Positions 1-64,000 of a stretch of 64,000 nt of DNA are shown one piece after another. Below the pieces are notes generated by a model. That model ran no database searches, was not told the origin of the DNA, and was given only the letters and a program-made list of their open reading frames with translations. The translations under genes and the position numbers were made by a program. Source of the DNA: Ianthella basta (Eukaryota; Porifera; Demospongiae; Verongiida; Ianthellidae); assembly GCA_964019415.1 (NCBI GenBank), contig OZ025883.1, forward strand, positions 4,005,586-4,069,585. The letters are read 5' to 3'. Within the stretch, counting starts at the first letter, position 1. Each line of letters begins with the position of its first letter.

Positions 1-279
1 TGGCTGTAACTTTGCATTTAGGTCAGGGTCAACGACTAGGTTGTCTCCATGAAACTGAGGCCAGTTGGCCTGGAGACACGGCAAATACACGTGGTAGTAA
101 GCATTGCCATGTCTGCTCATTGGCATTCCTGTAATGGGACTGTTAAAGTGCCTTTCTTCCATGTGCTGAATTGCCATGTTGTACGGTGGAGCGGCATAGC
201 ATCCAGAAGGTGTCCTGGGGAACTTTTGCCTGCATCCACTGCACACGCTTATCTTACCAGCAAGCAAAACCAGTCTGAA
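1..279 (-). CDS. Unrecognised coding fragment, cut by window edge
   Basis: The minus strand is open from about 297 to the window edge and reads like real protein. It has a short Cys motif (VCSGCRQKF), then proline-rich text, and then a His/Cys-bearing stretch (GNAYYHVYLPC) and NWPQFHGDNLVV. The Cys and His residues could form a small zinc-binding knuckle. The upstream end stops at a TGA next to a run of 11 G at 285-295, so the frame may be broken by slippage or the exon may begin near 270. I have the impression that similar proteins occur as transposon-derived families in cnidarians and sponges, but I cannot name the family. The remainder lies to the left of this window. Confidence 0.5.
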
Positions 280-657
280 TGATGCCCCCCCCCCCACTCA
301 CAAACCTTTGATTTATCCCTCCACTTCCCCCACCAAAATCCTGCCTGGTGCTGGGTGTGGGGACAAGATATGTGGTATACACGCAGTAAGATAGGATGAA
401 ACTCTACTTCGGCGAGCGACGGAGGCTCTGCCGTTGAGTGGATAGTGGGTTGTATGGTGCCTTTCTCGAGCTTTTTGTGCGAGGAAACTGCAATTAGCTG
501 CTGTTTTAATTCGATGAAGCATTTCTGGGCAAACCACTTCCAAGAAGTTATTGATATACCCATTTCCCTTCCTTTCGTTCAAAATTCGAACCTTTCTGGG
601 CAGAAGCACATGCCAGAGATACTTGTATGCGTACGACTCGTCCGCCATTTTAATATA
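280..657. other. No gene supported
   Basis: Overlapping minus-strand frames are open here between 249 and 648, but none shows a motif. They may be decayed upstream parts of the coding fragment at 1-279. Confidence 0.4.
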
Positions 658-800
658 TCTAATTCCGTTATTCTGCTATTCCGTTATTCCGCTATTCTGC
701 TATTCCGTTATTCCACTATTTCGCTATTTCGTTATTCCACTATTCTGCTATTTCGTTATTCCGCTATTCCGTTATTCTGCTATTCCGTATTCCGTGTTTT
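658..800. repeat. Minisatellite built on ttattc / cgctattc
   Basis: A degenerate tandem array in which units such as ctattccgtt and ctattctg alternate for about 140 bp. The open frames across it are a by-product of the short period. Confidence 0.85.
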
Positions 801-945
801 AGTAATGCCCGTTTAATACACAACAACCAGAGTTGTGTACAGCCCTCTGTGGTGATAGGTAGAGAACTGAATAGTGACAGAATAGGGTGAAAACTGAACA
901 GTGACAGGGTGCATGTGCACAGCAGTATCTCTGTCATGTATCTAA
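783..945. repeat. Dispersed repeat, three copies in window
   Basis: The segment with ttgtgtacagccctctgtgg and a following gaacagtgacagggtg is repeated near 50320-50400 and 55030-55160. It belongs to the DNA shared by the left and right exon-array regions. Confidence 0.7.
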
Positions 946-2350
946 AGAAAGGGTGGTAAAGTCCTTTTCTTCCTCTCTGTTTTGTGTACATGTTCGTGTA
1001 AGAGTGTGTGTGTATCAGTCCAGTCACATGCACATTGTGTGGGTTGTACTTGAAACTGCATGTGTTACAATTGCATGTACAAAGTAGATTGGTGAAACTA
1101 ACTTGCCTGCCTTCCACAAGCAAAATGCATACACAGGAAGCTAATTCAAAGAGTGAGTGTTTCTAAACTACAGTAGGTTAATTGAGGGAGGCAGCAGTGG
1201 TTGTAGTAGTAACATTGCCTCTTGTGCTAAGTGCCCAGGCGGATGGTATGCATGTGTAGCATTTGTACTCTGTAGCCTATCAGGAGGTCATTGGTGTGTG
1301 TTGTATTGTAGACCTGAATGCCTTTAGTAAGAGATCTAGAGGAAGTCGGTGATGAGATGTCTGTGATTAGTTGTTGAGTACACCCCTCACGCCACTCCAC
1401 CCCATGTCAGTGGATATGCCATAAAAGGGAAGGGTTGGGTGTGCTTGCATTTCTTTTGTTTTTACATTACTTTTGTCATGTGTTTCAAGTGGCAGAGACT
1501 GCATAGTATAACGTGATATGTACTAGGTTAGAAGAGACAACGGTGAGTGGGCAGTAAAATGTCATTCACCATTTCATCAACTGTGTGAGGTTCTCTAGAA
1601 TTCATCTAAGTAAACTAAGTAACAAAGTAAAGGACTAGTTTGCATAATGTCAAAACTTGTATTTTGTTTGTGTTGATCAGCTTTCAATTGCATGTACATC
1701 ACTCATCTGATTTGTCCAGTATTGCTGTAGCACTGCTTAATGTGTTACCATGGATCATCATCAGGAAATATGGAAGTAATCTTGGAGTTCTCCAATCTAA
1801 ATTCTCTAGCCTCCTAATTTTGACAGTCAGTTACGTAGGTCAAGTGATGACTAAACATGAAATTCAAAGAGCAGTATCTCAGCTTTACACAAAGGGGAGG
1901 TAGTGGCATGACATTTGGCTCAAGAGCCTTTGTCAGCTTCTCACAGAATATTGCTGGAAGCAACCAACGCAGCTATGAGACTCTACCATATCACTGATGA
2001 TGTCACATATATCTCGCAGGGAATGTTAGTGTTATAGTTCTGGTGTTTGGTTATGTACTGTAGGTGTGTGTGGAGGTTTGTGTGTGTGTTGTGTATTTGC
2101 TTATGTTTAGTACAATCTTGTGACTGTTGTTGATGTACATAATGATGGCAATGACAGCATCAGACAGCATGGTAGTGCTGTCTATGTAGGGATAGCAGTA
2201 GTTGTTTGTAATGCTATGCAAACGAAGAGAAGCTCTATTACCGTTTAGGGCTGAAAACTGGCAAAAAGGTATCTGTTGCATACAGTGCCTGATTAACCTT
2301 ACTTTCCGGCAAATGTGTGCTCTCTGGCAGAAAATGACCTCGACATTTTC
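946..2350. other. Non-coding, no gene seen
   Basis: No convincing coding sequence is present. About 1505-1640 is a copy of a segment also found near 9080-9160, 51010-51150 and 60690-60770, marked by gttctctagaattcatctaa. Confidence 0.5.
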
Positions 2351-2355
2351 CACGT

Positions 2356-2356
<1 letters not shown>

Positions 2357-2397
<41 letters not shown>

Positions 2398-2411
2398 TTC
2401 TTCTTCTTCTC
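2357..2411. repeat. Trinucleotide microsatellite (CAT)n-(CTT)n
   Basis: About a dozen CAT units followed by a few CTT units. The poly-His and poly-Met readings here are artefacts. Confidence 0.95.
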
Positions 2412-2993
2412 TGACAGCATTAGCACACGAACCATAGCGAGTACACGGAAACCTTTACCACAGTTTAACACGCCCCCTAACTGGCCGTATTCTTTTGTAG
2501 GTTAGAAGCCTCAGTGCGCAAGTTTCACAAATGAGGGTTTCCGGGCCTTTGAGAAACGTTGCTACACAAGAGACGCCATTTTAAGATGATGTAATTGAAC
2601 GATTTGGCTACATTCATTCGCCTAGTCCTCCTTCAGTTTTTAATTCAATAGCCTAGCAACGTCATTGTATGTCCAATTGGAGGTGTGCACATGGGTAGCC
2701 TCAGCCAAAGTTAGCTTGTGTGCCGTTTGAAGGACATTACCCACCATATTTTAATTACTGCACGATTGGCTTCCGTATTCTATTTGGTGGGTTAGCACAG
2801 AACCTATAGATACTAGCCCACACCTTGAGCCATCCAGGGTTACAGCAATAAGGCCTAACACTGAACCATTGTTCTATGATTGTGTGTTAGCATGTAGCTA
2901 CAGCTTAGTTACACACTATGAAAAGTACAGGAACTAGAAATAATACAAATTTACAAAAGGAATAGTAAAAATATACAATAAATAAATAGTAAG
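2412..2993. other. Non-coding, no gene seen
   Basis: Ordinary AT-leaning sequence with no motif, splice-compatible coding stretch or repeat that I can support. Confidence 0.4.
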
Positions 2994-3215
2994 AAGGATG
3001 TAGGGGTGGCCTAAAAAGTACAGAAACAAGTGAATGATGCTACACAGTGAAGCATTAGCAATGGTCCCTACATTCAAGGATGGTGCTACATTCTTGCATG
3101 TATGTAGGGACTAAGCCACTGATGATGACAGCTGTATAGCTGTCGAAACGTTTGGCGTTAATTTCCTGTTCCTGGCTAGTGAAGTTTTTTTAATTGCTCC
3201 ACCCCTACATCCTTA
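2994..3215 (+). mobile_element. Penelope-like or related element remnant with hammerhead-like motif
   Basis: The segment is bounded by an inverted pair, ggatgtaggggtgg near 2996 and ccacccctacatcc near 3200. Inside, 3119-3159 matches a hammerhead ribozyme core. CTGATGA at 3119-3125 is followed by a perfect 7-bp stem II (GACAGCT at 3127, AGCTGTC at 3138, loop GTAT), then GAAA at 3145, a 3-bp stem III (ACG/CGT) and a GTT cleavage triplet. One extra T lies between the core and stem II. Penelope-like retroelements are known to carry minimal hammerheads. A related copy lies on the minus strand at 20401-20442, sharing GCCACTGATGA, TTTGGC and CTAGTGAAG. No reverse transcriptase is visible here. Confidence 0.55.
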
Positions 3216-3327
3216 CAATTTTTGGGGCGCCAAAGGCTCCCCTATATCGTTTTCAGATTTAGGTCTTCGTATGGCTTCATGTTCGTATATACAGTGCAAG
3301 TTACAATATACACCACTAATCTAAAGT

Positions 3328-3394
3328 AAATAATATAATATAATATAATATAATATAATATAATATAATATGATATAATATAATATAATATAAT
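3328..3394. repeat. Pentanucleotide microsatellite (TAATA)n
   Basis: About 13 units of TAATA with a single interruption (atgat) near 3370. Confidence 0.95.
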
Positions 3395-4076
3395 TCCCGG
3401 GGTTAGGCACCCCTCATGAACATGTGATAGGTGTGCCTTTGAAGTATTGGAGATTTTAAGACTTTTAAATGAAGCAGAATTTTTAATTAGGTCTTTGTTC
3501 TTCTACAAGCAGCCCGCAAAATCCTAATATAAATGTGCATAGCATAACACTTAATGTATGGTACATTTATATTGATGCATAGTGGTATCTTGTATATGAA
3601 TGCAACTGGGCTCGTTGAGACGTGAAACTTGGTGGACACATCCAAGTGGTCCACCTTCCTATGTTATTAGCGGGATTTCTTAATTAGTCTCAAAATGGCC
3701 GAAATATGTGAGGTGTATGATGTATTCAACCAGCCCGGCCCGCTCAGTCATGACACTTGATGGACCTAGCCAGATAATGCAACTGTTCATGTCATTAGCA
3801 GGATTTCTTAATTAGTCACAAAATGGCCGAGAAAAATGAGGTTCATTGCATATCTTACCGACCCAGCCCTGCTAAGTCGTGATACTAAGTGGATGTAGTT
3901 AGATGACCAATTTGCTCATGTCATTAGCAGTATTGCTTAATTAGTCACAAAATGGAGGCGATGTTTTGAACAATCACATTTTGACACCAATTTGTAGGCA
4001 TTTGCCGCTATGCTGGAGCAGAGCAGCACCAACATGTACACTTGCTCACAACTATCCAGCCACAATATCCAGCTGG
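3395..4076. other. Non-coding with local imperfect repeats
   Basis: No gene is seen. Between about 3600 and 3960 a segment of roughly 120 bp recurs three times in diverged form, recognisable by cattagc then cttaattagtc and caaaatgg (near 3663, 3792 and 3921). Confidence 0.5.
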
Positions 4077-4228
4077 ACCGCCGCCATTGGAGTGCACGCT
4101 GCAGCAAGCAAATGTAACTTGCCTAAGGGCATGCCATTGAATTTCTTTCCATGCACCCTCAATTCAATGGCATGCCCTTAGGCAAGCTTACATTTGCTTG
4201 CTGCAGCGTGCACTCCAATGGCGGCGGT
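4077..4228. repeat. Long near-perfect palindrome
   Basis: The left arm (4077-4144) and right arm (4161-4228) are inverted copies with only a few differences, separated by a loop of about 16 nt. Both arms read accgccgccattggagtgca outward to inward. The structure could extrude a 68-bp hairpin. It looks like an inverted-repeat element or a snap-back duplication. The ORF across it is not a gene. Confidence 0.9.
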
Positions 4229-4231
4229 GCA

Positions 4232-4530
4232 GGTTCTGACCAGCTGTAACTTGCACTGGTGGTCTTTTTCTTCAGCCATTAAGCGCATTTACTTTCTGGC
4301 ACATGTGGTGGTGCGAATGGTGCTGGTGCCACTGTAACTTGCACTGGTGGTCTTTTTCTATGACCAACTAGCGCAGATACTCTACTGACACATGTGGTGG
4401 TGGCTACTGTAACTTGCACTGGTGGTGGTCTTTTTCTATGACCAACTAGCACAGATACTCTACTGGCACAGGTGGTGGTGGTTGCGATATTGTAACTTGC
4501 ACTGTGTGGTGGTGGTGGTGGTGTTATATA
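4232..4530. repeat. Tandem array of about 70-80 bp units
   Basis: Units carry tgtaacttgcactggtggt followed by ctttttctatgaccaactag and gatactctactg. About four copies occur directly next to the palindrome, ending in a short (TA)n near 4525. Confidence 0.85.
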
Positions 4531-5344
4531 TATATATATATTTCTGTCATTTTGCAAATGGCAAACATTTGACAGTTTGGTAGGGATGCTTTCACTGGAT
4601 ATGACTGGCTGCTCTGGAGACTTGAAACTCTTGCAAACCCAACGGTCTACTGTGTCTTGATGTATCTTTCAGGCCAACAACAATACTGTACCCCCAACTA
4701 TCTGATTTACTGAACGTACATAGGAAAATTGCTAGCAAGTAGTTCGAGGTTCAGGGGCGCCCTGGCGCCCCACGAGTTTTTTAACTCGAAATACTTGTTG
4801 TTTTTATTTTTTCTGTTCCTGTAAGAGCTGTGAGGAAACATATAGTTGAATGCAGTCACTTTGAGACGCCATCATTGGATAGAGACTGCTTATGTACCCA
4901 ACTAGTGTCACCAGCAGTTTGTTTCTTTCCATGTAGTGTAGCTAATTCTTATGTTTGATTGATGTGTTTAATGTGTTAATTGTGGAATATAATACACTAT
5001 TTGTGAAGATGTTTTTTTCTATAATTAGTTATACAATAAGTTCATTGTAATAGCTATCATGGACCTAGACTTAACCAACAACGAGTAATGATAAAAGTGT
5101 TGTTCTAGTGTAGCACAGTGATTGAATCATTGGGTTTTTATATGACTGGAAAGCACAGGACAGGTGGTGACGGCATTGCAAGTTCAACTGCATGTGTTTG
5201 TGTATGTACGTGCATAAGGTTATGTGATGTTTGTAAAGTGACAAATTGGATTGGGATTAGGAATCTGCATTTAGTTAAATGCTGGCCATGATGACTGTGA
5301 GGAGATACGTAGACTACACGGCACTTGGACCATATAACTCCTAG
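4531..5344. other. Non-coding, no gene seen
   Basis: The stretch near 4810-4900 (gccatcattggatagagactg context) is a diverged copy of sequence at about 8200, 56300 and 59710. No coding signal is seen. Confidence 0.45.
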
Positions 5345-5792
5345 AGGCATCTCTTGGTCAGTGTGTTACTGTACTAGAGTGAAGGTAACTCAAAAAGAAC
5401 AAGCTAGTTCTTGCATGTGAGAACCTGATACACAGGATTAGGTATGTAACCTCTAGTACACATGTGAGCAATAAGGGAAGGTTGATATATATAGTGGGTC
5501 TCTGATGGTGATGTTTGCGTTGTGGTGATGGTGTGTGTACAAGAATGATGCAGTGTTTGCTGTGAGCTGCAATCTCTCATAATGTAATGTACAGTACCTA
5601 TGGCATACATACATGCATTGCGTGTAGTTGATGTGCTCATCTAGAATGCTCATTCATGCTGTTGGTAGGACATGCATTTCCCCATTCAGCTCATGCCATT
5701 CCTGTATTCTGGGGTCCCATTGTACGTATTCCATATCTTCTGTATGTGCTTGTTTCATTGTCCTCCCTGTCCCTTTTTTCTCTTTCACACAG

Positions 5793-5948
5793 CTCTTGCT
5801 GAGCTACAGCAAGCTGGCCTCCTGACTAGTGACGAGTGCAAGGGTAACTTCATTCATGCGGTTAGTGGAAAGTCTCCTGCAGTGGTGTCCCAAGCCTGTG
5901 AGATTCTGACGAGACATGGATTTGAGACAGAGTCAAAATTCATTGCTG
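5793..5948 (+). CDS. Cassette exon 1 (short type), phase 1-1
   Basis: A 156-nt exon bounded by ctctttcacacag and G|GTAAGC. It starts two bases into a codon and ends one base into a codon, so it is symmetric. It encodes about 52 residues beginning LAELQQAGLLTSDECKG and ending EILTRHGFETESKFIA. The pattern L..L...GLLT..EC followed by a second amphipathic helix resembles helices 2-3 of CARD-like death-fold domains, but the family is not established. It is nearly identical to the exon at 57289. Probably one of several N-terminal modules of the GTPase gene at 27079. Reading through the donor continues about 24 codons to a stop. Confidence 0.75.
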
Positions 5949-6919
5949 GTAAGCAGATATTTTGTAAATTGTCTGTGTTTGGTTGTACTTACAATGGAGC
6001 CAAGTTATCAAGACCATTTTGACTTCACCTCACTTATCATGTAATGACTTCGTGTGTCAGTTGTGACATCATGAGCTCCACACTGTTGTGGCCACTTGTA
6101 TAGAGTGTCTGTCTGTCTGTTGCTGTATTAGTGTGTGTCTGTGTAGAATAGGTGATGTGGGTGTGTTGGTTGGTGAGTGCACTTAGGTGTATGGGTAGTT
6201 GTTGCTATGTACATGCATATCAGTATTTTCATGTGGCAGCAGCTCATGTTGATCTGGCAGCTGTCCAATCTATGGAGTACTACTTTTCTTATTGTTTGTG
6301 TTAATTACCATTCCATTGTCTGTACAACACTGTGTGCCCACTGTGACATACTGTACTGATCGGTTGTGTTAAGTGCACCCTCTATATAAATTTAAGCTAG
6401 AGCATATCCTATATTAAGCACCCAATTCCTTACCAGTTTTTCACCCTGATTGTTAGGTGTCTATTGATTTCAGGGCTTCATCCCTTCTTTGAGGTGTATA
6501 TAGGACTCCCTGGTAGAGTAGCAGTAATCATGAAGTGCAAACTAGTACAAACCTTTTTTGGTTGGTTGTCCACACTGGGCACCGGGTACCAGAGGCGAAA
6601 TCATGGTATTATACTTAAACATGAGCAGTATTGCTGTATACAATCTCTAGCTCGCAATCTATGTCTATAGTAGATTTTGCAATTATACTGTAAGTATGTG
6701 CATGAATTGGTATAATATCGTGCAAGCGCTTACAGGATACCAGTTTGCGGTATTGACAAGTGATTAAAAAGTTCTGTAACATAACACCAAATGGAAACTC
6801 TTTTACTGCACTAAGCGGCGGCCATCTTACTGTGACGTTTGCAAATCATTATAATTTGTTGATGCTTTCGACATGTTTGGTTAAGTGCATATCATTTATT
6901 ACTGTAAATGCATATTTCT

Positions 6920-7005
6920 ATCCTTCAGAGCTATAAGCACGTAATTAATATATATTATAATATAATATTATATAATATATATATATTATATAATAAATAT
7001 TTAAT
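6920..7005. repeat. AT-rich low-complexity tract
   Basis: Mixed TA and ATATT runs. The matching place in the duplicate near 58490 lacks the tract, so it expanded or was lost after duplication. Confidence 0.7.
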
Positions 7006-10000
7006 CCCACACCATTGTGTTAACACAAACGTATAAAGTATGTATATACAATCCATCTGCTACTGCATCAGTGTGTGTCTGGTATGAGTAGGTGTGTCAG
7101 TTAGTGGGTGTAGGTGTATGCTTATGCATTGCAATGTGTATCAGTATTTTCACATGGCAGCAGCAGAGTGATTGCTTAGCCAAGAATTGGCTTGCTGGCC
7201 ACAAATATTGGAAACTAACAGAGTGTGTTGAGTTGGGTGGCTGGCAGAATTGTGGAGCAATTTAATCTGTTAACTGTACTAGTGCTCTGCCTGTGGAGGT
7301 ACAATTCCCATTAGTTATATTACGAGATCATTGTAATGGTCTAAGGGAGACCTAGCTTGTCTTACAGTATTCTGCAGTGTGTATAATATGTACTTTGGTG
7401 TTTGTTGTGTAGCACAGTGATTGAAATTTATGCATTGCCAAAGCACAGGATAAACAGAGCAGATAATGGACATGGCCTTCACTTCTTCATAGCCATAAAC
7501 AGTGGGTAGTTGTTAATTGTTTTATTTAGATGAAATCAAATCTGTCATGGTTACTGGAAGATGGCTTTATCTATGTGTATTGCAAGGATCCATTGTAGCC
7601 TTTGTTGGGTGCAAAAATGGCATTTAGCAATAATTTACTTCAACTTTGTACTATCACAGATTAGCATTGTAATTGTTATATGTCACTGCACTGCACAGGC
7701 CTACTACGTATTATTGTCTCTGAGGAAGTAGACCACATATGGGTATGAGTCGGACACTGCTCCTTGAGCTACATGATCTAAGACTGAATAGAGGCACTGC
7801 TTGGTAGCGCTTACTGCACAATGGATTAGTCTTTCAATTGAAAGAATACACACGGTATATAATCCACAATGTCCAATGTTGTTGCATAGTTACCTTCCTC
7901 TGTGTCAGGCTATCCTGACTATGGTGAACGGATGTTCCCACATAACTCATAAACAGCAGTCTCATAATACTGGCATGTGGGTAGGTGTGACTGTGTTGGT
8001 GGTTGTGGCAGTGTGAGTTGGTGTGGTTGTATGGGTAGGAGTGACTGTGTAGAGATTGTGCAACCATAGTCTGAGATTATATACTTTTTGAACTAGTGCA
8101 TTGTTGCATTAATTTTGTGTGCATTGTCTGTTTGCATGCATGTATGAGTGTTTGTGTGCTTGTTCCTTTCTGTTAAAGTGTTATGTTGCCTAGTTGTATG
8201 CAGCCACTTTGAGACACTATCATTGGATAGAGACTACTTACATACCAACTGTGTCTGTTAGTTTCTTCAGTAATTTAATGCTTGAAGCTAATGTACAGTA
8301 ATACAGGTACTGACAGAAATGAAAGTTTTGACCAAATTGGCAATTCTTTGAGCTAACGTAAACGGCAACGACCATCATTTACAATGATTTCATCTGTTGA
8401 CCCATTTCTCAAAGTTAAAAATCTAATTTTGTTTACTTCATGTGGCAGAAGCTTGTGTCAGAGGCTGGTTGTCGAAATGGCACTGGGTGAACTGCGCCAT
8501 TCATCCGGCGACGTGTGGCGGAGCAAGTGCAGCATGCAGAAGGCCGTGCTTGCTCATATATATATTGCCTGCGTGAATATACACCTTTACCATTATATAT
8601 GAAATCAGTGTAAATGGACCTCGTCATATCCAGTAGTGTGTAATGATATAATGGTGTTCCATGAACCTCTCCACGCGCTGCCATTTAGTTGGCATAGTCT
8701 GAAGGGGATCTTGGTGTTCCTACCAAGTTTTAACAGCAAGCAGTAGGCGCCCACTTGGAGATCCACCATCACACACTTCTCTTTCACTGATCTTGTGCTA
8801 ATGTGATTTTGTCTTTCTCAGACCCTGCGGCTGCTTCACTTTCAATACTGGTAGGACCAGTATTTCTAACTTCAGCACTGTATTTGATACATACTTAAGG
8901 CCAATGTACTGCAGGTATTGGCAGAAATGTTGTAATTCTTGAACTAGCACAAAAGGTGGTGAACACCATGTAATGGATACTTCTGTTCACCGTCTCATTG
9001 CCAAAGTCCCCAGTGTCATTCTTCTGTTTGTCCATTTGAGATGAAATGTGTTGGAACTGGCTACTGAAGACAAGTATGCCAAAATGTCAAACTTGACCAT
9101 CTCATCAATTGTGTGAGGTTCTCTAGAATCCATCTAAGTAAAGTAACGAAGTGAAGGACTAAGGACGATTTGGTTATATTGACTATGTAGCCTACACTGT
9201 GATAGTTTGCATTGCACCTCTCCAATGCACTCACCTGCAGTAGCCCAGTTGGCTAGTCACACTGGTGAATGGGATCAACAGATTCTGCTGTATTATGAAT
9301 ATCATGTTGAAATGAATATTCAGACAGTTATGCGTGTGGTAGGATAGTCAGCTGATTGGTATGACTTTTGTAAGCAAATGCCAGAGCTACTTAACACCTG
9401 TGTTGAATGTGCTTCTTGTGTGTCCACTTGTCCTACAGTTAACTGTAGTTGCATGTTGTTGCTGCATCCTGTTCCAACTTTGGCTGGTTTCATGTCATAA
9501 CAATCGTGCACAAGTTGTAGTGAGATACAACAACCAACATTCACTTGCACAAGAGCACAACCTTTGACCTCTTGACCATGTGTCCAGCTGTGCACTGTAT
9601 GGTGCTACCTGAATTGGGTTGCTGCATCCCACTCCAACTTGTACCATGTTGGTCTACATCCACAAGCTCTTCATCTTGTGCTAGTGGTGTTCTTCTTAAC
9701 TAATACATACTCTACTTTCACCCGTGGTGGTCCTTTTCTACTGTACTTTAACTGGTGTCAGTTACTGCTACATATCCCTGCTTCCTTTCACAGGCACTGA
9801 TGTTCAGTACCAAGATAGGTGTACATAGTACATACATAGATTGTGTTCTGATGTTGTGTATAACTGGAAAACCCATTCATATATATGCAAGACAATACCC
9901 ACCCCACATTCCCCATTCCATTCCTGTCATTCATGGTGTTGCAAGTCCCATTGTATAATTCTCGGTCTTGTGTTGCTAATGTGGGATTGTCCTCCTTGTT

Positions 10001-10022
10001 CCTCCTCTCTTCTCTCCCCCAG

Positions 10023-10193
10023 TTCTTGCTGAGTTACAACAGGGTAATCTCATCACAAGTGACGAGTGTCAGGGACTGTCTACTGTCTGGGAGGTGCGTA
10101 ATGTACTACGAGTCAAAACTCCTACCATCAAGTCCAGAAGTGCTGAGATTCTGCTGAAGCATGGATATCAGAAACAATCAGAATTCCTTTCAG
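10023..10193 (+). CDS. Cassette exon 2 (171 nt), phase 1-1
   Basis: Bounded by tctctcccccag and TCAG|GTAAAG. Encodes 56 residues, from LAELQQGNLITSDECQG to LLKHGYQKQSEFLS. The phases match the other cassettes, so it can be joined to exon 1 or 3 without a shift. Compared with the short type it has five more residues in the middle (VWEVRNVLRVKTPT region). It lies 656 bp before its near-identical neighbour at 10850. Confidence 0.75.
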
Positions 10194-10849
10194 GTAAAGA
10201 CCTGTACAGTATTCTTCAGCTGTTTTCCTGTGTTGGTTAATGCAGTGGACCTACATACATACGTAGTTGTCTAGTCCACTTCCAGACATCGCCCCACACT
10301 CATCATTTCATGTCATAACAATCGTGTCCACAAGTTGTAGTGAGATACAACAACCAACTGTCACTTGCACAAGAGCACAACCTTTGACCTCTTGACCATG
10401 TGTCCAGCTGTGCACTGTATGGTGCTACCTGAATTGGGTTGCTGCATCCCACTCCAACTTGTACCATGTTGGTCTACTTCCACAAGCTCTTCATCTTGTG
10501 CTAGTGGTGTTCTTCTACCATTAACTAACACATGCTCCACTTTCACCTGTGGTGGTCCTTTCCTTCTGTACTACAACTGGTGGCAGTTACTGCTACATAT
10601 CCCTGCTTCCTTTCACAGGCACTGATGTGCAGTACCTAGATAGGTGTACATAGTACATACATAGATTGTGTTCTGATGTTGTGTATAACTGGAAAACTCA
10701 CTCATAAATGTGCAAGACAATACCCACCCCACATTCCCCATTCCATTCCTGTCAATCATGGTATTGCAAGTCCCATTGTATAATTCTCTGTCTTTTGTGT
10801 TGCTAATGTGTGATTGTCCTCCTTGTTCCTCCTCTCTTCTCTCCTCCAG

Positions 10850-11020
10850 TTCTTGCTGCGTTACAACAGGGTCATCTCATCACAAGTGACGAGTGTGAGG
10901 GACTGTATAGTGTCGGTCAGGTGCGTGATGTTCTTCGTGTCAAAACTCCTACCATCAAGTCCAGAAGTGCTGAGATTCTGCTGAAGCATGGATATCAGGA
11001 AGAATCTGCATTCCTTTCAG
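10850..11020 (+). CDS. Cassette exon 3 (171 nt), phase 1-1
   Basis: Bounded by tctctcctccag and TTTCAG|GTAACC. Encodes LAALQQGHLITSDECEG through LLKHGYQEESAFLS. It differs from exon 2 at a handful of residues, mostly in the segment between the two conserved helices (LYSVGQVRDVL against LSTVWEVRNVL). The frame is intact, so recent duplication has not broken it. Confidence 0.75.
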
Positions 11021-11541
11021 GTAACCAGCTGTACAGTATTCCTCAGCTGTTCTCCTGTGTTGGTTAATGCAGTGGACCTACATACATACGTAGTTGTCTA
11101 GTCCACTTCCAGACATCACCCCACACTCATCATGTATGGAGCCGCTGTGTGTTCACAGTCACATCTCAGTCCCCACACTGTCGTTATTTTCCTCACAGAT
11201 TATTGATTGTTCAGTGTCTCTCTGCATTGAATGCTGTAGTAATGCACGTATCTTTTGTTGTGTATGTACCTGTCTATTTTCTTTCCTTATTTTCTGTGTG
11301 CCTTGAATAGTAGCCCAATGGGCTAACGGCCTCATCGGTTTAAATAGGTAAGATTACCTGATACTTGAGCAAACTCTTGGCACTTCTTAACCTAAATCTA
11401 TTTAGAAGCAGGTGCAAGTGGCTCGCCCCCTCTCCAAAACTGGCCACGCATACATCAGTCTTGTACATGCATTCTCAATGACGGTACATAGCTGTCCTGG
11501 CATTCTCTGTATGTTTGAATGCACAATACTAAATGTGTGCT

Positions 11542-11542
<1 letters not shown>
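11021..11542. other. Intron sequence, no gene seen
   Basis: Sequence after cassette 3. The first 150 bp are repeated after cassette 7 near 52175-52340. Nothing else is recognised. Confidence 0.4.

Positions 11543-11628
<86 letters not shown>
11543..11628. repeat. (TG)n microsatellite
   Basis: About 42 TG units. All open frames across it are artefacts. Confidence 0.98.
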
Positions 11629-11631
<3 letters not shown>

Positions 11632-11649
11632 CGTGTATGCGTGTGTGTA

Positions 11650-12189
11650 TGTATGTGTGTGGCTGCATGTGTACATACATATGTGTTTACAACCACCTCT
11701 GTATGTCATGCACAAATATCCCCTTGTACCACCAACCAGCCCAGACACATGCTATTCCCATACCTGCTACACCATGCAGTCACGTATCACAGCATGCTTC
11801 CATGCATTTGCTCCTCACTCCTGCACAGGGTATGTGCTCTATGGCCACTCTATTTTTGTGTCTTTACTGTGGCACCTGCTGCATGTAGATATACGTATGT
11901 ACAGTATGTTCCTAATCTAGTGTGGTAGTTGTATGATTGTGTACATCCTAGTTGTGTTGCACAGTGTGCTGCTGTGTTGAGTTGTTGGGGTTACCTTGAA
12001 AGTGTAATTCTGACAAGCTGGGGCTTCAACTCTGGCCATAGCCATCTGGGTCATGGATATTCAGCTCTCTCTGTGCAATGCACCGGGGCTCTGTATAGGC
12101 CACCCAGGCAGTCCTCATCTGTGCAGCGGCTGGGCAGCCCTTACATTCCAAGTTCAAGAATATGCGCTTACAGTTATCGGTGCCCCTAG
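11650..12189. other. Intron sequence, no gene seen
   Basis: No repeat partner or coding stretch is recognised. Confidence 0.4.
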
Positions 12190-12793
12190 CTATGGCAACA
12201 GGGCACTGCACCTTTGTGTATATTTATTGGCACTTGCTATGACTTGTCTCTTGGTCAGTGTTCAACTGTTTTGTAATTGTCATTTGAGCCTAGTTGTCAC
12301 AACCACTCTGAGACATCTATATCATTAAATGGTCTTTGGATGTGGGATCCTTCCAGGTAGAGCAGGTCCAACTGTATGATATTACTTCTAAGAGCACGTG
12401 TATTGTGTGCTGTATTGTACTATGTTGTCTAAGTGCTCTGTTGTGTAAGTGTGAACATACAGTACATACATATTAAAGTGTCAGGATTATATAATACATA
12501 TATAGCACTACGATACCTGTCTTGCTAGACCCTCTCAATCTATCCCTTATACAGGTTCAGTGTCCTAGTTGTCCAGTCACCTGTGTTTCCTCCCCTGTCT
12601 GTGTGTGTGATGTAGTGTGTGTCCTATCTCATCGTCTGTTTGTTTACCCTTTGCGTATTAGCCTCTCATCAATCATGTATGAACAAGCCTCACTCCTGAT
12701 GTGCATGTGTACACTTGCATGAGGTAACTGTATTGTCGGTCTTTTGTTGTAATGTGTGATTGTCCTCCCTGTCATTCTCTCCTCTCCCCACAG

Positions 12794-12964
12794 TTCTTGT
12801 TGAGCTACAACAAGCTGACCTGATTTCCAGTGAAGATTGTAAGAGGATAGGTGTCATCAGTGATGTGCTTTTTTATCAGAGTGGCGAGTCTCCTGAAGTA
12901 TTGATCGGAACAACAGACATTCTAAAAAGGCATGGGCTTTCTAAGGAATCTAGTCTCCTTTCAG
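12794..12964 (+). CDS. Cassette exon 4 (171 nt), phase 1-1
   Basis: Bounded by ctctccccacag and TCAG|GTAAAC. Encodes LVELQQADLISSEDCKRI through ILKRHGLSKESSLLS, including a serine- and proline-bearing segment (QSGESPEV). It belongs to the same sub-type as exon 5. If the donor is read through, a stop follows at once (GKQ, Met, stop). Confidence 0.75.
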
Positions 12965-13481
12965 GTAAACAGATGTAGCCCCTCATCTATATTTTTTGCT
13001 ATGTTGTACGTATGTGGATCCTATATAGTTGTAACAGCCATTTTAGTGACATTGGAATGCACATCAGACATAGGTGATTCAGCTGCTTTTAAGATGCATA
13101 ACAATCCACACCTACACACTGGTTTTGAAACTCAAAGACATTGTCCATCTCATGTGTAAATTCACTACCTGTTGACAAGGTGTACATGGTGCTGTAGCAG
13201 TAATTGACCTTGAATTCTTGTGCTACTACATCAAGGTAGTTTGACACAAACAATGTTTCACACTTATCCATTATTCATTTGTCTTGTGACTTGGTCTGTT
13301 GCTAGATTGCAGTGTAACTGCAGTATGCAGAATCAGTGTGAAAGGGAATCTTAAGCATACTTGCAGCAGGTGTCCCAATGGAAGGGACTGTGTATGACTT
13401 GATGACTGATAATTGAACATGTCTAATCAAGACACAACTAGGCCATTACTGTCCGTAGACCTTTGAAATGGCTGGAAGGAT

Positions 13482-13558
13482 GGTGGTGCCACCAGGAATG
13501 GATCCCAGAACTCTCTATCTTAAGCTACCAGTGCTCTATCCCATGAGCTACTAGAGAG
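13482..13558 (-). ncRNA. tRNA-like sequence, degenerate (SINE head or tRNA pseudogene)
   Basis: On the minus strand TAGCTCATGGGATAGAGC gives a good A-box and D-arm. A lysine-like loop GCTTAAG and a damaged T-arm (GGGATCCATTCC) follow, ending in GGTGGCACCA. The anticodon stem pairs poorly and the invariant T before the anticodon is missing, so it is not a working tRNA. It sits in the left duplicate only, as judged by eye. Confidence 0.35.
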
Positions 13559-14328
13559 TGAATGTGGCTATTATTACTGTGCATTGGAAAGGGGCCATAA
13601 CTTTCAATCTTCGTATCCAAACAGGATGAGTTATTCTGACTATCTGAGTGACAGTGCCTTTCATTCCCATTGAAGAGTATCAGTGACTGTGAGGTACTTT
13701 GTAATTGAAATAGACCAACAAAGCTGATCCCCAACTGGGCACAGTTGTCCCATAACCATGGGTGTAGAGAGGGGGGTAGGTTTGCCTGTGTCACGTGTGT
13801 TTGTAAGTCGTTGTGCATCTTCTTAAGTAGCTGTCTCAAATATGGCAACTACATAAAGTAACTCCTAACGATGTCTGTTGTGTACATTTTCTGGGTCATG
13901 GTGAGTGAGTACAGAACCACCCATACTGCTACTTGGTGTGAAGCCCATGTTTCCATACAGTTCCACCCACTGAACCATTGCCAAAGACTTTCTACATCAC
14001 TCATGAAATATGCCAGCTTGATCAGCACTTCCCCCTAATAACGATGCATCACTTGTATTATAATTAAGTTTAGAGTTATTTGCTATGGTTATGTGTGTGT
14101 CTGAATAGAGGCCTGGACTTCTATTTCTTTCCAAGGAGTTCTGACCCAGCCATCCATTCTGTGTAGAGAATTCTCTCATGCAAGTCTTCAAGCCAGTCCA
14201 GCCTTGTGCATCATTTGCCAGTGGTACATTACAATGGTCTCTGTCTTTTATGCTCTAACTGGTAAACTAACCCAATTGGGTTGTCTAATTATCAAGGAGT
14301 AGTCATTTTAGCCATTATATTAAGTAAG

Positions 14329-15058
14329 TATTCGCTCTATTAGACAACGCGGCTACTATTTATTTCGCTAGGCAATTTGATGTGGCGTCTATTGGAGAGC
14401 GGCTACTAATAGAGAGCGGCGTTTATTAAACTCAATGGGCATCCGTCGGTGACTCGGTCGGTGAAGTCTTTTGTGAAGTAGGGGCTTTGAGAAAGGCCCT
14501 ACCTCAGCCGGTCCCAAGACTTACACAGAGGCTGGGAATGTGCGTGCTCCCAGCAAAGCGTTGTGCCTCCAGTGGGTGAAGGAGTGCTGGGAGGCGCTTC
14601 CAACAGAGACCGTAAAGAAGTCCTTCCTCGCGTGTGGGATTTCCGTGCACACAGACGGCACGGAAGACGGAGAAATCCACTGTCTTAAGGAAGGCGGAGT
14701 GGCTGTAAACGCCAGAAAGACAATTGAAAGAGACACTGCCGCGCTTGCCACTGCAACAGATTCGCTCGAGGAATCAGACCCCTTCGCCGATGTTGAAGAG
14801 GACGAAGAAGAGTTGGAGAACTAACTTGTTCTAGAAGACCGCTAATTCATTATACTATGCTTTCTACAATCCTTAAAATGTAGCTACTGTTAACCTTTTG
14901 CTTGTATTACTATCTCTGCTATTGCCGTCGAGCGATCCCACGGTTGTCTACTCGAATACTAGCCGCGGCTACTATTTCTTTCAGCACATCCGAAGGTACG
15001 GCTACTATTAGAGAGCGGCGACTAATAGAGAGCGGCGTTTAATAGAGCAAATACGGTA
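14329..15058 (+). mobile_element. Pogo-type DNA transposon fragment inserted at TA
   Basis: The ends are inverted repeats: tattcgctctattagac on the left, and tatttgctctattaaac on the complement of the right. Further aatagagagcggcg repeats lie inside each end. The empty site is preserved in the right duplicate near 20118-20135, where taagt is followed directly by tggtggtctacgg, so the insertion happened after the duplication. The element holds only the 3' end of a transposase (14519-14824) and cannot move on its own. Confidence 0.85.
14519..14824 (+). pseudogene. C-terminal transposase remnant (pogo/Tigger/Jerky type)
   Basis: The frame reads ...LQWVKECWEALPTETVKKSF then LACGISVHTDGTEDGEIHC and ends in an acidic tail (DVEEDEEELEN). 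The sequence W..W..lp...v..sF..cGis...dGtED is the typical C-terminal end of DDE_1 (pogo/Jerky) transposases, just after the catalytic core. The catalytic D, D, D/E region, the DNA-binding domain and any start codon are missing. The first Met-like start in this frame is a GTG. It is a passenger of the element at 14329-15058. Confidence 0.7.
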
Positions 15059-15779
15059 GGTGGTCTACGATTACCTCTCAGGCTCTATTGAGTTGAGAAT
15101 AGGAGTGTTAAAATGGACAATGATTTCAGAGCGAATATTGTGAGATGTAGCTCTGTATAGAAGAAATGGACTTAAATTCTCAGATGTGGTTTCTAGCCAT
15201 CTCCAAGGTATTCAGTGATTCTCTGAGCAGGACAACACTCCATCTCACAAACTTGAAGACTTGTTACATTTCTGGAATGTTGGAGTATATAGCCATAAGT
15301 CATGGCTTCTTCTGTGAAGGTCCTCTAGTGTCAGCTTGCTCAGAAAATGTAGATACTACGACATGACGCGTGACAATTCAAACTGACATTTATACTATCA
15401 TTCTAAACAAATGTGTATTTGAATTCCTCTTCTGCATTTCATTCAGTTGTACATCCCACTGTTAGTCCCTTTGCCAAGTGCCAAATGAATGTTGACAGAC
15501 TAGAAATAAATTTATAAGGTTATCTGCACAGCATGTCTTAAAGGCATTACTTCTACCCTGTGTGAGACTCTACTCATTCCACTTCTATATCCATTTTTCT
15601 ATTTATGCGTTCCCTACCTACCTTGCTGTGCCATGATCCTTTGATCACTACACATGATGGTTAAACATGCAAGGGAAACCTGATCACAGTCAGTTTGTGG
15701 GTAGTGGTATTTTGTTGAGTCGCCCAACTGTACAGCAGTGATATGAATTCTTTCCACATTGATGTGGCTGATGGAAATA

Positions 15780-15962
15780 CAGTGGAACCCCGCCTTGCAA
15801 ACACCCCTGAAGAGCGGACACCTCGATTATGCGGACACTTTCTAAAGTCCCAATGATTGACCCTATTCTACCTATATAAGCTTCCCTCGGAAATGCAGAC
15901 ACCCCTATAATCAGGACACTTTTCTTGTTCCGAAGGTTGTCCACATTATAGGGGCTCCACTG
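15780..15962. mobile_element. MITE with CAGTGGA.CCCC termini, TA target
   Basis: 183 bp with ends CAGTGGAACCCC and GGGGCTCCACTG flanked by TA on both sides (15778-15779 and 15963-15964). These termini are typical of non-autonomous Tigger/pogo elements. The right duplicate near 21557-21575 reads ctgatggcaaaaagtggactct and lacks the insert. Confidence 0.85.
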
Positions 15963-17302
15963 TAGTTGACTCTGCAGGAAGTTGCACATTAGTTCCTAAC
16001 CACTGAAACATTGTGATGAGTTCATTTAAAATGTTAGGTCTCTATAGGCGTTCCTGTTCAGCAGACCTAAATATTACCAGGATGTTGATGGTGTAGTTGA
16101 TTACATGCATGCTGCAGGCCCTGTAGCAAGGTGTCAGCTGTAAGGTAGCAAGTGCTGACATGACGTGAGGCTAACTTGTGATGGATCTGTGTAACCCATG
16201 GCCACAATGAGTATTGAGTAGTGAGAGCATTGTTGGGACCATGCATGCACTCTTCAAAAGCTTCCGTGTACAGTAGCTGAGAGATCATGCTGGTAAATTG
16301 TTTCTCCTCTAGTGAGGCAGAACGTGAGGGCTTTTGGCTGCAGCAACAGACAGAGGCCTAGTCATCATCAATCTGTCATCTAGGAATGATTCATTTTTTC
16401 TTAATAGTCCCTGAGATGTACTTCACCACCACTCTTTGGAATAGCAGCACTGGAGGAGCCTAGTCTGTGTTGGAAGCTCACTCTCAACTCTTCTAGCCAG
16501 TCTAGTTTTGTAGCCTCTGGTGCCCAAGCCTTTCTATTGGAGGAAAAGGACTGGCATGTACTGTATGTGATAGCTCAGCAGTGTGGTTACTAATCACCCA
16601 GTGAGCATGTGTAGCTTCACATGTGGATTTTGTGATGTGCAATCTCATTGGTTGACGCAAATTGCTATGTGACATCATAATCTGTAACCTGATTGGGTTG
16701 CACTGTGGGCTACAACTGACACAACTCGATGCATTGCAATGTGCCAGTCTTATTTGGCCCATATGATAACTATAAGGCTGGTGTGCATCAGTGAAGCCAC
16801 CACATGATTCCTTTCTCACTAATAGTGCACTGATCTAGCTAGGTTGAAGTCACATCCAATGCACTGTAGAGCTCGAGCCTGACCAGGCTATAATGAGGCC
16901 ATTGTTACTGTGTTTTGGTAGGAGACTGTCTGTGCAAAGCTCCATACTCTAACATGCTAGCCATTTGAATTGCAGTATATTTACCAGAAGTCCAAAGATT
17001 TAGGCTTGGAGTTAATATCCATAGCCCCAGCAGTGGCAGCACTGCCAGCACTGCACCTTTACATATACTTATTGGCACTTGCTGTGACTTGTCTCTTGGT
17101 CAGTGTACGACTGTTGATAATTATCCTTTGAGCCTAGTTATCATGACTCCTCTGAGACATCTATTAGTAATAATTGGTATTTGGATGTAGGAGCCTTTAT
17201 GTTTGTATGCTTTAGTGTGTAGATATGTGTGTTACTAATCTTGTCTGGTGGTAGAATAATTATGGATTATAATTCTTCTGTACGTAGTTTGTGTGTTATA
17301 TT

Positions 17303-18020
17303 TAAAGTTGCACCGATAATCGGATCGGCAATCGGTATCGGCCGATATTGGGTCTCTGTAACCTTATCGGTAATCGGCTTTTTTCCTTCGTCCCCTACCG
17401 ATTATATCACCTCGAGCACGTGACGTCTGCGAGTAAAGTGTTATGCGAGTGGTTACGTTGTTGCAGCGTTTGCCGTTGGTTTGTTCTGGGTCTGCAGCGC
17501 ATGGAATCGCCAGGAAGAAAGATTCACCAGCATGGGACTACTTCGCTGTCGATGAGGACCTCAACTTCGTAGCGTACCAGGCCTGCAACAAGAAGGAATC
17601 CGCGCGGCGGTAGGAATTGCACGAGTTATATTTATGGAATTATACGAATTTGGTGCAAGCACGCTCAACTGCACAGAGAGTTGCAACAAAAGGTTGAGGT
17701 ACAGAATGCAGCGACCTTATCAAGTAGTCCAGCGCCTTTCTGGCAAATATCGCTTCGAGCCTGAAAGTGAAGATCGCATATGAATCTGTAGGCTAAGGTG
17801 TATTAGTGATGCGCGCACACAGCGTATTCACGGGAGAACTGCTGAGACGATTGCACTCGATTGTCAGCCATTCTTTGTGACTGAGTACCAGGGCTTCAGG
17901 CAGTAGATCAAAGAAACCAAAGTACACATTGTGCAGCAAAAATCGAAATATCGGATCGGTATCGGCACTTAAAAATCGGAAATCTGATAATCGGTAAAAA
18001 ACTATATCGGTGCAACTCTA
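17303..18020 (+). mobile_element. hAT DNA transposon fragment with 8-bp target duplication
   Basis: The ends are TAAAGTTGCACCGATA and TATCGGTGCAACTCTA, inverted copies with one or two differences. They are flanked by a perfect 8-bp duplication GTTATATT at 17295-17302 and 18021-18028. Eight-base target duplication is the hAT hallmark. The sequence near 17520-17610 encodes a piece of BED-type zinc finger (SPAWDYFAVDEDLNF then CNKKES), as expected at the N terminus of a hAT transposase. The catalytic domain is absent, so it is non-autonomous. Confidence 0.92.
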
Positions 18021-18410
18021 GTTATATTATATTGTGTTGTATGTGTGTTGTGTTGTTCTATGTTGTGTGGTGTTCTAGATCTGTTGTGTGAATGCGAACA
18101 TATGTGTCTAAGTGATAATACACAACTACTGTGTTACCTGTCCTGCTAGACCCTCTCATGCACTCTATTGAATAGCCATTACAAGTTCACTGTCCTAGTA
18201 GTAATGTCATGTCTGTTTCCTCCTTGTCTGTGTGTGTGCGATGTAGTGTGTCCCTCCTCATCTGTCACTTCTTACTTGCCCCTCAGGAGCCATCTATGAG
18301 CATGCTTCGCTCCTGAGGAGCTGTGTACCCTTGTGTGGGGTAACTGTAATCTTTATCTTGTGTTGTAATATGTGACTGTCCCCCCTGTCATTTTCTCTCT
18401 TCACCCACAG

Positions 18411-18581
18411 TTCTTGCTGAGCTACAGCAAGCCAACCTGATTTCCAGACAAGATTGTAGAAGGGTGAAGGACATCAGTCGTGTGCTTGAAGTTCAGAGAG
18501 GCAAGTCTCCTCAGGTACAGAGCAAAACTGCTGATATTCTGAGGAGTCAGGGATGGGACAAGGAGGCTGGTCTCCTTTCAG
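18411..18581 (+). CDS. Cassette exon 5 (171 nt), phase 1-1
   Basis: Bounded by tcttcacccacag and TTTCAG|GTAAAC. Encodes LAELQQANLISRQDCRRV through ILRSQGWDKEAGLLS, with KSPQV in the centre. It is the duplicate of exon 4 but strongly diverged in the middle, while the splice sites and the LxELQQAxLIS start are kept. It is the last intact cassette before the GTPase exon, about 8.5 kb downstream. Confidence 0.75.
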
Positions 18582-20164
18582 GTAAACAGACTTAGCCCTC
18601 ATCCATCTTTCTTTTGTTACATTACGTTGTACGTATCCTAGTTGTAACAGCCATGCACTTTAAAGGCATTGGAATGCACTTTATATAAAAGTGATTCAGC
18701 TGCTAATTGGATGCACATCGATCCACACTTTCACACTTGTTTTAATTTTCATAGACAGTGACCCATTGTGTGAATCATTCTACATGTTGAGAAGGTGTAC
18801 ATGATGCTGTACCTATAGTAGTAATTGAATTTGGATCCTTGAACAACTATGCCCACCTTGTTTCACACGAATGACTATCTTGGTTTCAGCTCATTTGCCT
18901 TCCATTGTTAACTTGTCTTCTCATTGGCCGTGTTTCTTATTTGACAACTTGGTGCTAATTACTCACAAGGCAGGTTTGTATATGTGAAGGCAACTAATGA
19001 TTGCTTTCACACTGGTGTAAACATGCTTAAAAATAATGGTCTGGATTTATGTCTAGTGTGAACATGCTGTAATGAGTTACTTGTTGTGAAGCGCTTGTTT
19101 ACATGTGGTGCCACCTCCTGAATGGCTTGGTCTTTGTTTCATAATTCACAAAATGTGCCCACTCCATCTGGACTTACAGATGCACAGTTTGTATGTTGGT
19201 GTTGCAGTCGACTTAAAGAGTTTATTAGTGTATATGTGTATTTGTCTGAATAGAACCCAGCCTTTATTAAGAATTTTCATCCTCCTTTGTCTGGGACAGA
19301 CTTCTATTTAGGAACTGGTGCTAAAGTACCTGAACCCTAGCCATGTTTCTTACATATATACAGCATCTGTTGTTGATGCCACACATGGCTGCCCGTTGAA
19401 TGCTATGACCATTCTGTCACAGCCATGAAAGATGGCCTATTCCTCTTAGTCTTGGGTGCCGTGTCTGATTTTGATCTGCATTATGCTGTCCAGTGGCCAG
19501 TCCAGTGGCCATGGAATGGCCTGTGCTATGCATGTACCTGGCTGTTGCCACAGCATCGCAAACAATACCTAGAGGTGTAGAGGAAGGGGTACTTTGCAGG
19601 TGTCACGTGTGTTTGTAGGTCGTTGTGCATCTTCTCAGGTTGCTGTCTCAAATATGGCAACTACATATAGTAACTCCTAACGATGTATTTTGCGTACATT
19701 TTCTGGGTCATGGTGAGTGAGAATCAGAACCACCCGTACCGCTACTTGGTGTGAGTTCAGCACATGTTTCCATACAGTGCCACCCATGCACTGAACCATT
19801 GCCAAAGTCTTTCTACATCAGTCATGAAATGTGCCAGCTTGATCAGCACTTACCCTCATAACGATGCACCATTTGTATTGTAATTATGATTAGGGACTGG
19901 GGTTTCTATTTCTTTCTGAGGAGTTTAATTTGACCCAACCGTCCATTCTGTGTAGGTACTTCTCTCTCATGCAAGTCTTCTAGCCAGTCCAGCCTCATGC
20001 ATCATCTGCCAGTGGTACATTAAAATGGCCGCTGTCTATTTTGCTCGAACTACTTAATATACTAACCCAATTGTGTTGTTTAATTGTCAAGGAGTAATCA
20101 TTTAGCCATTCCATTAGGTAAGTTGGTGGTCTACGGTTACCTCTCAGGTTATATTGAGCAACAG
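18582..20164. other. Non-coding part of the right duplicate
   Basis: Collinear with about 12965-14328 and 15058-15090. No additional exon is recognised. Confidence 0.5.
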
Positions 20165-20885
20165 GTAAACCTACTTCTACTGAACCTTGTACAAATATGA
20201 AAATGCCAGCAGCAAGTGATTGCACTGCACTACGTTCCTGTCCATTTAATTACTTATTGTGCCATGTTACTTTGTGTGGAGTCCGTTCCAATTACATAAG
20301 AGTAGCCTTCCATCGTGAAAACATATAATACGCTGTCTGACAGAGAGTAATAGATGATTATTCTATTACCAATCTTCACTAGCCAAATCAATGGAATAAT
20401 CTGCCAAAGGTTTCAACAATCATGCCATGTCTTCATCAGTGGCTATAGTACAAAACAGAAGGTGATTCGCTTTTATAGGCTACAATGTGGGGAAAGGTGG
20501 TGATGCAAAATGTGAGTGACTGCAAAATGGCAGATGGTGAGTAAGCTGTTATGACAGATGAAAGGAACAGATGACAGGTGAAGAGTAAATCTAAAAGGGT
20601 ATTTGGACATAAATGAGTGAGGCATGCAAGTAAAGCCAAGTTGTATAACAATGAAATAATGAATTGTAAAGTGGGGTAATGTGCCATCATTTCTGTTCAA
20701 AGTGTGAGACTGTGATCTAATGTGAATTGATTCTAAAGTGAGCATCTGGTGTCAACGGGAGTATTAGATGGACTGGGATTCCCTTACGTATGTACCTTTG
20801 GGCAGTTCATGCCACATTACTATTACTATTCCTTGAAATATGGCTTCTGCTGTGTCATACCATCTATGCGTGTTTCAGTAAGAAT
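20165..20885 (-). mobile_element. Insertion with Penelope-like motif
   Basis: This segment is missing at the matching place in the left duplicate, near 15095-15112. Its minus strand carries GCCACTGATGAAGACATGGC followed by TTGAAACCTTTGGC and GGCTAGTGAAG (20365-20445). This is the same arrangement as the hammerhead-like motif at 3119, though here stem II is badly paired. Upstream on that strand is a TATAAAAGCG. Open frames at 20436-20745 show no recognised domain. Confidence 0.5.
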
Positions 20886-22541
20886 TGGAGTTTGCAATGG
20901 ACAATGATTTCAGAGCAACTATTGCAAGATGTAGCTCTGTATAGAAATATGGACTTAAATTCTCAGATGTGGCTTCTAGCCACCTCTAAGGCATTCGGTG
21001 ATTCTCTGAGCAGGACAACACTCCACTTCACAAACTTGAAGACTTGTGACATTTCTGGAATGTTAGAGTATATAGCAATAAACCATAGCTTCTCCTGTGA
21101 AGGAGCTCTAGTGTCAGCATGCTCAGATAATGTAGATACACTACATTGCAACATGACTCGTGATGATTCAAACTGATTTTATATCATCACTCTAAACTGT
21201 TGTGTACTTAAATTCCACTTCTGCATTTAAGTTTTGCATACCACTGTTAGTCTCTCCACCAAGTGAAAGTTGACAAACTAGAAGTGAATTTCTAAGGTTG
21301 TTTGCACAGCATGTCTTAGAGGCAGTACTTCTACTCTTTGCGAGACTCTACTCATTCCCCTTGTGTATCCATTTTTCTATTTTTATGTGCTCCCTACCTA
21401 CCTTTCTGTGCCATGCTCCTTTATTCACTTCAAATTTAATAATTGTTAACCATGCAAGGGAAACCTGATAGTAGTCAGTTTTTGGGTAGTGGTATACTGC
21501 TGAGTGGCCCAACTGTACGTGCAGCAGTGACATGGATGCTTTCCACATTGATGTGGCTGATGGCAAAAAGTGGACTCTGCGCAAGAAGTTACAAATTAAT
21601 TCCTAACCACTGAAACATTCTTATGAGTTCCTTTGGAATGTTAAGTCTCTATAGGTGTTGCTGTTCAGAATCCCTATTTATCAGGATGTTGATGGTGTAG
21701 TAGATTACATGCATGCTGCAAGCCCTGTAGCAAGGTGTCAGCTGTAAGGTAGCAAGTGCTGACATGATGCAAGGCTAACTTGTGATGGATCTGTGTAACC
21801 CACAATGGGTATTGAGTAATGACGGCATTATTGAGATCCACTCTTCAAAGGCTTCCACTGACAGTAGCTGAGAGACCATGCTGTTAAATTGTTTGTCCTC
21901 AAGCGAGGCAGAACGTGAGGTCCTCTGGCTGCAGCAACAGACAGATCCTAGTCATCATCAAGGAATGATTCATATAAATTCTTAATTGTCCTTGTGTTGC
22001 ACCTCACCACCACTTACACTTAAGGTTACATAGGAGCAGCAAGAATGGAGGAGCCTAGTCTGTGTTGGACATTCACTCTCAACTCTTCTAGCCAGTCCAA
22101 TCTTGTAGCCTCCTGTGCCCAAGTCTATCTATTCAAGGAGAAGGGACTGGCATGTATGTGATACATAGTTCTGCAGTGAATTTACTAATCACTCAGTGAG
22201 CATGTGTTGTTGCGTAGTCTTATTCATTGACACAAACTGCTATGTGACGTCATAGCAATCTGTAATCTGATTGGGTTGCACTGTGGGCTACAACTGACAC
22301 AACTCAATACATTGCAATGGGCCAGTCTTATTTGGCCCATATGATAACTAATTATAAGGCTGGTGTACATCAATTAAATCACCACATGACTCCTTATTCA
22401 CTAATAGTGCACGTACTGATCTAGGTTGAAGTCACATCCAACAGTGTGGGCAGGCTTTAAAATGGCCATTATTACTATGCATTAGAAGAATGTCATCACT
22501 TCAGAGGTCCTTTAAAAGTATAATTCAACATGCTTTAATGC

Positions 22542-24390
22542 ATCATCATCATATACATCATTACTTATGCTGTGATAACAAAAAGTACATCTAAGCAGAG
22601 TATATGTGCTCTATTGTCTCTTCCCACTTGTCTTCGTCCGCTGCATGAATACGTAACTGCTCCAGCCCACTTGCAGTTCTAAGGTTCAGGCTCACTGTCT
22701 CTAGCTTCGAGCTTAGGGTGCTCAGTAAACAGGTCCTGGGCCTGCCTTTTCCAGTCTTAGGTATTGCGTGCATAGTCAGGTCTAAAGCCTTTTGGGCTGG
22801 TGCATCTCTAGGCAGTCGTAAGCATTGACCAAGTAGCCTTAGTCTGGCCCTCTGTAGGTCATGGGATAGTGGTCTTGTCTGTGTCAAGTGGTAGATAGCC
22901 TCGTTCCTGATTTGCTTGGGCCACCGATAGCCTGCCATCACTCGTAAATGTCGGTGGTGTAGTGCACACAACTTCTTGGTTAGTGCTGCTGTGAGCCCCC
23001 AAGTCCCACACCCGTATAATAGAACTGGGCGTACCAAGGCATTCCAAACCACGACCTTGAGTGCCAGGGATGCGCCTATCCCTGCAAAGAGCCCAAACAT
23101 TCTGCGAAAGCCAAGTCTGCAAGCTGCATCCTTTGCTTGACATCCTTTTCCTCCCCTAACTGTGCACCTAGGATCTTGATGTTCTGCCATTCTATTTCCT
23201 TTTTGCTCACGTGCACCCTCTGTGTCTTGTTTCTGTTGCAGTGCAAGTGTTGTAGAAGTAGTTCAGTGTCCAATACTTCCATCACTTCTTCAAGATAGTC
23301 ATGACTGGTGGATACGAAGTCAATATCATCTGCATACTGCATCTCAGAGACCAAAGAGAGCTGCAGGTCCAGTGTTGGTGTGACAGGGAACATTGGGCGT
23401 ACTTCCTGCAGAGCCTTTTCAGAAGTAGTAGTGAATGCTACCGGGCTAAAGCTGTCTCCTTGTGGGACCCCAACTGTTGACTGGAAGCATTGGCCACTTA
23501 CTTCTCCAATTCTGACTGACAGACTGGTATCAGCTAGTAAGGTGTGGGCTTACTGGTATACATCCTTGTCTTCTCCACTTGCTGCCAGAAGGGATCACAG
23601 AATAGTCTTGAGGGTGTATCAAATGCCCGAGATAGATCAAAACACAAGAAATGGAATTCCATGTCTGTCAGTAGGGCCATCGAGCAGATCAGCCTCTTGG
23701 CAAAGATTATGTCAGTACAGCTGCGGCCCTTTCTGAAACCAGCTTGGGTAGCAGGGATGTAGGAATTTGTGTAGGGACTGAATCTCTTGAGGAGGATGAG
23801 TGATAGTAGCTTCCGGATGCCATTTAATAACACTACTGATCTCAGGTTGGACAAAGGACCTTGTGGCTTGCCTGGCTTCTGAAAAGGAATGAGTGTGCCA
23901 GCTCCGATGTCATTCAGGTGGATTTTGCCGTCTACAGCCACATTCAGTAGGTTGGCAATCCACTGGGCTGTTTCACTGTGAGCACACACATACTTCAGAA
24001 GTTCATTGGGCACAGAGGCAGGTGTGTTTCAATGTTGTGTGCTGTTCTACCTTCACTGTTATTGATGCTCACTCGAGATGTTGATCTTATGCCAAGAGCC
24101 CTGAGTGCAGCAAACATCTTGCGCCCATCATCCTTGGCCTGTTCCACCTCTTGAACTTTGGCCTCTAGTCTCTGTCTACCCTTGCACTTGAGAACAGATG
24201 TTAGTTCCCGTCATTTGCTGCCTGTATTGGCTCTAGCTGCAGCCTTCTGTTGTCTTGTGCGTGCTGCATGTTCCTAAATGCACAGCTTCCTTACTTCTTC
24301 CACTAACTGTTTCACCTCAGGATCAGATAGAGCAGAGTTTCTCCCACCTGTGAATGGTTGTCTAATCCCTAATGCATGCTGATGCTTTAA
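22542..24390 (-). mobile_element. Degenerate non-LTR retrotransposon (LINE) on minus strand
   Basis: Reading 5' to 3' on the minus strand, the pieces are a pre-RT segment (24390-24040, with stops), RT blocks (24013-23534: LIPFQKPGKPQGP, AGFRKGRSCTDIIFA, FLCFDLSRAFD), the catalytic YADD (QYADDIDFVS near 23330), and a C-terminal part (YGCGTWGLT, then HRHLRVMAGY, 23100-22591). Several frameshifts separate the pieces, so it is dead. The 3' end near 22542 has a short GATGAT run, which fits a simple-repeat tail. It is 5' truncated. I cannot assign the clade. Confidence 0.88.
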
Positions 24391-24409
24391 CCTTTTGAGT
24401 GGCATATTA

Positions 24410-26056
24410 TATTAGGAAGAAGAGGTGCAGAGAAGATGGAGAGAACACTTTAGCGAATTCTTATGGAGTGCCATTCAGGTCAAAACTATGCTATTGAATT
24501 TTTGGTCAACTTAGCTACGAAGTTGTCCTACTTATAAGTGGTACTGGCCTACTTATAAGTGGTACTGGCCTACTTATAAGTGGGACTCTCCTACTTATAA
24601 GTGGTACTGGCCTACTTATAAGTGGTACTGGCCTACTTATAAGTGGTACTGTCCTACTTATAAGTGGTACTGGCCTACTTATAAGTGGTACTGGCCTACT
24701 TATAAGTGGTACTGGCCTACTTATAAGTGGTACTGGCCTACTTATAAGTGGTACTGGCCTACTTATAAGTGGGACTGTCCTACTTAGCAAGCAGAAGTGT
24801 CCTACTTAGCAAGCGGAAGTATCCTACTTATGGCTAGCAGAACTGTTCGCAAGGGAATGAATTGAGCAATGAGATGGACAACAGGATCCAGATGGAAGGA
24901 CCAGGAGGGCTATTGGGAAGCTAAGAAGTGGCAAAACTGGAAGAGTGTCTGATATCCAAGGCAAGATGTTGAAGGCAGGAGGAGAGGTGACCGTATAATG
25001 GTTAACAGCAATCCTTAATGTAGTGTGGAGGACAGGGGGTGACACCAAAAGATTGGAGGAGAGCAATCATTTCTCAGTCCACAAGAAAGGCAGTAGAAGA
25101 GTATGCAAGAACTACAGATGGATCAGTCTACAGAGTGTGCTCGGACAAGTTTTGGGAAGATTTAGAATGACAGAATGAGAAGCATAACTGAAGGGAAGAT
25201 AATGGAGGAGCAAGTGGGGTTCAGACCAGGGGGAGGCTGTACAGAAAATGACTGTGTTTGTGATGTGCCAACATGGTGATAATATGCTAGAGAGCGCTAG
25301 GAAAGAAATTGCACACAGCCTTCTTGGACATAGAGAAAGCGTATGATAGAGTGTGGAGTAAACGTCTGTGGGAGGCCTTGAAGCAGTATGGTGTACAAGG
25401 TAAGCAACTGAGAGCAATACAGGGTCTGTACAAGGACAGTGAAGCCGCAGTGAAGGTTGGGGAGTACAACAGACTGATTCGAAGTACAGAGAGGAGTAAG
25501 GCAGGGATGCCTAATGTCACCATGTTTGTTCAACATCTACCTGGACATGGTGGTGAAGGAGGCTCTTCCCCTGTTTAAAAAGCTGAGCTGGCCTAATCAA
25601 CTGTCAGACTCAGGTGACCATGTTTGCAGATGACACTGTGCTACTGGCAGAGAGGGAAGAAGATCTAAAGTGGAATGTAGAGAAGCTGCACAAGGCATTG
25701 AAGAGGCACAAACTGAAAGTGAATTGGAGTATGACAAACACAATGGTCTTCAGTAGGGCTCCAATGGAGTGCTACTTAGAGATTGATAGAGAAAGGATGA
25801 AGAATGTTAAAGAGACTGTGTATCTAGGAGTAAAACTGAGTGATGAATGGGAAGATGAAGAGTGAGGTGGAAAGGAGAATTGGAATGACAATGAAAGCAG
25901 TGGGGGCAATGAAGAAGGTGTATGAGAGCAGAAAAATTAGCAGAGAAGCAAGAGTATCAGTGTTCAAAGCAGTGGCTGTCCCAACACTAACATATGGGTG
26001 CAAGTCATGGGTACTAAAAGAGAGCAAAAAGTCCAGGCTGCAGGCAGCGGAAATGA
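24410..26056 (+). mobile_element. Second degenerate LINE, plus strand, interrupted
   Basis: The fragments follow RT order: RRWREHFSEF (24430), a linker segment (IQGKMLKAGGEVT near 24950), HKKGSR.CKNYRWISL (25080), EEQVGFRPGGGCTEN (25205), FLDIEKAYDRVWSKRLWEAL (25320), MFADDTVLLA (25620) and AVAVPTLTYGC.SWVLKES (25970). In-frame stops and shifts make it non-functional. It belongs to a different lineage from the element at 22542. It is split by a minisatellite at 24519 and cut at about 26056 by the palindromic element. Confidence 0.88.
24519..24780. repeat. 21-bp minisatellite, about 12 units
   Basis: The unit is ggtactggcctacttataagt with few changes. It lies inside the LINE at 24410-26056 and was expanded or inserted there. 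The heptad-like reading PVPLISR on the minus strand is an artefact. Confidence 0.95.
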
Positions 26057-26515
26057 ATGGTTTGCACGAATATGCACCCGACGGTCATTGATTGAAGTTG
26101 CTATGGCATATGGTTGCCGAGATTGAGATTTGTGAAAGGGGATTTGCTGACATGAGCAATAAGATTGTGGTGATAGAGACTTCTTGACACGATTTTGATG
26201 AAGCACCACAGTGAGCACCAAGATGAGGACATCTGGACTGGAACTAATGGCTATTAATAAGGCTATGACCTGCACCCTTGCATTATGAAAGCTGCCTATA
26301 GCTAACCTTGACACTTGTAGGTGTTAGTTCAACTAGTAGCTATTGTGTGTCAAGAAGTGTCAAGAAGTCATATCAAGAAGTCTCATTTGCCACATTTTCA
26401 TCTCTCATGTCTGAAAACATCCCTTCACAAGTCTAGATCCCGACAACTGTAGGCTATAGCAACCTCAATCAACAACCGTCAGGTGTGTATTCATGCGTAT
26501 CATTCAGCCGAGCCA
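26055..26515. mobile_element. Palindromic (long inverted repeat) element
   Basis: 26055-26170 and the complement of 26385-26515 share an extended match, for example gacggtcattgattgaagtt against gacggttgttgattgaggtt, then gttgctat and gacatgag. The arms of about 115-130 bp surround a loop of about 210 bp. It replaces the 3' end of the LINE, which stops exactly at its left edge. No target duplication is identified. Confidence 0.75.
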
Positions 26516-27078
26516 TCTAAATGGTAACATGCATTCAGCACAAAACACTCAAAAGCTGAAGAACACATTTTTGCATATCTTTTCCATGTGTTAAACTGCC
26601 TCCAGTGATGATTTCATATGCAATTATGGCATACTGCGTTCCTTAATGCTTATACGCAACTGGTCTATTCCCCTTAATCTTGGGTGCTGTGTCTGATTTG
26701 ATCTGCATTATGCTGACCAGTGGCCATGGAATGGCCTGTACTATGTATACACTCGGCTGTTGCTACAGCATCTGAAACAATACCTGGAGGCAAATAATGC
26801 CAAGCTTTCTAAAGAGTATTCTGTTTCATGTTTGTTGCTAAACACTCAGTATGCACGCGTTTGATCAATCATGGTTCCATTTGTTTGATAGATATGATAA
26901 CTCACACAGAGGGTGCAAAAACAGTTTTCTGTATACATTTCCATATACCAAATAACTGCTGTATCCTGCCACAATACCCTGCATGTTGTTGTACCTGCTT
27001 GTCCCATGTATGTATGCATACTGATGACTGATATGATTTGTCTGAACTGAACAGAGTGTCCCTTCTCATTCATTACAG
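26516..27078. other. Intron sequence before the GTPase exon
   Basis: Contains the third partial copy of the tandem duplication (26650-26830). It ends in the acceptor attcattacag. No cassette exon is found here. Confidence 0.5.
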
Positions 27079-29219
27079 CACCTCTGAAACCACCATCATG
27101 GCTACCTGACTATGAAGAGGCAGTGGCTAAGCAGGGATCCGTAGACGTCACTATCAATCGTAACATTATCATGGGCCCCTCTGCTGTAGGCAAATCCTGC
27201 TTGAAGCACTTATTGGTGCACAACAAGCCCAAAGAAGTCAAGGTCAGCACACCTGTCATGGCAAAGCCAGAAGTTGTCTCCATTTCGGCAGAGAAGTACG
27301 CAGTTGAAGGAACCTCAGTCTGGCTGCCACTTTCTGATGAGAAGATGGCCTGCTCTATCAGGTCATCCTGCCTCAGCCGCCAGTACCACGTCACTGAAAC
27401 AAAACCAAAGGCTCCTCCAGAAGACCGCCATGTCAAGCCTTTGCAACCAGTGAAGAAAAGCGATCCACCAGCTGTTACCAGTAAACTTCCCTCTCGCACT
27501 TCTTGTGAAGAAGTCAGTCCTGCAGCAGGAAATTCACTCTTTCCTACACCTTCTGCTCTTCCTACCACCCAATCCATGTTTCACAAAGCACACTCAAGCC
27601 TCATGCGTGATCTCGGTGCAGGTCTACAGGAAGAATTGCAACTGAATGGCGCCAGGTTTGTCCACTTGCTTGACACCGGTGGTCAACCAAGCTTTCAAGA
27701 TGTCCTTCCCCTGTTGTTGGACATCCCATGCACTTACGTGCACGTCTTCAATGCAGCCATGGACCTCGATCAGCCAGTACCTATCACATACCGACCAAAT
27801 GCATCCACAGAGGTGGAAATATTGGCCAGTTCTGAGACAGTTTGGGGAATGACACTGCGATCCCTTTCCAGTGTCCAGACCTTGGCATACAAGGTATCCA
27901 GCAATGCGGGTGCATTACCAATGAATATCCAATTTCCAACGTTCCGCACAGTTCTAGTCGGCACGTTCAAAGATCAGTTAGTGAAGAAGGGCATTGCCAC
28001 TAAAGCAGCTACTAAGATTTCCAAGCAAATTGAGCTGCTTGAAAATAAGCCATATTATTCCCACATAGTCCCCAATTCCAATGGGGAGCTGTTCTTCCTT
28101 GTGAACAATATGCAGCACGTTGAAGCCTCACAGCGCACTCAAGAAGATCAGGATAGCATCGATGATCTCCGTGTAGTCCTTTCCCATTCCGATGGTGCCC
28201 TGAAAACCAAGATACCCATAGGATGGTTTCACTTTGAAATGGTGGCCCGTAAGGTTTCTCAGAAGTTCTTCCCATTTGCTGAGCTATTGGAGCATGCCCG
28301 TGAGTTGAAGTGTATAAGCTCAGCCAACCCAAGTCGCGAATTCCGTAGCCTTCTGCAGCTGTTTCACTCCCTTGGGGTCTTCACTTTTGTTGATCACACT
28401 GATGTCCCCGATACAGTCTGCACAGACAACAGTGTGTTCCTACAGGAAGTGTCAAAGCTCCTTGCAATACAGTTCATTGAGATTCCTAAGTGCCCGGCAG
28501 CCAAGAAGTTTAAGAAGAGAGGTATCCTTACCTTGGATGAAGGGCTTTTCAATGAGCTGGGCATCCTTAAGGAGGTGGACCAAAAGTGGCTACTACGCTG
28601 CCTGTGCTACCTTGGTGTAACAGCCGATTTATCTCCGCCTGGTGCTACTACTGCCAATTATTTTATGCCGGCAGCACTTTCGTCAGCAGGCTCACCAGAG
28701 TCAGCATCTGGCAGTGTGGCTCCATTGCTGGTGGCATTTTCATTTGAAGAGAATGCCTTTGAAACTACCCAAGATCTTCCACGAGGCATCTTCACTCGCC
28801 TAGCAGTGGAACTAACCAACAAGAAGGATTGGAAGGTGATTCCGGAGAAGAGCACTCGTTTAGCCATACAGTTTCGAAGGAAGGAACTGCACATATCCAT
28901 TGGTGAATGTCCCGGATACATCAGTATCACCCTCAGGGTCTCCATTCACACGAGATGCAGTGCAGCTATGCTGCATGAATACTGTGGCCAAGTTCGATCC
29001 ACATTCGAAGAAGCGATTCGAGCGTCTACCCAATCAGTATTTGGTTCCAAATTCACTAATAAGGCAGCTACCGTTTACGGCTTCACATGCCCCTGTGAGG
29101 CCCGCCCTACCCATTTGGCTGTCCAAAGTGGCGACAGCATTGTCTGCAATATTTCATCTGAGGACCAAAAATACTTGAAAAGCCACCAAGTATGGTTCTG
29201 CAAAGTTGAAGGAGCAGAG
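27079..29219 (+). CDS. Roc/COR-like GTPase exon
   Basis: A 2141-nt internal exon, acceptor attcattacag and donor GCAGAG|GTGAGT, entering in phase 1 and leaving in phase 0. It encodes 713 complete codons starting PLKPPSWLPDYEEAV. The P-loop GPSAVGKS is at residues 32-39. DTGGQ, the Walker B/switch II region of Roc-type GTPases, is at 198-202. The base-recognition motif appears as GTFKD at 294-298, where relatives have GTHxD. A basic, proline-rich insertion of about 130 residues separates the P-loop from DTGGQ. Residues of about 375-520 resemble the winged-helix COR region. The C-terminal 180 residues carry a Cys pair (FTCPCEA). The first in-frame ATG (27171) lies directly before the P-loop and would remove its strand, so translation must start in an upstream exon. 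Phase 1 entry matches the cassette exons. Sponges and cnidarians have many GTPases of this kind, often joined to death-fold domains. Confidence 0.9.
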
Positions 29220-29470
29220 GTGAGTGTGCTGATGTGCTGCACATGTACACAAATAGGACTTCTGAAGAGCCCTCGTTGAAAGTGCTGAAAGTTTGCTAAG
29301 ACATAAAATACTTGTGATGCCCACTGTTCCTGAAATTGGTGATTTGGCTATTATTTAAAGTGGAAGGACTATGCTTTCAATGACTAGTGCCATCCTATAA
29401 AAATTGATGACATAGTTATTGTCTCTTCTTCCTTCTTTATTCTTTGTGTCTTTCTTCCTTCACCTTCTAG

Positions 29471-29534
29471 CTCCAGCCACACCCCTCTGATCCAAATATA
29501 TTCCACTTAGTGGACAGCACTTCACAAGGAGAAG
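29471..29534 (+). CDS. Small exon after the GTPase (phase 0-1)
   Basis: A 64-nt exon with acceptor tcaccttctag and donor GAAG|GTGGGC. It reads LQPHPSDPNIFHLVDSTSQGE with no stop, entering in phase 0 as required by the GTPase donor and leaving in phase 1 as required by the next exon. It probably closes the C-terminal domain of the GTPase module. Confidence 0.7.
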
Positions 29535-29689
29535 GTGGGCATGTTTATGTTACTGACATACGCAGCCTTCATCAGTGTATGCTTGTGTTACAAGTTTTGC
29601 CACATTCTTGAAAGGAGTATAGTATAGTAAGTATATGCGTAGCTAGTTGCTGTGTCATAGTGTGGGGTGTCCACCCTATGGTTTGTCCC

Positions 29690-30155
29690 CCAGGACATTA
29701 TTCACTAGTGAATAATGACCCCCCTTAGTGAATGTTGTCCCGTAGGACAGTATTCACTTGGACAGCATTCACTAGTGAATAGTGTCCCCCATTTGTGATG
29801 CTGTCCCTCAACTTTTCTTTCCTTGTCTTCTTCGCTCCTTGGCACTTGTTGCCATTCTTGAATCACCGCCACTTCTTCGCATCACTTCTGCTCTGCCTAG
29901 AATAGCTACATAAGAAGGCATCTCTTCTTCCAGTAGTGCTTGAAGCATTTTCTCCTCAGCCTCCTCTACTCATTCTTGGCGAAACTGAGCAGATAGCAAT
30001 GAATAGTGAGGAATCATGCAAAGATGCAACGATATTCCTCTTCTTCTGTGGCCATTGTGTGCAAAAGCAAGCCCTCTGAGGGGGAAGCAATATTCACTAA
30101 GGGGAACGATATTCTCTAGTGAATATATTCCGGGGGTACACTATTCACTCCGACA
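29690..30155. repeat. Cluster of ATTCACTAGTGAAT palindromes and relatives
   Basis: The palindrome attcactagtgaat occurs at 29700 and 29769, with part-copies near 29726, 29749, 30090 and 30115. They are interleaved with ggacagtattcac and gtcccc motifs. The cluster lies in the intron and is a local, scrambled repeat. Confidence 0.7.
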
Positions 30156-30244
30156 GCTGATGTTATATGTAACTATATTCCTTTCCTGCACTGGGAAATT
30201 GCCAAATCAAGGTGATGCTACCACAACGTTGTGCTGCAAGCTGC

Positions 30245-30282
30245 ACAATAAACCATCTGACCTTGCTCAGATGGTTTATTGT
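30245..30282. repeat. Perfect 16-bp hairpin, 6-nt loop
   Basis: acaataaaccatctga pairs fully with tcagatggtttattgt around ccttgc. It could act as a structured intronic element or be the scar of a small element. No downstream T-run is present. Confidence 0.85.
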
Positions 30283-30755
30283 TAATCCATAAGATCAGAT
30301 GTTTATAATTAGCTGGTTGTCAACCTTTTCAAGTTCATTACCGTACTAACAATCATAGTCTGTCACCTGACATTCAGAAACATGCATGTACACATGTACA
30401 CATCCTGAAATGAGTAGCACTGCTCAGCGTTTGTGCTACATGCCAAATAGTCCAACATGTGATCAGGGGTGAACTGAATGTGATGTCAAACCTTATGTCA
30501 CAGTCTCATGCAATGTCTTATGTGACCATGAGCCAAAAATTTGGAAGTTGTTCTTCACTTAGCTGATGACAGCCACACCGTGCTTGTAAACCCTCATCAG
30601 GAGCGCATAATGTGACCCCTCCATTTTTCTCATTATGCACTCCTGCCCTTATATGGAGCTACATATTTCAAAGTCCCCAACACTGTACCTGTCAAATTTA
30701 GCTAGGTATTTGTGGATATCTTTAGAACATTCCTCCATGTACTGTCTACTTGCAG
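30283..30755. other. Intron sequence, no gene seen
   Basis: Nothing is recognised up to the acceptor tctacttgcag. Confidence 0.4.
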
Positions 30756-30842
30756 TTTCAGAGAGGCATAGCAGCTCCTCTCCTATCAGTGGCCCTCGAC
30801 AAATCAGTGCTCAGGTTGAGAAAGTTGGAGCTAGCTCAACTG
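30756..30842 (+). CDS. Ser/Pro-rich linker exon 1, phase 1-1
   Basis: 87 nt between tctacttgcag and ACTG|GTAAGG. It encodes a low-complexity linker (SERHSSSSPISGPRQ then ISAQVEKVGASST) joining the GTPase part to the first CARD-like exon. It is shorter, but similar, in the second unit at 31717. Confidence 0.7.
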
Positions 30843-31148
30843 GTAAGGAACCAAGATGTAGCCAGTTAAGTGTTTCCCAGGTATAGAAGATGACAGCCAT
30901 GCACCTCAGCTGTGACAGTAGTTACCTGATAAGGACTGTGTCAAGTGCACTCTCCCAATACATTATACTGTACATGGTTTTGTATAGAAACGTAGTGTTA
31001 GCACTGTGGGGAGCCAATGTGTTACTTTTAATATGCAATCTAGTGTGCATGCCTTGTTCACATTGCTACCATGCTGCACACTGCACATATGACTGTGGGG
31101 ACACTATGTTGATTCAAGGTGCTCTTCCTTCCTCTCTACACTATGCAG

Positions 31149-31445
31149 CCACACCATTTTCAGTATCAGAGTTACTAAACAAACACGAGATGGAGTTTTT
31201 TGAAGTTGTGAACCCCAAGTTTAGCTTGCTGAGTCTAGAGCGTGAAGAAGTTATCACACAAGATGTGGCATCACGTATCTCTGCTGTGAATGATGATGAC
31301 GCAAAAGAGATCTTGTTTGCTCACTTGACGCGTTATGCCAATGTAAACTCTCTGGTGAAATATTGTGATGTTATCATTGGTGGAAATGGTTTCCCAAACA
31401 TGCAGTCATTTGGAGCCAAGATCAAAGTAGAACTACAACAAGGAG
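31149..31445 (+). CDS. CARD-like domain exon A, phase 1-1
   Basis: 297 nt between cactatgcag and AAGGAG|GTTTGT. Encodes about 98 residues from FSVSELLNKHEMEFFEVV to FGAKIKVELQQG. The spacing of leucines and the segment LEREEVITQDVASRIS, where helix 2 is followed by a turn and helix 3, look like a CARD or other death-fold domain, as does the length. The assignment is by pattern only. It is followed by a (TG)n tract, as is its duplicate. Its likely role is homotypic assembly with other death-fold proteins. Confidence 0.78.
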
Positions 31446-31564
31446 GTTTGTGGAGTTGTGTGCTTGTGTGTCTGCCTGTATACATATGAGTGTGTGTACG
31501 ACTGCATGTATAATATTATGTATAACATGGAGACAGGTGGCTACCAACCTTTGGTGTGTGTGTC

Positions 31565-31591
31565 ATGTTGTGTTGTGTGTGTGTGTGTGTT

Positions 31592-31640
<49 letters not shown>

Positions 31641-31690
31641 GTGTGTGTGCATGTGTGTGTGTGTGTGTGCATGTGTGTGTGCGTGTATGA
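31565..31690. repeat. (TG)n microsatellite, interrupted
   Basis: TG runs broken by short variants, placed directly after CARD-like exon A. Equivalent to the tract after exon B. Confidence 0.95.
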
Positions 31691-31716
31691 ATATGTGTGC
31701 TTTTCCATGGTTGTAG

Positions 31717-31764
31717 GGGCTCCAAGCAACCCCAGTCTTCCCAGTGGTACCCAAATCTCAACTG
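31717..31764 (+). CDS. Linker exon 2, phase 1-1
   Basis: 48 nt between catggttgtag and ACTG|GTAAGG. Encodes GAPSNPSLPSGTQIST. Its end (ISTG) and its donor match linker exon 1, in line with duplication of a linker-CARD unit. Confidence 0.65.
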
Positions 31765-32001
31765 GTAAGGTGCACAAATCAGTGTTGACAGCCATGCAGC
31801 TTAGCTGTGCAGTAGTTGTCTACTAAGTATATATTTGTAGTGTTAACACTGTGTGGACACACATACTGCATGTACTAAGTAAGCTTATCTTATGTGCTAT
31901 GCCTTGCAACACTAATACCATGCTGTACACTGTGGCAGTGGAGACACTATGTTGTTTCAAGGAGTCTTCTTCCTTCCTCTGCATGTGCATGTGCAATGCA
32001 G

Positions 32002-32301
32002 ACACACCAGTTTCAGTATCAGAGTTTCTGAAGAAACACGAGACAGAGTTTTTCACTGTAGTGAACCCAAGATTTAGCCTGATGAGACTACAACGTAAAG
32101 GAGTTATTTCGCAAGATGTAGTGTCACGTATCTCTGCTGCAACAAATGAAAAAGATGCTCAAGAGGTATTGTTTGCTCATGTGACACATTTTGCCAATGT
32201 GAACACTCTGAGGGAATATTGTGACGTTATCATTGGTGCGAAAGGTTTCCCAAACATGCAGTCATTTGGAGCTAAAATGAAAGAGGAGCTGCAACAAGGA
32301 G
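32002..32301 (+). CDS. CARD-like domain exon B, phase 1-1
   Basis: 300 nt between gtgcaatgcag and AAGGAG|GTAAAT. Encodes about 99 residues from VSVSEFLKKHETEFFTVV to FGAKMKEELQQG. By eye it is about two-thirds identical to exon A, with one extra residue (ATNEKDAQ against AVNDDDAK). The best conserved stretches are RISA, LFAH, YCDVIIG and GFPNMQSFGAK. The conserved C-terminal half suggests an interaction surface kept in both copies. Confidence 0.78.
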
Positions 32302-32316
32302 GTAAATGGAGTTGAG

Positions 32317-32319
32317 TGC

Positions 32320-32400
<81 letters not shown>
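32317..32400. repeat. (TG)n microsatellite
   Basis: About 40 TG units directly after CARD-like exon B. Confidence 0.98.
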
Positions 32401-32402
<2 letters not shown>

Positions 32403-32633
32403 TGTGTGCATGCATGTGTGTGTCATGTGTGCGCCATGCAACTTGCTCCATCTGTCACATGTGCAACATAGTGGCAACCTTCTGTGTTCACCCACCGTCA
32501 CTCCACCCATGTATACACTACACAAGTACACACATACACATGCACAGACAAACATGCTTACATGCACACTTCGCACTTGTTATCATTGCCTTCAGTTCTA
32601 TTCATGTATATCTCTCCTCCGTGCCCCACACAG

Positions 32634-32650
32634 GGAAGCAGACTAGCTGA
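32634..32650 (+). CDS. Terminal coding exon (GKQTS, stop)
   Basis: The acceptor gccccacacag is followed by two bases completing a Gly codon, then AAG CAG ACT AGC TGA. The phase fits exon B, giving a protein that ends LQQGGKQTS. From the GTPase exon to this stop the spliced frame holds 984 residues. The exon is very short, so another terminal exon cannot be excluded. No AATAAA is seen just downstream. Confidence 0.55.
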
Positions 32651-33590
32651 TGTGATGGCCTACTCAGCTTTTGATCTACTCAAAGTACCACAGGACAATG
32701 CTCATTATATGCACCCATATCTCTATATTTTCTATCATTCCATATTTGCTTTTGTATGTGTTTCTATTAGTAGATTATATACTCTTTCCCATTCCACTGA
32801 CTGTAGCGTATACTTGTATAGTTATCTTTAGTCGCGTAACAATCCAATACATGCTTTTAGTTATAGTGTACACCTTTCTTTGTGTTTTCTTTTTACAATT
32901 GTGCACTGCGTGTATCTATAGCTATAATAACCATCTAGTCACACTTAGCAATTATATAATTATTATAATATTATAGTTCCAGGCTGACATCGACCCTATA
33001 TATAACCAGCTTGTTACAAAGAGTGCATGGTATAAGGTGCATGTGAAGAGTGTGCTAATTAGGTCGATCTTGCAATTAACTGTTATGAGAATACAATTGC
33101 AATTGGGCACACATTATGGCTCGTCCATTCTCATATATCTATGAAGCTAAGAAGGTCTCTCTTCATGCTCTGTTTCTTTGCAGTAGTCCTGCATGAGGTC
33201 TATTCATATAGAGAGGCGTGGCATAAATCACCAGTGAGGTGTGTAGCAGAGTTGGCACAGCGGGGTGCTGGTGGTTTGACAAGCTAGCAGAACTGCATGC
33301 ATGGTACAGCAGACCCTCGATGCGTTGGAAGGTTACACGAGTGAGGTGTGGTACAACAGGGTTGTTACACCTATCAAAGGTTTGCCCTGCTTTACAAGTC
33401 AATGCATGTGCAGGCTGTGTGAGTGTTACCTTCAACACCAATCCAACCTATCCACACCTAGCTGTTCCTCAAGACCTTCAGCAGTGACTGTGTACTCACA
33501 CACATTGTAAACCTTTGGTATTAGCATAAGGTAAGAATGTTTGTGTGTCAGTCTGTGTATCAGTGCTGCCATCCCACGCAGTGTTTATTG
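32651..33590. other. Presumed 3' UTR and intergenic DNA
   Basis: AT-rich near 32900-32980. An open frame at 33301-33510 shows no motif. Nothing firm is seen. Confidence 0.4.
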
Positions 33591-33596
33591 CTCACG

Positions 33597-35195
33597 TCAT
33601 GTCGATCAAACCTACAGAGGTAGTGCAATAAGCCAGCCTAGTGCTGGAGGAACATGGCTGCCATGCGGAGGACCTGCAGAGTGAGTTACAAACACTTCAG
33701 TATGTAAATTTTATGTTCCCATGATGTGCATTTTGTGTGCCCTGTGGACTGTGTGGCCAGTGCTGCTATTGTCCCACACAGTGCTGTCAGAGTTGTACCA
33801 GCAGACGTTGGTAGCTGAAACCGACTTGGAGATGTCGAAAGGAGAAGGTAGCTACCTGGCTAGCAGAATTTACAAAGTACTACACTCCACACTTCCAGAA
33901 GTGATGACCAGCGCAGTGGATGTACATATAATACAAATTGGGACACAATGAGTCAGCAAATAAGTTGAAAGGTGAAGTGGTCACACTGGTCAATAGTGAA
34001 AACAGCTGCACCCATCCATTCTACTAACTCATAATACTTAATTGTGTAGTTTGTGGCCTTGTATTACTGTATAATAATGAAGTTTAGCTCCACACGTGTG
34101 AATGTACAGAAGTAGCTAGTTGCATTATTCATTGAAAACAAGATAACCTGGCAGACTTTGAATTATCTTCTCATGCAGTGTCTCACACCATGCTGTCAGA
34201 GTTTTACCTATAGATAGAAAGGTTGGTGACTGAGGATGACTGTGAGAGGATGAAAAGTAAAGGAGGGAAGCTACCTGGCTGACCAACTTGTTGTTCCCTA
34301 TTCAGTTCACTAAACCTGCAGTGGTGCATGGACAAATCTGCTGATCTTCTAGACAGGTTTGGATACAAAGAGGAAGGAACACAGTTGAGTGGTTGGTAGG
34401 GTGGTCAGAAGATTCAGTTATTCGCATACAGCTAATGTGGTCTTCGTGTGTGAACATCTGTTCCCACCACTTATATGGTTTGAGTGATACAACATCCCTG
34501 ACATATTGCAACATTCCTGATTCCCCATCCACTCTTAATGGTGCTGCATGCATGTCACTGTCAGCTTTTGCATTCTCTCAGTCTGTGCAGTGCAGTACAG
34601 AATGAATCACACATCACTACTTCTTCCTTAACCACTGTGTTAATGGGAGGACAAATGTTCGTGAATTTAGTGTTTGGGAAAGAGGCACTTTTGCAACATA
34701 ATGTTGTAGAATTATTCACAGGACTGTTGTACTGTTTCACGCTGTCACTTGCCCACAGCTGTGAGATGACAGAATGCCACACATTTTCCATACAAGCAGG
34801 ATTCAGCTTAAGACGAAGACAACATTTAAGAACTGCTCCACTCACAAAAGTATTTGTGAATGTTCTCCGTTTGTGAATTGTGTATACAATGCAATTATGT
34901 GTGTCCAACTGTTGAGTGTATACTATGTAGTGGAAGTAAACAGCGCACATCATGAAGCAGTGAGAAATCAAGTGATTTCTAAATCTATTCACACCCTGCA
35001 GAACTGAATGAGCTCTAGAACGTCACTAGACACCTAGTAACAGCAGACGAGTGCTCTGGGGTGGCTGGGAAGGGAGGGTGGGTGTAGAGGACCATCTTTA
35101 TAAAATGGCATTGTTCAAGCCTGCTGAAGTAGTGCAGGAAACGAATCAAGTCCTGGAGAAACATGACTACCACGTGGAGTGGCTGAAGAGCGAGT
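33597..35195 (+). pseudogene. Decayed cassette-exon relatives (at least four pieces)
   Basis: 33597-33685 carries a second half (KPTEVVQ, stop, LVLEEHGC.AEDLQSE). 33782-33951 has an acceptor ttgtcccacacag and a first half VLSELYQQTLVAETDLE but no normal donor. 34191-34300 reads LSEFYL, stop, RLVTEDDCERM. 34998-35195 reads LNEL, stop, HLVTADECSG and, after a frame change, KPAEVVQETNQVLEKHD. These follow the plan of the intact cassettes (L.ELQQA.LIS.EC ... SP.V....ILKHG), but stops and shifts make most of them unusable. They show that the module family once extended beyond the gene's present end. Confidence 0.65.
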
Positions 35196-35233
35196 TTTGC
35201 TATACCATGTTTTATCAAGTTTTGTTCATGCAC

Positions 35234-35241
35234 TCACACAC

Positions 35242-35306
<65 letters not shown>
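35234..35306. repeat. (CA)n microsatellite
   Basis: About 35 CA units. Confidence 0.98.
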
Positions 35307-35308
<2 letters not shown>

Positions 35309-37504
35309 CTCATCCTTAGACCCTTCACGTACAAGCACTCCGGAAAGGTCTGGGGATGAGATTACACATGCACACCATAATTTTCTGTATTGCAATGGAC
35401 CCCACTCTTTCTCATTTGAGCTTGCAGGTATCCACACACACTGCACATCACTCAATGATTGGTAAAGTTGTAACTGTTTCTAATATCGACTCTACCCCTC
35501 CTGTACCCGTATGTTGCTGGAGATGGATGTCTGGGCTATGCAGGCTAATGTGATGAACATATGTACATTTTACACTTCATTGCTCACTCCTTCACCCCCC
35601 ACCCCACCCACCCCTCCTCTCCCTTCTCCCTCCTTCATTCTCCTTCCCCTCTTCCCTTCCCTTGCCTTGTTCACCCAGGTGTGTGATCACCTAATGCAAG
35701 GTAATCGTCTTGCCCAGCCTAAGCTGTGTTCACCATAGATCTATAGCAAGATTACGGTGATGTGCTGGACCCAAAACCTACACTGCAAGGGTCTTAGGTA
35801 AGGGTAAACAAGTAGTAATTGGCTGTATAGGTCACAGATGCCGTGCATGGATTCTTGCATAACAGCCCTGGTCTTCTGGCAGGTCAGGCTTACTGGTTAT
35901 ATTATGGAGGCTAGCTAAAGTCATGGCAAAGTAGGGTTGGAGGCTCTGGTGTTATTGACTGAATGATGGTTAAAGGTGGCAGCTACCCCATTTCTGCAGG
36001 CTTCTACGAGCAGGTGCAGGTAACTTGCTCTCCTTCCTTGCCTTGCAGTCACAAAGTTGGCCTCCTGGCATATTGTCAGCTTCAATTGGACCAGGTGCAT
36101 ATGTTCAGAGGAATGCACTAAGATGTCAGGCCTGAGGTGAGTTGGCAGGGCTGATAGGAGCACATACAGAACAGTACCCAGGCATACACACAAGCACATG
36201 CACAAATACACACATAGACACTTACACACACACTAGTTGCATGCAACATGTCACTTGCACCTTCTGTGTAAATGTAACCCAAGCCTATCATGAACCATGC
36301 TGTAGTATCTAGCGAAGGCGTACTATCTCACCATAGATGATCTCCCCCATGAAATGCAGAAACTTTGGTATGACTCACAAATTCCACCGTTACAATGTTT
36401 ATACCTCTATGAACGAATAATTGTGGCCTTCTCTGTGTGCTTGTATGTACGCAGAGTACCTTTAAGTAGAGAAAGACTCAAGAAAGACTCTAGCTGAGGA
36501 GTGGGAGTGTACACAAGACAGACTGAGAAGCAATGCTTCCCAGATTAATGAAGAAGACCGGTACCCTTATGAGAATCCCTACATTCTGGAGCCACATTGA
36601 GAGTAAGGATGCATCTATTGAGGCGCCAGTTTGGAGAGTGATCCTTTGGGAAGGTGTACTGAGGACAGTGGAGAAACAAGAACACTGGAAACAAGGCAAA
36701 CCGGGGGAATAGGGGAAGGGAGGGGGGAGGGGCAAAGTAGCACCATGTTCACGGTGGTATGTATTAAACTTTTGCTTACTTATATGCCAATTATTGTGTG
36801 TTTTTTAGCCACTAATGTATGGTTGGCTGTCCTTCCTATGTGCAGATGAGGTTTAGGGTAGACAGGCTGCTATAGATGTGGTACCTAACCCCTTTGTGTA
36901 GGCATGCCTATACATAGTATATCACCTTTTATATATTGCATTAGCAGGAGCTGCTACTGAGAGTTGTACACTGGCTAGAGTGTGGAAGTAGTTGCTGTGA
37001 CAAGGGGGAGATTAAATGCCATATTTGGTGGCCAGTGAATAAAAGACGATAGTTGGATGAAGGAGTGAACAACAATTATCAAGAGAACAGTATGTAGGAA
37101 GGGCTATTTTGTCCCATGGAGGACATTTCCTAGTATGTTCTTCCTAATCTCTGGGAGTTAGGTGGCATTCATCTTTGTGATTTGCCAGAATCATGTACAA
37201 ACAGACAGCAAAGTAACTAAAGTATAAGACAGATTGGTATTTATAATTATACTGTATATTCTTACATAGTGCTCTTTTCAAAAGTACTTTACACTGCATG
37301 GGAGTGATTGCAAGTTAAGACATAACTCAAAATCATAAATATTGGTCAGACAGCAAAATGCACAAATGATGTCATTAAATGTCAGGAATGGGCCACTGTG
37401 GATCCCGTCCCAGTGTGTAAATTAGATCCAGTCTTGGTTTAATAGCTGGCTATAGCATTATTGAGCATGACTGATGGAGACCTGGAGTTGTGCACAGGAG
37501 CATA
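35307..37504. other. Intergenic, no gene supported
   Basis: A C/T-rich tract lies at about 35580-35680 and a G-rich tract near 36700-36735. Short open frames near 36480-36730 read weakly like protein, but no family or splice structure supports them. Confidence 0.4.
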
Positions 37505-37685
37505 CAGTGTATTTTGTCTAAGACAACCACCTGTGGGCCAGTTCCAACTGACCTTTATATAGAGAGGTGGCTGCTTGACAGAGGTAGATTACAGTGGTTT
37601 AGTGCTATTTGGGGCCAGGGAAGCTGGCTGTATATAGAGGTGGCTGCCTTACACAGTGACTATTTTAGACAGGTTCCAGTGTGCC
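37505..37685. repeat. Dispersed repeat, second copy at 54455-54640
   Basis: Both copies run from gtctaagac(a/g).ccacctgtgg to ttagacaggttcca.tgtg and contain gagaggtggctgc. The outer parts are inverted relatives (gtctaagac / ttagac), so it is probably a MITE. In the left copy the middle segment is itself duplicated. Confidence 0.6.
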
Positions 37686-38345
37686 TGTTCATGACGTATA
37701 CATGTTATATATACTCTTTTATATATTTTTACATTAGATATTAGATTTTAGATTGATACAACTGCAATATCAATGGCTGCAGATGGCTAGCTTTGCATGA
37801 TATGTTAGTGTTGCATGACCACCCACAGTGTAACTGCAGGTGTACATTGGGGTCCATGTGTGCATGCATACCATGCAGTAAGAAGACCAATTATTATATT
37901 ATACCAATGCAGTGAGAGAACCAATCGCTGTGCACATGAAAATTTACTGTTATAATGTGGAGCTCTGCAAAACATCTGAACAATCAAAATACAAGTATTG
38001 AGGGGCAAATGACTCAATAGTGCATGCAAGTACCATGCAGCTTTGGGGGTCTTGAAGGAGATTGACAGCAAGTGAACGTGCATCATTGTGGATATCTATA
38101 TTCTTTTCTAGATCTGGCTCTGTCATTACAATGCATTAATTCTGGTGGGGGTGTTTTAGTCAGTACAGATGGATATGTACACATAACATAAGGGGAAGCA
38201 AACAGAGAGCCATTTCCTTTTGCTTGTGTCAGACTATGAGACTTAACTTTGACTGCTTGAAAAAGCATAAATACAAATGACACAGAGCACAACGCTGAAC
38301 TAAGGGTTGCATACTGCCATGCACAGAAATAGATTGCAAACTTAC
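37686..38345. other. Non-coding, no gene seen
   Basis: Downstream of the pseudogene at 38346. I did not find the paralogue's second and third exons here. Confidence 0.4.
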
Positions 38346-39199
38346 TTAAATTCCAATTCTTCATACCAGTCACTTGGGACAAATGACCAAAATACACCGT
38401 TTGAGTCCTGTCTAGGGATGTGAATCCTGAAGCTCTCAGGGTTGACTTGGCATCAAGCAGTTCAACAATGGGTGACGAGGTGTCCAGTCTACTTTTCTCA
38501 AACTCAAAAGTATCTTTGTTTCCAACTACCTACCAGTCTAGGTAGGCGCCTTCTACTTCTGACTGCAGCACAGGATAAGCACCCACAAACCAGTGTTCAT
38601 ATTGATCACGGGTTAGGTTACTTCTTTTCTCATTTATAGTTGTTTCCATTTTCTCCTTAACTTCATTGTAAACTCTCTGATACTTGCGATAGAGTGCCAG
38701 CCTTGTAGTTTTCACGACCTCCCCTTTCACTCCATAGTCTTGCACTTCCTCTGTCAGAGCCTCAGTGATTGTTTGTGCCTCTTTTTCTTCTCATCTGACA
38801 AATCATCAAACCCTCTAATGTCCATTGACCCAAGTACATCTTGATAAATGATACAGACACAACATCACAAAGCTGAAACATTCTCTGCTGCACACATAAT
38901 GAAATGTCAACTATTTTGGCACTTAGATCTTGAGTTTCCAACTCTGAACATAAGGTAGCCCAGGATAGTAGTCTGTTTTGCTTAGTACCCTTGCCGGGCA
39001 GCATAAGAGCTAAGCACTGTTTCTTTGGGATGGTCAAGTCAAAGTCTGATCCAGGCAGAGCGACATCATGCAGCACTTTGTAAAGCCCCTTCAGTTGGTT
39101 TGTTGCTGCAGTTTCAACCTTTTCCGTCTGTGCAGTATCAAAGCATAGTACTGCAGCACTGAAGAGGAACAAGGCTAGACAGCCCAAGGGTTGCATCAT
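38346..39199 (-). pseudogene. Frameshifted paralogue of the secreted-protein gene (exon 1)
   Basis: It starts with ATG ATG CAA at 39199, giving a good signal peptide (MMQPLGCLALFLFSAAVLC). It aligns along its whole length with exon 1 of the gene at 39475: LKGLYKVLHDVALP, then LALMLPGK, YRKYQRVYNEVKEKMET, YEHWFVGAYPVLQSEVEGAY, SPIVELLDAKSTLRASG, and a donor AA|GTAAGT at the same place. Damage is visible. There is a deletion of about 16 codons near 38860, frame changes near 38850 and 38785, an in-frame TAG at 38530-38532 after GAYLDW, and a further shift near 38370. The TATA box is still intact. No downstream exons were recognised. Confidence 0.8.
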
Positions 39200-39263
39200 A
39201 GCCTTCACTGCCTCGCACGTAGAATCTTGAACTTGCTGTTATTAGCTGACAATTGTGACTCTA

Positions 39264-39271
39264 CTTTTATA
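39264..39271 (-). promoter_or_regulatory. TATA box of the minus-strand paralogue
   Basis: TATAAAAG on the minus strand, 65 bp before the first ATG, which suggests a start site near 39235. Confidence 0.65.
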
Positions 39272-39415
39272 TCTTCTGTGGCATTCTGTGAAGCAATGAA
39301 GAAGCTATTTTACAAAACACAGAAGTACATGCATGCTGCACTACTGATACAATATAATTTTGTGTGTTTGAAAATTGTTATCAGTGCAAGGAAGTAGTTT
39401 GGCTGCAAGACTGCA

Positions 39416-39424
39416 TATATAAGG
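39416..39424 (+). promoter_or_regulatory. TATA box of the secreted-protein gene
   Basis: TATATAAGG lies 51 bp before the ATG at 39475, which suggests a start site near 39447. With the box at 39264 it makes a divergent promoter interval of about 275 bp. Confidence 0.7.
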
Positions 39425-39474
39425 AGCTGTAGAGTTTCTGCCAGAACCTGCTGTTGCAAATCCATGCACAGTCA

Positions 39475-40364
39475 ATGGTGATCATGGGTTCCAAGGGCTA
39501 CTTCCTGCTTCTCTTCATGCTTGTATATGTCACTCAGGTGTGCAGAGCCCTTGATGATTTCAAAGAATCAGCACAGAGACTGCAGAAGATTTATGAAATA
39601 TTGCACAATTTGGCACTGCCCAAGGCCCTTCAAGGTGGCCCTTCAAGCAAGCGTCTTGTCATGATGCTACCTGGGAAAGTGCTCTATGAGAAAGACTACT
39701 ACCCCGGCAAGGATTATGTTGATTTCATAACTGACAATGCACGAGCAAGAGACCGATTTGTGGAAATTCCACCATTCAAGATGCAGAATCTCTTCAATTT
39801 GGTTGATGTTGTACCAGGTGTGGATCCTCTTCAGGGACAAGAAAGTGGAGAAAGCTTCTCTGCCTACTACCGAGAAGTGCTTGGACAAATGGACATCAAA
39901 GGCTTAGATGCATTGACTGAAGACCAACAGAAGCACCTCCAAGACTCTGTGAAATTCCTCCTTGAAGAGGTAAATGACCCAGAAGCACCTGACAAAGGAA
40001 TTTCTTGCTGGGATCTGTATCGTCGATATGAAGAAGTGTACAACAATGAAAGAGAAAGAATGGAGCAAGAAATTAATGACAAACGCAACACCCTGACAAG
40101 CGTGGAATATCAGTACTGGTTTCAGCGTACCTATCCAGCCTTGCAGGCTAAGGTTGATGGAGCCTTCTATGATTGGCTCATCAGTGGACAGAAAGACTTG
40201 GTAGAATTGCACAAAGGTAGACTTGGAACGTCATCACCAGGAGCATTGCTCCTGGAGGCTAAGTCAGTCCTGAGAGCTACAGGTGCTGTGGCACTCGATC
40301 GCTCAAAAACTATTTATCCTGTCAACTTTGTTCCTGGCAACTGGTATGAATACTTGAAAGATCC
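39475..40364 (+). CDS. Secreted protein of unknown family, exon 1
   Basis: ATG at 39475, or at 39484 directly before the signal peptide MGSKGYFLLLFMLVYVTQVC. The longer frame upstream begins only with TTG. The mature part starts ALDDFKESAQRLQKIYEIL and holds LVMMLPGKV, a Tyr/Asp-rich loop, and a charged helix (RYEEVYNNERERMEQEIN) likely to form a coiled coil. It continues with YQYWFQRTYPALQAKVDGAF and ends YPVNFVPGNWYEYLKD before donor CC|GTAAGT (phase 2). The three exons give about 672-675 residues. The protein is probably extracellular. I do not recognise a named domain, though proteins with the IYPVNF..NWYEYL and C-terminal patterns seem familiar as uncharacterised fungal and bacterial proteins. 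That needs a search. Confidence 0.85.
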
Positions 40365-41834
40365 GTAAGTTATTCTGGCTCTGCAAATTAATCCTCACTA
40401 TTATTTTATACGTGGCTGCCCTAAATTTCTTTTCATACATGTTCATTGTGCAGCCATAGATGAATGACTAATCCATAATATTGCAACTAAACAGCTTGTA
40501 AAATCTCAGGCATTCAGGTACTGCCTGTTTAGCCCCTATTTAGCCTATTATCAACAGTTGTCCACTTTAGTGGACAAACTTATGCAATCAATTTATGACT
40601 GTTGTTGGCTTTAGGTGACAGTACTAGGTTTTCAATTTCAGTTAGTGCTATGGTTCATATTAGCTATATTCCTCCTGCATGTGGTATATACTGCAGAGTG
40701 CTGTGCCCTATGGTTCAATGCAGGGATGGTACTGAACTTCAGAAAATCTGAATCGATTTGTCTAGATGATAATTCTCTGAAAAGTGCTCCTCTGTACTAA
40801 GTGTATTTCCAGTACACTAAGTTGTAACTGTTGTAACTCAGCATTAACTATCGAGTATTTCCAAGGCCAAAATCCTGCTTATTGCACTAGCTGAATTATC
40901 TGTACAATATGTTTATATAATTGTGCATGTAGGATAGAGGGCAAAACCCTTTTTGAGCATACAGTTTTCATGGCTACTAAGAAACTCTAAGCAACTGTGC
41001 AGAGAAAAATAGTGTCCATTCTTGCCAAGCAAAAATAGTTTTTCTTCCAGATAATGCATCTCCCCAATACACATGGGGCTAGCATGCAAAACGATGCCTA
41101 TGAAGATCAGCAGTGAGAACTGAACATGGCACATTCATTATGAATGGCAGTTCACCAACCTTCAAATGCTCTCAGTAACTGTTGTTAGTCAGAGATATGA
41201 CCTCAGAACAAAGAAATGCTCTAGTCAATAGTATCAGAGGTAAACACATTTCTATCAGATCACCTGGGTTGTTGTGACACATCATGCATTGAAATAAAGG
41301 CACACTTATAGCTCATGTCCCAGAAAAGCATAATATTATACAAAACAAGGAATGGATGTTACACGGAGGAGCATTATCCTAGGACCCTACATGCAAATCT
41401 TTATATTCATAGTAATTGTGAATAAATGACTGTTGCTGACTGATAATCCAGACATTGTACAGGTGAACATGGTGCAATGTACCCCTTGTATGTAGGGTCC
41501 ACTGCTAATGCTCTATTGTGCAACACCTTTTGTGTTATCCTTATAACTTTGCCACATTTGTGTACAAGTTAGTTTGTTGTCTCAAATATTTGTATACTTC
41601 ATGGATTTGATAATTTCTAATGTGTTAGCAAGTAATTATGGGGAATGAAAACAATAATCACGTGTGACTTTCTATTTCAGACAGCTAATCAGGCACCAAT
41701 CTAGGTTTGTGTCAGAGTTAGACAGACATCAACCCTGATCCCATTAGGTTATGTCAGAAAGCAGTTGAAAAAATAATTCTCCTGTGTATGCATAATGAAT
41801 GCCTCTTGAAATAGTCGTTCATTGTATTCACAAA

Positions 41835-42597
41835 TGTGACAGTCGAGGTTAGAAATTAAAAATTATTTCACACAACCGAAAATGCGATTTTTGCATTAAC
41901 GTGAAGAATGACTCTTAAGCTAGCTGTGTACCAAGCGCTAGAGCTGAATTCATCTCCGCAAAGGAGATATAGCCTGTAGACGATCATTACGTGGCACAAA
42001 AGTCGACATTTTGACTATTAATGAGGGCAAAAAATGGCCGCCCGGGATGACGACCGGTGTGTATTTTTTCAAATTTCAAGCATTTGCTCCACTGCTTCTG
42101 CGGTTACAACGCCGTTCCATCCCTTCTGTGCCTTCCTCTTTTGTTGCTGAGCTTACTGAGCTCGATATACTTCTCTCCACTGTGTGCGATAGGCCATATG
42201 CTGATCCTGACTTCCCCGCGAAGAAATTCTCCAGTCAGTGACGTTATCTTCCTTGCGGCGACCTTGACACCAGGTCAGTGAGGTTCTGCGTTGTGTTAAT
42301 GACCACTTCAGTAGCACAGGGAGTGCTGCAAACGGTTTTCGAAGCCATAAACTCGCTGATATGCCGCGACTCTACCGACATGACTGCCAATTCGAAGCTT
42401 GTTCTCTGCGGTGCAAGCTCGTACGGCTTTCAAATAAACACTGATAGGTAGCCAAAGGATTCCCAAAAACACGTTTGTATTAGCCAATCATAGGCACGGT
42501 GCACCATTCCCGCTGCATTCGGTCACGAGTGTTTCGGCGCCATTTTCTCAAAACTTACCCGTTGCATAAGTTTTGATTTCTATTCTCGACTGCCACA
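41835..42597. mobile_element. DNA element with terminal inverted repeats of about 27 bp
   Basis: The left end tgtgacagtcgaggttagaa (41835 on) matches the complement of the right end, tgtggcagtcgagaatagaa (42597 back), continuing to attaaaa against atcaaaa. The interior is GC-richer than the intron around it. An open frame at 42011-42241 has no known domain. No clear target duplication is seen. Confidence 0.7.
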
Positions 42598-42694
42598 AAT
42601 ACAAAATGGCATCATTCACTGTTCTAATTTACTAATATAAATAATTAAGGCATGTTGTTTTGTGTACATGCATACAAAGGCACATGTAATATAT

Positions 42695-42948
42695 AGGCAA
42701 ATAGTTTAAATTTGTGGCCAATACGTAGCAGTTTAATCAACAACTGAATGCAGGATGTTTCGGCCCGAAGGCCTTCGTCAGCTGCGTACAAAACCCTTTC
42801 CTGGCAGTCCTGCTGGTTTTGTATGCAGCTGACGAAGGCCTTCAGGCCGAAACATCCTGCATTCAGTTGTTGAGTAATCTGCTACGTATTGGCCACAAAC
42901 TATTCGCCTACTATACATTGAACAACGTAGCAATGAACCTCTTCTTCT
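42695..42948. mobile_element. Inverted-pair element with hammerhead-like cores and 13-bp target duplication
   Basis: A 13-bp direct repeat ACATGTAATATAT flanks the element (42682-42694 and 42949-42961). Inside, two inverted arms of 100 bp or more (gtggccaatacgtagcag outward ends) each carry CTGACGA-A-GGCC-TTCG-GGCC-GAAAC or a one-base variant, on opposite strands near 42768-42793 and 42827-42853. That is a hammerhead core with a 4-bp stem II and tetraloop, plus one extra A. The long target duplication indicates target-primed insertion, as in Penelope-like elements or LINEs. Confidence 0.75.
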
Positions 42949-43271
42949 ACATGTAATATATGTGACTGCATGTGTGAGTGTCTGTACAATGTGTTTTGCA
43001 TGCTACATAAGTTCATACACACATGTGTGCATTACTGCTGAAATGCAAAGTTAGCTTGCCTGTGTTCTGCAACTTGGATTGTGCTGTGGGCATTGTGTCT
43101 CATCACTTTGGCATAATATTACTGTTTTCCTGATATTACGCCTTCCATTATAATTGTATAATTACATGGAGCATGTATGTAGTATATAATATGTAAGGGG
43201 TATGACTATGCAAGTAATGGCAGCACCTCCATGTGCACAGGATTACCTGGAAGCACTTGTTCCACTTACAG

Positions 43272-44016
43272 GGTTGTCACTCTCAGCCCAGATCAGATCA
43301 ACATTAGACTAGGCCAGTTGGAAGCTCAGAAGTCATTCCTTCAAACCATTGGCAGTTACACCGGTGAGGGCTGCGATATTCAAAATCAAGTTGATGGTGC
43401 AGATACAGCATACAATGACAAAACAGGTTCACTGGAAAATAATGGTACAGCAGTGATGACTAAGCGATGTAAGTGTCTTGTAGCTGGTGGAGACACAGAA
43501 GATACAGATTGTCAAGGTTTTCAAGGGGCACTTGACCTCACTCTTGAAAATGCCCAAGAGGTTGCATTCCAGTACCAAGGCCGAGCAGCTCTTAAAGCTG
43601 TACAGAGTGGCAACAAGGATGCAGTAAATGCTATGATAAGGGGAATCGATGCTCAAATTGCAGAACTAACAGATCAGTTGCAGAATTCTCCTTCTGTACT
43701 GTCAGATGTGGGCGATGCATCAGAAAAAATAGCAGGAAATGCACCATCTGCACCTTGGCTTTACTTTTCTTGGAACTCAGAAGAAAGTCAACAGACAGAG
43801 ACTTCATCTCAATCTTCATTCTCAACCCAGACCTCTTTTCAGGCTAGCTTTGGGCTCTTCAGCATTGGTGGAAGCTTTGGGTACTCTAAATCCACTGCCA
43901 ATGCCTTCAGTTCACTGAAGCAGGATAAAGTTAAAGTAGCTGGACAGATAATGAGGGTTTCGGTCCAGTTGCCCTGGTTCAGACCTGAACTGTTTCGGAA
44001 CGAACAGCTGACACTG
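43272..44016 (+). CDS. Secreted protein, exon 2
   Basis: The acceptor ccacttacag (43271) completes a Pro codon with exon 1. The donor CTG|GTGAGT leaves phase 0. It encodes VVTLSPDQINIRLGQLEAQ, a Cys-bearing segment (EGCDIQNQ and KRCKCLVAGG), an alanine-rich helical part, then SAPWLYFSWNSEESQQ. A Ser/Thr stretch with alternating hydrophobic residues follows (FQASFGLFSIGGSFGYSKS), and the exon closes with RVSVQLPWFRPELF. The alternation suggests amphipathic beta-strands. Whether they contact a membrane is unknown. Confidence 0.8.
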
Positions 44017-44576
44017 GTGAGTTGCTCCTAGTTGGATCTATGCTGTGCAAAATGGATGAATGTTTTACTGAGTGGGAGGATTTCATTTCACTGCATTATA
44101 ATATAAATTATTATTAGTAATCTATAACTAAACCTCTGCCCAATTTAATATTTACTGTGATAATGTACATAGTATTACACTTAGCACGTACAATCCTGAA
44201 TACTCGAAATCCACAGATAGAAACAAAGGTACATTTACATAATTATAACATCATACATTGGAACATATTAAACTAATATTAGTACCTGTTTGAAACTTTA
44301 GATCACTGGCAGGCCCCTTTTCTTATGATAGTATGCATTCTTAAATTTTCTATGGTGTTCTAATTAAAGTGTGTAAGTTGGTGCAATAACATAATTTTGC
44401 ATATGACTCAAGATAGCACAGGTATTTCAATATATTTAACATGCTGTAGTAGTAGTGTGCTTTATATCTTCCACAAACAAGGAACCAACACAAATAATAG
44501 TTATAGTGATTTTTGGAACATTATCACATTGTTTAGTCTGGCTTCTTCTCTCCTTCTTGCTTGTCCTTTCTACCAG
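44017..44576 (+). other. Intron 2 of the secreted-protein gene
   Basis: 560 bp, GT at 44017 and AG at 44575-44576 (ctttctaccag), phase 0. AT-rich with no other feature. The frame open before 44577 is intron read-through. Confidence 0.7.
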
Positions 44577-44969
44577 AGAAAGAAAACTGCCTTTTCTGTG
44601 TCACCAGGGACAAAATCATCGGATAAGGAATTTGTTAAAGCTGTTCTGGACTCTACCAAAAGCGGAAAGCACTACCGCATTCCCCAGTACATCACAGGCC
44701 TCCTCCTGTGCCGTAACCTGGACTTGGAGATCTCGGGCTTAAATCAGCAATCTACCCGAAGTTTTGTAGCAACATCAATGTCAGCTGGTCTTAACGTTGG
44801 ATATGGGCCATTTTCCTTGTCGACCAGCTTTTCCAGCTCCAACCAAAAGGCATCTTTCCATGCAAGCTCGACAGCCACTGGACTGCAGATCAAGGTCCCA
44901 GGCACCCAGGTGATAGGATACTACACTGAAGTGGTGCCCAAATTTCCAGTTGAAGATACCGGAGAGTAG
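44577..44969 (+). CDS. Secreted protein, exon 3 (C terminus)
   Basis: Starts RKKTAFSVSPGTKSSDKEF in phase 0 and ends VVPKFPVEDTGE with TAG at 44967. It contains IPQYITGLLLCRNLDLEIS, then a second serine-rich amphipathic segment (SMSAGLNVGYGPFSLSTSFS) that echoes the one in exon 2. It finishes with LQIKVPGTQVIGYYTEVVP. The two Ser-rich hairpin-like segments look like a duplicated structural unit. Confidence 0.82.
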   Translation, partial: RKKTAFSVSPGTKSSDKEFVKAVLDSTKSGKHYRIPQYITGLLLCRNLDLEISGLNQQSTRSFVATSMSAGLNVGYGPFSLSTSFSSSNQKASFHASSTATGLQIKVPGTQVIGYYTEVVPKFPVEDTGE

Positions 44970-45042
44970 CACCATGTGCAGGAAGGGGAGAGGAAAGGAA
45001 GGTGACTGCCTTGAGTGATTAGGCTACATTAGGCAAATGTGA

Positions 45043-45074
<32 letters not shown>

Positions 45075-46686
45075 TAGTGTGCATTAATAGTACAATGTAA
45101 GGAGTGAAGCATATGGACCATAAAGTCATGTAATCGCATTATATAACCTCATCTCCCTTCCATTATTATTCACTAATAATAATTATTAATAGTGTTTGAT
45201 TAACATTTACATCTCCATACAGCTACCTTGTTTAGAGATTCTGATGTCAAGTAGTGTTGTACTTTAATCAAAGCACTGCGCATAAATAATTCTTCATCTT
45301 ATGATTCAAGCAATCACATGGCGCATAGACAATCATAAGTTAGTTAAATACCTTCTACTGTGCAGCAGTGACTCTCCATATCTAACTGTATCTAAAATTG
45401 TCTAACTGCATGGTGGTTGATTCATAGCCACAACCTTCATATATAACTATATGTATACTGAGTGTTTATGATGATGTCTGGATGTTGAGATCATGTGCCT
45501 TAATTTGTAGTGCAGTTAATCAGTCCATCTAGCCTAGTATGCTAGACCCTCTCTACCATTCCACGTGCCCAGGGCAGAGAGGCCTAGTTAGCACACTAGT
45601 CTAAGACTATTATCATTCCAGCCAGGTTAGCAACTGAATACACCATTATTGAGGGTATGGTATTATTATGCGAATGATCTGCAACAACTAATGAAACAGT
45701 ATTCACCACGTTAACATTACTCAACCGCTGCATGAACAAAGTCATGTAACCATATGTAATTTTTAGTACAATTATTATTATTATTATGTCCATAGCAGTA
45801 CGTTTCAACATGAATGAATTTCTAAACTGAGTATCCAAGCACTTCTTTAATCAATTCCTTGCAGTACAACTGTATCACACCAGTCTTGAATGTTCCAAGC
45901 ACACTATATAATGCTGCTGGCTTGATATAAGCTGAGAACATAACCTAGCAACTAAATCATGGAATGTTTCATTCAGCTCAACAACGTGCAGGAACCTGAG
46001 CACCCATAGAGGAGCACACATTCATGGATCTATGCCACATACTGCAAATGTTATGGCCTGCCCTTCTATGCAACATATGGGAAAGAAGTACTGGTACCAT
46101 GTTTGCAATTTACCTTGTATACGTCTTATTAACTACTTGCTGTGCTTATTAAGAATCTGAATGGTAAGACCTGAGAATTAAGACCACCTAGTAGATGACA
46201 GAAACCTCAGTGGTTTGCCCACTAAGGCGATTAAACAATTGCAATGATGAACGTACAAAAAATAAGTTGACTTACATTTTCTGGAAGCCTCCATCAAGGG
46301 GTTGTCTAAAAACTACAATAAAACAGAATGAAGCACTCTCCACACATCACCAGTGCCATACAGCAGCACCATACACCCTACAGCTAAAAGCTATCTCAGC
46401 ATTCGAGACAAACAGTGCACTCCTCAACAAAAGCAGACGGCCAAGCCTTTCATCAGTAGTAGGAAGAGCAGACAAAAAGTAAACCCAACTTCATACGTAT
46501 ATGAACAAAACAAGCTAATGCTTGAAATGCTTGCATTGCATAAACACGTCTAAATAAATAAAACAAATACAATTACTGAATGTTAAATGTATGGATTTAA
46601 AGTGTCAAAGTTACTATACCAACAAAATGACCGCAACGCATTGAGGTTGTGATACAGCAGTTCACAGCACAACAATGCTAAGTAAG
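44970..46686. other. Intergenic, no gene supported
   Basis: A short (TG)n tract lies at 45052-45074. The rest is AT-rich with scattered ATT runs. The open frame at 46195-46482 shows no motif. Confidence 0.45.
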
Positions 46687-46790
46687 TCAAGTCTTCAAAC
46701 TAGTTGCAGAGATAGCTATTGACTTGATGTGCTTGCCAGGCACCACTGCCATTGTTAGGATTCGCTTCAGGTAGTCCACAGTTTGGCTCT
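46687..46790 (-). CDS. NAA38: NAA38 exon 2 (C terminus)
   Basis: The minus-strand acceptor ttctcccctcag completes a Glu codon with exon 1 (phase 1). It then reads SQTVDYLKRILTMAVVPGKH followed by IKSIAISATSLKT and a stop at 46687-46689. RILTMAVVPGKHIKSIAIS is the Sm2 motif of the LSM fold and lines up with the same region of animal NAA38, where VPG(H/K)HI is conserved. The intron is 713 bp. Confidence 0.88.
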
Positions 46791-47503
46791 CTGAGGGGAG
46801 AACATTACAAAATGTTAATATCTGCAATATGACATATTCATGGAGTACCAACCATATTTGGGGAATGGTGCTAGCTACACTAGTACATTAGCAAGTAGTC
46901 TATTGATTTCCCTTATGTAAGTTAAATATCCCTGGAGTCAAGGGCAGCAGAAAGGGGGGGAGGGGTAGGGTACTAGAGCCACACAATAATTATTGCTCCA
47001 GAGAAGAATGGCTTACACGCCTGATTGGATTAGCCACCAAGTTGCCCCCCAAAAGGCGTCATGTTCTTCCGCTACTGCCTGGAGTAATAGTACAACGATT
47101 AATATTGATGTAAAAGCTATAAATTTGTCACTTTTGGTTGGCAGAGTTACAGCCCAAGTGACAGAAAGATATGGTTGGTAGTTTACAGCATTCTTTCATG
47201 AGTCATTGACACCCTAGGCACTGTCTTGTCTGTCTACACAACAGTCTCATTGACTGTCTGGTTTGGCAGATCAGTAACACATAATCTAAGCTAAAAGCTA
47301 AATCTATGACGTCAGTTTGTAAAAATGGAGGGGATGAAGCGGTCTGGCTACGTGAGTCTAGTGGCCATCTAGGTGAGATCGTCTAGCTTGACGTACGTGG
47401 CCTGATCACCTTTAACATGTTTCCTCCGAGCCTGAAAGTGACTACCACGCAGGCAACCAAAATTCACTTTAACAAATGCCTTCTCTTACTGTTGTTGTCT
47501 CAC
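46791..47503 (-). other. NAA38 intron
   Basis: Starts with donor G|GTGAGA on the minus strand. It contains a G-rich run (46954-46969 on plus) and no other feature. Confidence 0.75.
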
Positions 47504-47696
47504 CGGTATCATAGCCTTCCTTCGTCCTTGGTATGCTTTCCTCACAGTTTCCCAAGACAATGTTCATATCTTTGTCGGTGCACAAGAGATCCCCAACGAC
47601 AAACCTTCCGTCAGATAACTCAACTCGTAGCCGCTTCTTCAGGAAGCCTCGCAGGGTCTCTCGCTCATGATCGGTCACGACATCTTTGTCAGCCAT
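47504..47696 (-). CDS. NAA38: NAA38 exon 1: NatC auxiliary subunit, LSM domain
   Basis: ATG at 47696 is followed by MADKDVVTDHERETLRGFLK and the Sm1 motif LRVELSDGRFVVGDLLCTDK then DMNIVLGNCEE. The pair DGR...G.LLCTD.D.N..LG is characteristic of NAA38 (LSMD1), the small LSM-like subunit of the NatC N-alpha-acetyltransferase. NatC acetylates the N termini of proteins starting with Met plus a bulky hydrophobic residue, together with NAA30 and NAA35. With exon 2 the protein has 98 residues, a little shorter than I expect for vertebrate forms because the N-terminal extension is missing. It is intact, with consensus splice sites, and looks like the one housekeeping gene in the window. Confidence 0.92.
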
Positions 47697-48227
47697 TTTA
47701 TTATGTTGTGCAATTGACATGCGTATATAGGCGCACACAAAAGCGAGTGTACACAACAAGCCGTTTTCTCAGAGACAAATTTAAAGCTCAAATAGCCGAA
47801 GGTATTTTGGAGAATGCAGGTGCACATTGGCATCACTGATAGGACTAAGGTGCTAAGGATCATGATGTGTCTGGGAGTGGACAGCAAGCCAGACCGAGCT
47901 CTACGTGTGTAGCTAGCTAGCTAGCTATGATGTTTATTTGTAAGAGTTGAGTACCATGTGACTATAATATCTCTTAGAAAATAGCATCTACTGAAACAAT
48001 TAGGAATTAGCATCTTGAGAAGTCGCTAGTTTCCTTCTATCTAACTAGCTAACTGTGTTGACTAAAAAGAAAACTCCCCATCAAAATTTGTTAGTATTGC
48101 ACAAAAGTGAGGGGAGCATTACCAGAGGGCCTACATGGATTCATAATGGCATTGAGCATTGGGTGATGTGTGAAACAGAATGAAATAGGTTGAGTGTGCA
48201 AGAGGACCCCACTTGCACCCTCGCATA
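47697..48227. other. Upstream region of NAA38, no other gene
   Basis: No TATA box is seen before the ATG. Contains a short (TAGC)n run near 47911-47928. Confidence 0.45.
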
Positions 48228-48250
48228 CACACACACACACACCCTCACAC

Positions 48251-48341
<91 letters not shown>
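48228..48341. repeat. (CA)n microsatellite
   Basis: Long CA run with a few CCTCAC interruptions at the left side. Confidence 0.97.
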
Positions 48342-48342
<1 letters not shown>

Positions 48343-49070
48343 TAGCTATACGTGCATACATAGGCTTGCATTAGCGTATGTTGCATAATTAACCTCACAA
48401 TATTAGCAAATGGTCTGACTTCGAATTCGTAAATATTTCTACCACGAACATTTATGTACACAATAAATGGCATGGTATAATACTAATTGTATGCACTATG
48501 ATGTCATAGGAAGATGGTGGATTAGCGAACTTTGACGGAAGCACTAGTCTCATATTCCCAGACTACTTCCAGTCACCATTAATGTGTGGTATTGGAACGA
48601 GACTATGGAAGCACTTGCAATTGTTTGCTCAATTTCAGTAGCTCACACTCCCAATATGGGTCATGGAAACCTTTAGTTGTCAATGTAGTAGTCAACTTCA
48701 CGAAATTTAATCCGTGAATAATTCTGACCTCCCTCACAAAAGCCAGACGTTGATTTACATTACATTTTTATATTAGTTTTATGATTGCATGCCCATATAG
48801 CTACTCATGTACTCATGCAGTATAGCTATAGATCCTATTCTGCTTCATGGCATTCCTGGCATATAATTGCTCATCTGACTGTTATGCATAATATACTCCA
48901 TACCCAGCAAATGCAAAAGTAAATTTAATCCATTGTCAAGTGCCTGATTCAACTGGTTATGTACTCCAAACTGTAGAAACCAACGTTCTAGCTACAGTGT
49001 ACACACTAATTATATAAGACTCAACTACTTATGTATAATGTGGTGTTGCTTTCTAAGCTACCTAGAGTAG
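48342..49070. other. Non-coding, no gene seen
   Basis: AT-rich sequence without coding signal or repeat partner that I could find. Confidence 0.4.
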
Positions 49071-49352
49071 CTAGCACTCTTTTCTATGGGCTACAAGCTG
49101 ATGAGGGGAACTTGGAGTGCACAAAGACAGTAGGTTGTTCTCTGGTCTGACTTTGTAGTTACGCCAGTTGCCTTCAGTAATGTTGGGGGCCCCAAACCAG
49201 TCTTTAGCATAAATGCATGGTCCAGGGTGGCTGAATTTCCAGGTTAGTGGGAACCATGTTCCTGCAATGGCCCTCTCTTTGGCAGTATTGGGATGAAACA
49301 CAACCTCATACACTTGTTATCCTGTGACCACTGACAAGTCATGACTACCACA
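49071..49352 (-). CDS. Possible terminal exon, unknown protein, with an in-frame stop
   Basis: Minus-strand reading from 49313 is VYEVVFHPNTAKERAIAGTW, PLTWKFSHPGPCIYAKDWFG and NWRNYKVRPENN, ending RKEC and a stop at 49071. It reads like genuine protein rich in Trp, Pro and Cys. Extending upstream in the same frame to the AG before 49352 gives CGSHDLSVVTG, a TAA, then QVYEVV. Either the exon starts elsewhere or a CAA has mutated to TAA. The phase at 49352 (0) fits the exon at 49683-50096. No family is recognised. Confidence 0.35.
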
Positions 49353-49682
49353 CTGACCTGTACCTGCTGACCTGCACATGAAACACAAATATTTAGATCA
49401 CATTAACAACAAATTTTATTACATCACATTTTATTGATGTGTACAAATAAATACGCTCCCGCATGCAAATGCAAAATTGTATGCCCAAATAAACATTTCA
49501 TTAATTTTAGTCAATGACTGATGTAAGGCGTACAGTAGTACAGTATACCTACATAATGTTATGACTAAATATGTAGCTATAGGTGGTAGTAGTGGTTGCA
49601 AGTGGTTGCTAGATGCACAGTTGCAAGTTGTTAAATGTTTGCTGTGATGTAAAATATTGCAGAACGTTTATGCCAGACTCAC

Positions 49683-50096
49683 CCAGAATGCCATGAGACT
49701 GTGATAATGTTTCTGACACATGAAGATAGGAGGTGGTTCTGATGGCTCTGGATGATCTGCAGCTCTTGATGGAATGCAGGACTCCTTGATGACTGGGGAG
49801 AATCTCTTTGCGCCCTTTTGCCCTGAGATCATCAGTGATTTATCTGTTGACTTAAGCTGAAATTGGTACTGACCAAACACTGAAGAGTCTGAACTAGTGT
49901 TCACTCCATTGATTGTTGCAGAACATTGCTGAGCTGTAAACACTACTTTGGTGCACTGTGATGTACTATTGTCAAGCAGTGCAATGCCTACAGCTGATAT
50001 GTGGAATGTGCTTATATACTGATACAGTACTGGACATTGACACTTATCCATGTATACGACAACAAGCTGAAAATAGGGCGATACTTCCCAAACATT
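49683..50096 (-). CDS. Possible internal exon, unknown protein, phase 0-0
   Basis: 414 nt on the minus strand, acceptor ttgctacag and donor TTCTGG|GTGAGT, open throughout. It reads NVWEVSPYFQLVVVYMDKCQ, later CTKVVFTAQQCSATINGVNT, FGQYQFQLKSTDKSLMISG and SEPPPIFMCQKHYHSLMAFW. Paired cysteines and beta-like alternation suggest an extracellular domain. No family is recognised. A TATATAAG at about 50010-50017 on this strand lies inside the frame and is probably chance. Confidence 0.42.
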
Positions 50097-52003
50097 CTGT
50101 AGCAAATGTACAGTTCCTCATGACAATGTGCTTGCAATACTCGTATGGAAGTACAGTTGCCATATTGCTATTTTAATTTGGGTAACTTGATTCTACTCAT
50201 GTAGCTAGCAAGCTAGCTATGGACCTCAGTGTTAGGGATCTGGTGACTGTTTGATGAGTAGGTGAGACTTGTCCAGTGCACAGCAGGTCACTCACACCTC
50301 TGTTGAGCATAACATAACATGATGGGTTGTGTACAGTCCCTTTGTGGTGACAGGGAGAGAGCTGAACAGTGACAGGGTGAAAACTTCAGTGTTTTCCGGG
50401 TCGCCCTACAGTACGGATTATTACATTGTGCATGTGTATAAATTCGCTATGCTTGCCTTCGTCACGTGATACGTGGCCAACATCCTCCGCACATAGATTT
50501 TTCCTCATCTGTGCTCTGGGAGGCAGCTGTACCTATATCCACCCCTTGATCTATACAGCGCACCGAACTCTTGGGAATGGATCCGTACTTATTAACTGAT
50601 GAAGGTGAGCAAGTACAATGTTTAAAGTGGTTACCGAATCTCGATGATTTCGAATGTGTGACTGACCGTCATCCCAGCACTGCCACCGGACCTGACAGCT
50701 ACCCAGGCTGTCTGTGATATTAGCTAGCGGTTGACCTAACTTGATATGAGGGTAGACTGTTCTAAAGGTACAGTCATTCAAGTTTATCGCACTAACCAAG
50801 AGGTTCTAAGTTATTCGTTTCGGTAGCTGGTCGGCTACTTTCATCACGGTCATTCTGTTTTTAACATGATCAGAGAATTCATCTTGGTCAGAGCGGCCCT
50901 CGCAGTCATGTACACCGCACCAGAGCGAAGCAGTGCTACTAGAGTATAGGCACCCAAAACAACACGTTCTGATCTTAACTATGCCATCTTATTCCCGCGT
51001 TGTATAACGTGTTACATACTAGGTTAGAGGAGACGACGGTGAGTGGGCAGTAAATGTGTCCCAATGGGTTCGCCATTCACCATCTCATCAACTGTGCGTC
51101 GTTCTCTAGAATTCATCTAAGTAAAGTAACGAAGTAAAGGACTAAGGACGATTTGGTTGTATTGACTATGTAGCCTACACTGTGATAGTTTACATTGCGC
51201 CTCTCCAATGCACTCACCTGCAGTAGCCCAGTTGGCTAGTCACACTGGTGAATGGGATAGACAGATTCTGCTGTATTATGCTTTTCATGTTCTTAAATGA
51301 ATATTCAGACAGTTGTGTGTGTGGTATGATAGTCAGCTGATTGGTATGACTTTCATAAGCAAATGCCAGAGCTACTTACACCTGTGTTGAATGTGTTTCT
51401 TGTGTGTCCACTTGTTCTACAGTTAACTGTAGTTGCATGTTATTGCTGCATCCTGTTCCAACTTTGGTTGGTTTCATGTCATAACAATCGTTGTAGTGAG
51501 ATACAACAACCAACTGTCACTTGCACAAGAGCGCAACCTTTGACCTCTTGACCGTGTGTCCAGCTATGCACCGTATGGTGCTACCTGAATTGGGTTGCTG
51601 CATCCCACTCCAACTTGTACCATGTTGGTCTACATCCTCAAGCTCTTCATCTTGTGCTAGTGGTGTTCTTCTACCATCAACTAACACATACTCCACTTTC
51701 ACCCATGGTGGTCCTTTCCTTCTGTACTTCAACAGGTGTCAGTTACTGCTACATATCCCTGCTTCCTTTCACAGGCACTGATGTGCAGTACCTAGATAGG
51801 TGTACATAGTACATACATAGATTGTGTTCTGATGTTGTGTATAATTGGAAAACCCATTCATATATATACAAGACAATACCCACCCCACATTCCCCATTCC
51901 ATTCCTGTCATTCATGGTGTTGCAAGTCCCATTGTATATTTCTCTGTCTTGTGTTGCTAATGTGTGATTGTCCTCCTTGTTCCTCCTCTCTTCTCTCCCC
52001 CAG
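50097..52003. repeat. Duplicated intronic DNA, partner of about 9080-10022
   Basis: From about 51010 the order follows 9090-10022 (gttctctagaattcatctaa, gtagcccagttggctagtca, gttgctgcatcccactccaa, ccccattccattcctgtca). No coding exon is present before 52004. Confidence 0.75.
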
Positions 52004-52174
52004 TTCTTGCTGAGTTACAACAGGGTAATCTCATCACAAGTGACGAGTGTAAGCGACTGTCTGAAGTCTGGCAGGTGCACAATGTACTACGAGTCAAAAC
52101 TCCTACCACCAAGTCCAGAAGTGCTGAGATTCTGCTGAAGCATGGATATCAGGAAGTATCTGCATTACTTTCAG
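52004..52174 (+). CDS. Cassette exon 7 (171 nt), phase 1-1, second array
   Basis: Bounded by tctctcccccag and TTTCAG|GTAAAC. Encodes LAELQQGNLITSDECKRL through LLKHGYQEVSALLS. It is very close to exons 2 and 3 of the first array, with changes in the middle (SEVWQVHNVLRVKTPTTKS). It is on the same strand as the first array, but about 19 kb beyond the end of the first GTPase gene. Confidence 0.75.
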
Positions 52175-55100
52175 GTAAACACCTGTACAGTATTCCTCAG
52201 CTGTTCTCTTGTGTTGGTTAATGCAGTGGACCTACATACATACGTAGTTGTCTAGTCCACTTCCAGACATCACCCCACACTCATCATGTATGGAGCCGCT
52301 GTGTGTCCACAGTCACATCTCAGTCCCCACACTGTCGTATTGACATAATACATATAGTGTCTGAGCATATGAGCGTGTTTGTGTTGCTGCATTAGTGCTT
52401 GCTGGTATGTGAATCAGTGATGAGGGTGTATTAGTAGGTAGAGGTGTGTGTGTTGGTAGGAAAAGGAGTGTGTGTTGGTAGGTGTGGAGGGGTGTTTAGG
52501 TATAATTAGATGGGTGTGTGGTAGTTGAGTCAAGTGTTGATACTATAAATGTAACAATATTGCCTTGGAATCTTTCACTATAATTGCGGGCACTGTTACT
52601 TCGCGATAGTATAGTCCATGAATTGCACAATGCAGTGACTTCCGGCCAGTTTGTAGAGACAATTTTTGGATGAGTCCACTAGAAAGACTTTGTGTAATGT
52701 GCCTGCATGACAATGTTTCCATGCCACTATCTCATCTGTACGTAAAAATGGTTGTGTGGTTAAATTTCTTACCCACAAAATGTTTTCCATTTCCAGTGTC
52801 TATTGATCTTATTTCATGTGGCAGCAGCTTGTGTCAGGGGCTGGTTGTCCATAAACTGGGTTTCTAGCCACAAGTATGCATCGCTTTGAGAGGGTGTTGT
52901 GTTCGGGTGGTGGAACACAATTGTGGGTTGATTCATATGTTGATTGTGGAATTATACATATATGTATATAACTGTGCCTGTGGATGTTCACTTTTGCCTT
53001 TAGATACTTGTGCCATGAGATCAGTGTAAACAGCTAGTCCTCAACATATCCAATAGTGTGTAATGATAAAATAGTGTTCTGGTGTAGCACTGTGATTGAA
53101 TTAATGAGTTTTTAAGTGTGAAAGCACATGACAGATATGGTCAGAATTGGGACTTGGTCCCTCACCTCCCTCTCGCTGCCATTTAGTTGGCATGTATAGT
53201 CTCTCTTTGAAGGGGATCTTGGTGTTTCTACCACGTTTCAACAGTAAGCAGTAGGCGCCCACTTGGAGACCCACCATCACACACTTTGTACAGTGTAGCC
53301 AAATTGTCATGGCCATCTCCCCAGGCATCACTCCACACTTATCATGTAGAGGCTTTGTCTGTCCACAGCGACATCTTGAGTGCCACGGTTCTGTTTGCTT
53401 ACATATGTATATATGTAGAGTTTCACAATTCTAACAAATTGGTATTGTGCTCTTGCTGTCCACTTGAAATGATCATAGAGTGATCTGGCTGTGTGAGACT
53501 AGTATAAACCAATGTTCTACTTCGTCAATCCCCAGCTCTTCTGTCAGATTGGTTTTTGTGTAGTAAAATTTCTATTATTTACACCTCACACAAGTTTGAT
53601 GTATAAGCATATCCACCTGAGGCCGTAGCAAAGACTTATCAGCCAATTGGGCAGTAAGCTATGCAATAATACAAATGAGTAGGTTTATGTGATTGTGTTG
53701 GTAAGTAGGTATGAGTGCATGGGTAGGTGTTGCTACGTATATGTGTCATTATGTACACAGCACAGCAGCTTGTGTTGTGATTCTGCTTAGCTGAGAAGTG
53801 GCTTACTGGCCACAAATGTGCAAAAGTACTTGACAGAGGGTGTTGTGTTGTGGTGATGGCGACACGATTGTGGGCTGATTTAACATGGTAATTGTAGAAT
53901 GGACTACTCTGTCTGTGGAGGTATATGTCCATTTTGTTGTGCAATGTGATCGTTATAATGGTCTAAGATAGACCTTGTGTTATCCTGCTGTGTGTAATGA
54001 TATTCATGGTGTTCTAGTGTGGCACAGTGACTGAAGTTATGTGTGAGTGATAGCACAGGACAGGTTGTCAGAAAGTGAACTTAATTGGTCTTCCACCTCC
54101 TCACAGCCTTAAGTGTCATAATCTCAGGGATCTTAGTGCACCTGCCAGTATCAATGGCCAACAGTAGGCTCCCACTAGAGACCCACCAACACACGAATGT
54201 CTCCCACTGCTCTTGTATTCATAGCATTATCCTCTCAGGCCCAGTGGAACTGTTCCCAAACTTTCTATCCCTTATCTGGTTTTATTATTTAGTTGTAGTT
54301 AGAATTTAATGCAGGCAGATAAGTGTATGTTGATATAGCTATCTCATGTCTCCAAGTGAAGAGATATTGATGCATTTGGGTTTACGCCTATATAGACTGC
54401 TAGTCATTAGATTATATTGAAATGAACAGAACTGAATATATCATGGGCACAGTGAAACGTGTCTAAGACAGCCACCTGTGGGTCAGTTATAATTGGCTTT
54501 TATGGAGTGGTGGATGCAAAATAAAGTGTGTAGGCTGCAATGTTGTGTTAGTGTGATTTGGTGTCGGGAACTGATTGCTTTAGAGAGGTGGCTGCCTTAT
54601 GCATGCAGTGACAGTCTTAGACAGGTTCCAATGTGTGGACATGCTGCACCCTCCCTGCTCCAATTCCATGGCATGAATGAGGTATGTGTGTGCAAGATTA
54701 AGAGGGAGCCTGCCAAAATTGACTGCTTGCATTCATCAGACATTGCATTGAACTCCTTTTGTGTACATGGCATGTATGTGCAGGTGTGCATGCATGATTG
54801 TGTGTCCGATACTGTATATGATGTGATTCCAGTATTCTGGGGAAATGCACATAAGTACCGATATCATCACTATGTTGAGAAACTATGTATGTCCCACTCA
54901 TGAATGTTCAGTTTGAGCAGGTCAGATCCTTCACAATTCCCTTTGTGTACCTTCCATTGAGCTGGTGTCTGCTTAAGGGGTAGGTGAGACTTGTCCAGTG
55001 CACACAGCAGTTCACCCACACATCTGTTTAATGTGCCACAACATGATGTTGGGTTGTGTACAGCCCCCTGTGGTGATAGGTAGAGAGCTGAACAGTGGCC

Positions 55101-57288
55101 AGGTTGGGTGAAAACCGAACGGTGACAGGGTGCATGTACACAGCAGTATCTCTGTCATGTCGCCCGGCTCACCCTCGATCTTACCGAAAAGGGTATCATT
55201 TCCATACGATCCCAGTAGCTCTGCGCAGATGGTTGCGTCCGACTATCTGCCCAAAAGGGCCTTGACCGTTCGTCTGCCACGTCTACTCGCACGCCGCCAT
55301 TCTTAACCCGGATAAATGTGGGTCGAACCCACCTCGCAAGCAGGGTTAGAACCCGGATTACAACCTGGATTTATCCGGGTTCGACCCGGATTCGACCCGG
55401 ATTTGACCCCAAATGTGAACGCGCTAACCCGGGTTAAGCGGTCCGTGTGAAAAGGGTGAGTGACATCTTGAGTGCCACGCTACAGTTTGCTTACATGATT
55501 ATGTAGACTTTCATAAATCTAGCAGATTGGCGTGGTGGTGATATAAGTGTGGGCGGAGTTGTATGTTGCTAGTGAAATGAAGTACAGAATTACATTTTAC
55601 TATTATGTACCTTTGCAGTGGGACAATGTAAACTAGGTGTCAACAGAACTAGTAGGGAACTGAGTGTACTCAACTGTTGAGGTCTTATGTAACTGACAGC
55701 ACAGAACAGATGATCAGAAATAGGACTTAATCTTTCACCTCCCCAAAGCTGTCTTGAACCTAGCACAAACAGTGGTAAACACTATTTTAATGGTTACCTC
55801 TGTTGGCCAAATGGCCAATTCTAGAGTCGGACTCCCCAACTTCGTTGTTGTTTGTTTCCCCTCAAAACGAAATTATGGTGAATTAACTACTGGTGATAAG
55901 TTCCACTAGATCTCATTGTGCTATTGTGTAGCTGCTACCCTATTGTCTGATATTGATGTGCCCTGACCAAGATTGACACAGCTAAGGTGTTCCATGAACT
56001 CTATGTTCTAATACTTGTAGCTATACTGTTGTAATGAATAGGATTTTCTCCACACAAGCAATAGTCTTTAAAGGTGCTCTTTACTGGTGAACAGGATTAG
56101 CTTATTAGTAGGGATGCTGATTTGTTTTTTTTATTCATTACAACTTTGTAGGCAATTTTGTTTTGCATTACTCCCTTTGTGATTTCCCGTATCCATTGCT
56201 GTTATCTCTCAATATCTATTATAACTGATTGTGCAAGCAATGGTGTCTAGTACATCATTTCATTGTGACTGTTGTTGATGTAGTGATTACTGTTTCTGTA
56301 AGAGTTGTGAAGTAGCCTAGTTGTATGTAGCCACTTTGAGATACCATCATTGGATAGAGACCACTTACATACCAACTGTGTCCATTTGTTGTTTGTGTGG
56401 CTATTGTAACACAGGTGCTGACAGAAATGTAAAATGTTTTGGCTGGATCACAATTCTTTGAGCTAACTGCAATGACCACCAGTTAATGGCCAGTTTCGTC
56501 TGTTGGCCAACTTCTGAGATCCACAGACTCTAATTTCATTCTTTCTGTATCCACTTGAAATGATATTGCAAACTGGTAGTGCAAGACTGGTATAATCCAA
56601 AGTGCTACTAAATCTCTAGCTATTGCTAAAGAATGTCCCAATCCTAAATAAAAGCTGTTAGTTATAGTACTGGCTGCCTCCATGGGCCATTGACTCCCTA
56701 AAGGCCTGGCACAGTGTAGCAAGTATTCCACATACAGCCCGCTGTACATCCCTTTCAGCTCCAAAGGAACAGCTTGAATTTGTACTTCGCTATGTTCTGG
56801 TATGCAAACATACAAGCACATTTACGTATATTTAATATACTGTAAGGCATATTGTAGGTAATCCTAGAGGCATCTCTTAGTCAGCGTGTCACTGTACTAA
56901 AGTGAAAATGATGAAAAAGAACAAGCTATATAGTTCCTTCCTGTAAAACCGGATACACAGGATTATGTAGCCTCTAGTACACATGTGAGCAAAATGGGAA
57001 GGTTGGTATAGCGGGTCTCAGGTGGTAAGGTTTGCATTGTAGTAATGGTGTGTGTATGGTGATGAGGCAGTGTTTGCTGTGAGCTGCAGTCTCGTAATGT
57101 ACAGTGAGTACCTATGGCATATGTGTATTGATGATGTGTTTATTTGGGATGCACACTCATACTGTAAGTAAGACATGCATGCCCCCTCCAAACTTCACGT
57201 CATTCTTGTATTGTGTCCCATTGTATTCCATGTCTTGTGTATGCTAATATTTGATCACCCTCCCTGTCATTTTTCCTCTTTCACGCAG
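52175..57288. repeat. Intronic or intergenic mosaic of repeats
   Basis: Made of pieces found elsewhere: 52800-53300 resembles 8430-8790, 53570-54380 resembles 63290-63970, and 55455-55800 resembles 62490-62830. 54455-54640 is the repeat of 37505. No gene is supported. Confidence 0.6.
55165..55455. mobile_element. GC-rich insert with ACCCGGATT repeats
   Basis: It stands out from its surroundings by composition. The motifs aacccggat, acccggattcgacccggat and taacccgggttaa recur between 55297 and 55440. The ends ttcttaacccggat and aacccgggttaagc are inverted relatives. The copy of the flanking DNA near 62490 lacks it. Probably a small DNA element. Confidence 0.55.
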
Positions 57289-60200
57289 CTCTTGCTGAGC
57301 TACAACAAGCTGGCCTCCTCACTAGTGATGAGTGCAAGGGTTACATCATTCATGCGGTTAGTGGAAAGCCTCCTGCAGTGGTGTCCCAAGCCTGTGAGAT
57401 TATGATGAGACATGGCTTTGAGACACAGTCGAAACTCATTGCAGGTAAGCAGATGTTTTGTAAATTGTCTGTGTTTGGTTGTACATACAATGGAGGCAAG
57501 TTATCAATACCATGTTGACATCACCCCCATGCACTTATCGTGTAAAGACTTTGTGTGTCAGTTGTGACATCATGAGCTCCACACTATTGTGGCCACTTTT
57601 AGTGTCTGTCTGTTGTTGTATGAGTGTGTGTCTGTGTAGAATAGGTGATGTGGGTGTGTCGGTTGGTGAGTGCACTTAGGTGTATGGGTAGTTGTTGCTA
57701 TGTATGTATCAGTATTTTCATGTGGCAGCAGCTCATGTTGATCTTCAGGGGCTGCTTAGCCATGAACTGGCTTACTGGGCACAAAGCAATCTGACAGATG
57801 TCCAATCTACGGAGTACTACATTTCCTATTGCAATTGTTTGTGTTAATCACCATTCCATTGTCTGTGTCTGTGCCCGCTGTGACATACTGTACTGATCGG
57901 TTGTGTTAAGTGCACCCTCTATATAAGAGCATTTCCTTTACTGAGCACCCAATTCCTTACCAGTTTTTCACCCTGATTGTTAGGTGTCTAGTGATTTTGG
58001 GGATCTATCCCTTCTTTGAGGTGCATATAGGACTCCCTGGTAGACTAGCAGCTTGGCTGAAGTGTAATCATACAGTGCAAACTAGTACAAACCTTATCTG
58101 GTTGGTTGTCCACACTGGGCACCAGGTACCAGAGTCGAAATCATGGTATTATACATAAACATGAGCAGTATTGCTGTATACAATCTCTAGCTCACAATCT
58201 ATGTCAATACTAGATTTTACAATTATACTGTAAGTATGTGCATGAATTCGTATAATATCGTGCAAGCGCTTACAGGATACCAGTTAGCTATGTGGACAAG
58301 CGATTCAAAATAGTTTGTAACATAGCGCTAAATGGAAACTCGTTCACTGCACTAAGTGGTGGCCATCTTACAGTGACATTTGCATATCATTATAATTTGT
58401 TGATGCTATTAGCATGTTCGGTTAAGCGCATATCCTTTATTATTGTAGATGCATATTTCTATCCTGTCAGAGTTAGTAGCATATTATTATGTCTTACAAC
58501 AGATTAGTATGGTATTTAGTCCCATTACATTGTATTAACACATACGTATGAACTATTCGTATGAAGTATGTATATACGATCCATCTGCTACTGCATCAGT
58601 GTGTGTATGGTATGAGTAGGTGTGTCAGTTAGTGGGTGTAGGTGTATGCTTATGCGTTGCAATGTGTATCAGTATTTTCACGTGGCAGCAGCAGAGTGAA
58701 TGCTTAGCCAAGAATTGGCTTGCCGGCCACAAATATTGGAAACTAACAGAGTGTGTTGAGTAGGGTGGCTGGCAGAGCAATTTAATCTGTTAACTGTACT
58801 AGTGCTCTGCCTGTGGAGGTACATCTCCCGTTAGTTATACTACAAGAGCATTGTAATGGTCTAAGGGAGACCTAGCTTGTCTTACAGTATTCTGCAGTGT
58901 GTATAATATGTACGTTTGGTGTTTCTTGTGTAGCACAGTGATTGAAATTTATGCATTACTAAAGCACAGGATAGGAGAGCAGATAATGGATGTGGCCTTC
59001 ACTTCCTCATAACCAGAAACAGTGAGTAGGTGTTAAGTGTTTTATTTAGATGAAATCAAAGCTGTCATGGTTACTGGAAGATGGCTTTATCTGTGTGTAT
59101 CCATTGTAGCCTTTGTTTGGTGCAAAAATGGCATTTAGCAATAATTTACTTACTTTTTACTGTCACAGATTAGCATTGTAATTGTTATATGTCACTGCAC
59201 TGCACAGGCCTACTATCATTGTCTCTGAGGAAGTAGACAACATATGGGTATGAGTCCAACACTGCTACTTGTGCTACATGATCTAAGACTGAATAGAGGC
59301 ACTGCTTGGTAGCGCTTACTACACAATGGATGAGTCTTTCAATTATAAGAGTACACACGCTATATAATCCACAATGTCCAATGTTGTTGCGTAGTTACCT
59401 TTCTCTGTGTCAGGCTATCCTGACTATGGTGAACAGATGTGCCCACATAACTCATAAACAGCAGTCTCACAATACTGGCATGTGGGTAGGTGTGACTGTG
59501 TTGGTGGTTGTGGCAGTGTGATTTGGTGTGGTTGTGTGGGTAGGAGCGACTGTGTAGAGATTGCGCAACCATACTCTGAGATCATACACTTTTTGAACTA
59601 GTGCATTGTTGCATTAATTTTGTGTGCATTGTCTGTTTGCATGCATGTATGAGTGTTTGTGTGCTTGTTCCTTTCTGTTAAAGTGTTATGTTGCCTAGTT
59701 GTATGCAGCCACTTTGAGACACTATCATTGGATAGAGACTACTTACATACCAACTGTGTCTGTTAGTTACTTCTGTTTTTTAATGCTTGAAGCTAATGTA
59801 CAGTAATACAGGTACTGACAGAAATGAAAGTTTTGACCAAATTGGCAATTCTTTGAGCCAACGTAAATGGCAACGACCATCATTACAGTGATTTTATCTG
59901 TTGACCCATTTCTCAAAGTTAAAAATCTAATTTTGTTTACTTCATGTGGCAGCAGCTTGTGTCAGAGGCTGGTTGTCGAAATGGCACTGGGTGGACTGCG
60001 CCATTCATCCGGCGACGTGTGGCGGAGCAAGCGCAGCATGCAGAAGGCAGTGCTTGCTCATATATATATTGCCTGCATGAATATACACCTTTACCATTAT
60101 ATACTTGTGCCATGAAATCAGTGTAAATAGACCTCGTCATATCCAGTAGTGTGTAATGATATAATGGTGTTCTGGTTTAGTGCAGTGCTTGAATTAATGA

Positions 60201-61340
60201 GTTCTTAAGTGTGACTAAAAGCACACGACAGATGGTCAGAATTGGGACTTAGTCCTCCACGTACCTCTCCACGCGCTGCAATTTAGTTGGCATAGTCTCT
60301 CTGTGAAGGGGATCTTGGTGTTCCTACCAAGCTTTAACAGCAAGCAGTAGGTGCCCACTTGGAGATCCACCATCACACACTTCTCTTTCACTGATCTTGT
60401 GCTAATGTGATTTTGTCTTTCTCAGGCCCTGTGGCTGCTTCACTTTCAATACTGGTAGGACAAGTATTTCTAACTTCAGCACTATATTTGATACATACTT
60501 AAGGCCAATGTACTGCAGGTATTGGCAGAAATGTTGTAATTCTTGAACTAGCACAAAAGGTGGTGAACACCATGTAATGGATACTTCTGTTCACCTTCTC
60601 ATTGCCAAAGTCCCCAGTGTCATTCTTTTGTTTGTCCATTTGAGATGAAATGTGTTGGAACTGGCTACTGAAGACAAGTATGCCAAAATGTCAAACTTGA
60701 CCATCTCATCAACTGTGTGAGGTTCTCTAGAATCCATCTAAGTAAAGTAACAAAGTAAAGGACTAAGGATAATTTGGTTATATTGACTATGTAGCCTACA
60801 CTGTGGTAGTTTGTATTGCATCTCTCCAATGCACTTACCTGCAGTAGCCCAGTTGGCTAGTCACACTGGTGAATGGGATAGACAGATTCTGCTGTATTAT
60901 GAATCTCATGTTTTTAATATTCAGACAGTTGTGTGTGTGGTAGGATAGTCAGCTGATTGGTATGACTTTTGTAAGCAAATGCCAGAGCTACTTACACCTG
61001 TGTCTAATGTGTTTCTTGTGTGTCCACTTGTCCTACAGTTAACTGTAGTTGGTCATTGTTGCTGCATCCTGTCTCAACTTTGGTTGGTTTCATGTCATAA
61101 CAATCGTGTCTGCAAGATGTGGTGGGATACAGCAACCAACTGTCACTTGCACAAGAACCTTTGACCTCTTGACCATGTGTCCAGCTGTGCACTGTATGGT
61201 GCTACCTGAATTGGGTTGCTGCATCCCACTCCAACTTGTACCATGTTGGTCTACATCCTCAAGCTCTTCAACTTGTGCTAGTGGTGTTCTTCTACCATCA
61301 ACTAACACATACTCCACTTTCACCCATGGTGGCGGTCCTT
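56862..61340. repeat. Segmental duplication block A, right copy
   Basis: Collinear with 5345-9745 (see there), including the cassette exon at 57289. Right of about 61340 the homology with the left block ends. Confidence 0.85.
57289..57444 (+). CDS. Cassette exon 8 (short type, 156 nt), phase 1-1
   Basis: Bounded by tctttcacgcag and GCAG|GTAAGC. Encodes LAELQQAGLLTSDECKG through EIMMRHGFETQSKLIA, differing from exon 1 at a few residues (GYIIHAVSGKPPAVV against GNFIHAVSGKSPAVV). The reading past the donor (GKQMFCKLSVFGCT) is also almost the same as in exon 1. Confidence 0.75.
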
Positions 61341-62188
61341 ACCTTCTAAACTTCAAAATACCCACGTTTTCCTGTACCAATGTGCAGGTTTGGTCGTATT
61401 ACATACGTACATGGATAAGCTTTCTTGCTTTCTCAAAAGTGCACCCTCTAGTAATCCATCATGTCCAATAGCATTGCATACATAGTTACCCTCATCTGTG
61501 TCGGATATCCCAGCTATAGTGATGAGTTGGGTACAGTAGATGACTAGATGTGGCTGTGCGGGTGGTTGTGTGTGTAGGAGCGACTGTATAGAGACTGTAC
61601 AGCTGGAGTTTGAGATTGCACTTTTGATTTAGTGTGTTGTTTCCATTTCACTATTTTCAATGAAGTATAGTATTGAAAGTCGCAACTTGAAAGAAAGACA
61701 GTCAAGGAAAGGAAAGTTTCCATCACGCAAGCCAACTGACACCATCAGCTAAATTCGAGCCTCATAGTGACTCTGAGAATTCCAGCATCACATGCCACTC
61801 AGGCCCTACTCGTCTTTGAGGTTTCCAAGAGACGTCTCTTGGTTGGAATACATTACCTTTCTATGTAATCTATGTGAACCCAATAGAGAGGAATATGTAG
61901 CTTCTACTGTGTGAACAATGAGGAGAGTCTCAGGTGGTAGTGTGTGCATTGAAGTGATGAGGCTGTGTGTGTTTATACCTGATGACTCTGATATTGTATA
62001 CATTACCTAGATAGATGTACGTATGTACATGCATTGTGTGTTAATGTAGTGATTTCCTGGAGCCCACTCTCATAAGCAGGACATTCCCCATTCCCAATTC
62101 CCTTCCTGTCATTCCTTGTTACCGATCCCATTGTATCCCCTCTGATGTGTGATTGTCCTCCCTGTCCCTTCTCTCCTCTCTCTCCCAG

Positions 62189-62362
62189 TTCTTGCTGAGC
62201 TACAACAGGCTCACCTTCTCACTAATGAAGAATGCGACGATGTGTGGGACATTGATGATGTGGTTGCACTTCAACGCAATAAGCCTTCAGATGTTCAAGT
62301 TAAAACTGCTGAGGTTTTCTTCAAACATGGACTTAAGACAGAGGAGATGAAGGAATTTGCAG
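62189..62362 (+). CDS. Cassette exon 9 (174 nt), phase 1-1
   Basis: Bounded by tctctctcccag and GCAG|GTAAAT. Encodes LAELQQAHLLTNEECDDV through FFKHGLKTEEMKEFA. It is one codon longer than the usual type and the most diverged cassette (DIDDVVALQRNKPSDVQVK in the middle), which suggests an older member. It is the last cassette before the window ends. Confidence 0.72.
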
Positions 62363-64000
62363 GTAAATGGATACACAGCATATCACCATCTGCTTTATGT
62401 GTTTAGTTGTACAAGCGCAGCCAAGTTGTCATGGCCATCTCCCCAGGCATCACTCCACACTTATCATGTAGAGTCTTTGTGTGTCCACAGTGACATCTTG
62501 AGTGCCACGCTACAGTTTGCTTACATAATTATGTAGACTTTCATAAATCTAGCAGATTGGTGTGGTGGTGACATAAGTGTGGGCGGAGTTGTATGTTGCT
62601 AGTCAAATGAAATAATCTAGAATTACACTTTACAATTACCTTTGCAGTGATATCAATGTAAACTATGTGTCAACATAACCAGTAGGTAAACTGAGTGCAT
62701 GCAACTGTTGAGGTCTTGTAGCTAATGTAACACAGAGTTTTAGTTGGATTGCAATTCTTCAAGCTAGCATAAATGGTAGTGGTCATCATTTTAATTGTTT
62801 CTTCTGTTAGCCAACTTCTGAATTCCAAAGACTTCACTTTCATTCTTTCTGTGTCTACTTAAGGTGAAATGATATTAGATCAAACAGGTACAAGACTGGT
62901 ATAAAGTGCTGCTAATTCTCTAGCTATGCATAACTGACGAATGTCCTAATACTAAAGCTGTTAGCCATGTTGCTGCTTGCTAGTGTCAGCTGATCTCCTT
63001 TAGGCCAAAACACATGTCTCACCTATGTTGCATACAGATAGTCTACCAGACCTAAGCACACAGTGGTTGGGCTATCATGTCACACTACTGTCATCTCATA
63101 TACCCGACACACACCAATGCAGCAGGCAGTCACTCAATGGTATGTACGTATGTGAACACAATAGTGTGGGACTAATGATGTCACATGGGCAGACAGTGTT
63201 GTACAGTCAGCGGTATGTGATCAATAGAAACAAAGTGAAGTTGTACTCCTTAGAAACCCTAGATAGAAAACCTGTCAGACTGCTTTTGTGTGATGGAATT
63301 TCTATTATACAACACACAAGTTTGGTGCGTAAGTGATGTCTACCTGAGGCTAAAGGTGAAGGTTTATTCAGCCATTTGGCAGCAAGCTATGTAATGGCAC
63401 AAATGAGTAGGTGATGTGATTATATCAGTAAGTAGGTATGGGTGCATGGGTAGGTGTTGCTATATGTGTCATTACTTACTTGTCGCAGCAGCTAATGTTG
63501 AGATGCTGCTTAGCTAAGAGTTGTGGTTGTGTGAGTAGGAGCAACTGTGTAGAGATTGTACAATCATACTGTGAGATTGTATACTTTTTTGATTTAATGC
63601 ATTGTTACATTTGGATGTATGTAGTGTCTGTTTGCATGTACGAGTGCTTCCTGAAAGGGATGTTAGCATACCTGCCATTATCAGTAACAAACAGTAGGTT
63701 CCACTAGAGACCCACCGTTATACGAATCTCTCCCATTGATCTTGTGTTCATATCATTACCTTCTCAGGCCCAATGGAACTGTTCCCAGTTTTTGTATCCC
63801 ATATCTGTTGAGTGATGTGTATGCCTGTGAATGAGATGGTTTAGGTTGTCTTGTGTCATCCTAGTTAGTTGTAGTCAGAATTGATGCAGGAAGTTTTAGT
63901 GATTGTAGATATTTCTATCCCATGTCTCAAAGTGAAGAGATATTAATGCATTTCGGCTTACCCTTAGAAAGCGAACTGAATTTTCTTAGTTACAGTGACA
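62363..64000. other. Intronic repeats, no further exon in the window
   Basis: 62490-62830 matches 55455-55800 and 63290-63970 matches 53570-54380. The open frame at 63025-63336 has no motif. Confidence 0.5.

Follow-up and report, generated by a model that had tools for sequence, protein, structure and literature searches.

Tandem, putatively CARD-derived module exons ahead of a predicted Roco-type GTPase exon: a candidate germline-diversified family of receptor-like proteins

The window, which is the whole stretch of 64,000 nucleotides analyzed here, carries five homologous exons in tandem, each coding for one copy of a short module, and these lie upstream of a large exon with a Roc-COR-like GTPase reading frame (Table 1). 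The best explanation, in our view, and one that we hold with modest confidence, is that they belong to a germline-diversified, receptor-like, Roco-type family, in which tandem exon duplication enlarges and reshuffles the array and most modules are spliced in. The tandem CARD-derived modules would then sit N-terminal to a large cytosolic Roco-type GTPase, and most or all of them may be spliced into one mRNA to give a protein surface built of repeats. Variable partners could be contacted by exposed residues where helix 3 ends and along helix 4, and such binding would be passed on to the GTPase and to the domains on its C-terminal side. The sources of diversity would be germline duplication, unequal exchange and selection, and alternative inclusion of modules might add a further layer. 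A role in recognition (immune or self/non-self) is likely, judging from the evolutionary pattern and the kinship to CARD.

Table 1. Module exons, GTPase exon and downstream exons in the window.
Feature	Position	Strand	Length	Phase	Remarks
Type A module exon	5793..5948	+	156 nt	1-1	AG/GT, open frame
Type B module exon	10023..10193	+	171 nt	1-1	AG/GT, open frame; exon and introns duplicated at 10850
Type B module exon	10850..11020	+	171 nt	1-1	AG/GT, open frame; tandem copy of 10023
Type C module exon	12794..12964	+	171 nt	1-1	AG/GT, open frame; at head of 5.6–5.8 kb segmental duplicate
Type D module exon	18411..18581	+	171 nt	1-1	AG/GT, open frame
GTPase exon	27079..29219	+	~2.1 kb	1-0	ORF of 742 aa; Roc-COR-like
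Small exon	29471..29534	+		0-1	Predicted from sequence reading; restores phase after GTPase exon
Linker exon	30756..30842	+	87 nt	1-1	Predicted
~98-aa domain exon, copy 1	31149..31445	+		1-1	No Pfam match at cut-off
Linker exon	31717..31764	+	48 nt	1-1	Predicted
~99-aa domain exon, copy 2	32002..32301	+			Pfam CARD only at E 0.15–0.2
Terminal coding exon with stop	32634..32650	+			Predicted
Type B module exon	52004..52174	+			Next gene; first of at least 11 modules
Type A module exon	57289..57444	+			Next gene; 87% aa identity with copy at 5793
Type E module exon	62189..62362	+	174 nt		Next gene

An earlier note on this DNA had described the five exons as 156 or 171 nt long and all of phase 1-1, and each was found to have its acceptor AG, donor GT and open frame at the expected place. 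In-frame joining to the GTPase exon, also proposed there, agrees with the start of that exon at 27079 and with its phase, which matches the module exons. Module exon lengths of 174 and 189 nt are found elsewhere, and across 284 kb of contiguous sequence all 35 modules have an open frame bounded by AG...GT and are of phase 1-1. No convincing candidate for a conserved first coding exon came out of a search of the sequence preceding the first module.

The symmetry of these tandem homologous 1-1 exons, now confirmed, means that any one of them could be skipped without a change of frame, as had been pointed out before. This speaks for a Dscam-like, combinatorial array, where one module exon or a subset would be used per transcript and each gene would give rise to many GTPase isoforms, and a parallel is found in brown algal ROCO genes, the tandem LRR exons of which are alternatively spliced according to the available part of the source (PMC11378527). 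The splice sites, however, are uniformly strong (mean pyrimidine content 0.93 over 35 modules; donor CAG/GT in 33 of the 35), which argues for routine inclusion, and steric exclusion is unlikely given the introns of the array, which are all GT-AG and range from about 0.65 to 11.8 kb. Shuffled domain exons of animals, too, are usually symmetric and of phase 1-1. A simple k-mer and antisense scan, which could miss an element that is degenerate or structured, also revealed no common docking or selector element; when one module from each of seven types was compared, no 8-mer was common to five or more types once the final 60 nt of the preceding intron were set aside, and the single shared intron element had no antisense partner in the third gene other than expected by chance. 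In arthropods, Dscam is an Ig protein of the membrane, whose exons are mutually exclusive and are governed by docking/selector pairs in the RNA; the array described here resembles it in having tandem homologous symmetric exons that could be chosen alternatively, but differs in feeding an intracellular GTPase and in yielding no docking/selector element in the simple scan. The Dscam analogy is unproven, and a combinatorial array is, in our judgment, doubtful. Quite improbable is the more far-reaching proposal that, in an early animal, splicing supplies a Roco-type switch with different sets of hypervariable CARD-derived modules, and the 6 to 15 symmetric exons of a single gene would thereby give many recognition proteins in an intracellular Dscam-like system that arose independently of brown algae. 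A variable-first-exon model of the protocadherin type was ruled out by the acceptor present on every module exon. Splicing, partner identity and allelic variation are all directly testable.

The gene with the five exons has a sixth module at window position -2999, which is 8.8 kb upstream and beyond the window, while the modules at 52004, 57289 and 62189 are those of the next gene. Three tandem genes carry 6, at least 11, and 15 modules, respectively, and the order of module types differs from gene to gene. Positions 9506-10267 and 10326-11094 are duplicates that include introns (92–98% identity), and 12777-16860 can be aligned with 18394-22441 in matching blocks of 64–96% identity. Since introns have been duplicated along with exons, the array arose at least partly by tandem segmental duplication, which is seen both as blocks and as single exons, introns included. 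A leucine-rich-looking ORF at 20742-21176 was considered as a hidden exon and ruled out by the stops found in several homologous copies. Much of the intron sequence around the module exons is duplicated and repeat-rich, and near 34.2–34.4 kb there is what remains of a degenerate module, with stops in it.

Such surroundings, and a stop-bearing remnant, would fit with the module exons being relics, that is, non-functional duplicates absent from any transcript. Against this, all 35 modules are intact, and of 271 candidate module matches found genome-wide, the 150 that were scored are open, with no stops. Among the 182 changes separating 16 pairs, about 7.6 stops would be expected without selection, yet there are none (P ~5e-4), and we consider it very improbable that the exons are relics.

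What the module is was approached by profile comparison. Its profile matched that of 20 CARD exons from the same genome with a probability of 93–94% over 52 columns, co-linear with CARD columns ~21–80, as against 0.4–0.9% for 20 Death domains. In control runs, 50 column shuffles reached a maximum score of 19.0 compared to 35.7 for the module, and reversal was also negative. The CARD score drops to 75% when only modules outside cluster C16 (see below) enter the profile. A Pfam scan of 14 + 13 modules (PF00619 and others) gave no CARD match and no LRR match, and sequence searches of Pfam, NCBIfam and PDB using the module and the GTPase yielded no hit that was significant or reached the cut-off. 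The module lacks about 20 CARD columns on its N-terminal side, for which reason we term it CARD-derived and not a full CARD; its exon presumably starts where CARD helix 2 would begin, with helix 1 absent. That the module would be a CARD without helix 1 (helices 2–6) is supported but not beyond doubt. If true, a death-fold signaling domain that normally serves as a conserved homotypic adaptor is able to be trimmed into a variable recognition unit. Genome CARD matches spanning only about profile positions 29–84 were considered as the same module, and this was rejected for six of them (L031-L036), which represent a different CARD-containing exon.

The GTPase exon was recognized from the motifs GPSAVGKS and DTGGQP, both read directly in its ORF, and which we take to be the P-loop and the Roc-type DxxGQ motif. 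Its Pfam scores for Ras (E 0.013) and Roc (E 0.16) are both under the cut-off. COR-A was detected, again under the cut-off (E 1.6e-5 and 5.9e-5), in ORFs behind two other module arrays, and the GTPase ORF of the window aligns with one of these at E 4e-4 (a single comparison; 25% over 209 columns). Of 33 COR-A matches in the genome, 4 follow other module arrays, being downstream of them and in the same orientation. There are 66 genome matches to the GTPase exon, and with w at 0.25–0.27 it is under purifying selection. The domain encoded downstream of the GTPase is unsupported as a CARD (profile probability 2.95%) and as a relative of the module (0.5–1.4%).

The modules themselves show a different pattern. 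The earlier observation that the ends are conserved and the centre variable is borne out by the grid w of highest likelihood, which is 0.6 at the N-end, 1.6 in the centre and 0.8–1.0 at the C-end. Signs of positive selection in the centre, a test for which had been suggested in the earlier note, were given by site models in two clusters of modules, C16 and C6, which are about 70% alike in DNA, while paired exon/intron tests fell short of significance. M2a was preferred over M1a in C16 (34 modules; 2dlnL 39.5; codons 16, 19, 20, 23, 26, 53) and in C6 (20 modules; 2dlnL 37.6; codons 5, 16, 20, 26, 29, 51), with codons 16, 20 and 26 common to both. Compared to intron divergence, the centre was not significantly different in either cluster (C16, 9/16 pairs, p 0.14; C6, 5/10, p 0.19). 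Over the whole module w is ~1 in C16 and in C6, so that part of the pattern may be due to relaxed constraint, and recombination, which can inflate site tests, is clearly present among modules.

An alternative account is that of a structural repeat protein growing by neutral unequal crossing-over, the weakly constrained centres drifting and the signal of the site models being an artefact of recombination and gene conversion. It is in keeping with the whole-module w, the non-significant intron tests and the pooled dN/dS of 0.81 for the C6 centre, as well as with the long segmental duplicates and an exon at 189044 that, judged by eye, is a B/E chimera. It does not readily account for the recurrence of the same three codons in two such diverged clusters, nor for the difference in the C16 grid between centre (1.6) and N-end (0.6). 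Null simulations reached a maximum 2dlnL of 0.84 (4 runs, one tree), or 6.9 (5 runs) on two half-trees equivalent to one breakpoint, compared to the 39.5 observed. We regard neutral growth as unlikely; that a few codons of the centre are positively selected is supported but not beyond doubt, and fits the preferred reading of a germline-diversified receptor-like family.

The earlier note had thought an array of this type to be new, a claim that is too strong, as the LRR-ROCO genes of brown algae offer a closely similar earlier case, in which an array with one module on each exon is attached to an intracellular GTPase. In the available part of that report, the LRR exons are 72 bp long and of phase 2, alternative transcripts are seen, the genes show exon shuffling and, in M1/M2 comparisons, a few positively selected codons in the modules, and the proteins are proposed immune receptors (PMC11378527). 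As far as that part goes, the two systems share a single-phase exon for each module, shuffled and placed ahead of a GTPase (ROC-COR there, Roc-COR-like here), and a few module codons positively selected under M1 versus M2, with the caveat of recombination in the present case. They differ in that the exons here are CARD-like, 156–189 nt long, of phase 1-1, in an animal-type genome and known from DNA only. If our reading is true, animals and brown algae separately reached a row of single-exon, reshuffled, selected modules on a Roco-type switch.

The fungal HNWD proteins carry WD40 repeats on a STAND NTPase, a cytosolic NTP-binding switch. In HET-D/HET-E, repeats are exchanged within and between family members and vary in number, and a few codons per repeat, at the interaction surface, are positively selected, with a role in self/non-self recognition, as given in the accessible portion of the source (PMC1805685). 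On that basis, exchanged repeats, variable repeat number, few selected codons and a cytosolic switch are features in common, whereas the modules here are CARD-like and on separate exons, and their recognition role would be inferred from pattern where that of HNWD is known. Among sponges, Dysidea avara has a large, CARD/Death-rich repertoire of intracellular NLRs of NACHT plus LRR architecture, with no comparable module array described in the part of the article available (PMC12909245). To that extent the two differ in architecture, and are alike in that an early animal has a large family of intracellular receptors, or candidate receptors in the present case, rich in CARD/Death domains.

The five module exons proposed in the earlier note, each carrying one 52-57 residue module, were all confirmed as described, and the open frame continues from them into the GTPase exon at 27079-29219. 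A sixth module of this gene lies upstream of the window at -2999 (window coordinates, negative values being upstream); no additional module was found in the remaining 17 kb read upstream, and a search for the first coding exon of the gene found none. Judged by phases and splice signals, the predicted exon chain after the GTPase exon ends with a stop codon (see table). The intron preceding the GTPase exon also holds reverse-transcriptase-like ORF fragments (22591-24028, minus strand, and about 25100-26000; YADD seen by eye) and a minisatellite with a 21-bp unit (24461-24838), and an array of an 8-bp unit occupies 638-811, near the start of the window.

The array is real, and its size had been understated. 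A contiguous 284 kb was read: 20 kb ahead of the window (C16:4005586-4069585), the window itself and the 200 kb that follow; of the 264 kb counted, 7.5 kb is N. This sequence carries 35 modules between -2999 and 260432, all of them open, with AG before and GT after; six more partial, weak matches (E 0.37-0.62) were left out. Three genes can be traced to a GTPase exon, and a fourth starts with three more modules. Seven module types, A to G, were assigned by eye (n = 34 modules), and a chimeric exon at 189044, which starts as type B and ends as type E (also by eye), was excluded from every selection count. Introns are duplicated within the window, which indicates tandem segmental duplication. 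Gene 2 keeps a linker exon at 111152-111238, beyond the window, and neither of the two ~98-aa domain exons of genes 1 and 3 was seen in it, using a query that was off frame yet detected the other four copies.

Module genes of contig C16, predicted exons of the window gene and array-linked COR-A matches (window coordinates unless a contig is given)
Feature	Position	Details
Gene 1 (window gene)		6 modules, B-A-B-B-C-D
Predicted exon after GTPase exon	29471-29534	phases and splice signals
Predicted exon	30756-30842	phases and splice signals
Predicted exon	31149-31445	phases and splice signals
Predicted exon	31717-31764	phases and splice signals
Predicted exon	32002-32301	phases and splice signals
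Predicted exon with stop	at 32634	phases and splice signals
Gene 2	52004-101980	at least 11 modules, stretch of N inside, B-A-E-A-E-F-G-C-D-D-D; GTPase match at 107511
Gene 3	149216-214462	15 modules, B-A-E-B-E-A-E-E-A-chimera-F-G-C-D-D; GTPase match at 220052
COR-A match	C16:4515710	20 kb from nearest listed module
COR-A match	C20:2517523	11 kb from nearest listed module
COR-A match	C4:11785469	9 kb from nearest listed module
COR-A match	C6:9591870	37 kb from nearest listed module

Across the 209-Mb assembly (96 contigs), a single-module query gave 150 scored matches of 271 candidates, none of the 150 with a stop, on contigs C16, C52, C75, C6, C4, C20, C21 and C10. By their coordinates, C52 and C75 (90,000 bases each) mirror one another; they carry one additional module array, which has a GTPase exon. 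The first 600 bases of the C52 GTPase exon show 5 differences from the fourth C16 gene and 11 from the third, and one module region near the other end of C52 shows 22 differences in 3161 positions from the third. Among the matches listed, C52 has four type D modules before its GTPase, against three for the fourth C16 gene. C52 may represent another haplotype, a mosaic, or else a separate copy.

The module gave no significant match when its sequence was searched against Pfam and PDB. The module profile matched a profile built from 20 CARD exons of this genome at 94.3% (92.9% after adding modules), versus 0.4-0.9% for 20 Death domains and 0.2% for a reversed-profile control; the top score in 50 column shuffles was 19.0, against 35.7 for the real profile. 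With only the 34 modules from outside C16, the CARD match was 74.9%. The alignment is limited to CARD columns ~21-80, so helix 1 appears to be missing, and one loop is about seven residues shorter in the module. From these profile comparisons we call the module putatively CARD-derived. Of 367 CARD candidates in the genome, 150 were scored, and at least 147 matches exceed the Pfam cut-off; many of them cluster on C3, C8, C4 and C18, and five contain a stop. Death-domain matches at E 1e-5 number at least 85 (150 scored of 437 candidates). One Death-domain exon (C6:563378-563593) sits between two C6 modules, 9.6 kb past the one at 553651 and 5.3 kb short of the one at 568873, and the C6 modules at 9.1-9.6 Mb also have Death and CARD matches nearby.

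The GTPase exon of the window contains a P-loop and a DTGGQP motif, and it scored below the cut-off for both Pfam Ras and Roc. Used as a genome query, it gave 66 listed matches, four of them with a stop; of 349 candidates, 62 were scored. Four of the 33 COR-A matches in the genome are found on the strand of a module array and downstream of it; all four score below cut-off. COR-A was the top Pfam match for both of the array-linked ORFs examined, and one of these two aligns to the window GTPase over its second half (E 4e-4); the window GTPase itself is not one of the 33. Roco-type would be the best label for it, although not a proved one. One C6 array is followed by an ORF of a different kind and by 5 kb of N, so the arrays may also serve proteins other than the GTPase.

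Positive selection in the central residues, which the earlier note suggested testing, is supported by site models in two clusters but not by exon/intron pair tests. Model M2a, with positive selection, was favored over M1a, without it, in the C16 cluster (34 modules; 2ΔlnL 39.5; codons 16, 19, 20, 23, 26 and 53, column 53 being present in type E alone) and in the C6 cluster (20 modules; 37.6; codons 5, 16, 20, 26, 29 and 51). In C16, grid peaks of regional dN/dS were 0.6 at the N-end, 1.6 in the centre (2ΔlnL ~5.5 against 1) and 0.8-1.0 at the C-end; sixteen disjoint closest pairs gave 1.0, 2.0 and 1.0 for these regions. In the three genes traced to a GTPase exon, that exon gave 0.25-0.27. Null simulations for C16 alone reached 0.84 on one tree (n = 4) and 6.9 on two half-trees (n = 5, one above 5.99). 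Against selection, whole-module dN/dS was 1.01 and 1.06 in the two clusters. Among C16 pairs (codons 16-40), no more than 9 of 16 had nonsynonymous divergence in the centre above the divergence of the flanking introns (pooled 9.9% vs 6.1%; p 0.14); among C6 pairs (codons 16-30) the count was 5 of 10 (p 0.19), and pooled C6 dN/dS was 0.81 in the centre and 0.67 elsewhere. Neighbouring modules swap sequence, so that exon and intron histories may differ. Positive selection at a few module codons is likely, but not certain, and the diversity reading of the array is supported in part, on the evolutionary side. With helices placed, as we assume, by the profile alignment and known CARD structures, the spacing of codons 16, 19/20, 23, 26 and 29 would fit one helix face.

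On the acceptor side of the module exons (-20 to -4), pyrimidine content averages 0.93 (minimum 0.82), and the donor is CAG|GT in 33 of 35. The types recognisably have in common the final ~45 nt of the intron upstream of the module, with a branch-point-like element and pyrimidine tract. Outside this shared end, a k-mer scan of 600-nt flanks (one module for each of seven types) found no 8-mer in five or more types; 8-mers common to four types numbered five upstream and two downstream, versus 0.1 in shuffles. In the third gene, the best match to the antisense of 20 nt taken from the shared intron element was 14/20, a value that all 5 shuffles equalled. These scans of the module flanks gave no sign of a docking/selector device, the paired RNA elements behind mutually exclusive exons. 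Together with the strong splice sites, they favour routine inclusion of the module exons, which may also be skipped in a cell-specific manner.

No comparable animal system was found described among the matches listed, in a search whose coverage mostly lay outside subscription papers and preprints. Among those matches, the closest published system is the brown algal ROCO genes, which have shuffled LRR exons of 72 bp and phase 2, positive selection at four codons, and alternative transcripts (PMC11378527). Fungal HET-D/E resemble the module arrays in repeat exchange and positive selection (PMC1805685).

Between the first and second module genes are long ORFs at 39433-40368, 43183-44031 and 44364-44969 with no Pfam family at cut-off, and the DNA at 45.3-48.4 kb recurs at 87% ahead of the first gene. 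Downstream of the window gene, at 34200-34400, lies a degenerate, stop-containing remnant that resembles a module (E 0.37) and ends ...KSADLLDRFGYKEEGTQLS; such a remnant occurs again at 227195, after the third gene.
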